Made by a program: the position numbers and the translations under genes. Shown here in pieces: positions 1 through 64,000 of a DNA stretch of 64,000 nt. Under the pieces are notes generated by a model that searched no databases, was not told the origin of the DNA, and saw only the letters and a list, made by a program, of their open reading frames with translations. Within the stretch, counting starts at the first letter, position 1, and every line of letters starts with the position of its first letter. Source of the stretch: Trogon surrucura (Eukaryota; Chordata; Aves; Trogoniformes; Trogonidae); contig CM036617.1 of assembly GCA_020746105.1 (NCBI GenBank), forward strand, positions 138,969,845-139,033,844, in the 5' to 3' direction.

Positions 1-1434
1 CTGTGACAGCAGTCAAGCAGCATCTTCACAGGCATCTGAATGAATTAGGAATCTATGGCGATTATCAGAACTTCCTCTTTTTGGCACTTAGGATGTCACA
101 TTCTCAACCCATTTCTGCAAATTGGACTTAGCTCTCTGAGTAGCTACAAAACCAGAGCAAATTTTTACCATTTTTATAAAACCCCATGGTATACCAAGTG
201 CACTTTTCAACCACTGGCATCTAAAGAGGTGTTGCTCAATGTGTGAACATACCCTGAAGCTCTAGCAAATTTGAGAGCTTTCCCAGGAGCTGGAATACCA
301 CAGTTCTGGTCTTCTAAGCCAGTTGGTGAGCTGCTATTTAGCCATGCCTGAGTGAACGTCAAAAGTAAACACATGAAAACTAGGTTCAGGCTCTGTACCA
401 CTCTGGCTGACTACTGTTTTCTCAAAGGCACAATATATTCCTACTATCACAGCAATCTGAGAGATGGAAAGCTGTGATGAGCACACAGGGAAAACACCAG
501 AACGACTAAAGAAAACCAGGATGATTATATCTTTTAGGTTTCAAAATTTGAGCCTGATGAAAGTAGCAGAACAATAGAAATAAAACAAGTTTGGTTGTTG
601 CAAGCCCTCTAATACAACTACAACCTTCTTATACTACTAGCTTGAAGGAAGCATGAGACTTCACTTGGCAGTAAGCGTCCCGCTGCAGTATGTTTTTAGG
701 CATATAAGCAAGTTGGTGTACATTTTTGTCTGCATTTAGAAAAAATGCCTTTTTATACAAACTTAGTGGAAGTAAATGTAACACTTAAAAACATCTACTG
801 CAGAAGGACTGCGTTTCTCTTCCAGTCTGAGGTCCATAGATTTAGCCTGGTGGGGTTTGCCGTGCCATGAAATCAGTTTTACTTGAGGGTGTTGTTTTCA
901 CGTGTGCTGTGGGTTCCTCATCTGAGTTCCACTACTGTAAGATTCGATGCAGTAGCGGTGTAGTTTTAGTATTAGCAATGCAGACTCCCTTGCATGAGTA
1001 AAAGTGTTCAATTAAAAAAACTAGATCCCAGGTCTAGATTTAAACAGCTAAATGTTGATTTAAAATCTTTAGAGACTTATTTTGGATATAGCCTCTCTTT
1101 ATGCCTCACTCTCTTAAAGGAAGAATGGACAAAGCATTGAGTTTTCCCATTGACAGGAGTGCAAAAATCCTTTAATTGCAGTGATTTATTTTTTTCCTTG
1201 AAAAACAACTGGCAGGAGTTACCATAGTCCTTTTTCTTCAGATGAGCTTTTATGGTTTTCCTCAAGTATTTTTCCCTCCTCTTGTGCTTACCAAGGCAAG
1301 CACTTTTTTCTGTGTCAAGTCTTCTAGGGCTGCTTAGGAGAAACCATGAGACATGAACTCTCAGAAATGCTGTATAGCAGTACAGCTTTGAAGATACCCT
1401 GTCTTCTTTTAAAGCTTTCCTTTCTTTTCCAAAG

Positions 1435-1548
1435 GTTTTCTAGACTGGGTTCCCAAGAAAATGCAACGGGTAGGATGTGTTGAGCTGCTGAACACAGTCC
1501 AGAGACGAATACAGCCAAGGCTTCATGTTTTTGGACATATCCATGAAG
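1435..1548 (+). CDS. MPPED1: MPPED1 penultimate coding exon (metallophosphoesterase)
   Basis: This exon encodes 37 full codons flanked by split glycine codons. It reads GFLDWVPKKMQRVGCVELLN and then TVQRRIQPRLHVFGHIHEG, which matches the C-terminal part of the MPPED1/MPPED2 class III metallophosphoesterases. The acceptor is a pyrimidine tract ending CCAAAG at 1434 and the donor is GT at 1549; the phase fits the exon at 5125. GHIH is the last conserved metal-binding motif of the calcineurin-like phosphoesterase fold. From memory, MPPED2 has Gly in place of the first His (GGIHE) and weak activity, so the His here favours MPPED1. The family is mainly expressed in brain; the physiological substrate is unsettled. 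No damage is seen. Confidence 0.93.
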
Positions 1549-4500
1549 GTCAGAACACATTTCTTTCTATATATGTTTAGAAACCACAAACACAGAAGTT
1601 ATCTGATTTAACTAGCATTTTCAAACTTGAATGTCTGAACTGAAGTGCTTCTGGAATTCATATACTTATTTAGCTGCATCTGTAGAGATGAAATTGACTG
1701 ATACAGTTCAATATTTGTACTTCAGCTTCTCTTTTAGTTTCTATATCTACAAAACAAGGTGATGCCTCCTTTGCAGAGACTATTACTGTGAATTTTAAAA
1801 TAAGAACACGAGTCCAGTAGTTACAGAAGGTGATTAAATATAAGGATTGATAGACTGTATTTTCCTCTGCTGAATCTCTGTGACTTAAGATAATTCATGT
1901 AAGCTCTCTGTATCTCATTTTCTGTGTTTGTAAAATGGGCAAGAATGCTTTGAGACATGATTCTAAGACTTAATCTTCAAAATGGTGCAGTAAAGGTTGC
2001 CTCTCTCCATCAGTGCATATATGAAGGTGAAATCAAAAGGGACATTACCACTGACTTGTGCAGTTAAGATATTTATTCATGTATTTATTTGCCTTGTCAG
2101 GTGAGACATCTCGTACGCAGACAAAACAGCGCGTCTCTTGTCTGTTTGATTTTTAACTGGAAAAAAATTACCTCCCTTCACATAAGTCAGTAAATGGTGA
2201 TGAATATGCTGTACTGAAGTTAGTGACAGCAGGAGTTCTCCTCCAGGCAAAGGGGATGGTAGATACAGATGCTATCTGCTATAGAGAAGTCTGTCCTGTT
2301 CACCTACCATGGCAGCAAGATCTCTAGCAGTGCCCCCACCAGAAGAAACTACTGGGCTGTGCAAAAGTGTACCTGCTGGGATTATCACCTGCTTAATTCT
2401 TGTCAAAGTTAACTTACTGGCAGGAAAAGGTACTCCACAATTGCCAGTTTTCTGCTTCTGGGACTGCTCCAGCCTTAGATGTAGGATCTCTGTGGGTCTT
2501 ACGAATGCAGAAATGAACAAATGGAAAAACTGGAGCAGCTGGCTTTCAGATTCTTCTGGTTTTGTGAAGAATGATTACCCTTCCCAAGATCTCCCACTCT
2601 GACTTGCTGCTGGACACTTGCACCATGCTAAATTAGAAGTGACATTGCTGAGAGGTGTGCTGGTGTAAATTTGATGGAGAAGACATTCAGATAGTTATTT
2701 TACAGCTCAAGGATTAAATCCATTCTCCTCACATGTCTCATCTGCAGTCACCTGTTAATGCCTGGTTAATGTCCAAAGTGCTGTTAACTCATGGTGTAAG
2801 CAGGCAATACATAGGTTGTATCTCTTCCTAACCCTTTGCTGTTAGAGCAGTCTTTGGAATGCCATACAAGAGAGCTGGTGAAAAAAGCTTATTGTCTTTT
2901 CAGAAATCGTATGTCAGGTGGGTTGCAGAGGGTATAAGCAAACAATTAGCAAGCCACGAAGCTTCAGGCCAGTAAACAAAATCACATCTGCTAAAGACCA
3001 AGCCCAACTTTAGCTCCCAAGGGAAAAGAGTGGCACCTCCACAGAATGGTAAATCGTGCGAATTAATGCAGTTGGCACAATAGGTATCAGAACACAGAAA
3101 CGAGGTAGTCTTCTTGTTAACTATCGTAATTTAGAGAAAACAAGTGGTGAACTGCATAGCCTGTTTTGCAGTGGGATGCTAAATCTCTGCAGAGGAGAAT
3201 TCCCACTGCAGACAGCCTGTGCAAACGAAACTGCTCTTTGTAAAGAGAATGCATGATTTGAACAGATGAGTTCTTCCCCTGACTGAGCATCGCTACATCT
3301 GCAGCAGTCATTTACCGAGCATCCGGGAGGAAGAGATGCTTAGAAGGGATGTTTCTTCCCTATTCCCCCACTGCACTGCTGCCTCTGCCAAAAAATACCT
3401 CTACACATGGGCTTGCTGCTGATCAACCCATGGAACTGACAAGCAACCTGGCAGGGACTTGGGTTAAAATCCTGGTTTGCCTGTTGTGGCCAGTGCTGGG
3501 CTGAGGTCACGGCCAAGGAAACTCTGTTGGCAGCAGGGTAGGAGTGAAAACTGTGGCGTTAGGAATCTTCCAGCAAAAAGAGCCTACCAGCAAGCTGATT
3601 CTCTTCTCTCCAGATGTGTAGCTGAGGAGACAGAAAGTCCCAGCAGCAATGCTCACTGTCCTCCGTGCAGCTTGTGTTTTACACAGAACAATTGTTCTGT
3701 GGCAAACAGCGAATGATGTAAAGAGATGTCTGTGACAGGAACCTGACAGAGTTTTCTTTCCTCCCTAGTCCCTAATTATAATGTGTTTTTTCCGTGGGGA
3801 GTCCAGGAGGCCCTGCATTATTCAGGGTATTCTCAGGAACAAAAAAGAAATGAATTTGGCTACTGTTTCTTTGTTTGTAAATTATGCAACTATAAGACTC
3901 AAAATTGCACTCGGAAAAACGGTAGGATTCTCGGTACCTCAGATTTGAATAGCTGGAACTCAGCGTATGTAGCAGTGAATACGTTTCAATATTAACTTCA
4001 TTAATGGTGAGATTGAATCCTAATACACAAATGCTTTCTACTGGGTGATTTCCCAAAAAGCCTGTATTTCTGATGGTGAATGCATTTCTTCATATTGATC
4101 ATAGTATTTCAATGCAAGTTTCCAACATGAAGCTTTTAGTTTTAGTGTAACCAAGCTTATGTTTTATTCCTAGTCGTTCATGACAAAAATGTTGACAATG
4201 GACAGTGTGCCTACTTTTTTATAATACCAGGGCAGTTAAAGGGCTGCTTCTTCACTTTCTGAAACAGCATTTCACTGGATTTCTACAGGCGTTAGAGCTG
4301 GAAGTTTGATGTTCTGCAGATTTATCTCTGGAATTGTGTTGCTTGGGTGTCCAGACATGAGATGTAGTTAAACCTTTTTTGCCACCTGTGAGACTTACAG
4401 AAGAGTTTCCCCATGAAAATGGTATAGTGTCTTAGGGTGTAAATTCACCTTGGCTGTCAGAGAGTGCATTAATAAAGCCATTTTTTCTCTGCCTGAGCAG

Positions 4501-5124
4501 GCCCTTTAGTGTCTTTCCATCAAATTTGGTCAACAAGTTCAAACACATAGGAAGAAGTTCCTGCTAGACAAATCCCATGCAGGTGCACATGTACACATAC
4601 TCCCCTTAGTCAAGTAATGCTTTTTCTTCACTGGTTACTTCAAAGATGGGTATAAAGATGGACACAGCACATAAAAAAGGTAGGAAGATTAGAATTGCCC
4701 AGAGATTGCTATACTGACGACTGCAAACCTAAATGATGAGAAGTGTGGTTTTTTCAGTGCTGCAATTGCTTAAGCTCTGCCTTCTCATCCCTTCCAAAAC
4801 TGAGAAGGTTTTAAGAAAAAAGCTTTGTGGAGAAAAATACCTGTGTTTCTAAGGAGGTTTGGTGAGCTGACTGCCAGAGATGATAGCCACCAGCTAGTGA
4901 GGGTCCATTTTGCTTTTCTTACAAAATTTAGAAGATGGCAAGAAGTTCTGCTGTAGGACAAAGATGGTATTAATTCAGGAGACCTTTATGTTTTGCATGA
5001 AGAGAATTTTTAAATTCATTCTGAGTAATGAATGTGGCACTTAACATTGTGTGATAAAGGTGAATAATTAAAAAGAAGGTAATAAGGAATAATGAGAGTA
5101 ACTAGAGTTTTTCTTTCTTCGTAG
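1549..5124 (+). other. MPPED1: MPPED1 last intron
   Basis: The intron is bounded by the donor GT at 1549 and the acceptor TTTCTTCGTAG ending at 5124. It holds a MIR-like SINE remnant at about 1868-1965. The rest shows no supportable exon or repeat; the short open frames at 2.3, 3.1 and 3.5-4.0 kb have no recognisable content. Confidence 0.8.
1868..1965 (+). repeat. MIR/CORE-SINE-like remnant
   Basis: The stretch reads as a degraded MIR: TGTGACTTAAG, then CTCTCTGTATCTCATTTTCT, then TTGTAAAATGGGCAAGAATG. This corresponds in order to the familiar MIR core (tgtgaccttgggcaagt, cctctctgtgcctcagtttcc, tctgtaaaatggggataat). It lies in an MPPED1 intron in the same orientation as the gene. It is old and probably predates birds. 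The call rests on remembered consensus, not an alignment. Confidence 0.6.
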
Positions 5125-5243
5125 GTTATGGTGTCATGGCTGATGGAACTACTACCTATGTGAATGCATCTGTGTGCACTGTGAATTACCAGCCGCTTAA
5201 TCCACCTATAGTTATTGACTTACCTACTCCAAGGAACACATGA
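5125..5243 (+). CDS. MPPED1: MPPED1 last coding exon with stop codon
   Basis: With the preceding split glycine codon the exon reads GYGVMADGTTTYVNASVCT, then VNYQPLNPPIVIDLPTPRNT, then TGA at 5241-5243. This is the C-terminal end of MPPED1: a Tyr/Gly-rich loop followed by beta strands that close the metallophosphoesterase fold, ending in the PPIVIDLP segment shared with MPPED2. The acceptor is TTTCTTCGTAG at 5114-5124. The exon starts with the last two bases of a glycine codon, matching the single base left by the upstream exon. It is intact. MPPED2 is the closest alternative, but VIDLPTPRN fits MPPED1 better than the IFDLPNPQ end I recall for MPPED2. Confidence 0.93.
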
Positions 5244-5484
5244 TTATAATGAGGATTTAAAGTTGTACCCAACACATTAGCAACTTTATATTGCTGGCTG
5301 AGAATCCCAATAGGGAACCATTCAACAAAAAAAGCAAAAATCTTCTTTTTTCCCTGCTAGCTCTTCACAGATAAATTTCGAAAGTGGATGAGGAACAAAG
5401 ACATTTTCGTGCCAGAAACAGATTAAAGACTTTAACATTTCACCATTAAAATATTTGTGAACACAGAAAAGTGAATGCATTCCA

Positions 5485-5527
5485 CATATATATATATATA
5501 CATATACATATATATATCTCTCTCTCA
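5485..5527. repeat. AT/TC microsatellite
   Basis: A run of TA/CATA dinucleotide repeats passes directly into TCTCTCTC. It sits about 240 bases after the MPPED1 stop codon, inside the presumed 3' UTR, and is likely length-variable. Confidence 0.9.
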
Positions 5528-6083
5528 AGTAGGGACTTTTGTATATACCGTACATTATATTGGACTTATTAAAAGAACAATGTCTTTCAAAGGAGTGTTT
5601 CTTTAAGAAAGTTTGCAGTTTAAACTTAAGTGTTTAGACTAGAATTTCCATGTTTCCCAGTGAACTCTTGGTTAAAGAAAAATGATGGTAAGGACGTTTT
5701 CCCTTAATTAACATGGCAAATATAAAAGATGGTGCATGAATGACCAGTCACAGGAGGAAAGCTCTTACTTCAAGTCCTCCAGGTCTAAGTCTTTGCATCT
5801 CTTCAAACCCAGTGGAATAGGGGCCCTAATTCACTGTACTGAAATGAAGTTTTTACTACATCTGGCATTACAGATGGTAAGGGAAATGGTGCATATTGCC
5901 AGCATGCTGTAAACAGCTCAACATTCGAGAAGGGAGACTGCATTAAGTGCAGTATAAACTCAGGAATTCATAACCTGGCCTCGCCTGTGAAAAAAAGATG
6001 ACATTTCCCTTAAAAAGAAAAAAAAAGAGGAAGAAAAAGTGTAACTGTGTTTTCATATGGTAAGGCGATATGTGATTGTATGT

Positions 6084-6103
6084 AACAAACAAACAAACAA
6101 AAA
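6084..6103. repeat. (CAAA)n microsatellite
   Basis: About four to five copies of CAAA in tandem within the presumed MPPED1 3' UTR. Confidence 0.8.
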
Positions 6104-7843
6104 TACCCCACGAAATCCCCACCCAGTTCAGTAGTGGTATTTCAAATAAAACCCTCTGGGACTATTTATTTAAAACCCATTAATGGGACATGCAGCCAAC
6201 AATGAGGTTACTGGTTTGAATTTGGCCCCAGTCAGAAGTGATTAAATGTCATCATGATCATTCTGTCCTTGGGCAGCATTACGGATGTCAAGGGGAGGGG
6301 TCATCCCAAGGTGGAGTTTGGGCATTTGCTTTTGGATAGCTATGTAGCAGCGTCAGTGCGATGAGTAATGAGTGAGTACACACCGACGGGTACAGAACAG
6401 GGGTCGCCTCAGAGAACCCATCATGGCTGTTTACCTACTCATGTTCACTGCTGAGGGCGGCCCAAGACAAAATGGTCAACTGAATTGAAATTCATCTGTC
6501 ACGCTGCGTGTGACGCCAGGCCAAGCAGGGGATGTGTCCAGAGCTGCTCGGGATGGGCAGCTGCCATAGTGCTGCTCATGTGGCTTTCCCGCAGGTTGAC
6601 AGAGATGTTGAAGCTGTTGGGATTTCAGTCCTGTCCTAGGCAGAAGCCTGAGATCTGATTACAAACCCACCAAAAAAAAAGTACTTCAAGCGAGCCCTAC
6701 AATACATGGGTTTCTGCCTTGAACTATCAAACATCTCGATCCTTAAAGAGAAGCCTTTTGGCCTTGAGGGAGGTAATTTACCTGCTGCATTCGGAAAGCG
6801 GACATCCTGAGTTGGGGCTGATGGCATCTAGACATTAATCTTGTTCCCATGGGTTGGGCACATCATCGCACTACCGACAGGGAGTTGTTGGCAGGTCTGT
6901 GTGTAGCCCGCATCTGCGCGCAGGCATTCCATGATTGTGTGTGTTACTCTTTGCCTGATAGATGGATGTAAATGTGAGCTTCGCGTAGCAACTGCATGTA
7001 CATTATGCGCATACGTGATTTGAAAAACCGGTGTTGCAAAACCAGGCTATGTCAGCCGCAACTCTAGGCGAGGTGGGCAAAAACATCGCACTGGCTTCCC
7101 AAGGGCAGCAGCAGCCTTAGAGCCCGCTAATTTAACTGGTGCTGTGGACCCCCCAGAAACCACCAGAAAACGTGACAAGCCTCAGGTCTGTCATTTCTTG
7201 TACTCTGTTGGGTGTCTCGGGTCCTAGACTTGCCGTGCTGCTTTTACCCGGAACAAAACCCAAAACAATTGGTGATGCCTGCAAGTGGGCTTTGGGTGAA
7301 TAGTTCACAAGCACATGAGCAGTCTGCTGTGAATTCAGATGGGGCCACTTTTGTCAAAACTATTGGTGTCAAAATTGCAGGATCAGCTCCTAAATCAGCA
7401 AGGTTTGAAACTCATAGTTGAATATGAACTCCGGCCACCATTGGGAAGATGAGCAATAGCATGTAGTTAGAATAAAAGTCTCTTAGCTAGTCACAATTCA
7501 AGCGGTTTGCCACAAATGTGGCAGGAAATTGGCTGTACAGTAAAAGTCTGAAATGTTTACATTCGCTCACAGCACTTAAGAGACTAAAATGTTAATGTGG
7601 GGGGAAGAGGTCCTTTTATTAGCCTCAACAAAGTTTCTATGTCAACCATAAACTATTCTCTTAAAAATAATTTTTCCTAAGGTATCTTCAAAATCCTGTG
7701 TATTTTTATGTGGAAAGGATACAAAAGCAGCTGTTACTTCAAGATATCATTTAAAGTACTCGAGGTATGAAAGCTTAAATATTATTTAATCATTTTGGCA
7801 TAACTTGATTGTTGTTGTAATTTTTGGTCAAGCATGTTAGAGA

Positions 7844-7849
7844 AATAAA
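7844..7849 (+). terminator. Candidate MPPED1 polyadenylation signal
   Basis: A canonical AATAAA is followed by GTCTT and an A-run. It is the last such signal before the intergenic CR1 elements, and is a candidate distal cleavage site for MPPED1 mRNA. It is inferred from motif and position only. Confidence 0.4.
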
Positions 7850-8230
7850 GTCTTAAAAAAACCCCAACGAACAAACAACAAAAAATAAGGCTTTTTTGTA
7901 TCCACCTCATGCTCTCAGCTCCATGTGGGAAAGGCAGTCTCTCTTCTGCAGGTCCCAGTATGTGGGACATTAAAAGTTGTGACCGTGACAGGCTGCGGAT
8001 CAGCTGGGGGGGGGAGAAGGGCGGGGGGGAACTTCAGGCCACCACATCTCCTGCAGAAGGCAGCAAGTTTGAAGCTGGAGTGGCAGAGAGTGAGAGGGGG
8101 AAGACAGCACCCTGCTACCTGTAACTGCTGTAGTTTGGTGGAGGAATATGCCAGATGTGCCTGTGAGGCAGGGCGAGCTGATGGCGAGGGCAGGCTGCAG
8201 TGGAGCACTGAGGCAGAGGAGTGCTGGGAT

Positions 8231-8646
8231 CATCGAATCATTAAGGTTGGAAAGGACCTTTAAGATCATCAAGTCCAACCCACAGCCCTACACCACCCTA
8301 ACACCAAACCATCTCCTGAAGTGCCACATCCAGCCAGTTTTTAAACACGTCCAGGGATGGTGACTCCATCACCTCCCTCGGCAACCCATTCCAATGCTTC
8401 ACCACCCTTTCAGTGAAGAAGTTTTTCCTAATATCCAACCTAAGCTCCCCCTGGTGCAATTTGAACCCATTCCCTCTTGTCCTGTCACTATTCACAAGGG
8501 AGAAGAGGCCAACACCCATCTTGCTACAGCTGCCTTTCAGGGAGTTGTAGAGAGCAATAAGGTCTCCCCTCAGCCTCCTCTTCTCCAGGCTGAGCAGCCC
8601 CAGTCCCCTAAGCTTCTCTTCATCACTCACCCTCTAGTCTCCTAAT
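8231..8646 (-). mobile_element. CR1 LINE 3' fragment, 5'-truncated
   Basis: Read on the - strand this is the last third of CR1 ORF2 plus the 3' UTR. The frame contains [40 protein letters not shown]-like and [15 protein letters not shown] segments, as in other CR1 copies in this window. It ends with the TTGGACTTGATGATCTTAAA type 3' UTR and one terminal octamer. The endonuclease and catalytic reverse-transcriptase motifs are absent, as is usual for 5'-truncated CR1 insertions. The frame remains open for 110 codons at 8298-8630, so decay is modest. Confidence 0.93.
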
Positions 8647-10371
8647 CATGCTGTCCTTTGGGAACGCATGGCACTCAGGGAAAGGATAATTCATGCTCTG
8701 ACCTGAGTGTAAGGACACAAACCTCACAGAGAGGGAGAGCAGGGTGAGGTGACTATGATTTTTAATTTTGCGGGCACAGTCAAGGCTCGGGCTTCTTGCC
8801 TCTAGTATGATCTACCTCAGATTGAGGGAGGCCATGAAAAGGAAGGTTTCCACAACTGCAGTTTTGCAATTGTCGGTTCTACTTAAATTCAGGGATGCAC
8901 TCTCAAGTCATTTCCCACCCCACCTCCCCATGGCTGACCTTCACTGATATTTATCCAGGTAGCATCACTCCCGAAGGTGTGCTGATGTGTATCACTAATA
9001 CGTGCGCTCCCATCACTGGGCAGAATTGCTACCAGGATTAATTTCAGTTCATTTCAATGACGAATAGGGGAGATGTCACTGCATGTCAATGAAAAAAAAA
9101 AAAAAAGACAAGATTATTTTTACCTCCCTCAGTCACATATGGCTGAGGATGTGAAATGTTCCTTGTCTACAAGGAACAAGCAAGCTGGGATGCAGCACCC
9201 ACCCGAGCAGCTGCCTTTTCCCAGGCATCCACCACCCATTGCAGCTGCACCCCAACCTGGGCAGCTGGACTTAGGCTTTTGGATGATGCTATTTGGTAGC
9301 CTCTGAAGCTGGAGACTCCAAAACTACGATGGTCTTCAAGGATGTGGCTGCAGAGAGCAAGGCTGGCGGCACCAGCACTCAGAGCTGGCCCTGTCGGATG
9401 CTCCACCAGTGAGGTGGCTGCAGGATGGGAAGGTGAAAACCCCCGATGGCATGGGGATGGAGCAGGTGAGAAGGTGCTCTGGCCTTGCTGCAGGAGGGAG
9501 CCACAGGGAATAAGTAGTTTGCCCTCTCCAGTCTCTGTTTTCTGCCAGCAGCCAATGTAAATGCTTCAAAGGAAGGAGGAACAAGACATTCCTTAGAAGG
9601 CAATTTTTGGAGTAATTTGACCACGGGGATCTTTGCCCCCTCCCCCCATTTATTCTTATTTGTATGAGAATTTCTTAAAAACCCATATTATTGCTCATTG
9701 CTAATGTAACTCACATATAGTGAATATAGCTGCAAATGTTCTTTTATTTCAGGTACATTTCTGTCCCTTTCTCACAAGTCTCTCTGCATCTTCGATTTCA
9801 GCAACATTTTGGAACAGCGAGCTCCCTGTGTGATTATGCACAGTGCATTAGAACAACAGTATTTCACTTATCCTTGTACGTGTGCTGCCACTTGTGTTTA
9901 TTGACTGTCCCTTTGTTCTCTTTTTATGCGAAAAGTGTAAATAGGAGTACTTATATGTACCTTCTTTGTGCCATTTGTTATTTTGTATACGGCCATTATG
10001 TTGCTTTTTACTCACTTCATCTAGAAATTAAAATAATTTCAATTCTAGCTAGACTCTGTTCCTAACCCTCCTACTTTGCCATCTCAGAAATGCTCCCCTC
10101 TTTTTTATGTCTCCTTTGGGAGTAGGTGAGAGACAGCAATGCTTCCTCTTTCTTCCTATCTGAGCATTTGGACACAGTTCCCTGCTATTTTCTCTCCTGT
10201 TCTTTATTCAATTCTGTTTTTCATTTGTTTAGGAATTTCAGGGGGGTGATATATATTTGCAACCCGTGCTGGAAGACTGTGGTGAGCTGCCCACAGCCCT
10301 AGCTGGGTTTTCTCTTCAAGAGGTGACAGCTGATGTGCACTTACCTGGTTTTCACAACCACCTCCCCCTTC
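8647..10371. other. Intergenic sequence, no feature supported
   Basis: This is unique sequence between two - strand CR1 fragments. It includes a 15-base A-run near 9090-9107. Overlapping open frames on both strands at 9.2-9.6 kb have low-complexity composition and no recognisable domain. Confidence 0.6.
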
Positions 10372-10455
10372 ATAGAATCATAGAATCATAGAATCATAGA
10401 ATGTTAGGGATTGGAAGGGACCTCGAAAGATCATCAAGTCCAATCCCCTTCCTCC
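10372..10455 (-). mobile_element. CR1 3' tail, very short fragment
   Basis: This is the extreme 3' end of a CR1 LINE on the - strand. Several tandem CATAGAAT octamers are followed by the complement of the CR1 3' UTR (GGGATTGGAAGGGACCTCGA). It is only about 80 bases long and severely 5'-truncated. The octamer number (about four) suggests a relatively recent copy. Confidence 0.9.
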
Positions 10456-11974
10456 CAGGGAGCCCCACCCAGGCTGTGTTCTTGGGGGGACCCTTTCCTG
10501 TTTCCCCAGCTTTGGTTTCCCTTGGCAATCCCTGTTACCCTCAGTCGGGCTTTGCTGCCAGGGGCACTTTGTCTGCCGTGTGTGGCCCCCCTGGGGCTGG
10601 GGTGCTGCTGCGAGGGGTACAGAGCCCTGTAACGTTTGCCCAGTCCTCATCCTGCTTTGAGAGTTTTTGTTTCTTGGCTAGTGCCTAACCCATGACCCTC
10701 CTTGGCTTCTCACGAATAGCTCTTTCAACAAAAGTCTTTATCAAACCCTTTGCGAGTGTCCACACCAATTATCTCGGAGATACCTCTTCTTGCCAGGACT
10801 TTGATGTACCAAAAGCTTTCAAATAGATTAAAGGAACAGACTTTTCTTTTACACAAGCCGGTCAGCTTTGTTTCCCTCCCCCCCTACCGCCCAGTGAAGT
10901 GTATTCCCCCTCTGGAGCACGATGGGCTAAAACTGAGCAGAATAATTAACCTCACTACCTGCTGCCGGACAAGCACACAGCATGCCCTGGCACTCGAGCT
11001 GTTCACTACGATTCACCCCAGTCTAGGCCCAGGTAGTGGACAAATGTCTCCCCACCATGGGAGAAGAGGCCGTTCACTCCCACAGAGTGAACCCGGGAGC
11101 ATGGCTGCTTCTTCCCTGGTTTCTCTCGGGGAGCAAGGCACCACCAAGGCAGGGGAACAGAATGGAGAGGGAGGAGAGGATCTCCATGGATCCAGCCCGG
11201 GTAGGGCTCCCTGGGAGGTGAGGTTGTGCTGCTGGGTCACGGTGGGCCTCGGGGAGAGGAGGAGAGCCGTAGGAAACAATGACCCGGACAGGTTTGCTCT
11301 TTTGCTTACTCCTGTTACACTTTTCCTGTGGTGTTTTCCGGATGAGATGAGCAGCTTGGGGAAAGGCCAGATGGGAAAATGCTGGATGCTGTAAGCACGC
11401 TGAAATGGCTTACCGCAGTGATGAACTTCAAGATCAGGGTAAGGATAATGGTCTGCCCCACCAGTTGAGCTACCCAATAGACCAGAAAAGGCTGAGGAGA
11501 GTTGAAGGTGATGCTGAAGCCCCCTCCCACCAGCCCAGCCCCAACTGTCCCTTCTCCACCAGAGCCTGCCCACGGGGACCAGGGCTGGCCCAGCTCCCTG
11601 GTGAATGCAAATTGGGAATATTAGAGGCTCTCAGGTTTGATGGTGTGACCCTTTCCACAGAGACCACCGGTGCAGTGGGAAGGCAGTCACAGAGGGTTCT
11701 GAAGTGCCTTTCCCCAACAAGTGCCACCCCTTCTTCATGGGGGAACAGCTGGGGACACCTCAGCATGCACCCAAGCAGGGAATGTGCCTGTGGGTGCATG
11801 GGGACCAAAGGCGATTGCATGGGGTACATGATTCCCTCCCCACCTCTGCAGGGCACAGAGCCAAGCGGATCTGGTGTTGTCTGTCAGGGATCTAGGGGAA
11901 AGGCTTGCCCCTGCCCTTCCAGGTTTCCATTTTGGATGGGTGGTTCTGTCCCTCCACTGAGACACGAGGGATGC
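10456..11974. other. Intergenic GC-rich stretch, no gene supported
   Basis: Long open frames occur on both strands here (10750-11394 and 11405-11974 on +, 11013-11573 on -). They overlap each other, are rich in Gly, Pro, Arg and Ser, lack recognisable domains, and are explained by high GC content. No splice-supported exon was identified. A non-coding transcript cannot be excluded. Confidence 0.5.
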
Positions 11975-12538
11975 GCAGAAGCAATGAGGCCACACCTTGA
12001 GCATTGTGTTCAATTTTGGGCACCTCAGTATAAGAGGGATATCAAGGTGTTGGAGCGAGTGCAGAAGAGGGCAACAAAACTGGTGAAGGGCCTGGAGAAT
12101 AGACCTTACGAGGAGCGATTGAGGGAGCTGGGACTATTCAGTTTAAGGAAGAGGAGGCTGGGGGGGACCTCATGATGCTCTACAACTACTTGAAAGGACA
12201 TTGTAGAGAGGTTGGTGCTGGTCTCTTCTCACAGGTCATTAGGGACAGAACCAGGGGGAATGGGTTCAAGTTGCAACAGGACAAGTTTAGACTGGACATT
12301 AGGAAGAAATTCTTCATGGAAAGAGTGGTCAGACACCGGAACAGACTGCCTAGGGAGGTGGTTGAGTCGCCATCCCTGGATGTGCTTAAGTGTCACTTAG
12401 ATGTGGTGTTGGGGGATATGGTTTAGGGGTTATTGTAGTGTAGGGTTAATGGTTGTAGTGTAGGGTTAATGGTTGGACTCGATGATCCCAAGGGTCTTTT
12501 CCAACCTGAACTGTTCTATGATTCTATGATTCTATGAT
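11975..12538 (+). mobile_element. CR1 LINE 3' fragment, 5'-truncated
   Basis: The homology begins at AATGAGGCCACACCTTGAGC and encodes [20 protein letters not shown], then RATKLVKG and [14 protein letters not shown]. The frame then shifts by one base at about 12165-12175 and continues as [20 protein letters not shown] and further to the ORF2 C-terminus. The 3' end is the usual ATGATTCTATGATTCTATGA octamer array. A 20-base unit of the 3' UTR is tandemly duplicated at 12433-12472. Upstream reverse-transcriptase motifs are missing. Confidence 0.93.
12433..12472. repeat. 20-bp tandem duplication inside the CR1 3' UTR
   Basis: The unit TTGTAGTGTAGGGTTAATGG occurs twice head to tail with no difference. 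Other CR1 copies in the window have a single GTTAGGGTGGTGTAGGG-like segment here, so this is a private duplication of this copy or its subfamily. Confidence 0.9.
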
Positions 12539-15500
12539 CGGGTTCCCAGCTACACAGCGCTGCGCCTCACCTCCAACATGCTGGTGGATGGCTTTGTGCA
12601 GACAGAAACATTCTCATCTGCGTGGTGTAATAACCCACCCTGGCAGGCTGCTGCTGCTGCTGCTTCTGCTGCTGCAGTGGGAAATTTCACAGGCAAGCTT
12701 ACCCTCCCACTGTAATGGCTTGGGCCAAATTTTCTAGAAATAATGAAGTTACACAGAATAAAGCAATTTAAGTGGAGTGGGCAATTAAACCCGTATTTGT
12801 ATTTCTTCTACTGTTTTATAAGGCTGTTGCACGGCGCAGCCATTCTGATTGCATCTGTTACCTGATACTTCAAAATGATCAGAGAGCTGCTTCACACAAA
12901 CGTGTGTTGGCTGCCGATTATCCTTCTTTTGTCACCAACTCCTCTGCTTCCCATAGTCAGTCCTGTCTGCACCCACCACTTCATGCCACCTGTAGTGGAG
13001 CTCCCCAAGAAGCCTATTGCTGTGGGTACCCCTCCCCTGGATACCTCTATGGTCTCCTCAGGGATGATGTGCAAACCTTCTGAGCCTACAGACAATCCAA
13101 TTGCCTTCCCCATCAGCACCAGCTCCAAGGACCTGCAACAAGCCAAGAGTGGTGTAGGACAAAGGGACAGGTCCTTCTGCTTGGGGTGAGCCTAGGAGTA
13201 TCTCCCAGCATCACCCTGAGTCTCTTCAGGTGAGTGGGTACCCCCATACAGGGTGAGTTTACTCTGTGGGGAGGGGAGAAATGACAAGGCTGGCCAGAGC
13301 AAAGGTGTCTCCCTGCCAGGGCAGCCAAAGCAAAGCATGGCAGAGCAGGGCAAGCCTCCAGAGACATATGCCCAGCGGGGTCCTCCAACCTTCCAGCATC
13401 AGGGACCCACCTGTTTGTGCAATAGTGCAAACATTTGAGACCTCCTGGCCTGCCCATGGTGCTCTGACATCTGTGGCTCATTTATAAGCCAGGTGATGTG
13501 GCACCTTTGCCTGTGTTTGTGGTCCTCTGTAGCCATGTACTCAGGAAAGGAAAAGCTTCTGTGAAGTTGCCAAGGAGTCAAGAGATGTAACTGCTTCGAA
13601 ACTGCTGCCCCGTTGTTTCAGCCTGTGCCCTCTGGGTACCTGTCACTGGGGAGTGATGGTTTGTCTGCACGCCTTCAAAAGCACCTCCCACCCTCTCCTG
13701 TTATGCTTGTAACACCATGTGTACTTGGTCAGAAAGAAATAAGAGCTCTGAAGTGTTACCTATACTCTTCATTTCTGCATATGCCCGTAACTATAATTAA
13801 TCATATGTATCAACATGCGGTCAAGAGACTTGTCAAAACTGGAGCTCTCTAGCAGTAAACAGAGCTCACGCAATTAGCAGTCCCTGCTCTGAAAACGTTT
13901 GGATTGATTCATTGTTCCTTCCAACAGCTAAGAAAGTCAAGGAAGTAATAAATCATGAAAATATAGACAAGGCACTCAGCAAACTATGATGAAGACACTT
14001 CATCAGCCCCCTTTAGCTCTGCGTCAGTGTGCTGCCCTCGAGCCGGCACTGGCTGAGCTGGTTGCGTGACAACTGTAGCCAGGGAGCCCTCACTTAATGC
14101 TGTGGTAAACTTGGAAATACATTCTTGGTACTGGCAAATTACTGCTTCTTCTACTTGGAAATTACTTCTGAGTTAAAAGTAGAGGATTTCTTAATTGCTT
14201 TTAATTTACCTGCTACCAAGCACATGTCATCACTCAAAAGGATAGGAACATTTTGTGCACAGATTCTAACTCAAAGTGTAGGACCATCTCCGCTGAGCCC
14301 CCAAGGCTGGGTAGAACAGAGGGGCAAAGGGTGCAGCTGATTTTGCTGATCAGGAAAGAGTCTTTCCAACCGTTTGTGAGGATGCTGCAGGATGAGGTGC
14401 CCAGCTCTCCTGAGTCCTGGGCATGCTTTGTTAAAGTAGCTCCTTTTAACTTGCAAAAAAAATATAATTTTTTAAAAATCAACATTTGCTAAAGGAATAA
14501 AAGAAAAAAGGACAACAGAGGCAGAAGAGGAATTGTTCCTCCAAACTTTGAAGCTGGCGTTATCTATTAGAAACAACAAAAGGAACTCAAAGCTGGGAGA
14601 TGGAAAGCAACAAAATGTATGAAAGCAAATGACTTGAATGGGGCTCTCAGAAGTGACGGTGACATCCCTATTGGCTTCATTTCTGTTTCTGAGTGAAAAA
14701 GGAGAGTGTCATTTAAAGAACAGTGCTGTCTCAGTTGTCTCCACACTCGCGTTATTAACAGCAGTTGTGTTCAACAATTGTGGTGGTGTTCCAAAAATCA
14801 TTAGGATCTCACAGCCCAGATGTAGAGTGGAAATAGGAAGATGGTATGCAAGGTTTATATTTTTTAATAACAGCAACAAATAAAAAAGACCAGCTTTATT
14901 CTGTAAAAGTTCCTTATAGATGTAAAATGCAGTCACTTCTCTCGACTCCCTTGGTGGCTTCACAGCAGCTTTTCCTTTCCTGCATATGTGGCTAGAGATG
15001 ATGTCAAAGATGTCTTACTGTTCCCACAAGAAGAGGATGCTGATACCAGTGCAAGTGGAAACCTGAGCTGAATCTGTGCAAGGCTGTGTCAGAAGCCATT
15101 GAGTCTGGAAACCAGCTTACTCTGTGAGGAACAAAAAGTCTGGCTTCCAAGCTGCTCAAGTTGGAGCATCTCTGGTGGTACCCAGCCCAACCTCTTGCTC
15201 CAAGTATGTCCAGCCAGCCAGTCTGCTCAGGGCTCCAGAAGTGGAGACCTCATCACCTTTCTGAGCATCTGTACTGGTGTTTGACAATCCTCATGGTGTT
15301 AAATGCTCTTCCTTGTAGAAGGGAAAGCCTGTGTCCTGCGTTCCCAAAGGAATCTACCTACCCCAACCTGTATGGCTACACAGTGACATCTTGCATGGTG
15401 ATGTCCTGCATGGTTTCTGGTTCAGAGCTGGCATGTGGCCTCCAGGCAGCTGGCTCACCTGGCTGGCTGGCTGTCCCAGTCACTCCAAAACTTAACGTAT

Positions 15501-16849
15501 GTGGGGAGCCACAGCGACAACCTGGAGTCTGCTGTTTTCCTGTCTCCTGCTCTGAAGTCTTCAGTACAACTTAACTTGCTTCATTTGTTTGGTGAGAGCA
15601 GAAAGAAAATCTGCACTGAAGAAAAGTGTACTGGAAAATGTCTTGGTCCTACTGAAGTCAGCAGGAATATGTGCAGTGACCTCAGCAAAATGAGCATTTA
15701 AATAAGTTTGGGCCAAGAGCATCCCCATATGACCACGCCCTAGGGCTTATGCAATTTTTCAGGATGTTTTCAAGAGTAGTCACATTTATCTGTGCACTGT
15801 ACCTTTTTTTAGCTGAGCTGGAGTAGTCCAGGAAGACACCCACTGTGCTAGACCTGGCTGTGTGAGAGCAGCCTCCTTTCCAGGGGAAATGCTCTGATCA
15901 CGTTTTCATGGAACGCTGTGCTCGTTATGCCTGAATTTACGACCTACTTACACTTTATTTTTGTGGCTGTTTTCCAAGGGACATTGCAGTTTTTCAAGGG
16001 AATACATCTTCAAAGTGGAACAACTCCTCAGTCGGGCACAGGTGCGTGCCCCTGTGTCGCCGCAGTTTTATCCCTGTAAGTGTCAGGGATGCTGGGCAAT
16101 GTTGTGATTTGCAAACTGTGGCGGTTTGGTTCAGGTTTAGCTGAGATGCGAGACTTCAAATGCAGGAGCTTGAGCTGTAGCAAGCAAAAAGTTTCATTCT
16201 TTGGGGAAGGTTTTTGCTTCAGAAGTTGTTCATTTGATGATTGCCTTTGATAAGTAAATGCGGTGCCACGGCCTTCACTATTTCCACAAGTCTAAGAAAT
16301 TTTGTGTACTGGGACAGTGAAATGCAGAGAGCATCCCTTCACTGGGTACCTGGAAGAGGCAGAAAAAGACAAAAGCAGGGAGGCAGATAGACTCCTGTTG
16401 CACAGAGAAGGGGAGGAGGAAATATTCTCCAAGAGACAGGCTGGCACCAGAGTGAGGAACTGACACAAAGACTCACAGCACAAAGGAGGGTGCTTCATGA
16501 AATTAGAAGACACAGCTGCACTGATTTACGATGTAGTTTAGTAAACATTACACCCCAAAAGGACCTGAGGGAGAGGGATGTCCAAGACATCCTCTTGGAA
16601 GCAAATGAAGGAAATTAGAAGGTACATGGACCTGACAGTGAAAATGCTGTTCAAATAGGAAGGATAAAATAAAGAATTTGGGGGTTTAGGACACCAGAAA
16701 AAGTGCACCGCTTTGAATAGCTCCTTTTCTGCAGAAGACCAAGCTATATGGGGCTGCACAGAGGGGTTTCAATTAACAGAACAGTGTGCAAAGAAGGGAC
16801 CACCAAACTCTCAGGCTGTGCAAATTATTTTTGTTGGCAATATCTAGCA
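12539..16849. other. Intergenic sequence between CR1 copies
   Basis: This is unique sequence with a CTG microsatellite at 12647-12675. Short overlapping open frames at 12.8-13.5, 14.2-14.5 and 15.1-15.7 kb have no domain, signal or splice-site support. No host exon or RNA gene was identified. Confidence 0.55.
12647..12675. repeat. (CTG)n microsatellite
   Basis: Nine to ten CTG units with one TTC interruption, in intergenic DNA; potentially length-polymorphic. Confidence 0.85.
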
Positions 16850-19150
16850 GAGATAGAGACTATACTGTGCAGAAAGTCATAAATTGATTATGTATCAAGA
16901 TTAAAAGCCCAGGTAATAAATGTAAGGAATAGAAATTGCTGGTTTAGAAACATGCATTTGAACTAGCTGATATTAATGAAACCTAAAAGGATGACACATG
17001 ACAGGAATGTTGATTAAGTTGTTTATAATCTCTTTAGAAAAGATCAGCTCTGCAAAAGGGAAATCAAAGTGTCTCACAGTAGAAAACAGTGATGCTGGCA
17101 ACTAAGTCATCGGTCAACTGAAATATTTACTCATCCACTGGACCTAAGAAGTAAAGCTTGTGCTGATCCTCTAGGTGATACACACTTGACACCATTAAAT
17201 TCATTTGAGCTCTGTGAGTCATCCCTATAGAGGATGACTGCTCCTTAAACACATATCAATCATGTTTGCAACACTCTGCACTTGTGAGGCACTTCATTCT
17301 GAATGGTATAAAAAGGAGATTTCGGTCTGCCAGGACTTCTAAATCCCCCCAGCTGACAATTTTCTGACAGAAAGGCTACTACCAACAGGAAAAACATCTA
17401 CATCACATCTCAGCTTAGTGGACAAGGAAAACTGGTTCCCAGAACAAGGACACTTATGCAGCTTGAGGTATCACTGGTTATGACTTTGATCACATCCACT
17501 GTGTGAATGTAAAATATGGAGACAGAAGTCAGATAAACTCTTTGTCTTTCAGAGGGGCAATTTTGCAAAGCCAAATACTGACACATCAGGAGAAAAAAAC
17601 ATTTAATCAGGAAAATATACAAGGTATTTGCAAACTCTTTAATGAGGTTCGTCAAAGAACAGTTTCAGAATTCAGAAAGACTCAAACTAATTTCAAAAAA
17701 AGCCCCATCCTGTTTTGGAGGGTAAATAAAAGCGGACTGGGGGGGAAAAATGGATACCAAACTGATAGAGAAATTTCTGTTAAAACATGATGAGGAAAAT
17801 AAACATGCACAGGTAGTAGTAACAATGGCTTCAGATGGTAATGACAAGAATACACAAGAAAATGGGAATGGGAAATTCAACAGCAGCATTAATAAAAAGG
17901 TGGAACTTTAAAATAACTATCTTTGCCATGTGCAGATAAAATGACCAGGTGGCAGTGAGTGGGACATTAGATACAGCTGGTGACCAAGTACATTTAAGCC
18001 TAGCAGTCCTTAAACAGCAAGTCAAACAGCAATTACCAAATTTTTTGAATCAAAACTTTGTATCTGGGAAGTTGGCTGAGGAGCTTTTTAAACTGCTAAT
18101 AATGAGTTTTCAGGATGTGAGAGAAGACTCAGTAGCCCAGAAAAAAAAGATGAAATTGTGTCAATATTTTAAAAAGGGAAAGAGGGTGTCCAAAGTGAGA
18201 GAGCGTTAGCCTGACTTTGATCCCTGGAAAAAAAGCAGTGATGGGATTGATTGTTCAAGGCTTCAGTAATAAAGAATTTAAAGGGGCTAATAAAATTAAA
18301 TGCTAATCAAGGTGGGTTTAAGTAAAATGGATCTCCTCAAACTAATTTGATATCTTTTTATGAGATTACAAATTTGGATGACAAATGAAATAGTGTTAAG
18401 GTAATAGACTTCTGTAAGGCACATGACTTGGCACCGTTGCCTGGTATTTTGAGGAGGAAACGGGAACGATATAATTTCAACATGGCACACATTAAATGAA
18501 TTAAAAACCACCTAACTGATGTAATTAAATGAAGAATTATCTTAAAGAGGCTATATGGTTTGTAGGGTGCTCCAGGTAGTGGTTCCTGTCCCAACATGAT
18601 TTAAATCCTTGATCTTGACCAGGAAACCTGCCTCCTCCCAAAAAAAAAATGTGTTACTGAAACTTTTTGTAGACGAACCAAGTGTTGGACTGCAGGAAAT
18701 ATTGCATTTTAGAAAATGAGGTACAGCAAATCGGTCTACATTTCTGTACGACCATGTGTGAAGTCGTATCCCTAAATACAAGGATATGGGCCAGAGTGAC
18801 GGAGAAGATCTCTGAAAATAAAGGACTTGGATATGAGTCTGGCTGGCAAAAAGTAATGGGTGTTCCCACCTGGTGCTGCAGCCAGAAGAGCAAACACAGC
18901 AGATGAGTGGGCAAAGCCTGCAGAAGGAGGTGACATGTCATTTGCATTTGGCATCCCTGCGGCTGAGCTTTGCAAACATCCCAGCTCAGACATCTCCAAC
19001 TCTAACATGATTTTGAGATGTTGGAATTGACACCAGAAGGACCCATGGAAATGTGAGAAGGACTGGAAAATTTGCCCTAAATTAAGGTGTAAATCTGGGC
19101 AGCTCACTATGTCTTGCTGAAAAACCAAAAGGTGCAGGATGGTTTCATTG
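16850..19150 (+). mobile_element. Ancient CR1/L3-like LINE, decayed, with endonuclease- and RT-like parts
   Basis: A heavily decayed LINE is readable in order. Near 16965-17110 an endonuclease-like segment resembles the TETW...HDWNV...YNLFRKDR motif of CR1 ORF2. At 17310-17365 GAGATTT...GACAATTTTCTGAC matches the second half of that domain. At 17950-18230 GGCTGAGGAGCTTTTTAAAC, then AAAAAGGGAAAGAG, then AGCCTGACTTTGATCCCTGG match the linker and early RT. At 18325-18500 LISFYEITNLD, VIDFCKAHD and NMAHIK match RT motif A and its flanks. Many stops and indels mark it as much older than the CR1 copies with octamer tails. Its 3' end is unclear; the CR1 starting at 19286 lies just downstream in the same orientation. 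Confidence 0.65.
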
Positions 19151-19285
19151 TTACCTTTAAATAACCGCAGCATGCAGTTACATATTTGAAATAACCTGGT
19201 CTTAAAAATACATATATACATATTCATATGTACATAGATAGTGTTTTATTTAAAAAGAGAGTAATTAGCTACTAAAACATGGTGG

Positions 19286-20460
19286 CCATGCAGTGGATGT
19301 GGTCTACCTGGACATCAGCAAGGCCTTTGACACCGTCTCCCACAGCATCCTCATAGGTAAACTGAGGAAGTGTGGTCTGGATGATCAAGTAGTGAGGTGG
19401 GTCAGGAACTGGTTGAAGGGAAGAAGCCAGAGGGTTGTGGTCAATGGGGCTGAGTCTGGCTGGATGCCTGTGTCTAGTGGGGTCCCTCAGGGGTCAGTGC
19501 TTGGGCCGGTGCTGTTTAATATATTCATCAATGATCTGGATGTGGGATTAGAGAATGTTGTCAGCAAGTTTGCTGATGATACGAAATTGGGAGGAGTGGT
19601 TGACACACCAGAAGGCTGTGCTGCCATTCAGAGAGACCTAGACAGGCTGGAGGGCTGGGCAGGGAGAAATCTTATGAAGTTTAATAAGGGCAAGTGTAGA
19701 GTTTTGCACTTGGGAAAAAATAACCCCATGTGCCAATATAGGTTGGGGACTGCCCTGCTGGAGAGCAGCGCAGGGGAAAGGGACCTGGGGGTTCTAGTGG
19801 ACAGCAGGATGACCATGAGCCAGCAATGTGCCCTCGTGGCCAAGAAGGCCAATGGCATCCTGGGGTGTATTAGAAGGGGAGTAGCAAGTAGGTCAAGAGA
19901 GGTCCTCCTGCCCCTCTACTCTGCCCTGGTGAGGCCACATCTGGAATATTGTGTCCAGTTCTGGGCCCCTCAGTTCAAGAGAGACAGGGAGCTGCTTGAG
20001 AGAGTCCAGCGCAGAGCCACAAAGATGGTGAAGGGAGTGGAGCATCTCCCTTATGAGGAAAGGCTGAAGGAGCTGGGTCTCTTTAGCCTGGAGAAGAGGA
20101 GGCTGAGGGGTGACCTCATTAATGTTTATAAATATGTCAAGGGGGAATGTCAGGAGGATGGAGCCAGGCTCTTTTCAGCGGCGTCCACTGTCAAGACAAG
20201 GGGCAATGGGTGGAAGCTGGAACACAGGAGGTTCCACAAAAATATGAGGAAAAACTTTTTTACTGTGAGGGTGACCGAGCACTGGAACAGGCTGCCCAGG
20301 GAGGTTGTGGAATCTCCTTCTCTTGAGACATTCAAAACCCGCCTGGACGCGTTCCTGTGCGCTCTACTGTAGGTGATCCTGCTCTGGCAGGGGGGTTGGA
20401 CTAGATGATCTTTAAGGTCCCTTCCAACCTTTAACATTCTGTGATTCTGTGATTCTGTGA
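19286..20460 (+). mobile_element. Young CR1 LINE, 5'-truncated, reverse-transcriptase frame still open
   Basis: A 359-codon frame at 19293-20372 is uninterrupted from RT motif A to the natural C-terminus of ORF2. Visible motifs are [18 protein letters not shown] (motif A, catalytic Asp), [20 protein letters not shown] (motif B) and [10 protein letters not shown] (motif C with the DD pair). Next comes [16 protein letters not shown], then [16 protein letters not shown] near the end, and FLCALL then stop. The 3' UTR ends with three ATTCTGTG octamers at 20436-20460. The endonuclease domain and N-terminal RT motifs are absent, so the copy is dead despite its open frame. The open frame and clean tail suggest recent insertion, next to the older LINE at 16850-19150. 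Confidence 0.95.
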
Positions 20461-23400
20461 AAACAACCTTCAAATGACTGCACTATTCTTTGCAACCGGC
20501 AATTTTAAAATCAAGATCTGATGTATATCTTCAGAAAAAAATTTATTGTGGGAGTTCCATTAGTTAAAAATAAACAACCAAACAACCAGTGTGAACCCTT
20601 ACAGCTTAATTTACTGAGTTTTGGACCAGGCCCTGCCTTAATTCTGGGGAATTCTGCAAAATGACCAGTGGCCGTGGTGCCTCTGCCCCCAGCACCTCAC
20701 TGGGACTGAGCGAACAACTGGAACTAAGAAAAATGCTCCTTTACCCAGACATGTCATTTCACACCCTGGCAGGCAATTAAAATGCAAATTAAAAATGTTA
20801 ATTAGAACTGTTTCAACATCTATTCTAATGCACAGGATGGGAATTCTGTAGAGGGTATGGAGGGAGATGCATTGTTCCTCGGGCAAAACCCTCCCACTAC
20901 TCTTGCTCTGGAGTGAGCAGAGATAGCTGCTACTTTTTTGAAAACCTGACTGCAGGAAAAAAAACCACAAAAAAACAACAAAAAAAACCCCCAACCCCAA
21001 ACAACAACAACCCACAATGAAAAATGAAGTGCTGAGGTCTGATTCCGATCTCAAATACTGGGATAAATCCACCGAAGCCGGGGGAGTCGTGGTACGTCGT
21101 TGATTTAACAAGGTCAGAATAAAGCCCTGGAAAAAAGATTTACAATGGAAGAAGGTGTGAAAGGGCATCCATCCCACAATGAAACATCTGTCTTATACTA
21201 TTTTTACTATTCTTCCCCAATTGTTTTTGGTTTGTTTTTTTTTAAAATCACAGCCAACTTACATGTAACGATAAAGACAGACACTAGCTAACATATGGCT
21301 CCAACACACCGAACGAGGTGGGGGATCACCCTCTCTCAGTGTGGGTTGTGGAGGGGTGGAGGTTGTGGTGTCGGGGCGCTCAGCCCCTGTAGCTCTGCCC
21401 ACAGGTTTTTATGACATCAACTGCTCTGTAAATGCACACCAGCAGGTCTCCTTTCCACGTTAAATATGCAGTTGATCTGCTAAGGCTCATCCCAATACAC
21501 CCTGATGTTTAAGACAACTTTCTTCCCTTTCCTATTTAAAATCTACCTACATCAAAGATGAAATCTGGATGCTCCCAGAGCTGTGATGAGGTTGTTTTTA
21601 CAGCTATTTGAGCAGCATGTTATACCTGCTTATTTGAAGATGATGATATTTGTATTGTTGCTAAGAATTCATGCCAAGCATAATTTTGGGGCGTTGTGAA
21701 GATACCATATTTGCATATTTTAAGTATTGATATAATACAAAATTCTTTTTATGACTCTTTCACAGCATAATAATGCTCTTTCCATTGCATGACAGCCTTT
21801 AGCACAGAAAAATTCAAAAACAGAAGAGAATTATTTTTTTTAGAAAACGGATTTTTTTTTTAATCTGATTTTCATTTTCCTGTGTTTGGAGCATCCCTTA
21901 CTGCTCACGACCTGCTACATATCATCCAGATAAAAACAGTAATTGCACAGAGATATAGGCACTTCACACAGCAATGCCTTAATCAAACAAATGACTGCAT
22001 TCTGAAGAAGTTTGATTTATTTATTTTCTGAAGCGCACTCTATTTCTAGCCTTGCAGGCTTTATGCCAGTTGCCAGTGTAGAAGACAGCCCATATGAATC
22101 CCTTCTTTCCTTTTTCTTCTGTCCATTTGACTAGTCCCAGCCCTCTCTCTGCCATTCCCTACTTCTTGAGAACAGAGAGACCCTATTTCTGCTCTCTTAG
22201 GCTCCATGCCAAGCCCTAGGATAGAAATAACTGGTACGGAGTCTGCAGACCTCTTCTTGCTTCCCTCCTCTGACTGACTCCCGTCTCTCATTTCCTTTCT
22301 CCTGATTCTTCATGCCAACAGCTTTTGTGCCCTGCTCCAGAAGGGCTCTCCTGGAGCTGCCCCTTCCCGCAAAACCAGCCCCTGCTCGTTGGCAGTAGCA
22401 GCTGGCTTGGCCTGCGGGCGGGGGGATCTGAAGGGGCCAAGTAGCTCAGGTGGGCTTGAGGATGTGCTAATGAGCAGCACATGTTACTGGTGAGCGCCTG
22501 TTATTGACACGGCTTTCCAAGTGAGACAAGCCTGGGAGGAAAGATGGTGAGGAAGAAAAACCAGGGACAGACACTGTCTCTTCTTCCATGGTCTATGTGA
22601 AGCTCACTTTTTGTGTGGTGAGGAGTATTTGTATTGTATTTTAATTGCCAAGAAGCCCTACGATGCCTGGCTTGTTGCAAGCTTTCTCACGGCACAGGGT
22701 AATAATGACCAGTGCTGGTGGTCATCTGGTCCCTCTGGGCAGGCTGTGGCTCTGGGGGGGCTTCTCCCAGTGCTGGCAGCTGCTATTTCTTTGTGATGTT
22801 TTCTTACCATAAAAGGGTTTTCTAGACAGTTGGAGTATGTAATTTAGCAGCATTGAGGTGGAGGTGCCATGTGTGAGCAGCTGCTTTGCTGAGGGACGTA
22901 GCAATGAAGCCAAACTTGAATGTGGGGAAAGAAGAGGGGTCTAGCAGTTGGGTGGGTGGGTGAGCTGGCTCCTGTGCAGATGTGTTATTGACCTCAGACT
23001 CCTTTAATTTGCTTAGTCTGCTCTTAAGTGGAGGAAATGAAACTTGATGCGATGTTAAAACGCTGCTGAGGGACCCACTTTCCTTCAGCCTTAGCAAGTC
23101 TTTTGCCCCCAGCTCAGGAGAGGCACACCATTAGTCACAGGGACAGGTTTGGGGGACAGAGCAGGGTGGAGGGGCCTGGTAATGCTCTCGCAAGGAGCAG
23201 GTTTTGGTCTACAGCTGAGTTAACCCACTGGGATCTGCATCTTCTGTTCTCCAGGCTTTGCTGGAGAGGTTGCTGAAGGCAGGATGTGCTTGGCCACTCT
23301 TCATGCCCTGTGGGATGTCTGACAGCACTGAGCTTGATTAGCCCAGTCAGATGCTTGATGGATGCCCACTGCAAAGCCAAGTGTGAGGGCTGGGCTGTAG

Positions 23401-26400
23401 CCAGGAGGCTGTGACCCAGCTCCTAGGGGTGAGGGCTGGTGCCTCCCTTCCCAAAGCCCACGGTTGGACCCTTGGGGAGGGAGGGAAGAGACTTCAGGGC
23501 TTTTCTCTGCCGAGCCCAGAAGAGGTACCTCTGGAAGAGCCAGTGATGGCTCCCTGCAGCTTGATGCCCGGTGAGGGGCAGAGAGGAGGTCGTTGCCCAC
23601 TGCTGCTGTGTTTCGGTGGAAGCAGGTGCTGCCTGGCAGGGACTCACTGCCAAAATCCCTCTGAGGCGCCGCACTCCTCGCCTCCTGCCTGTGCCGCTGC
23701 CCCTGGGGATGAGGAAACAGGAGAGCAGACGTGGGATCTGCAGCAGACACAGCACCGCCGTCCTCCACTCAGAAATGAAGTTTCTGAGCTTCGCATTACT
23801 GCTTTTATTTCCACAACCACCTCAGCTTTGCCGCAGTGTTTACGTACAGCAGCGGGAGAGCATTACCCTGGGATAATGCTCCATCCTGCTGACATTATCT
23901 GCCTCACGGTGGGAACACAAGGGTATCTCTGCCAGCCTTTCCTGGCTGGGTGGCTGACCGTTGGTTAGGGGGAGCGGCTGCAAAAAATAAAGCTCTCTTC
24001 TACTGCAAAGTTTATCCATCCAGCAGTTGCAGTTTGCAGTTTTAATATGAAATATCACCTTGGCTAATTTGAAAAGCTGGCGGTTGAAATTCAGTTTGTT
24101 CTGTTTTTGAGGTCGGATAAACAGTTGGTAAGTGCCATCCCGGCCTTTAAGAACTCACTAAAAAAACCCAGCATGATTTGATTTGTTTGTAGAGGGAAGA
24201 GATTGTTCTTTAATCCCTTCAGAGTTGTTGGATTTGATACTCCTGCCAGTCGAACTAATGAAAAATCCTCTGGTAGGATGTATCAGGAAAAATAGAGACA
24301 TGTATCCCCTGACTCTCCTGAAGATGTGGGTATCTTGAAAATAGTGGAGCATGAGACACAACTCCTGCGTCCCTTTGTGAAACATGGTACCTGTGCTCTG
24401 TGACAGAAACAAGTGTAGTCTTATTGTATTTGATATAAAATTGGATCAAACAGGATCTATAGGAGATTTTGGAGAAAAAAAAAAAAGAACAAAAAAAACC
24501 CAAGCACAAAAAACTAAGCAAAAAAAGAAATCCTGCCGAAATCCAACGAGAAAGCAGGCAAGCAAACAAAAAAACCCCACCCAGACAACACTACTTAATG
24601 ATCACTTACATAGTTTATTTTTTTCTCCTTGGTTAGATCAGTAGAGAGAAATCCACTATTTAAAAATAATTAATGTGGTATTTGTGTTATTACGTATTCC
24701 AAATGGCAGAAAATTCTTTAATTAATACAAATTATTAATTTGGTACATGAATTGCATGAAATAATAACAAAAAATAAATCAGGCATGTTGCACCTGACTG
24801 GGGAGGAGGAGTGAGGTTGCTATAAGGGACCAGAGGAGTCTGAGGCTTCACACCAGTTACAGGGATAAAATTAAACAAAAATAGGCTCATGGGATCTCCA
24901 GCGGGGCTAAACTGAGCCCCTCTTGGGCTCACCTGATTTTCCGACTGTTGCAGTTTGAGATGTCCTTTGACATCGCCGTGGGGGTGGCCGGGGCTAGCAC
25001 AGGACCTGCTGGGGTGGCCGGGTGGGAATGGCTACCTTGGTCCCATGTCAGGCAACTGAACTAGGACCAGCCCTTTTTGCTGATACATGCACACATATGT
25101 ACATATATATGTATTCTTAAAACCCACTGCTTTCTGTTAAAGGAACTAGGAATTTCTGTATTGCTTTGATAAGGGAAATGTCCTTAAATAACAGCAGCTT
25201 CAGTCTCCTCTATTAATCAAATATCTAAGCAGCCATCAGTTTGGCGAAAAACAAGTCTAGCAAGCTTTTTTTTTTGTTACTGTTTCAAATATACCCAATT
25301 CCAAATGTATTTATTTTATAGCAGAGTACAAATTGCACAGATCTTGGAAGCTGAAAGAGAAACATTACAGGACAGCCAACCTGAAACCTCCCCAAATGCT
25401 TTTTACTCAAAATTTTCAAAATATCTTCTGAATAGCTCCAAAAGCAAAGAAACGTGGTTTTTTTTTTTTAGCAAAAACGTGCATTAAAGTGTTCTGCACC
25501 AGGAATCTTTCAGATTCATCACAATGGTTCACACATTCACTAAGAAAAACAAGATTAAGTTCCTTTACCCTCTCCAGTTCTGTAAGATTTCCCCTAATAT
25601 ATGTGTGTGTGTGTATGTTTTTACACCCTTAACTTGGTCTTTTTTCGTTGTTTTATTACTTTTTGTTGACTTACCTTTCTTTCTCCCAAGTAACATATAA
25701 AGATACTAAATGAGCTCAGGTGATGAAGAGAGAGCTCTTTGATGTGCTGATGAAAATTAATTCAGGAACCAGACAGTGAAATATTTATATAACAATTCTT
25801 CAGAGCAGGTAAGTGTTTAATTGTTGATATAATCCCAGGAAGAAGGCTCTGATGATCATATTATCCTTTAATTAACACAGGAGTTCAACAGTCAAACAAT
25901 TATCTTTTAATTTCGTTGCCAAGCTCTAAGTACCATGCAAGATTTTCAAATAGAATTTTTCTAGAACTGGGAAATCTAACCAGGGGTTTTACTTGCAGTT
26001 TACTGTTTATTGCATAAATATGTATATGTATAGTATCCTTAAAAAAATAAACCTTATGGCTAACACTGGGAATATTTCTCTGCAGTTAAGAAGCCAAAGC
26101 TTGTTGGTAAAGTGGCTTCTTTTTTAAACTGTGCTGAAGGATGTACAGCAGTTTTAATAAAGGAAGGTGTGGTGTCCACACACAGTTGGAATCTGCTCAG
26201 ATTTCAGTGGCCAGTTGCTGATACACATACGGTACTGCAAGTAGACGAAAAGGATGCACTGAGAAATAGGATTTATTTTTTTTTTTAATAATGAAGGCCA
26301 ACGTATTAAAAGTAATACGTTTGGAAAATGACAATTGAAGAAATTCAATAGAATGTCTTATAAATCTTTTTTACTACAATTAAGAGTATGTCATTAGTAA

Positions 26401-26633
26401 AATGCATAAAATTAAAAAAAGAATTTATTTAAATTAATTTCTTTTGGAGATGTCTTAGGAAGCATTATTTTGACAATGTTAATTGTCGTCTTTTTCTTTT
26501 TTGATAAGTGGATTATGCAAAATTAATTCTCTCACTATGTAGATTTAATCCACAACTGACAGGACCACTATCAGGATTTTAAAGTATTTTGAGTTTTCAT
26601 ATGAATAGATACAAAAAAGCCATACTCAATTAA
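20461..26633. other. Intergenic sequence between the CR1 copy and the 3' end of EFCAB6
   Basis: Mostly AT-rich unique sequence with a GC-richer island near 22.3-23.8 kb. An A-rich low-complexity stretch lies at 24473-24545 and a short GT repeat near 25601. The 185-codon + frame at 23411-23968 overlaps - strand frames of 155 and 110 codons and has no recognisable content. No gene is supported. Confidence 0.55.
24473..24545. repeat. A-rich low-complexity stretch
   Basis: Adenine runs broken by single G and C bases. It could be an eroded poly(A)-type tract but has no recognisable element attached, so it is called only as low complexity. Confidence 0.6.
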
Positions 26634-26639
26634 TTTATT
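26634..26639 (-). terminator. EFCAB6 polyadenylation signal
   Basis: On the - strand a canonical AATAAA lies about 67 bases after the EFCAB6 stop codon, giving a very short 3' UTR. It is inferred from motif and position; no competing signal is closer to the stop. Confidence 0.6.
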
Positions 26640-26706
26640 AGTTTGAAATTTGAAATTATAAATCAGTCACTGTCTTTATCCACAGTTTCCTGCATTTGAC
26701 CAAATC

Positions 26707-26829
26707 CTACTGTATGAATGCCCTGAGAAAATCATTGTAGTATATTTTTGAAGACAAATTTTTATCATAGTATTCCAAAATACTGAATAACTCCTCTTCA
26801 GTTAGGTTGATGCTGTACTCATGAAGAAC
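26707..26829 (-). CDS. EFCAB6: EFCAB6 terminal coding exon
   Basis: The exon encodes 40 residues plus a TAG stop: VLHEYSINLTEEELFSILEY, then YDKNLSSKIYYNDFLRAFIQ. This matches the very C-terminus of mammalian EFCAB6 almost residue for residue (human, as I recall: YSINLSEEEFFHILEYYDKT...YNDFLRAFLQ). It is the second half of an EF-hand pair: a helix, a degenerate loop around YYDKNLSSKIYYNDF and the closing helix. The acceptor is ATCTTTTGTAG, the phase is 0, and it joins the exon ending at 30449. The polyadenylation signal follows within 70 bases. It is intact. Confidence 0.93.
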   Translation of the reverse strand, partial: VLHEYSINLTEEELFSILEYYDKNLSSKIYYNDFLRAFIQ

Positions 26830-27297
26830 CTACAAAAGATGGAGACAGCTTGAAAGTTCATTTCAGTGCTTTGGGTGAGCAAGAAATAAAACCATCAGTC
26901 TATTTTGCCAAAATTTCTTTAGAAAATAACTTGAATGAACTCCACTCTGTCTTGGGTTTCTCAGAATATTAGAAAATCAAGCCTTCCTCTATTATCTCGT
27001 ACTCTTCCCATGCCAATACTGGCTGCCTGGGATGCATATCTGAAAATCCGTGTACGCCGGGGTTCTGTCCACCAGCCCAGCTAGCACTTGCCCGAGGGAG
27101 CTTTGGGAAATGGGCAGCACCCATGTGCATAGAAGCTAATTTACAAAAAGTACATGTTTAAATGGCTTTTGCTGTCATCTGGAGATGAAGAGGTGGAATA
27201 TTTTCCTTTTTATTCTCCTTGAGTGATCTGCAGCCTTTCCATCCGCAGAAACAGAAGAAATAATCTAGTCACTCCAACTGTTCAAACTTCTATGTGT

Positions 27298-27356
27298 AAT
27301 AATAATAGAACAGTAGTAGTAACAATACTACTACTAATATTAATAATAATAATAAT
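27298..27356. repeat. Imperfect (TAA/TAG)n trinucleotide repeat
   Basis: Runs of AAT/AAC/AGT trinucleotides with interruptions inside the EFCAB6 last intron. Confidence 0.8.
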
Positions 27357-28734
27357 GCTCTGCCTGTAAGCATGCCTTCCTAGCACCTCAGTGAGAATCC
27401 AACTTGAACAAGATGCATCTTGTTTATGCAATGCTAAAAGCCAAGTTAGATTCCTGCATCTTTTGAATATTTCACTCGATGTGTTTTCCAGCACTTCAAC
27501 AGTTTTAATTGTTCTCAATGCCCTGACATGAAAGAAAATAATGCATTAATTTCTGAGGATTATTTCTGGGTTTAGATGCACTTGGGAATTTAAACCCTGG
27601 AAGTGACCAGCAACATGGTGTGTCCTTGTGTTTTATGCCAGTTGTCATTAGTTTTCTGGCAACCTCAGATTAGTCTGGCCCTCTCCCTCTTAACAGCTCA
27701 GCATCAAAAATCGCTAATGACCCTTTGCAGGTAGGCAGTGCAGCCATAAATAGCAGTGTTACTGAAGTTAGTAGAGAGATAATTTCTCTGTTTCAGTAAA
27801 TTAAGTTACCTAGGAGATAAAGGGATCTGTAACTCCACAAATCATCTGATATCTTGTCAAACAGCGGATTAGCACTTTTGTAGTAGGATTTTGGAATCGG
27901 GGATTGCTTCTTGATGTAGATCCAGGAAGACTTATTTTTCTGCTTGTGGGTCTGTTGTGGGGTGAGCTGGATTTTTGTTTGTTCGTTTCGTTTTTTTTTT
28001 CTTAGCTTATATCATATTAGGAAGCTTGATTTGGAAGTTGTTGACATTGCCCTAACTATAAATGATAATCCTTACATGTCCTAGAGGAACATGACAAATT
28101 AAAATCAAATGCAAAGGAGCCTGATCTTCACTCCTTCTCCCCTGAGCCTGTTCTCCTGAGGCAGTGCCCGAGCAGTCGGGAAGCTGCAGTGACAGACAGG
28201 CAGCCTCAGGCACGATGCAGATACGGCCGCATTGATTCATCTTGCTCCTCAGCCTTCACAGAGGAGCAGGCAGGGATTCGGGTTTCAGCTATGTGGCAGT
28301 GCCAGAATGTATCATTCCCACCAGTGCTAAATAAGTAAAGACTTAAAAGAGCATTTCTGTGGCTGGCATCATCGAACGCGTTTAGATCTACCAGGCAACA
28401 ATCGGGCTTCCTGCAGCTTCAGGTGAAGGGGAGTGTGAGAAACATAGCTTATTGCAGCCACACTGAGACTGAGCATCCCACCTGCCAGCTCATCAGATTT
28501 TGAAGTAGTAGTGATACCAAGGGGTGTCCTGATGCACACAGCATTAAATGGGTTCAGCGCCCCACTCTATTTTTATTCCTTTTCTTGCAACTGAATAGGA
28601 AATATTCAGAATCAATCCAGAACAGATAGTGATTATTATTCCTAGATAAAACCTCGTCAAAGATTTTGAAATCGGTGAAGCTAAGCAAAAATCACACTCG
28701 TCATGGATCTAGACGGAGAATCACTGATATCCAA

Positions 28735-29929
28735 CAAGGTGGACAGATGATGGCAGAGCAGTGGATGTGGTCTACCTTGACTTCAGTAAAGCATCTGACA
28801 CAGTCTCCCACAGCATCCTTGCTGCTAAACTGAGGAAGTGTGGTCTAGACTCTCGCGTAGTGAGGTGGATTGTGAACTGGCTAAGGGGAAGAAGCCAAAG
28901 AGTCGTGGTCAATGGGGTGGAGTCTGGTTGGAGGCCTGTATCCAGTGGAGTCCCTCAAGGGTCGGTACTGGGACCAGTATTATTCAATATATTCATCGAT
29001 GACTTGGATGAGGGACTAGAGAGTACTATCAGCAAGTTTGCTGATGACACCAAGCTGGGAGGAGTGGCTGACACACCAGAAGGCTGTGCTGCCATCCAGC
29101 GAGACCTGGACAGGCTGGAGAGTTGGGCGGGGAAAAATTTAATGAAATATAACAAGGGTAAATGTAGGGTCTTGCATCTGGGTAGGAACAACCTTGGGTT
29201 CCAGTATAAGTTGGGGAATGACTTATTAGAGAGCAGTGTAGGGGAAAGGGACCTGGGAGTCTTGGTGGACAGCAGGATGACCATGAGCCAGCACAGTGCC
29301 CTTGCGGCCAGGAAGGCCAGTGGCATCCTGGCCACATCTAATATAGAAGGGGGGTGGTTAGTAGGTCGAGAGAGGTTCTCCTTCCCCTCTACTCTGGCCT
29401 AGTGAGACCCCATCTGGAATATTGTGTCCAGTTCTGGGCCCCTCAGTTCAAGAAAGACAGGGAACTGCTGGAGAGAGTCCAGCACAGGGCAACTAGGATG
29501 ATGAAGGGAGCGGAGCATCTCCCTTATGAGGAAAGGCTGAGGGAGCTGGGGCTCTTTAGTTTGGAGAAGAGGAGACTGAGGGGTGACCTCATTAATGTTT
29601 ACAAATATATAAAGGGTGAATGTCAGGAGGATGGAGCCAGGCTCTTCTCGGTGACAACCAATGATAGGACAAGGGGTAATGGGCTGAAACTGGAACATAA
29701 GAGGTTCCACTTAAACTCGAGAAGAAACTTCTTCTCAGTGAGGGTGACGGAGCACTGGCACAGGCTGCCCAGGGAGGTTGTGGAGTCTCCTTCTCCAGAG
29801 ACATTCAAGACCTGCCTGGACACGTTCCTATGTAGCATTATCTAGGCGTTCCTGCTCTGGCAGGGGGATTGGACTTGATGATCTTTCGAGGTCCCTTCCA
29901 ATCCCTAACATTCTGTGATTCTGTGATTC
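28735..29929 (+). mobile_element. CR1 LINE, 5'-truncated, frame split once
   Basis: This copy begins near RT motif A ([20 protein letters not shown]) and includes [20 protein letters not shown] and the FADDTKLGG catalytic block in the frame at 28761-29402. Around 29330-29360 the frame changes, and the rest of ORF2 continues in the frame at 29354-29845 from [16 protein letters not shown] to [13 protein letters not shown]. The 3' end has two ATTCTGTG octamers. It belongs to the same tail type as the copy at 19286 but is more decayed. It lies antisense inside the last EFCAB6 intron. Endonuclease and N-terminal RT are absent. Confidence 0.94.
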
Positions 29930-30448
29930 CAGAATACACAGCTGTGTCGCTCTGTTTGAGGAGATGCCTAAATATTTGCAGGGGATACAGATCCCTTGCC
30001 TAGTTCAAAATTACGATGCACACAGAAGAGCAAAGAGAGAAAACAGAGAGGCTCTCTAACAGGGATTACCTGAGCCCATTCCACATTTAGAAGGGACCAC
30101 ACCAGCTGGAGGTCACAGGATCCTGCAGCTGTAGCAGTGCCTGTAGGGAGAGCTATTGGAATGTACGAGTCCACTCCCTTCCTGTGTGTGTGGTTTGAAC
30201 TTTGTATAGGGACTAAGGTTTTATCTGTTTATCTATTTTATCTATTCAGGACCTCATCAAGACCTCAGACCTCAAGGAACTGTAATCACACAGGAAGAAA
30301 GCTTAACGGTCAGAGCTAAAGCCACAGAGAGGAGCCAGGATGAGATTATATGCTCTAGTTCAGCACTATTTTTCAGAAAATACTCAACCAGGAAGCCTAG
30401 ATTATACAACTATCATTTTCTGACTATCATTTGCTAAGCATAACTTAC

Positions 30449-30598
30449 TTGTCTGAAATCTGCAATATTTAACAGTCCGGTGTTACTTTCACCACGAGAT
30501 TTAAAAGTTCGTTTCATTGGTCTCCAGCAGCGCAGGATCTGGGGCTGAATTCTCAGCATTGCACTGAAAAATGATGTGGTTTGTGGTCCATGACTTGG
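30449..30598 (-). CDS. EFCAB6: EFCAB6 penultimate coding exon
   Basis: It encodes 50 residues in phase 0-0: PSHGPQTTSFFSAMLRIQPQ, ILRCWRPMKRTFKSRGESNT, GLLNIADFRQ. This follows human EFCAB6 (SALLRIQPKIVHCWRPMRRTFKSYDEAGTGLL..ADFR). It is the first half of the final EF-hand pair. The loop SRGESNTGLLNI lacks the first acidic ligand expected in a canonical calcium loop, so calcium binding here is doubtful. The acceptor AACTTTTTCAG and donor GTAAGT are both strong. It is intact. Confidence 0.92.
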
Positions 30599-33108
30599 CT
30601 GAAAAAGTTGGATGAAAAAGACTCACATTTACTAATAGCCTTATGAACACAACTGGGCAGAACCATAATGCAGAATGAAAAGATGTTGGACTGTGATACT
30701 GCCTTCATCTGCAACTGGCTGCTGAACACTTGTTTACAAATTATTGCAAGATACTGTTTACACAAGATTATTTTAGCCTGTAACATTTTGATATTCTTGG
30801 GAAGTGCAGATGGTATATTTACTTAATCACTGTCAAAGCCCTAACTTTTTATTATTTAAAACTAATTCTGAAGTCAGTGTTACTTCTGGTCAGATCTCAG
30901 TGTTTTCACATGTATTAAGCTCTCCTTGTTTCAACTCCCTCTTTTAGTCATTTTTAACTCTCTGCAGGGTTCATTTTTCAGAGTGAATTTTTTTTTTGCC
31001 TAAAAGTGACTGCATAAGCCAACTGTGGAAGTGGTATGGTATTTAAGAAAAACCAAAACACTACTGTACAATTTTTCCAGTATATAAAAAGCCTTTTAAC
31101 CACTTTTGGGCCTTTTTATTGTTCCAAAGCTGGACCATAGGGTTAATTTTCCTTGACAGGTGTTGTGGTTGTTTTAGCCTGGCTACACTTCGTACATTGG
31201 TGTGCCCTGATCACAGGTGAACCATGGAACTATTCATTAAGGCAAAATTAACATCACTTGTACAGAGTGTTAACACTGAAGAGATAAGGGACTTTTCCCA
31301 AAGTCAAATCCTAATCCACCTGCATGCTATGAATCTGCTCTACTACTTTGTTTTGTTTTGGTTGTGGGGGTTTTGTTTGTTTGATTTTGTTGGTTTTGAT
31401 TGGTTGTTTTTTTTTTAATACAACTCCATCTCAGCTTCCCCTTGTACTCTTCAGGTATTTATCATTGTAATTGGGTTCCAGTTGCACAGGTCACTGGAGC
31501 CTCCACAAGCATCTTGTGAAGGTATTGTACAATTGGCTTTATACATCTGCTAAGTGGACACCAAGCCTGTCCTGCACCTCCACGTCTTATAAGGGACCTA
31601 TGGGGCAACGGCACCATCTTTCTGTGCTCTTGGGGTATTCCTCCAACAGACTGAGTGGGTACACGGATAATGCAGTTTTCAACCCAAAGTACTGAGTACC
31701 CTTGTGGGGGAAAGGGAAGGGGAAGGGCACTCTACAATCACTTCAGCTTGGGTTATTCTCATTGCTCAGAGCCTGAATGCTCAGGTGAAGCCCAAGGCCA
31801 TTGATTCTCTCAGGGTTTTCAGAAAGAGAAAGAATTGTGTCTGCCAAAAGAGAAATGGGGCTGGTGTATTTTGGGTTTTTATGATTCCTTTTGATGTCTA
31901 TCTGTACACTTATTAGGTGGAATGGACTGAGCAGTCTAAGAGGAAATTTCACTCTGAGTATTATCTTATAGAAAGGTGCTCAGCACGTGGTCTGAGGCCT
32001 TCGTTGTATTTTCTGAATAGAACGAATAAAAATTATTTGAGACAACTACATAGGGACTTGTTTAAAAATTATTGCTTTATCCACTCCGGAATACTGGAAT
32101 GGATTTTTATAGCACCAAGTTTGTGTATAAAGGAAACGTTATGTAAGCTAATGAAGTTCTTTGATGCAAAACTTCATAGTTTTACCTTAACTCGCCCTAC
32201 TGGTAGTGAATACTCGATAATTCCTAATGATACTCTCTTCATACCTTGGTAGCAATCTGTTCATTTCACATCTGAAAACAGTTCGGTAATGTAATTTCTC
32301 TATAAAATGCTGCTACTAACCATATCTAAACCAATTAGGCACAGTCAGAAACAGCCTAAAAATGTAGCAGGCTCGCTGAATGAGCAGATTTGGAATTTGG
32401 CACTGTTCCTACTACATGACTTGATTGGGATGCTGTTACCGACGCCTTCTTCTCTGGGCCACAAGAGCCAGATTTCTGTTTCTCTTCTGATCTTTCTTCC
32501 CCAGAGCAGTGCAGCGGGCAGAGGGGAACACCCTGTGAGTAACTGCTTTGCTGGGACTCTTTTGCCTTTTCAGTGAGGCTTGGGGAGCCAGTTTGTGCGG
32601 CAGGGAGATCTGCAAGGGTACACACTGTGCTGGCCAGTCCTGGCTAGAAGATACTTTTAGTGACCACTAACAGCAGCACAAGCGAGAGCTTCATCTGGGC
32701 TTTTCTTATAGTGCTGTGTGTAGAGCAGAGGCACAGTTTGCTGACAAGTCGAGGCCACCCTAAGACAAATTCCATGCACTTTTTATTTCTAGCTTGATTT
32801 TTATTTAGTTCAACGAAAGCTCTTAATCTGTCACCTCCTGTGCTTTATATTTGAAATTATGATCCAAATTTTAGCAAATCTAACCAATTTACCATATAAC
32901 CTGGATACACAGAGCGTGATCCCAAGGACTTAAATTCTCCAACTGGAGATACTAAATGAATACTAGGCAATTAGTATAATGGGATTAAATTAGAGAAAAG
33001 AAAATCCCTGCATGAAGTGACTATAGAAACAAGCCATGAAGTATCCTGTCAGTACAGCAGAAACTGGAAAAAAAAAAATAATTTGATTTTTATAAACTTT
33101 GTACATAC
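30599..33108 (-). other. EFCAB6: EFCAB6 intron
   Basis: Unique AT-rich intronic sequence with a T/G-rich stretch near 31340-31415. The several short open frames at 31.2-32.6 kb have no recognisable content. No repeat family was recognised. Confidence 0.7.
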
Positions 33109-33293
33109 CAGATTTTGTGGCTTCTGTATAAGCACCCTCTGTAGCGGTGAGGTTTCCTGGGGTTTTAACAACAAGACACAGCTCTGAAGGAAGTCATAGT
33201 ATGCAAATCTTCCATTTTTCTTGAAATCATAATTTGTTGTTATTTGGTTAATTTCTCCTTCACTTAAACCCAGATTGAATTTCTCCACTATAT
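33109..33293 (-). CDS. EFCAB6: EFCAB6 coding exon (EF-hand)
   Basis: After a split Asp codon it encodes 61 residues: IVEKFNLGLSEGEINQITTN, YDFKKNGRFAYYDFLQSCVL, LLKPQETSPLQRVLIQKPQNL without the last residue joined. It corresponds to human VEKFNLDISKEECQQLIIKY..FAYCDFIQSCVLLL. An EF-hand loop is visible at YDFKKNGRFAYYDF, degenerate at several ligand positions. The acceptor is TGCATTTCAG and the donor GTATGT. The incoming phase of one base matches the exon ending at 34130. The methionine within the upstream codons is not a start. It is intact. Confidence 0.93.
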
Positions 33294-34129
33294 CTGAAAT
33301 GCAAATAAAGAATATTCATTTTGCCATTCTTAAAAATAGCCAATCGTTGTCATGTATTCATGAGTTTTACCAAGGATATGTTGACAGGTCATCAATTATA
33401 GTGACTGGTGCATAGGTGTGTTATGCAGATCTTGCTATATGCAGGTATATTCAAACTTTTGGTGTAGCAGTTCACATTTTACAGGGTTTCAGGTGACTGA
33501 TTACATGTTATTTTGATTTTAAATGCGGAAGAAGTACTCCTTGGCATTAACTGAGATAAAAGATTTGGCTAATGTGTTCTTAGAGCCAGGACTTTATATT
33601 TGATTATGCAGGTTTGCACCATCTTATCATGCGTTGCAAATGTCCTAACAAAGGCACAGAAAATCCTCTCTTTAGAAGAGAACACAACAGAAGAGCAGCA
33701 TGACCCCATTTTTCAAAGAGTAGAATCCAAGGTCCTTACAAACCAGCAGACATTCAGCCATCAAGACCAGCGCAACCAGACGCAGATACAAGCTCACAAA
33801 GAAAAGACTACTGGTAGATCGAGGTACTGAAATGTTCCCAGGCACAGAAAGGATAGCGCATTAGGACAGTGATGAGAAACTTGTACACATGCCATAAGTA
33901 CCCACAAGCAAAGTCATGCACTCCTGTTTGAAGGAGCAGCTAATTCTGAGTAGGAATGTGAACGTGTTAGACCCAAGACTATTCTGCTCTGCAGTAGCAG
34001 GGTGGTACCTGGAGCAATCACGCACTGGATTCCACTTACGAGAGGCCAGATGTTCCTAGGGCCGAGACACCAGAGAGAAAACAGAACACATCTGAGAACA
34101 AATAAAGTACTTTTCAGATGGTAACAAAC
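33294..34129 (-). other. EFCAB6: EFCAB6 intron
   Basis: A short intron between EF-hand exons. The + strand open frame at 33600-33830 has no recognisable content; no repeat was recognised. Confidence 0.7.
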
Positions 34130-34304
34130 CTAGGAAGTCTGACACTGGGATTTCTCCTATCTTGCTGACATCCTTTTCTTTGCACACTTTCAGTATGCCT
34201 GTCCAGGAACGTTGGATGTTCTTTCTCATCTTACTTTCTATTGTTTTGCAGTTTACGACAGGCGTGGAACAAGTTGTTGTCTGAGGACGACTGGAAGCTG
34301 GTAC
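34130..34304 (-). CDS. EFCAB6: EFCAB6 coding exon
   Basis: It encodes 58 residues plus one base: VPASSRPQTTTCSTPVVNCK, TIESKMRKNIQRSWTGILKV, CKEKDVSKIGEIPVSDFL. The Ser/Thr/Pro-rich first third is the linker between EF-hand pairs. The second part matches human IESRLRKRIQGCWRQLLKEC KEKDVARQGDINASDFL, the entering helix of the next EF-hand. The acceptor is CGTGCTTTTAG and the donor GTTTGT is weak but consistent in phase with the following exon. It is intact. Confidence 0.9.
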
Positions 34305-36644
34305 CTAAAAGCACGAGATAATGGTATTTTTTTTTCTATTGAATTTTATTACTTGTGTAGACAAACCACGAAATGACAAATTCATTTTCTCATCTTCCAA
34401 ACTGGAGATTAATGTACCACTTGAACCACTTCTAAGTCTGATTTGAAACTGGTCTGCAAAACTGTAGGTAAAAGTGTGAGAACAACCAGTGTCAAAATAA
34501 CACTATTTAATGGGTCTTGAATTTTTTTTTTTAAATTTAGCTTAATCTGTAAATCATTATCATTTCTTCAGATTGTTCCTTAATAAAGAGCAGATACTAT
34601 GTGAAAAAAAGTTATATAGTACCATCTTAGACCAAATACGAACCAACATAAAGTCACCTTGAGCACTGTGTGCAGTTCTGGGCCCCACAGTATACGAAGG
34701 ACGTTGAGGTGCTGGAGAAGGTTCAGAGAAGAGCAACCAGAATGATTAGGAGGCTAGAGGGTAAGTCTTACAAGGAGAGGCTTAGGGGGCTGGGGCTGCT
34801 CAGCCTGGAGAAGAGGAGGCTGAGGGGAGACCTTATTGCTCTCTACAACTCCCTGAAAGGCAACTGTAGCGAGACAGATGTTGGCCTCTTCTCCCTCATG
34901 AATAGCAACAGGACAAGAGGGACTGGGTTCAAGTTGCACCAGGGGAAGTTTAGATTAGATATTAGGAAAAACTTCTTCACCGAAAGGGTGGTGAAGCACT
35001 GAAGTGGGTTGCCGAGGGAGGTAGTGGAGTCACCCTCCCTGGACGTGTTTAAGAAACAGCTGGATGTGGCACTTCAGGAGATGGTTTAGTGTTAGGGTGG
35101 TGTAGGGCTGTGGGTTGGACTTGATGATCTTAAGGTCCTTTCCAACCTTGATGTTTCTATGATTCTATGAATTACAAAATTACATTGCTTTGATTTGTTA
35201 CGGGAACGACTCAGTTGTGCAGTGGTCCTATGCAGAGCCACAGAAGGGGGAACATGAGAGGATCCTGCTGCTCAGTGTCTTTTTGATTGCTGCCTCAGCA
35301 GTACTCTGGATGAGCTGGAAGCAAAGCCTCACCCTGCCATTGCACGATACATGCATGAGCAATATTTAAGCTTCCAGACCCAATGTATAATCTCATATTT
35401 AGTGAGGCTCCCCAGTGCTCCCTTGAGGGTGTCACTGGCACAGACTTGCTAAAGCCTCACATGCATTTCTGTGCAATGAATGCTGCAGGAACATTCATCC
35501 CGATCAGTGTTCAGGCTGCCTGGGGTCTTTCCAACAGCCATAACTTTGGGGAGACCTGAAGTTACCTTCCTATCGTCTTATAATAACCAATATAGCATTC
35601 ACAGACAGTAAAAAGGAATTTTCTGTTTCTTTCTCTGGGAATTGGATGCATGAAGGATGCATGTAGCTAATCATCTGGGCTTTTCAAGAAAGAACCTATA
35701 GTTGATGCAATAATTGAGCTAGCAATGGGCCAATGTTTAGATTTACCAGCCCTGACAAGTTGTTTGCATCTTTAATTTGCTCAATCTGTTATTTCTTTTT
35801 CAGTAGCTAAACATCTCGATGTAGAACTAGTCAGAAAATCCGAGCGTGTTCCAGGAACTGCATAATTCTAAATATTTTATTTTTCTGTTTTAAGTTTGGC
35901 TGTAGCTAAAGAACACGGAATAGATAGATACAGCTCCACAAGTGGGATATTTAATTTTTCCTCCTGTAATGATTTCTCCATCTTTCTGTGATTTCTCACA
36001 TTAGAGCAAGAGGCCAGCATGGCAGGGGAGAGGACCGAAGTGCATTATTGACACAAAGTATAGGTATGAATGCAAAAATGAAGCAAAACGCTGCATTGTT
36101 AATTCATGTCTCTTACCTCTCTTAGATCACTGTCCTTTATGGCAAATCTATCAGACTATCAGGCATTGACAGCTGTAATTTGGCATCTGCCAGAAAGCAG
36201 GCAAGACCACCAGAACATTTCAGGACAGGCCAGCAAACACCTGTTGGAAAACTGCAACTGCCAATCCTGCCAAGCTTTGTCAGAAAACCACAGATAAGCC
36301 ATCTGTATTTTTTTTTAATGTTGCTTTTTCAGCTAGTGGGCCTTTGTTCTTTGCTCTCAGAAATCTGATTGTGCTGAAACACACAAATTTGATTTGGCAA
36401 ATATGTGGACGCTATTAGCAGGGAATGCTATTGGTATAAATTGACTTATATCCTCTGACTTTAGTGCAGTTACCATGAGGCCGATTTTTGTCATTGTAAA
36501 CCACCTCCTTTGCTTATTGACAGGCTGTTGTGCCTGATTTCATGGGCATTCAATAGGAATACCTTCACTGAGTTCCACAGCTTTTATTTTCAGCCTATGC
36601 ACAGAAATGAAAATCCAGAAAATTCATGAAACAACCACACTTAC
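34305..36644 (-). other. EFCAB6: EFCAB6 intron with antisense CR1
   Basis: It contains the CR1 fragment at 34656-35170, antisense to the gene, starting only about 350 bases upstream of an exon acceptor. No other feature was recognised. Confidence 0.75.
34656..35170 (+). mobile_element. CR1 LINE 3' fragment, 5'-truncated
   Basis: It starts at CACCTTGAGCACTGTGTGCA and encodes [20 protein letters not shown], then [40 protein letters not shown], and onward to [17 protein letters not shown]. One in-frame stop (TGA) at about 35000 breaks the conserved KHW.GLPREV region. The 3' UTR has TGGACTTGATGATCTTAAGG and ends with ATGATTCTATGA. It is of the same subfamily type as the - strand copy at 8231-8646, by the shared [14 protein letters not shown] frame. 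Confidence 0.94.
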
Positions 36645-36872
36645 ACTATTTTGCCCTAGTAGAGAAGATGATGTCTTGGGACATTCAGGCTGAGAAGACA
36701 CATATGAGTCCTGCATGGCACAGGTAAGTGGCCTGGTAGAACTTGTAGAAGTAGTTACACTGGGAGTTCTTGATGGTGTTGCCACAACTTCTGAGCTGAA
36801 TTTCTTCAAATAGTCCTGATACTTCAACTGTCCACCAGCACTGATGTTCACTGCGTTCCGTAGATTTTCAAA
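36645..36872 (-). CDS. EFCAB6: EFCAB6 coding exon (end of EF-hand pair and Ser/Thr-rich linker)
   Basis: It encodes 76 residues in phase 0-0. FENLRNAVNISAGGQLKYQD then YLKKFSSE matches human FDRLWNEMPVNAKGRLKYPDFLSRFSSE, closing an EF-hand pair. The remaining about 45 residues are a Ser/Thr/Pro-rich linker (TPSRTPSVTTSTSSTRPLT) as in the mammalian protein, where this segment is poorly conserved. The acceptor is TTTATGCATTAG and the donor GTAAGT. The internal Met at the ninth codon region is not a start. It is intact, although the exon just upstream is broken. Confidence 0.92.
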
Positions 36873-39800
36873 CTAATGCATAAACAAAAGATGATGTCTG
36901 TAAATGTTAGTTTTACAACAACAGAATTCCCTTATGTACTAAGGATATGACAAAACATACCAAAAAGAAAGGGAGAGGATGCCTTGGAGTAGAGAGAATC
37001 CTGGGGCCTATCTTATTAAAAAAAAAATCACAGTTTCTCTGCAGAAACCTGCACAAAGCTGGGGAAACAATGAAAAAAAATTCTGCAGGATATTTTTTAA
37101 TTGAATTGGGCCCTTAGTGTGCTGTTTAAACTACTAAACCCTGTGATTAGACACAGTGATTGAGCTGCAGTATAGAAGAATAATGCTTTAACATGAGATG
37201 TAAATCAAATACATGGTGCACCTGTATCCAGGCTAAGTACCACTGAGGCAAATTTCTCATGCTATCAGGTGCACCCATGTTATAGCACCATCTCAGGAGG
37301 CCATTAAGATTCCTCAGTTATCGTATTTGCATCAACAAACTATTTCGCCCCCACGGCAAAAAGGAATCAGCACAAATGAGCGTAGCAGGAAACAGCTACA
37401 GCCCTGAGAATCACATATAGTTATGACGTATGGCCAGGAACTGCACCTCTGAGGTACGGCCATCCTACAGAAGACCTGGGGGCAGCTGCTGACACCCTTG
37501 CTTCTGCTGCCCATGGAGGTCTGTGTGGCTGCTTGGCCTGACACAAGGCAGGTAGCCCACCCTCTGGGCTACGTATGGAATCGTAAAGATAGGGCTGAGC
37601 TGATTTTCCTCTGAACTGCACTTCATTCAGCAAGTAGCTGCACTGAATTAAACGGGACTACTCATGGTATAAGCTACTAATCAAAGTAAGGATTATCACA
37701 GCCTGCCCTTAAATGAGCTGCACTCATTTTGCAAGTGTTTCAAGAGTCATCAGTATGCGTTTTTAGGGTCTTCATTATTGATTTTTAATATAAATCTAAT
37801 TGGGAACCTCAGATTGCTTTTGATTTGATCTTTTTCGGCAGAGACTTAAACCCTAAAGGAAACTAGTCACCTCTTTGATGCATGTGCCAAGTTGCAGTCA
37901 AACTTCAAAGGGCAAAGGATACATTTTGAATTTCCTTTCAACTTTCCCCCATTGGCCTGGCTGCTACCACATCATGAATTATAAACAATTCTATTTTGCG
38001 CTTGTGATTATACTTCACACTTCATACGCGGATCTCAAAGTGTATTACAAACTTCAATTAAATAGAACAATACCCTGATGAGCTGGGTTAGCTATAGTTA
38101 GAAACTATTTCAACACCCAGTGAAGTTTAGCCATTTGGGGCATTGCAGATAGTTCAAGCAAGTCAAGGGAGTTCAAGCAGAGAAGAGAAAAGTGCCTATG
38201 ATAAGAAGGGGGATGTCAGTTCACAAGATATTAATCAACACCTTGCTTGCAGAGTGTTTACCATCCTTAGCCTTTTATGAAAAAGGTCACAGTATCAGAA
38301 ACTCGGAAGACCAAGGAGCAAAACTTCAGGAGGAAATTCTTCATCCACTACTCGATACAGACTCCAGCTGAGCCTTGCTAATAGCAAACAGTAAGTGGCC
38401 ATCATCCAGAAAAGGATAAAAGAAGACGTTTTCTGTGAAGTCATCCAGACTATGACTATTAGTAACACTTCTGTAAAAACTCTTAACAGCAACAACAGCC
38501 AGAACGGCAGGGGTTTAGATTAGCAGTGGCAAACCCGGTACCCAGATTGGAAGGCTCTCCTGGGGCATCTTCATATAGATATACGTAGGCATATCTTTGA
38601 GAGGCCTGTCAAAATCAAAATATCTCTGGAGATACAGGGCTTCAGTCTCACTCACACAGAGGCTGCTGCTTATATAAATGAAGCTCCTCAGGCCTGCTTC
38701 GTGTTGCTATTATGGATGACAGTTTCTATCAAGATTTTTTTTCTTCACTTGTCTGAGGTTCTTTTAAGTATAAAATAGCTCCTGTGTCCCTTCACTTCTT
38801 CTTGAGTGTAAAGTAGACAGGATCTAGTCTGGAGGACGCTTCAGCTGGAGATGACTGCTTTACTGCATCCCCCCCAAAAAAAAAAAGAAAAAAAACAAGA
38901 CATTTTTCACAGCTCAGAAAGGTGTGCATTCTGCTCAGCAGTTCTGCTCAGTGGTTCACAGGGGTGAGGAAAGAGTAACACCATATTTTCGCTTTTGCTT
39001 TCACTCGGACTTGAGGTTCCAGGTTTGGATCTGGCACTTGCACTTGGTACCTCACTCAAAGTGTGGCTGCTAGGAATAGAGCACACAGGCCACTTTGGGG
39101 GCTTTTCCCTGCTTTTTTTCAGGGGGGAAGTGCAAAATATTTTCGTTTTTTTCCAGTATTTTCATCTGCATCTTTACACGTGCATAGCAGTTCCTGATAA
39201 CACAACAGACTGTGCAATCTCTTTGTTGTAATTACAAGCAGGCCCTACTTTTGCCTGTAATTTATAGTAAAAAATGGTGGGCCAAGAACTGAGACGGTGT
39301 ATCTGCAATGAGCAAGGTACCAAAATAATTGTCTGTAGTGCAGCCATGTGTGTGAGTTTGGAGGCTCTGTGTCTTGTGTTTCAGTTTGTTTCCAAATGGC
39401 ACCTATGCAATTGTGAGCATGAAGGTTAGAGTGCTGTTAAGTAAAATCTGAAATCTTTTAGTCAAGGTTCCTTCTGTTTTATCATTCACCTAGTCTTTGG
39501 ACTAGGAAAAAAATCACAGTGAACCAGCATTAGCAAAGATAAAAAAATGTCTCTTCTCATTTTAAGCTCAGCAGAATCTTATGAAAGACTGGCCTCTCCG
39601 GTTCCCCTGAGATTAGCACTGGGCTAATCAGACAGTTTGTTCTGCCAGATTCATGCCATGACTTCAGTCACTCAAGCTAAATTCAAGGTTACATAAACGC
39701 TGCTAACGTTAATCTGGCAGAATCTTTAACCCAAGTAGCTGATAGGTGGCCGGGAAATGTCAAATGCTTGCCCCTTTCTTTGTCCAAGGACAGAACAAAA

Positions 39801-40262
39801 TAGCTACTGAGAAAAAAGAATTTGCATTAGCTCCCTGTGGAAATAGTTTTTATTCCATGCTGAGGCAACTTTTTTCCCCATCAACTGGAAGTGGATTAAT
39901 TTAAAACTGAAAAAGGAAACTTTTAACATAGCAAATATACAGATAAAGAACTAGTGAAAGAGAACTACTGTGCTTTAAATTCACACCTTCGTTATTAGCA
40001 ATAGCATCTCCATGACTTTGCTTTAGAAAGCCTGCGATTATTATAGTTCATAACCATACTGAGAGATAAGTAAAAAAAATAATCTCCCACAAATGTAGGA
40101 ACAAATGTTCATGGAATGATAGTCTTAAAACATTTTCATTTCATCCAGATTTTTAAAGTACTTGCCTATACACAGCAGTACGCAAACACAGGCCTCTAGC
40201 CACAGCCAATTTACCCAGTTGTACACTTAAATTAACAAGACAAAATAATGTAGTTTTCTTAC
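36873..40262 (-). other. EFCAB6: EFCAB6 intron
   Basis: Unique intronic sequence with A-rich runs near 37020 and 38875. No repeat family or additional exon was recognised. By homology the exons on either side are adjacent. Confidence 0.7.
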
Positions 40263-40468
40263 TTGTTCTTCAGTCAGCTGCTGAAAATGTTGGTTACATA
40301 TATCCCAGAACTCCTCTTTTGATACTGTATTATCTTTTGAATATCTTTAAACTCTTGTGCAATTTTGTTAAAGCCAGCAGTCACCACTTCTTCTATCTGT
40401 GAGAGGATGCTTCTCTCTGACAGCTCTCAAGAAGATTTAGGCGGACGGACTTTTTGCCCTTCCCCAGT
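40263..40468 (-). CDS. EFCAB6: EFCAB6 coding exon, damaged (stop codon and frameshift)
   Basis: The exon keeps its acceptor (TTTTTTGTCTAG) and donor (GTAAGA), but the frame is broken. The first part reads TGEGQKVRPPKSS, then a TGA stop at 40427-40429, then ELSERSILSQIEEVVTAGFN and KIAQEFKDIQ; it aligns with human PPPKSPKEMADRELLARLHK AVTSHYHAITQEF. After GATATTCAAAA the homologous frame moves by one base and continues DNTVSKEEFWDICNQHFQQL then TEEQ. The exon is 206 bases, one short of the 207 expected for a phase 0-0 exon, consistent with a single lost base near 40339. The TGA most likely came from a CGA or AGA arginine codon. This is real decay of the exon or, less likely, sequencing error for the indel. 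Confidence 0.85.
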
Positions 40469-43400
40469 CTAGACAAAAAACATACACAGAGAATCAGTAA
40501 TGGATCCGCTGAATAAATTATAAATCGCGGTGTGGCGTTCAGCCAGTCGAAGAGGGAAACGTCCGTGGAGAAGGCGGCCTTCAAGATCCCGCAGGCAGTA
40601 AAACCTGATTCCAGGAATTCTGGCTTGCACCACAAAAGAAAAAAGGGGCCATGCAAGTAGTTAAGGGAAAAAATAGACTCTATAAACGTGATCCAACTGG
40701 TGACAGGCCAACAAAAGCACGGGGCTCCAAGACTGACCTAAACTTTTACAAAGGTCTAAAAAATTGGGTGATCTTACAAAGAGGGCTATTCTGTTAATGC
40801 AGAAAAAAGGGAAGTGAGCGCTAACTAGCCCAAATATCCCAAACGTATTCTTCTCATCTGAATAGTCTTTAGCAAGCAGTGGAAATCTTTTTGATTGAAA
40901 AAGCGCTTCAGTCTGGAGATGAAAGAGAGGGCAATTATGAGCCTTTCCTTTCTAAGTTCCAGGTATATTTACAGCGGTACTTTTTAATCTGGTCATCCAC
41001 AGTAGGGATACGGCAGCCAAACGATCCTGTTGAAAGCTGCAAAGGTACAGAATGTGTGAGGAGAAAACAGACAAGGGGTTGGGTACAAGTGCATTACTGC
41101 CAGCACAAGATGTGCACACCCCCTTTTTTTTTCAGTGAGTTACTTTCAAATCTAACACGAGTGTTCTGCTTTTAAAATCTACCACTGGAGCTTATTACTG
41201 ACTAAGGTCCCATTATGCATTCTGCAGGGTTGAAATCCACACTTTGGGTAAATACAGTAGAAGGTCATACGGCAAGCGGAAATAAAAAGGACAAAATACA
41301 GTTGGGTGGAATAAACTGCAAAGCAAAGCACTACTAGGCTTTATAACGGACATGCCTGAGAATGCCAAAAGCCTAGCTGTGCCTGCGAAAGGCTGCATTT
41401 CATAAAGTTAAATATCAGTGAAATCTATTCAACATTTACATTCTACCTCCAGAATTAGCAGTAAACTTCATTTTTTAAAATGAAACCAGGTTTTACTTAT
41501 AAAATAGGTCTCAGGAATGGCACAATGTGGAATTATAACAAAAAAAAGCAGTGCCAGAATTTTGAAGAAGAAGCCGACTTTCCACCCACTGCACTGTCTA
41601 AACTAAATATATAAAATACCTCAAAGGCAAGGTTTTCACACACACAAGTGGCAGTCAGTTTTACTATAGCTGTGGTAAGAGGTCCTGATAAAAACAACAA
41701 CAAAAAATGTTTTTGCTTCAAAGACATTTCTTTACAGCATATTAAATGTTACTATCATATTTTATACCCCCATGTTTAAGCATAATAAGCTTTGCCACCT
41801 TCTTGCTCCATGCAATATGAAATACCAAAAAAGAAACAGATGGCTTTTGGTCCTGCGCTCCTGTTTCCTTGTCACGTCTCACATGATCATTATAACTGGA
41901 TGGAAAAGAAAATATGTTTCTTAGAGAATTGCAAGAAACCTGCCTTCTAATCAGAAAAGACTCCGCTATCTTCAGATGCAAATAACACTTTTCAATATTA
42001 ACCATGCTTTACATAAAACATACATGCGGGACAGGCATTACAGCTGCATTATTATTAAGAGAAGAAATAGGAGAAGTGGAATCGTGCATGCAGGCACAGA
42101 AACTGATCTGTGCCACAGTCAAAAAATGAAGATTGTTAGGCACGGTCCAGCGCAGAGTACACCTTCTGCCTGCCTGCAACTGTAAAGCAACGTACTGCTG
42201 CTTTTAATTATTCGAATGAAGGCAAAGACTTAAGGAAAGTGCTACTGCCCTGCAAGCTTTAAAGAAACAATTTTGTAAGTGCAAGCTTTTCTGATTTATT
42301 TAATTTCAAGAGCTTTTTGTTTATTTCCTAAGACCTAATGGACTTTCATCTTAAAATGGTTAGAGAGCCAATAAAAAAATAAATCACTTGTTCGTCTTGC
42401 AAACCACAGACTGAAAACTAGAAAACCTTTTATATTCAGTTATTGCATTTATGTTCATCCACCACATGCAGCTAGTCCATTCAGTGTGTATATACGACTC
42501 CATCATCTGCAGCTAAAATAATCACTTTTAGCTGAAATAATGGAGCTGGAGCCTGAAAGCTCAGACTCTGGACTGGGTATTTTGACATTTAAGTGCCATT
42601 TCTGCATCTGAAACTAACCTTGTACACAGTGTGGGGAGGTTTCTTCGCTTTGCGGTGTCCGACTTTAACCTCATGAGTGAAAGGGAGAAACAGGAGCGAA
42701 GCTGCCTCAGAGCTGTGCAGTGGACGCCCTTAGTGGTGCCTATAGATCATTTAGAGAAGAGTTTCCCTTGGACAGAAAAGGGGTTACCTCTCTTTTAGTG
42801 ATTTCGTGGTATTCGCTGCCATGTGCCCTGCTCAACCCACCCAGCTCTGTACTTAGAGCACTTCAGAATTTGGGGGCCGGGACTCTGCAGCCTGATCCTG
42901 CTTCGCAGGTTCTCAGGCTGCCGCGTGGTCTTTGCGCAGTGCCTGCCCCACCACAGCCTCATGCCAGGTCACGCTGTAGGCTGTGAAGTCCAGATTACCT
43001 GGCCGTCCTGCTCAGCTCTTCACAGGCTTTCTCACCCTTCCTAACAGAATTTGAGAGTGCCCTGGGAGGACCATGTAAGTCTACTTCTTCCTCCTGCTTT
43101 TGCCAAGGTGGCGGGGGCGTTATTGCGAGGCTTTTCTTATAGTCGACCCTGTGTAGTTCATTTGCTGTTCAAAGCAGGGCTGTATTTTTCTTCTTTAGAA
43201 AGTTTCTTGCACAGCCTCATGTCCTTTTCTATAAATGGCATAACTATGCTGATTAGTAATAAAAGAAGGCTCCACCACCCACACCTGCTCAGCGAAGCTC
43301 CATTCCTGCAGCTCCTTCCTGTTTCTGAAAGATTCTGCTGTTAAGAGGAATTCTTAATTAGAAAGTAAATTGCTACCTCAAGATAAATTACAAATTCTCT

Positions 43401-46400
43401 TCTGTCCCGTCATGAGCCTGGCCTCCCTCCCCATCTGGGGAGGCTCAGAAAGAAAAGGTCTTGGGAAACAGCTTATACAAGAAGTACCTTGTACCTTCTC
43501 CTGGAAAAGGATGCATTTTCCTCTTCGTACATGAGAATGACCTTTGCCAGAAGTAATCATCCCTTTGACAGTTTACACAATTTTACAGGTTTCTGTGTTA
43601 AGCCCATGGGCCCTCCTTTGCTCTAACAACATGTATCTTCAAGTTGTTTTCCATAAATACTCTTCCCTAAAGAGGCATGGAATCTGCAGAATTAGGTGCC
43701 TGAGCATGGATTGCAGTGGAAATGGATATTCTTCTCATGTTTGAACAACCAGTAGTTCACCAGCCAGCCTGTCCTAGCTCTCAGAGTCTTAGCACTATAC
43801 AGAAGCTTGTATTTTATCCCTGGGTTACAAGCAGAGCTATATCCTCACCTGGCAGTGTAAGTTGGCTGCTGATTTACACCTGCTGAGGATTTGATAGCTG
43901 GTGTGCAACAGGAGCTTGCAATAAAAAACCCAGTTATAAATAAAAGATGAAAACTCCATTGAGGGACATTCTGTAATGCACCATTTTACTTTTGACCAAC
44001 TATTTGCAACAGACATTCAGGTTGTGAGGTCACATTCACAGATTAAAACACTCTTTCTAGTGTTTAGAATATATAATGGTATATGATGGTTTGACAAAAT
44101 GATTTGACACAGTGAGTTAAAGGTGGCCCTTCTCTGCCCTGTCTAGAAAAAAGCCACATTCCTCTAAATGTAATTAAAATAACTGTTGTGCTAAATAACT
44201 GTGAAATACTAAGCCCAGGTAGAACTGGGCAAAGAAGCAGGAGCCACAGTGAGGCTTTCCCGCTCCTCTGCCTCCCCAGCAGCACCCAGCCCATCAGCAG
44301 TACGCCTGATGGCCTAATGCTATGTTTCCTACTTTCCATTACCCCTATGTTCTCCTTTTCCTCTACTCTTAGTAGCTACTGAGTGAAAGGTTTCCACCCC
44401 AAGGAACAATTTGTCATTTTAAAATTCCATCAGACCCTTTTCTTCATTACTCAGAATGGAGAAGGGAAGTGAGGCTTTGGCAGGCTTGTTCAATGGGGAA
44501 AGATCCCAAGACAGATATCCTGGCACAGTGGGGGACACCACATTGTAGTCATGGGGGAGGACACTGCACAGGAGAGCAGGGGCAAGGAAGGGAAATTTTC
44601 AAACCAGTTTTGCTATAGATAAAGAGATATAGATATAGATTACATTGCAGCGTAAGGAAAGCTTTAACGTTTCTCAGCCTGAAGCAAGTGTCATACAGGA
44701 AAATAAATGCAAACGTGCAGGTATCCCAGAAGGGGTATCTCCCTGGAGCACAGCTGTTCTACGTGAGGACAGACAAAGTTTGTTGAGCTGCTGTCTGAGG
44801 GTAGGGACATAATGAGCAGACCTGCGAATCTCTGCTTCTGGTGCAGTGGGTCATGACTGATGATAGTCAGTTGTCTGATCAAATCAGTGGCCCAGAACAG
44901 GAGGTCCCAGACTTCCAACAGATGAAGACAGTGAGTAATGAACAAATCTGTAAAGCTCCCACCCCTAAGACAGGGAAAAGCATCACCTCTGTTGAGCAGG
45001 TTATTATGTATTCCTGCTGCAATTTCACAGCTAGATCATGGAAGCAGAATGAACTTCAGCTCCCCACACCTGATCACAGTGCAGAAGGGCTGGGTTACTA
45101 ACACTGTGGAAATTAGGAAGAAAGGCTGTGGAGTGACTGAGGGTGTCACTTCTCTGTTGCATGGGTTTTTTTGAGCTCCAAACCTGTATGGTTACAACAG
45201 GTACCATGCAGCATTGCGCTCTGCATTTCATCGCTTGCAGGAAAATCACTGTTTGGGAAGTCACAGCGCAGCCACTCTTCTCTTGTGGAGCTGGAAAGCT
45301 GTGTCAGAGCTGTCTCCTCTTGGTTTAAGAATAGCTTCCAAGATCACAAGGAAGCTGTTTTGTTTGCCTTTTACAGGAAGGGAATGTAGCAGCAACTGCA
45401 GAGAGCAATAGGATGTGAGAGCAAGTGGCTTTAGCTCTGTAGACTCTCCACCAGCAACATTCCCAACAAAGACGGAGATACTGATGATGTACCCATATAC
45501 TCACGTACCCACTAGTGAATAGGAGAGATTAGTCCTGGGTCTCAGTCCTGGGACCAGGAGGCACAGTTCTCACAGTGCCAGGCTTTAAGAGATGTGAACT
45601 TGCAATACTGGGGGGAGTCCTCTGATAGGTACTGGTCCAAGGAGAAGCAGGATGCTCTCACTGGCAGCAGGAGGAGAATCAAGGATCAACAAACCTACAG
45701 CTTTGCAGGAAGGTTGATTAGAAGGAACTGGCTGAAAACAAAATGCAGTGGGCAGGTGAAGAAGGCATTCTGCAGCATGAGACAGGCTGCAGAGAAACTC
45801 AGAATGGGAGGCTAAACAGAAATGGAGAATTTGGAGTTGAAACAGAATGTTTCAAATGCCTGAATCAAATGCAATTGATATTGACATATTCTGCAAAATT
45901 TTTCGCAAAGAAGTCCTGGAATTCAATTTGATTTCCAAATTTCATCATTTAAGATGAAATCACATTTTAAGAAAAAAAAAACAAACCACCAAGCTTTACT
46001 ATGTTTCTACCCATTCCAGTAATTCCCTCTGTCAGCTGAAAGACACATGTGTTAGCAAGCCCCTAATTAGCCCAGTTTCTGCCCTTGAACAGGCACAAGC
46101 AGTAATCTGTCACTTTTCTCTGTCATCTCCTCAACCTGCCCTGCCCTCTTTCTCCTCACTGCTGGACTTGACAGGTGAGAGTTTACTAAGCTTGCAGTGA
46201 ATCACTCCAGTCTCAGCTCCAGGAAGTCGAAACCAACAAATTTTCTGGCCCTGATCATAATCCTTCCTTTCTCCATATACTCCCCCCATAGGCAGCTGTG
46301 CTGATCCTGTTCTAGACCTGACCCTGAACTATTGCTTTTAACGTGCTCTTTACTTTTTCTCCTTCCATGTCTGGAACAGCCTGCAGTGGGGAAAGACACA

Positions 46401-48423
46401 TGAGTACATTTTCTTTTGGAGGAGTCTGATTCCCAGCTGCAGCTTTCATTAGGCCAGACTGCATTAGCCACTTACTTTAATGCAGAAGAGCTCCGCTCAG
46501 GCCTTATTAATCATAATACTGGCATCCCAGCCAAAAAAAAAGTTCATGATGTATATTCCTAGCTCCAGGGTCTGGACTTTTACAAACAACCTCAGAGAGG
46601 CCACTCGTGGCGAATGGCATCCCACCTAAGACAATGTCCTCTCTGTTTCCTTCCTCAGCTCTTCTGCAGTTGGTTAGCAACATCCAAGCTAAGTGCCATA
46701 ACCATGGTTCTTTGTTATCTGAGTATTAAGCTGCAGTCACATAGCCTAAAATACTTTACATTTCTTTAACTCTCTAGAATACACACTACAGCATCTGTGT
46801 GTGAGCAGGATGCCCACTGAAATATAGCTCTGTAGAGCTGTAGGGCTATACCGCACAAAAATAGAATTAATCTCATCAACATGTCAAAGCCATCAAAAGA
46901 TCCACGTGACATATAAAACATTTAGAAATTATTTCCACAAGATTTTTTGCATCTCTTCTTATTCATCGCTTTTCTACGAAAAAATACAACTTAAACCAGT
47001 ATGGCTTTGGGGTTTGTGAATGTTTGCCTTTGTGGTAGTGAGTTTTATTTATGAGGTGCCATTTGAGACAAAAGTCATCCCAGGCTCATACTTTACTAGT
47101 TCAGTAAATTTTCCATACTTTAATGATCAAGCTGCATACTTTACTTGTTACTTTTTAATATACTTCAGTGATCAAATTGTATAGCATAATGATCAGTTTT
47201 CCTAATGTGCCTGAATGAGTTGCATACCTCATTAATTTAGATACCTACTGCACAGGCCAAAATTGTAGCATGTTTGGATGAAGTGAATAATTTAACAACC
47301 AGCCTTTTCTCAGAAAGTACACAGGAGCCCAGGAATACGTGTGAACCCAGGGTGGGATGAAATTGCAAAAACATGGGAAATTTTGGGTTGAACTCAAAAA
47401 GAAAACATGAGATTTGAGAGCATCTGGAAGCTGAAGCAGCACTGTCAACCTGGTTCATATTTGTTTTGTCTTTTCAATAATGCTACCTTGTGGATTAATT
47501 TGGGGTTCTAATGATGGATTCACCCCTTCCACCCATAACACATCAAAGAAAACTGTTCAAGGTGAATGTTCAATATTGAAAAAAAAAAGTACAGGCTCCA
47601 GTCCTGTCACGGACCAAGTACTTCTTGAAAGATATGGAGGTAGCTTATTTTTTTGCTAAGTTGAGGTGAAAAGTGTTCTGTGTCTTGGAGACTAACCGTT
47701 AGAAAGACTTCATATTAAAATGTGCACTCTTGCAAAGTTTGATCCCAGGAATTACGCAGCTTGTCAAGTTGTTAAAGAGGCTTAGCACCTACCTGGATGC
47801 TAAGACAAACAAACCCTTCCCTTAAAAAAACCAGCTACCTATTCTAGAGTTAACATGAAAGTTTGCTGGTGGGCCAACATTACAGCACACAAATACATTA
47901 TTAAAATAATTATACAGATATGTTATATTTCATACAATTGGTCTTTGTGCTGATATGATTCAGTGGAAACTCACTGAATTTATATCAGCATAAAAGCAGG
48001 AAAGGGGAAATGTGGTATTTTCTAACCTATGCAAACTATGCAACTATTTTACACTTGAGAACCATGTAATCTATTATATCTGCTAAGACTGCATTTTAAT
48101 TTTAATAAGCTGAAAATATAAATATTTTAAAATCCCCAACTATTTTTTAAATAACTATAATTAAATGTAGCCCTGCCACTAAGGACAAAGTAACAGTTGC
48201 ACTACTATAAATATTAATGCTAAATTTACAGAGAATAAAATACATTTAAACAACCTTATAAAAGTTTGAATAAAGCTACACTTATAATAAGCACTTTGGT
48301 AAAGCTATGCCTATTGGTAACTGACACGCATAGATAAAGTCTTTAACTTGCTACAAAAGCCTATAACACATTACAAACATTTAGAGCGGTTTATGGGTCC
48401 TCCTTCATTCGAAACCTGTGGTC

Positions 48424-48446
48424 CCTCCTCCTCCTCCTCCTCCTCC
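48424..48446. repeat. (CCT)n microsatellite
   Basis: Seven to eight CCT units, polypyrimidine on the + strand, within the long EFCAB6 intron. Confidence 0.9.
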
Positions 48447-49061
48447 GATGAATTACTCAAGCCCTGCAATTACTTGAACTCTCACAGTCTTAAACTCGGG
48501 ACGTAAAAAGGCTGAGACAGATCTCACTGGCTTTCCAGCTTCTCCTTTATGACACAAGATTTAATCACCATATAGTTCTATACGGATTTGTTTAACACAA
48601 CATTCCATTATTGCCATGGCAATAAAGTGGTAGGCTTTTTATATGGTTTTCCATCGGGTGATGATTATTATTTTTCTCATTTTATTTGTGCTTTGAGCAT
48701 ATACTTTTGAAAATGAAACATAGTTGCTTCTTAGAACATAAGATGTAAGTTAATGTGTTTATTGTTGGTTTGTTTTTTTAAACGGCTTTTTATCCAGCCA
48801 GTAACAAGTTTTCACATTCTTAGTTTAGGAATGAGCTGTAAGGTAATGTCTTCTGGCCTCCTGCACCCTCAGATCTACTTATACCTGCTTTCCATTGGGT
48901 ATGGCAGGCTAAGGGGAAAGAAGCCTGAGGAAAGGAAAGGACAGTGAAATCAAACTAGGACAGAGATTTCTTTTACTTACACTGTCTGATAATATTCCTG
49001 TTATTTACAAATGTTCTAAGAATTGCTGCACTGACAAAAGGATGTGATTATGAACTGAAGG

Positions 49062-49313
49062 ATCATAGAATCATAGAATCACAGAATGACCTAGGCTGGA
49101 AGGGACCTTAGAGATCATCTAATCCAACCTCCCTGTCACAGACAGGGACGCCTCTCAACTAGATCAGGCTGCTCAAGGCTCTGTCCAACTTGGCCTTGAA
49201 TACCTCCAGGGAGGGGGCAGCCACAGCCTCTCTGGGCAATTTATTCCAAAGTTTTGCCAGCCTCGTACTGAAGAATTTCTTCCTAAGATCTAATCTAAAT
49301 CTATTCTCCAGAT
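49062..49313 (-). mobile_element. CR1 LINE 3' fragment, 5'-truncated
   Basis: On the - strand this encodes the ORF2 C-terminus (FRLDLRKKFFSTRLAKLWNK, then LPREAVAAPSLEVFKAKLDR, then ALSSLI and stop). Its 3' UTR is GTTGGATTAGATGATCTCTA and it has about three ATTCTATG-type octamers. The subfamily differs from the other copies by the AVAAPSLEVFKAKLD sequence. It is the only CR1 in this part of EFCAB6 in the sense orientation. Confidence 0.92.
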
Positions 49314-49873
49314 CTGTTCCTGCAGTCTGTGCCAAGTGAATGAGTCCAAGTGAGGGGCTGTGGACACAAACCTCTGCAACAGAGAAACTCCAGTTTAATT
49401 TGAGTTGATGCAACATGCATATTCAAAGTATCAGAACTCTGTCCATGACTGCAGTCAAGATTTTCTTTGTACTTGACTAATCTCTGTATTTGACCTTCTC
49501 ACTACGCTGCCATTATTATCTGACATCTAGAACCTGGTGGACTTCCCACTCCGCTCATTTTTCTGTCCAGCCGCTGCTAGCCCATCTAGATATGTTAGGG
49601 GTCATCAAGCATATTTGGATATCCCATGTTCTGCATTGCTCAGTTGGGGCAATCTGGCTGCATCCGTGGTCATGCTTTCTGCTTGCCATGTTACAGATCT
49701 AAATCTACATGAGTGCATGAGTTTACTTCTCAGAGCAGTTTGCAAGATCAGGGCTTCGTGGAGTTCAACAGAGGACAATATAAATATGTGTGAATATCGC
49801 ATGCTTAGCCACTTCTAACACATCAGATTGTATCTTTTAAAGAAATATATTATAGCTTGGTAGATCTTCTTAC

Positions 49874-50058
49874 CTCTGTGAAGTGTTTTATGTTTTCCAG
49901 GAAATCTTTCCAGTCTACTGTGAAGTCCTCATGAGGGTTAAGGTTCTTAAGAAGGTGTCTGAACTGTTTGATAATTTAAAGCAGAAATGGTTGAGTACTT
50001 GACGAGACTCCAGTGCTTTAATTATCCCAGTGTCTTCTTCATCAAACAGAGAAAATGC
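49874..50058 (-). CDS. EFCAB6: EFCAB6 coding exon, damaged (frameshift)
   Basis: The first half reads AFSLFDEEDTGIIKALESRQ then VLNHFCFKLS, with an EF-hand loop DEEDTGIIKALE. After TTATCAAA the homologous frame moves and continues QFRHLLKNLNPHEDFTVDWK then DFLENIKHFTE. Splice sites are good (acceptor TTGCTTCTCAG, donor GTAAGA). The exon is 185 bases; the neighbours require phase 0-0, so it is one base short of a multiple of three. Human EFCAB6 has two residues between the Ser/Thr and the Gln (TDNQ), which suggests a four-base loss near 49967. The shifted frame soon meets a stop. It is damaged, but otherwise well preserved. Confidence 0.87.
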
Positions 50059-50639
50059 CTGAGAAGCAAGAGTTCAAATTATTTAGCCAAAACTAGACAT
50101 TCCAAAAGAGAAGTCTTTTTAAGCAACCATTTAACAGTTCTTGCAGAAATACCTGAGGCTCATATGCCTTTTACTTGCAGATGTTTTATGCATGAAGAAA
50201 CAAAACACATTTCTCAGAACCTTACGTAGTTTGAAGCTTTCTTTTAAAAAATGAGATACAGTTGTTGATATAAGCCAAAAATAGCCTGTATTTCTGTGCC
50301 ACGTGTAAATATAAATATGGAACTAAACAACAACCTGCAGTAAAAGCAAAAAGGCATTATACCAAGTATCCAAACATTCCAGAAAAGGTAGTGGTTAAGA
50401 CAAAAGAGGAAAAAACCAAAAATATTTAAGTGCTGCCTTATAGAATTTGAAATAAAATATTTTTAATTAAACTCACCTGAGCATATTTAACTCGCCTTTT
50501 TTTTCCCCCACCCAAAAGATTATCGCTGGCAGGGCAAGTTTGTTTTCTACTCTGTAAAGGACTCCATAGTCTTCCATCCCATTAGCTTCAGCTCATCCTG
50601 AAGGCTTACTTGCTCTCTTCTCGTCCTCCCTTGCACAAA

Positions 50640-51404
50640 ATTCAACAAGGCCAAGTCTAAGGTCCTGCACCTGAGTTGGGGCAATCTTCATTATCAATGA
50701 GACTGGGGGATGATGTGCTAAAGAGCAGCCCCCCAGAAAGGGACTTGGGGATGTTGGTGGATGAAAAGCTGGACATGAGCTAAAAATGCACACTCACAGC
50801 CCAGAAGGCGAATTGCATCCTGCATCAGAAGATGACCTCGAAAGAGGTGATTCTGCCCCTCTACTCTGCACTGGTGAGACCTCGCCTGGAGTACTGTGTC
50901 CAGCTCTGGAGCCCTCAACACGAGAAGGATGTGAACTTGTTGGAGTGGGTCCAGAGGAGGGCCACAAAAATGATCAATGAGCTAGAGGACCTCCTACATA
51001 AGGACAGGCTGAGAGAGTTGGAGTTGTTCATCCTGGAGAAGAGAAGGCTCCAGGGAGACCTTACAGAGGCATTCCAGTGCCAGAAGGGAACTACAGGAAA
51101 GCTGGTGAGGGACTATTCACAAGGGTGTGTAGCGACAGGATGCGAGGCAACGGTTTTAAACTAGAGAGGGTAGATTTAGGTTAGATGTTAGAAAAAAGTT
51201 CTTTACAATGAAGGTGGTGAAACACTGGAACAGGTTGCCCAGAGAGGTGGTGGAGGCTCCATCCCTGGAGGCATTCAGGGTCAGGATGGATGGAGCTCTG
51301 AGCAACATGATCTAGTGAAAGATGTCCCTGCTCACTGCAGAGGGGTTGGAACTAGATGACCTTTAAAAGTCCATTCCAGCCCAACATATTCTATGATTCT
51401 ATGA
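50640..51404 (+). mobile_element. CR1 LINE 3' fragment, different subfamily, decayed
   Basis: It begins in the segment TTCAACAAGGCCAAGTCTAA GGTCCTGCAC, just after the FADD block of ORF2. It encodes [60 protein letters not shown] and the ILEKRRLQGDL segment in the frame at 50832-51164. After that the frame breaks several times before the 3' UTR and a single ATTCTATGATTCTATGA tail. The LQGDLTE and CTGGAGAAGAGAAGGCTCCA sequence differs from the LRGDLI copies, so it is another, older subfamily. Confidence 0.9.
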
Positions 51405-53379
51405 AAATGCCCAATAAAATTAAAATGAGATTTTTCCAAAGGTTTCCCTGGGGAAACAGATTACGTTTGGTACAGTTGCAGCAGGAGGCATGAAAAAGAG
51501 TAGTTCAAATGAGTGGCAAAAATACCAATGTCTAGAAAAGTTGTGGGTTATATCCACTCTCACTCTGCCTGGCTGTTTCTAACTTATCATGTCCCCTCGT
51601 TTTGTTCAGCCTCTTATTTATAATGCTGCACATGTAAATCACTGATTCCATAAATATAGATGAATATTACACCTTTCAAAACTTCAGGTTAAAGCCCTAT
51701 TAGTTTGCTAACACTATAGCATATTGATGTAACAGAGAAATTTTTGTTTTACCATTAGAACTACTCTAAATAATCTGCTCAAAAATGTGTATTTAATGTA
51801 CAAGAACCATGTCTGCTGGCAAGACAAATGCTACGATATCCAAAGGACATTTGAAAGGAATCTTTTGAACACTAGAGAGGATTCTGTAACTTCTTAATAT
51901 GAATATTAGATCTTTGCTTACAAATGGGAAAAACAAAGTATTGAGTATATGGTATACCTTGTACTGAATATGGTGAAAATGCATGGGAAATAATTATACT
52001 GACAGAGAGGACCCACCTGGACTCTTAAACTAGTTGTTACGAAACTTCAGAGATCTGTAGTCAGTTGCAGAAATATTGTGGATGGGATAGGATGGGATGT
52101 GTTGTTTTTTTTCAACTAGATGGACCATACAAACTGTGTTTTCTGATCTACCTCTTTCTAACAAAATATTTTGTTATAAGCTTATGGCATTAGAGGCCTC
52201 CATTACGTAGGCGGCAGCAACTATTACTCAAAAACAAACTTGAAAGAAAACTGAGATCTTCCTCATTTTCCTATGTAAGTGAAATGAGAAACAAGTTCTT
52301 TTCTATAGCATAGTGGACAAAGTCTGCTTCTTCATGGAGGTTCCTGAAGTTATATCAACCATCAAACTGTATACTAAAAGACTAAATGGATGATTTAGTC
52401 ATGCCAAAAGTCATTTTCTAATCATACTCTCAGCAGACAAAACTGTGACCTTCTCCATTCCCAAGACTCCCAAGAATGAGAGGACAGATACTGCGTTCTA
52501 TTAAAATTTAATGAACACTAACCTGTTCTATTGAATTTATATATTTCTTATTTCAATAATGCAGAGTACAGGAAGGATTTTTTCTTTTGTCTTTACTATG
52601 AAAAATGTAAAGTGATTATATAAATATTTCATTTTCCTGTTGAATAGTTAGTCTACCCAAAAATGGCAACGTGGCCCCAATAAGTTTACAAATGGCACAG
52701 GGGTCCCCAAATAATGTGAAAAGAGATTTCTGTAAAGAAACATCATCTCCCAGGGTATTACTTTTTTTTTCAGGTGTTTCTACCAGTTACATCACTAGTG
52801 ATGTCTTTGTTGGAAGCCTGTGTTATTTTTAACTGCAGGACAGAGTCCACCACAGACTGAGATTTCAGAAATGCGGCCATTGATGACAGGGAATTTCTAC
52901 CCACATTGTCTTCCCAGTCGTTGTTCCCTTCCCCTCCTCTGTGCCAACAGCAGCTTTCCCATGGCCACGCACAACTGATCAGGCTTTTGTCATTTTAAGG
53001 TTCCCTGACCTGGGTCATTGGGCAGGAAGACAAGTAACTTGTTTTGACGCAAGGCAAGCAGGAGGACCACATAGCTGGGGTTGCTACGGGGGCAGTGAGA
53101 CCACCTTTCCAGGCATAAGCCTGTCTCTGCAGCCATGAGCTTAAACTGGACATGAAACTGTAGGTGCAGGTGAGACAGCTCTACAGTTCCTTGCAATAGC
53201 GATATTTCCTCCAAGGTCTTTGTGAGTATTCTTTCCCATACTGGAAAACAATTTTACTGTGGCATCAAGAATTATTTACTCTAGAGGCTACTGCATTTCA
53301 GTAGACTCCAACACAACAGTCTTAGACTACTTAATATACAGCATTTTTTCATTCAGGGCTTTCAAAATTCTTGAGAGAA

Positions 53380-53480
53380 GTGGTTATTTTTATTGTTCTC
53401 ATTTTATAGGTGGGAAAACCAGGAAAGTTGCTGCTAGACAGATAATTCACCTTATCTGTCTGTGTCAGAACTGGCTGAGA
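53380..53480 (-). repeat. MIR/CORE-SINE-like remnant
   Basis: The + strand reads TTATTTTTATTGTTCTCATT then TTATAGGTGGGAAAACCAGG, the complement-side form of MIR (attattatccccattttaca gatgaggaaactgag). It therefore lies on the - strand, sense to EFCAB6. It is degraded and old. The call is by remembered consensus. Confidence 0.55.
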
Positions 53481-53988
53481 GCATAAATGCAGATAGTTGC
53501 AGAGCCCCAGCTGACAGGTGTTAACTTCTCCAGCCACTATCATATCTGATGATATGTCTTTATCCTCAGTTGTTACGTGATCCTTTCAACTGTTAAAACC
53601 ATAATGCCTGCCTGCAGTAGCACATTATATCCACTTCTAATATATGTCTCAGCTTAGGAAACTCAACACAGATATTTGAAAGATATATGATATTTAAATG
53701 CTTGGGACACAATTTACAGACAACTGGAAGAGCAAAAGGGGTTTGGGGAAGAGAAGGAAGTCCTGATAATTTGCTGTTCTCTTCTTCCTTTCCAATCCTT
53801 TTGTGGACTTACCATAATACAGTCAATTAAGAAGTCCACAGTTGTCAGAAAATGCTATTTCTGCATAGGCAGTGTTGGTAGCACTCAATTAATAGCAGAA
53901 AAATTTTGAAGCCTTTTGGATAGTCCCCAGCCAGGCAGACAAAAAAATATAGACGTTAAGTAAGATGTGGTCACCACATAAAACTTAC

Positions 53989-54184
53989 CTCGCACAACAA
54001 ATCATAAGATGATGCAACTATTTCTTTTATCTTAATTAGGGTCTGTTCTAAAGTGAGTGCTGCAAAGCTTGCAGGTGGTGCAGCCTGCTTTTGTCTCTGT
54101 TGGTACTTAGACGTTCTGCCATCATCAATTGCTCTCAGGAAATCAAAATAAGAGAGCGTGCTGTCATGAATGCTGATTCCTAAG
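53989..54184 (-). CDS. EFCAB6: EFCAB6 coding exon (second EF-hand of a pair)
   Basis: After completing a split Gly codon it encodes 65 residues: LGISIHDSTLSYFDFLRAID, DGRTSKYQQRQKQAAPPASF, AALTLEQTLIKIKEIVASSY, DLLCE. The first 20 residues form the degenerate second EF-hand of a pair, with the LSYFDFLRAID motif repeated throughout EFCAB6. The rest is the linker helix leading into the next pair (human PPVSFATL...LSKIKEVVTSS). The acceptor is GTTTTTCCCTTAG and the donor GTAAGT. The exon ends in phase 0. It is intact. Confidence 0.93.
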
Positions 54185-57068
54185 CTAAGGGAAAAACACA
54201 GAATGAGATATCAATGATTTTAAATAATTATCTCGCTGTTGTCTGTACTGATTAATTATTATGATGCATTATTTGTATTGCAGCAGCACTTCAGTGTATT
54301 CAGTGTATTATGCTGTCAGTGTATAAATCCTGTTAGTTTCAGCCCAAGCTCGTTATCAGGTCTAAGCCACCAATCCTGTCATTTAGATGCATGCACACTC
54401 TTAGATGCAGATCCAGGTCAACCTCCAGATGCTCAAGAGGAGACCTGCTTTAGCCTGGGTCCAAGTGCGTAACCTTCCAGTCCATCAGCATTAACTTTGT
54501 GCTTTTTAAACATAGCACGTTCTTGATCACAATCTACCACTGAGTTTACCATCCACAATGTGGCCAAAGGACATGCAGGCTCCCAGCCTCATCCTTGAAA
54601 CTCCTTTTCAAGTCACAGTGTAAAGAGTCTAATAGACTCTGTTGAGGAGTAGATGTCCGTTAGGTGCTAAGTGCTGGTACTTTCCCTTGACTTTCTGCTT
54701 TACAAAAATACCTTTGGCTCACAGATGCTGAAGAGCTGCTTAAGCTTCCCACCGTCATGATCATTGCAATTCTGAGAGAAAGAAGCAGAACCACACGCAG
54801 CCTGGTAAGCTGCTACCAGACACGAGCAAGGACACCCAGTACCGCTCTGTGATACATTTCATAGATGTACCAGCACAGGTCTGTACTTACTATTTCTCTA
54901 ACACAGCAGCTGCCGTTGCCTTGTGGTGCGCTGCCTTCAGTGAGGGTTTCTCCTCTGATCACTTGTGGTCAGGCTGTACCTGGGAGCTCAGCCCGTGGGC
55001 CCTGCAGGCTGTACTCGCCGAATTTCTGTCTGTCAGCTGAAACATCTGCTGGATAACAGACACTGGGGAGTTTCATGTTCTGTCACATCAGAAATTCAGT
55101 GGGTTACAGAGCTGACTACAGATAGCTCCAGGTAACAACAGTGAATATATGTTTGCATCAAATATCAGCATGGGGAAAGATGAACTCTTGCATGTGATTT
55201 GGGAATTATTTTTTTTTACCGAGGACTTTGTTACCAAACTAAATTAATTTTTATTCAAAGATGTTTTACCATAAAAAGATTGAACTAAGGCAAGCTCCAC
55301 ATATGCAGAAAATACGTGAATATGAAAGTTACTTAGCATGAAAGATTAAGACAAGATGAACAGCACTATTACATGAAAACCTGCTATCCTCCAATATCCT
55401 GTGGCTTGTAACTACTTAAAGAAAAGACAACTGGTAGATTTTAAACAAGGACTTCAAACCTGTCTAATGAGCCTGCAGAGTTCATCACCACAAGGGATAC
55501 AATAGCAGGGTCTTGTTCTGCTCTCGCTTACCTGGTATAAAGCCAGTGCAGTCAGTTTGTGGAATCTCCTACCACTGAGAGGCAATCAGAGAGTCTCCAG
55601 ACTAAAATATACATTAGGGGTTTCAATACAAACCCATTGTCTCCCATAGAACTATTACAGACTGACCTTAAAGTTACCATCCACCATCCATGAAGAGGTT
55701 TTTAACAGACTTTAATACTTTCACAGCCAATTATTGGAACTAAAGGTTTCTAACACACATTTTAGGTAGACAATTACTATGCTGTAGGGGAAAAGTGAGA
55801 CATTTTAGTCTTGTCTTCAGCTTTTTTGTTCCAATCATGGTCAAGGCAAGTCCTAGAGACCCAAGACTTGACAGAGAGATAGCCTCACTACACAACCCTG
55901 ATTTTCTTGTTTAAAACTGAATTACTGTAATGTACTTTTATCATCTGTTTCCACAGTAAATCACTGGGGACCAATGCCTCAGCTACCAATCACCAGAATA
56001 TCCAGTTACAAGAATGTCTAATTAATGGGGAGAGCCAGTAAAACAAAGAGGAAGCTTTATAAAACAGGCTGGAAAAGAAATTAACTATAGACCTCATATC
56101 TGCTAGTAAGAAAAAAAAAAATATTCAAGAGCCCTGATTTTGCATCTTGCAGCTGCACAGCACTCCCACATACTACCCGTGTCAAGCTGGCTCCAATGTT
56201 GGAGACAGTGTGTGGAAAAGGAAATAATCAACACCATTTCAGAGGAGAAATAAATTGCCAAGTGGGCATTAAAATTTTAGTAATAAAACTAAATGCATAT
56301 GCTAATCTACTCTGTATTATTTAGAAAAGACTATTTTGGATCAAGAAAGGAATAATCTGCACAAAATTACAATGAATGGAGGTGTTTATCATCAAGAGGT
56401 CTTTGAGAAAGAAACAAGCAGCAGATTCCTATTAAGGTTTCAATTCATAGAAAGTTGATCGCCCAATTAAAGGTGAACTGTGAAAAGACTTTGTTAATTT
56501 TATTTCAAAAAAGAGTCTGGTCTGGCGGGCTCTGGAGAACAAAACTCAGTGCTGCCAGGCATATGACCTTTGAGCGACTGTTTGGTGCAGAGAACTGCAG
56601 TACTTAATGTTAGAGCTGGTCCTTTGTGTTCTTCAGCCTCTACAAAAAAAAGATTTTTTTTCTAACTTATATTAACAAGGAGAATTAAAGGCGTAGTTTT
56701 GCATGGCAGCAGCATTGGATCATTTGGGAATTATTGCTATTTTATAACCTGATTTAATTATGTTTCTATTTTGAACAGGATCTGTTTCAAACATTTGCTC
56801 TATTAAAGCGAAATTAAATAAATAAAACAAACAAGCAAACAAATACACATACTTAAAGCATATTTTTTTAATGTAAGAAGCCATTTCACTCTCATTACCT
56901 GCAGGATCAACATATTACCTAAAAAGATTTTTCACGCATATGCAGTTTTAAGCACGTGTGTATTTCCATTAATTTTAACAGACTTTCTTAAGTGCTCAAC
57001 ACTAAGTAGAAGCCTATAGTCTTTGCTGGGTGTCACCAAAGAGGTCCTTAGGAGACAATTATACAAAC
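54185..57068 (-). other. EFCAB6: EFCAB6 intron
   Basis: Unique intronic sequence. Nothing recognisable was found; short open frames at 54.2 and 54.9 kb on the + strand are without content. Confidence 0.7.
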
Positions 57069-57224
57069 CCATTTTGAAGACTGCTGAACTGGTCATGATC
57101 AAGGTAATAGTTGAATTCTTGTATTATCTTGTGCAGGTCACATACTGTTATATAGCCATCTCTATTTTTATCCACTTTATGAAAGGCCTTATTGAAATCT
57201 TGGAAGTAATCCCTAAATTTATCC
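57069..57224 (-). CDS. EFCAB6: EFCAB6 coding exon with a near-canonical EF-hand
   Basis: It encodes 51 full codons: DKFRDYFQDFNKAFHKVDKN, RDGYITVCDLHKIIQEFNYY, LDHDQFSSLQN, and then the first two bases of Gly. The loop DKNRDGYITVCD has Asp, Asn, Asp, Gly and Ile at positions 1, 3, 5, 6 and 8, and Asp rather than Glu at position 12, so this EF-hand may truly bind calcium or magnesium. It is the first half of the pair completed by the exon at 54184. The acceptor is GCGCTCTTTCAG; the donor GTTTGT is weak. The exon is intact and is the most upstream EFCAB6 exon I could find. Confidence 0.9.
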
Positions 57225-59779
57225 CTGAAAGAGCGCAGATGTTTATTTTAGCTCCTTTTGTAAATCAGATAAAAGGATACAAACAAATATACAAAATAGG
57301 GGTGGAGGGTCAGAGAAAGATTTTGAGCTTATTTATGTGTGGTAAGTCCATATAATTTATTCAAAGATTGCCAAATCGTTCACAAAAAAACCTCAAACCC
57401 AACACCCCCCCACCCCCTCCACGTAATCTGCACATGGAATTGCATGGCTGAAGCCTCCCCTTGTAAATAAATGCTACTTTGGTGATTAACTGGCTGCTCT
57501 CCCTGTTCAGAACTGCAGATATAAAACATAGTTCTCTCTTTCAAAGCCTGTCATGTTCAGAGTTACAAAATGTTTAATACAGCTGTTAAAATGATAAAGG
57601 TTTGGCAGCAATTTCTGCGATTTGAGGGTCCTGAAACTTTGACATATAAGAACAACTATTTCAACGAAAACAGTTAGACTTGACAAAAACCTGGAGTAGC
57701 GCAGAGTCTGATCCATGCCCCAGGTGAAGATGTGCAGGGCTTCAGCTGACTCACGTGGACTTGGGATCAGCGTCTCTGAGATATTGATCATTTCTTACAC
57801 ATGACTAAATTCAGGCATCAAAATCTTGACTCTTCCTCTCACTTTATTTGTCACTTACATTTCACTGACGTCAGGGACCTCTTGATCAAACTTTGGAAAC
57901 CCAAGCAATGTGCCTCTCTGCCTCTTGATTCAGCTGAAGCCTCTTCACATTTTTGCGCGAGAGGACGAGGCAGACACAAACATCTCTCGCTACCGCATGT
58001 CCTCAGCTAGCAAAGTGGCTTAAGATTAGTGTAAGTTACTATAGTTATGAATTACATCTTCATGTAGATTTCCAACTACACATAAACTACCTACATATAC
58101 TCAGCACTTAAAAGATGCTACCCTTATGGCAAAACCTACGAGTTTGAATCTGGGTTAATACCTACAGTCACATTCCATTTGATTTGGGACTACTCTTTCT
58201 GACAGCCCTAGGGTACAGAGGGTGGAGGCTGGGTTCTTTAGAGAGTCAGGTTTCATAGTATAAAAGGCTTATTACAGTGACAACACAGTTCACCAGTGTA
58301 ACTCACATAATCAGGCACGATTCGTTTCCTCAGCTTCTCACCAAGCCTGTCTGTGGATCTAACAGCTCAGACCAGTTCACTCTGCTCCTTGTTAGATCAC
58401 CGTCAGTCAGCCAGCATCCGAGCCTTTTATTTTCTCTTTTGTATGAATACTGTGCAGTTGCTTGTTATAAGTCTAACATGGGACATAATAAATTTCATAT
58501 GTTTCTTAGCAATACTCAGTAAGTCTTTTCAGAGCTCTTACAAACTCTCATGGATCTCCTCAGAGGCGTCTGCTCTCAGCTCCAGTTACTAGTGCTGTCT
58601 TTCCTATTACAGCATTGCAGAGTCCTTGGTTTTCCATTTGTTTTCAAGAAGCTGTAAGTTCAGTACAGCTGTTACAAGAAAAACACATTTTCCTTGACAA
58701 TTACGACTGCTAAGAATCTGTCATTTTGGAGTTTGCATATGAACAAAGAGTAATTTCTCCACAGTCCTCAGGGTCCAGGAAACACCATGGTATATGCAAA
58801 CAACATTATCTACCTTAAAAAAAATCTGAATTATGGTATGACTTAGGTGCGTTGATAGGATTTTAATATCAGATCCATTGTACCTTCTGTTGTTATGTGG
58901 ACTAAATTGAGAGTAGCGGGACTCTGCTTAACCAAGTTTCGGCTGGCAAGAAACCCTTCTTCAATAGCATTTCTCTCGGGTTCAGTGAAAGTAAGGATCA
59001 CTTCTCAGCTTCACAGCTTGCTCAAACTGTTTTTAAACAATTTTAACTTAGCCTGAAATTGTATTCAGGATATATGGATATCCTTCATTTCAGGTCTGAG
59101 CTTCTGAACAGGGCACCGCTACTAGACAAATTTTTGGGGACTCCATACCCGAACAAACAGAGCATTAATATATCCCGTAATATGTTCTGACATTAAATTC
59201 AATCCAAATGCAGTTTCAGACTAATGTCCAAGCCCGATACTCACAACAGGTTCAGATGTATCAACATATTGCCTTTTCTTCCACATTTTTCAGCAGCCTC
59301 GTGAGTGTTCTGTACGCTGTGAGGCACATCAGGTCATAACACATGACATCATGATCTGTTACCGTTGAAGTGAGTGTCCCTAAACACTTAAAACTGATCT
59401 ACTTCATCATATGGGCCTGGTATGCAATGCCCTCAGTATCCAAGAGATGGTAACCTTCATGATTTTCTGCGTCGTGTCATCCTCTGCACAACCTCACCAA
59501 TCCTAGCCCACTTCCTTCTGAAATAGGGTAATTTTTTTTTTTTTAAATTGTATTTCCAGTTCGTATGTCATTCTCTATGTTGTTTCCAAGAGCATTTCCT
59601 CAAATGGTCTGGAAGGCATGTCTTTGATCAGGATTTTCTCAAACTTTATTGCCAGATTGAATGGTTTTACCTGAAAGAACTCCATTAACAAGAGTCACGT
59701 ATTTTTTATATTCTGGAAACTGGACTTTCTTTTACTTACAAAGTGGCTTGTCTCAGCTCTGACTGTAACAGATTAATAA
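57225..59779. other. Probable EFCAB6 intron, nothing else supported
   Basis: No further EF-hand exon was found on the - strand. Around 58850-59700 the - strand has discontinuous protein-like frames that may be the downstream remnant of the Gypsy fossil at 59780-61970, but I could not assign them to a domain. Confidence 0.5.
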
Positions 59780-61970
59780 AAAAACTATGTGACATTTCTT
59801 ATAATCAGAGAACAGAGCCAGAGCTCTACTGTCTTGGTCTACGTCTCGAATCGTGACGTTGACACGTATCCTAGAAATACAGGCCGCATATTTCCATTGA
59901 CTAGTTTTTCAATAATTCTGCCTGTAAGTCATCTTTTGAAGACTTTGTCTGTCTCCCAGTGCCAATATACATAATAACAGAAGTTTTCTATATTAATGCC
60001 TTTAATTTGGGAATTCTTTACCCAGATTTACAGCCCAGTATGTCCATTTTATATGCTAATCCAAAAGCTACTTGTACAGATTGCCCGTGTGATAGGAACT
60101 CCGATGTAACACATCCTAACAGGCTTCTGGACACCCTTGTTATCTTTGCAGATGGCACATTTGTAATAACTCTGTTTTATCTTGTTGACAGTTAATATTT
60201 TATATTATTTCTGTGCCGTAACATTTGTATTTCTGTCTAATCATACTTCGCAGACCCTCTTAGATTTTTCAGATTCCCTACTGGTTTTCTCTCTACTTGA
60301 TATCTTCACTATCTGTTTAAGCTTCAAGCGAATGGCTTTTCCTACACTTCACTGTGAAAACTCAGGAATGGACTTTAAGCCTACAGGAAGTCTTCGAAAG
60401 CAGAATCTCCTGTACAGCGGTCTTAAAATGCAGTGTTAAACTCCTGTCATGCAAGGAAGTTTGCTTAGATCCACTAGAAGAACCTGAATTTGTAATCTTT
60501 GGAAGAATATATTAGTATTTCTAAAATTGTATGCAGCTTTTTGCCAGAAAATATCCTTTACAGGTCAGTGTCTGCTCTGAAATACATACTTAGCCCCACT
60601 GAACTCAAGAACAACCTCAGTGACTTGCCTCTTGATCTTGCTATTGCTAATTGGTGCTTCGATTTTTAAACTTCCGCCATCACTCCTACATAAACTAACT
60701 CCTTTACGAGCTTCTCTCCCACAACCAGAGGCATGTTCCTAGCAGCACACATTGATGTGAAAATACAGCTCTATATTCTGTGTCTACTTATTTCTGACAC
60801 TAAAAATTTCTGGGTACTGATCTCCTGTGTTTATGGTTCTTTTGTCAGACTCACTGCTTTAACCAAGCCCAGGGCTAGGCATATTTTAGAGCAAATATTA
60901 GCTCCTTCTGACTATAAACTTAAAGTACTTCATTTATCTTCACTTTTCAGTTGAAGTTCCTGCAGTCCTTTAGTAGGAATTAGATTCTCGGTGGACACCC
61001 TCAGCTTCAGTAATCTTTCTTCATATGTAAAGATTCCTGAGCCAGATTTTTTAGTGTGTTTGGAGATAACATTAACCGAGCACCAGTTCTGAATCTAGAG
61101 GTGTTTTTTCTTAGTCTACAGCCCTCTTGTGTGGCTTTTGCACAGAATTTCTATGTGGCCTTTTGTTGTGTTGTTGGTTTGTGCACCATCACAGAGATCT
61201 GAGGATGTGGAGGGTACTCTCTTTTGCTTCTGCTTTTCCAGTTGCAAGGTCTTGCAAAATAACTGTATTTCTTAGAACTGCTGTGGAATATCTAATCTCC
61301 TGGACATAATGCGAATCTGTCAATTTTCATATATTTCACTTGGACTACTTGCGGATAGCTCTGAAGACTCTCTTCAAAACTCTCCTACTTTCCTTTCCTG
61401 ACAGACAGAATGTCCTGTTCCCATTCTTATATTTCTGTGCTGTCTGTTATTACTGTCCTAGCTTGACTAAACAGATTATTCTATGTTTCCTTTTTTTTTT
61501 TTTTTTTTTAAGATCCTACCTTCCTGGGATCTTTTCTGTATCTTTGGATCTTTGATGCCAATCACTATCTGATTCCTTAATATGGAACCTCTGAAAACGT
61601 CATAGCTACTTGCCTGATCCGTTATTTAAAGATCAGCTAAAAATTCTTCAAAGGATTCCTCCTTCCACATTCTCATATGAAAGCTGTGTCTTCTAAAAGT
61701 TCAAGTTTCCTTGGGAGTGCAATATTCCTTCAACTTACTTTCTGTAGCTGCATGGATTGCCCTCTCACCCTGTCTTGGTTTCATGCCATTAAAAACTTTG
61801 ATAGCTCCTACTCCTGTAATATTCCAGAAAATAGTTGTGAGCTTCCTTATGATTAATCTAGCCACTCTATATAGGTTGCAAAGCATGATGTGGATCTTTT
61901 CAAGGAAACTGCAATATTGCCAGTGTGGTTTAGAGTCTCTAAAGGCCCTAAAGAGCTATCACCTTTTCTC
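59780..61970 (-). mobile_element. Ty3/Gypsy-type retroelement fossil (gag and pol remnants), broken
   Basis: On the - strand, in the order expected for a Ty3/Gypsy element, I see a gag capsid-like stretch at about 61560-61960, with KLKEYCTPKET and SFEEFLADL motifs typical of such gag proteins. Further along are a protease-like stretch near 61030-61100 (a CNVIS-type context) and a reverse-transcriptase-like stretch at about 60340-60700 that includes FRRLPVGLKSIPEF. It is broken throughout, with more than ten breaks, and no LTR was recognised at either end. Family assignment is by motif order and remembered gag sequences. Ty3/Gypsy elements are not known to be active in birds, so it is probably very old. 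The rest of pol is unresolved and may extend to about 58.85 kb. Confidence 0.65.
61491..61509. repeat. Poly(T) tract
   Basis: Nineteen consecutive T on the + strand. It lies within the retroelement fossil and is a simple homopolymer expansion. Confidence 0.9.
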
Positions 61971-64000
61971 TTACTTTCAAATCTCTTTTTTTCTAGTTAA
62001 TTCCTTCTTCTTTTTCACGTTCTGCTTCTGTTACTACGTGGTACTTGGTTTACACTCAAGGCATTGGAGAGAGCATAAAAGTACACTGCTGAATGTGCAC
62101 ATCAGTCAGAGTGCACTTGCATTGCACTCAAGCCAGCTTTACAGTCTTGAATCTCCATGTATCTAATTACTGACTAACCAGCTCAGACTCCTTCAATCTC
62201 CTCTTAGATTTGAGACCCTGGAGATCAAACATCTGCTAATTACATCTCTGAGTTTTATTATGTTCAGAAGCCTACAGACTTTCCAGCAGAGACACAAATC
62301 TAAAATCTTCTGACAGAGGGTTTGCTTTTTGTGAGTTACTCTTACGTGCCACAGCTTAAAACCTACAGCTTCACGGTGATTGCGAAGGGGCAACGGTGGA
62401 GAAGGATGGGTGCTGAGCCCCAGCAAGAGACTGAGAGAGTCACATCTAGGAAGCAGGATACAGCAGCCTAAAAGCCAAAACCAGCCAACCACCCCAAGGG
62501 CAGTTTGTGATTTCAAGTGAGAGACTGATGTCCTCCAGCCCTCGAAGACTATTGAGCACTGCTCCTTCCCTCTTGCAAGCATGTGCTTTGATGGTGTGAT
62601 ATGGTCCACGTTGTGCCCTCATCGTAAAAAAATTTTGGAATTCTTTTCAACTATATATTCCTTTCAGTACCACTCTTCATCACCATTATCATCTTCCACT
62701 GAAATCTTCTCAATGAAAGCAAAGAGAGAAGTTAAATCAAAACAGTTTTTGAGATCCATATTTTTTGAAAACTGAGGCATTCAATATTTTGGGGCTGATA
62801 AAAGATTTCCAGGCAGTAATTATTCCACTCACAGCAGTAAATATGTGCGTGAAGAAAATGAGGATTGAAACCATAGATCAAGCTACAATGCCAAAAAATA
62901 ATATTTCTTACAAATGGTTTGTGTTTTTCTTGAAGAGCTGGTGAGCCACTGTTCAATGTCTGTTTCTAATTTGGGCGATTTGTTCCCGCGAGTTACAACA
63001 AAAGCAAAAGGGAAAAAAAAAGTGCACAGCAGTATGTTTCGAATTGTAAGATGTCCAGAGTTTTTGTCTGCCTCACAGTGTGTAACCACAGGACACTGGA
63101 ACTGCTCCAGAGCTGTTAGGGTGAGGTTCGCTGCCCTTGCAGTCAATCAGAAGAAGGGACACAGGGTGGATGCAGCCATTGTGCAAAGAGAAATGAGAGG
63201 GCTTAAGGTAAGATCACAGAAGGAGGCATGGGTGCTGCTCCCAGTGCTGCTGAAATGGGTCTTGTAACCAGCAAATTCACACCTCGGGGAAATACCTCCT
63301 CCGAGGCTGAATTTGACAGGTGAAAGGAATCAATTTTCCAACTCATTGAGAATGAAGCCCACTTCATTCCCAATGAATGACACACATGGATCACCATGGT
63401 TGAGTTTTCCTGACCGAGAGCAGATCTCCTTACGCTGACCTTTACAACAGGAGGGCTCAGTGCCCACCTGTGCTCCTTGTATCTCAGCTGTCTTATGTGG
63501 TCCTGGAGCTTAAGGCTGACACTCAGCTAGATCACTGTCGTCGCAGCCACCGCCTGGATGGATTTCATCCAGGTCAGAAAATGACCGCAGATTAGGAGTC
63601 ATTTATGACTTTCCAAGGCCTTACAGGAAACCTGAGGAGTTCAGAGTCCTGGAATCAACTCTTTGTGTGCCTCCAGTTTTCTGAGAGAGTAAAGCAGACA
63701 GGAACTGCTCTCACAGGACTTCTTCCACTGGCCAGGAGATGAGTGAGGAAGTGTAGGAGAAAAAAAGAGAACATTCAGTGGAACTGAAAGGTGGCAGTAA
63801 TCAATAATAACACATACTTTTGCAGACCATAAGCAATTGAGCTGTGAACTCATTCTCAGGCAAAGCTGCAGATGTCAGAAATTTTATAAGATTAAGAACA
63901 GAACTGAATGCCCTGCATATATAAATCAAGCAAAGACAGAATCTAACAAATAATTAAACATGATTTTTGAAAGGGATGTAAAAGTCCCATCTATGGGCTT
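61971..64000. other. Sequence at the right edge, nothing supported
   Basis: Probably EFCAB6 intron if its 5' exons lie beyond the window. The 138-codon - strand frame at 62193-62609 and the 117-codon + strand frame at 62914-63267 show no domain, no signal and no EF-hand. No repeat family was recognised. Confidence 0.5.

Follow-up and report, generated by a model that had tools for sequence, protein, structure and literature searches.

EFCAB6 is a microtubule inner protein of the doublets of cilia and sperm (PMC8595878, PMC10663601). In chicken, in situ hybridisation places it in the ciliated cells that line the choroid plexus (PMC7331728) and a proteomic study of embryonic vestibular cells lists it in hair cells only, in two of three experiments and with 3 spectra (PMC3672136); since both message and protein are reported in this bird, a loss of EFCAB6 would not be bird-wide, but lineage-specific. 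Other ciliary genes of birds have undergone losses of the type considered here, namely WDR93 and CFAP46, which landfowl, geese and further birds have lost (PMC10445033). WDR93 decayed independently in several lineages and shows stops, frameshifts and decayed or partial exons beside intact ones, whereas CFAP46 was lost through large segmental deletions (PMC10445033). A further case is STK33, a gene possibly linked to spermatogenesis that is described as a unitary pseudogene of neognath birds, inactivated clade-wide for ca. 100 million years (PMC4509753). Among the openly accessible papers listed for EFCAB6 in connection with chicken, birds or pseudogenes, none has a title on its loss in birds.

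The window analysed here, a stretch of 64,000 nucleotides from Trogon surrucura, carries on its minus strand the 3' part of EFCAB6, of which we placed nine exons totalling 1604 nt. These exons and the associated features are, in the order of transcription:

60391..60584, minus strand, probable decayed exon relic, equivalent to cattle residues ~748-807, with in-frame stops and frameshifts
57069..57224, minus strand, exon 57k, open, beginning at cattle residue 959, with a weak donor (TGG/GTTTGT)
53989..54184, minus strand, exon 54k, open, phase 2 in and 0 out
49874..50058, minus strand, exon B, 185 nt, phase 0-0, with a net shift of the frame, lacking 4 nt relative to mammals
49967..49971, minus strand, deletion site of exon B, between the codon at 49971-49969 and the two bases 49968-49967
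40263..40468, minus strand, exon A, 206 nt, phase 0-0, with a stop and a frameshift, encoding the first half of PF08976 (EF-hand_11)
40427..40429, minus strand, in-frame TGA of exon A, lysine in the five mammalian chains shown
40338..40348, minus strand, region of the second lesion of exon A, 11 nt versus 18 in mammals, exact place not fixed
36645..36872, minus strand, exon 36k, open, phase 0-0, encoding the second half of PF08976
34130..34304, minus strand, exon 34k, open, with a weak donor (TAG/GTTTGT)
33109..33293, minus strand, exon 33k, open
30449..30598, minus strand, exon 30k, open, phase 0-0
26707..26829, minus strand, last coding exon of EFCAB6 (26k), including the stop codon, matching cattle at 29 of the 36 residues compared

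A conceptual protein translated from the nine exons, with X at the lesions, matched cattle EFCAB6 (7rro) in a search of PDB with an E value of 7e-171, and residues 1-537 of the query aligned with cattle residues 959-1497 with small gaps. Eight PDB sequences were retrieved at 1e-20 or better, six of which bear the name EFCAB6 or EF-hand calcium-binding domain 6; we take the other two, 8otz_3 ('EF-hand domain-containing protein') and 1wlz ('CAP-binding protein complex interacting protein 1 isoform a'), to be EFCAB6 fragments as well. The same query, with X at the lesions, matched PF08976 (EF-hand_11), a domain typical of EFCAB6, scoring 88.8 bits (cut-off 21.7). Given this best and long match among solved proteins, the gene in the window can be assigned, from its sequence, as the EFCAB6 orthologue. 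Introns are kept, all of them GT-AG among the nine exons, and the locus is not a retrocopy. MPPED1 and SULT4A1 are the expected conserved neighbours of EFCAB6; a motif scan, which is a weak test, revealed no convincing metallophosphoesterase exon below 27 kb of the window, and Rfam yielded no matches at the gathering score.

The window is also populated by repeats. A CR1-type 8-base repeat occurs 12 times in it, allowing up to two mismatches, versus 0.07 expected occurrences, which fits a bird genome, and related repeats occur in other sauropsids too. The plus-strand frames at 19269-20372, 28728-29845, 34652-35002, 50784-51164 and 11351-12426, and the minus-strand frame at 8298-8633, resemble reverse transcriptase fragments of CR1-type LINEs. 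Several of the CR1-like reading frames are followed by ATTCTRTG repeats, and a perfect 20-base tandem repeat in 2.2 copies (TTGTAGTGTAGGGTTAATGG) is found at 12433-12475, near a CR1 3' end.

Three lesions break the frame of EFCAB6, in exons B and A. Exon B begins with AFSLFDEEDTG and can be read in its own frame for 47 residues, the last stretch of which is off-frame, until a stop is reached at codon 48; past the lesion, the proper reading is recovered in another phase and extends up to the end of the exon. A preliminary description of this DNA had assigned to this exon 185 nt and a net frameshift, which we could corroborate. Comparison with mammalian lengths, taken from five chains of which three are near-identical cattle-type sequences, indicates that exon B keeps 2 nt where mammals have two residues, and is thus 4 nt short of 189. 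In exon A, codon 14 is TGA (40429-40427) in place of the lysine present in the five mammalian chains shown, and a second break occurs near 40339-40338, after which the reading goes on in another phase. The bird exon contains 11 nt between the QEF and KDNT codons, against six residues (18 nt) in mammals; its 206 nt are thus 7 nt short of a mammalian reading of 213, the place of the deletion within the codons not being fixed. Hence, the TGA proposed earlier for this exon stands, but the accompanying loss of a single base from 207 does not agree with the 7 nt out of 213 implied by mammals. As the sole reading of each indel, a one-base loss was rejected, because mammals imply 4 nt in exon B and 7 nt in exon A; one base lost from 207 in exon A is possible only together with a further in-frame loss of two codons in the bird line. 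The two deletions sum to 11 nt and do not jointly restore the frame. By eye, we also identified a possible cryptic in-frame acceptor past the TGA of exon A (ctctcacag/ATA), which would skip the stop; it does not rescue the exon, however, because the second frameshift is not bypassed.

These lesions could be sequence or assembly errors, consisting of a wrong base and two small indels, in an EFCAB6 that is sound in all other respects. With ancestral lengths of 186 and 207, each indel would indeed amount to one base at short A runs; by mammalian lengths, however, 4 and 7 nt are missing, unlike the usual homopolymer error, and the TGA in exon A needs a separate substitution. Besides, there would be three errors in 391 nt versus no frame-breaking one in the 1213 nt of the other exons, and we consider this explanation improbable.

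Seven of the nine exons are open, with 1209 coding nt counted as devoid of stops and frameshifts, and an acceptor AG and a donor GT are present at exons A and B as well as at the seven others, except that the last exon has no donor. The intactness of the other readable exons and the retention of splice sites, both noted in the preliminary description, are thus upheld, with GT-AG at the two broken exons and at all the introns seen. The donors of exons 57k (57068-57063) and 34k (34129-34124), on the minus strand, are both GTTTGT and score 1.9 and 4.1 bits, respectively, versus 7.1-11.8 for the other six, by the donor weight table used here; judged from their sequence, they are possible instances of early splice-site decay. 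The seven open exons and the conserved GT-AG sites argue against inactivation, because the lack of stops and frameshifts in these exons suggests that EFCAB6 may still be under constraint.

A rival reading is that EFCAB6 still works and that only A and B are being dropped, resulting in a shorter protein with the frame kept from exon 54k to exon 36k. Both exons are in phase 0-0, so that skipping one or both would keep the frame, the seven other EFCAB6 exons are open and, in the study of WDR93, exon 6 of that gene appears to be dispensable in birds (PMC10445033). Against this, A and B have retained their splice sites, and their conservation matches that of the two intact exons used for comparison (57k and 54k). 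The PF08976 domain also spans the junction between exons A and 36k, which encode its first and second halves, and PDB entries 5d67 (named EFCAB6) and 1wlz match across this junction; without exon A, the match begins at profile position 58 of 105. Removing exon A would therefore cut a folded domain and leave half of PF08976, which argues against a tidy loss of just these two exons. Likewise, the clustering of lesions in A and B is not significant: when three lesions are thrown on the nine exons by length (1604 nt), they fall in two exons or fewer with P 0.31, and in one exon or two adjacent ones with P 0.087. The probability for the specific pair A and B is 1.4%, but this pair was picked after the fact. 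The damage is thus not significantly concentrated in these exons, and three lesions in no more than two exons are unremarkable by chance. The preliminary description had left open whether the gene or only two exons were being lost; with clustering unremarkable and PF08976 split, inactivation of the whole gene is the better supported of the two, and the confinement of the loss to A and B appears rather unlikely.

Exons A and B retain clear similarity to their mammalian counterparts. Alignment scores to the equivalent cattle pieces, obtained with one method, are 133 for B and 117 for A, versus 101 and 123 for the intact exons 57k and 54k, in agreement with the earlier claim that the damage looks recent and that the coding similarity is kept. 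The bird also keeps 26 of 56 (B), 23 of 49 (A), 18 of 40 (57k) and 20 of 43 (54k) of the residues common to two mammals, that is, 46-47% in the broken exons and 45-47% in the next two upstream, in a comparison that covers these four of the nine exons. Identities to cattle only, for parts of exons, are 29/36 in the last exon, 12/20 in 30k and 7/22 in 36k, the latter piece being below A and B. Since exons A and B show no more visible drift than their intact upstream neighbours, the damage looks recent from its sequence. Crude ages, which rest on assumed indel-to-substitution ratios, are of 0.018-0.026 neutral substitutions per site (ranges 0.004-0.077) if all nine exons are free to decay, and of 0.073-0.108 (ranges 0.015-0.314) if only A and B are.

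Upstream of exon 57k, the segment 60584-60391 (minus strand) had an ungapped profile score of 45, which was not reached in any of 120 shuffles (mean 29.8, maximum 41.3); the ungapped controls for this stretch scored 29.7 (other strand), 34.0 (reversed) and 27.3 (complement), and no score along the plus strand of the window exceeded 33.0. With gaps, the segment scored 63 versus a maximum of 49 in 25 shuffles, but the reversed sequence, which was among the three non-shuffle controls, reached 57. The segment probably represents an older and badly decayed remnant of the exon equivalent to cattle residues ~748-807 in EFCAB6. Given this likely relic, damage to EFCAB6 is probably not confined to exons A and B, and the restriction to two exons in the preliminary description would no longer hold. 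In the upstream 57225-64000 (minus strand), cattle residues 826-957 were not found, with scores equal to or below the highest of 25 shuffles; the cattle pieces 826-910, 905-957 and 635-703, sought in the upstream 6.7-6.8 kb, all remained at or below that level, whereas exons that are present score above 100 in the same kind of search. A match to residues 858-910 at 63113-63037 (37 versus 34 or less in three controls) was discarded because it is in the wrong order, upstream of the relic, and 25 shuffles reach 39-42. Either the exons for cattle 826-957 are lost, or they are sited beyond the end of the window and the relic is due to chance.

The relic at 60.6 kb and the failure to find cattle 826-957 would also fit a two-step loss, in which birds of this line would have lost the middle exons first, leaving a shorter protein comprising the last third under constraint that is now dying via B and A. 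We regard this sequence of events as unlikely; if it were true, EFCAB6 could function at the doublet microtubule with nothing but its C-terminal third.

In our opinion, the probable explanation is a recent inactivation of the whole EFCAB6, as an in-place, intron-bearing pseudogene. As in unprocessed (unitary) pseudogenes, introns are kept and the coding sequence carries one stop and two frameshifts. The locus might instead be a dead segmental duplicate of an intact EFCAB6 sited elsewhere in the genome; a second set of EFCAB6 exons did not appear among the 60 best tblastn matches within the 64-kb window, a result that bears on these 64 kb only. We deem a duplicate very improbable. Under whole-gene inactivation, the constraint on EFCAB6 would have been lifted and lesions would then have built up, by chance in two neighbouring exons. 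Any message made would run into an early stop in exon B, at some distance ahead of the final exon junctions; it would be degraded or else yield a protein without its C-terminal part (approximately the last quarter, in cattle numbering); EFCAB6 would then be absent from the inner junction of doublet microtubules. With one sequence, the inactivation may represent a loss in the bird line or a null allele of the sequenced individual.

Compared with cattle EFCAB6, the bird gene encodes the same protein along residues 959-1497, but its frame is broken in two exons (PMC8595878, PMC10663601). It resembles WDR93 in being a bird ciliary gene with stops and frameshifts and with some exons still clean; WDR93 was, however, checked with reads, relatives and RNA, whereas EFCAB6 is known here from one sequence (PMC10445033). 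Unlike the large segmental deletions described for CFAP46 in the same source, it contains a stop and small deletions (PMC10445033). The likeness to STK33 is the inactivation in birds of a gene possibly linked to spermatogenesis, although STK33 was lost ca. 100 million years ago and clade-wide, while the damage to EFCAB6 looks recent (PMC4509753). EFCAB6 would thus join the piecemeal losses of ciliary genes in birds, leaving the understanding of such losses unchanged, and a bird lacking this gene would serve as a natural knockout for its role in cilia and sperm, to be set beside birds such as chicken that have its message and protein on record.
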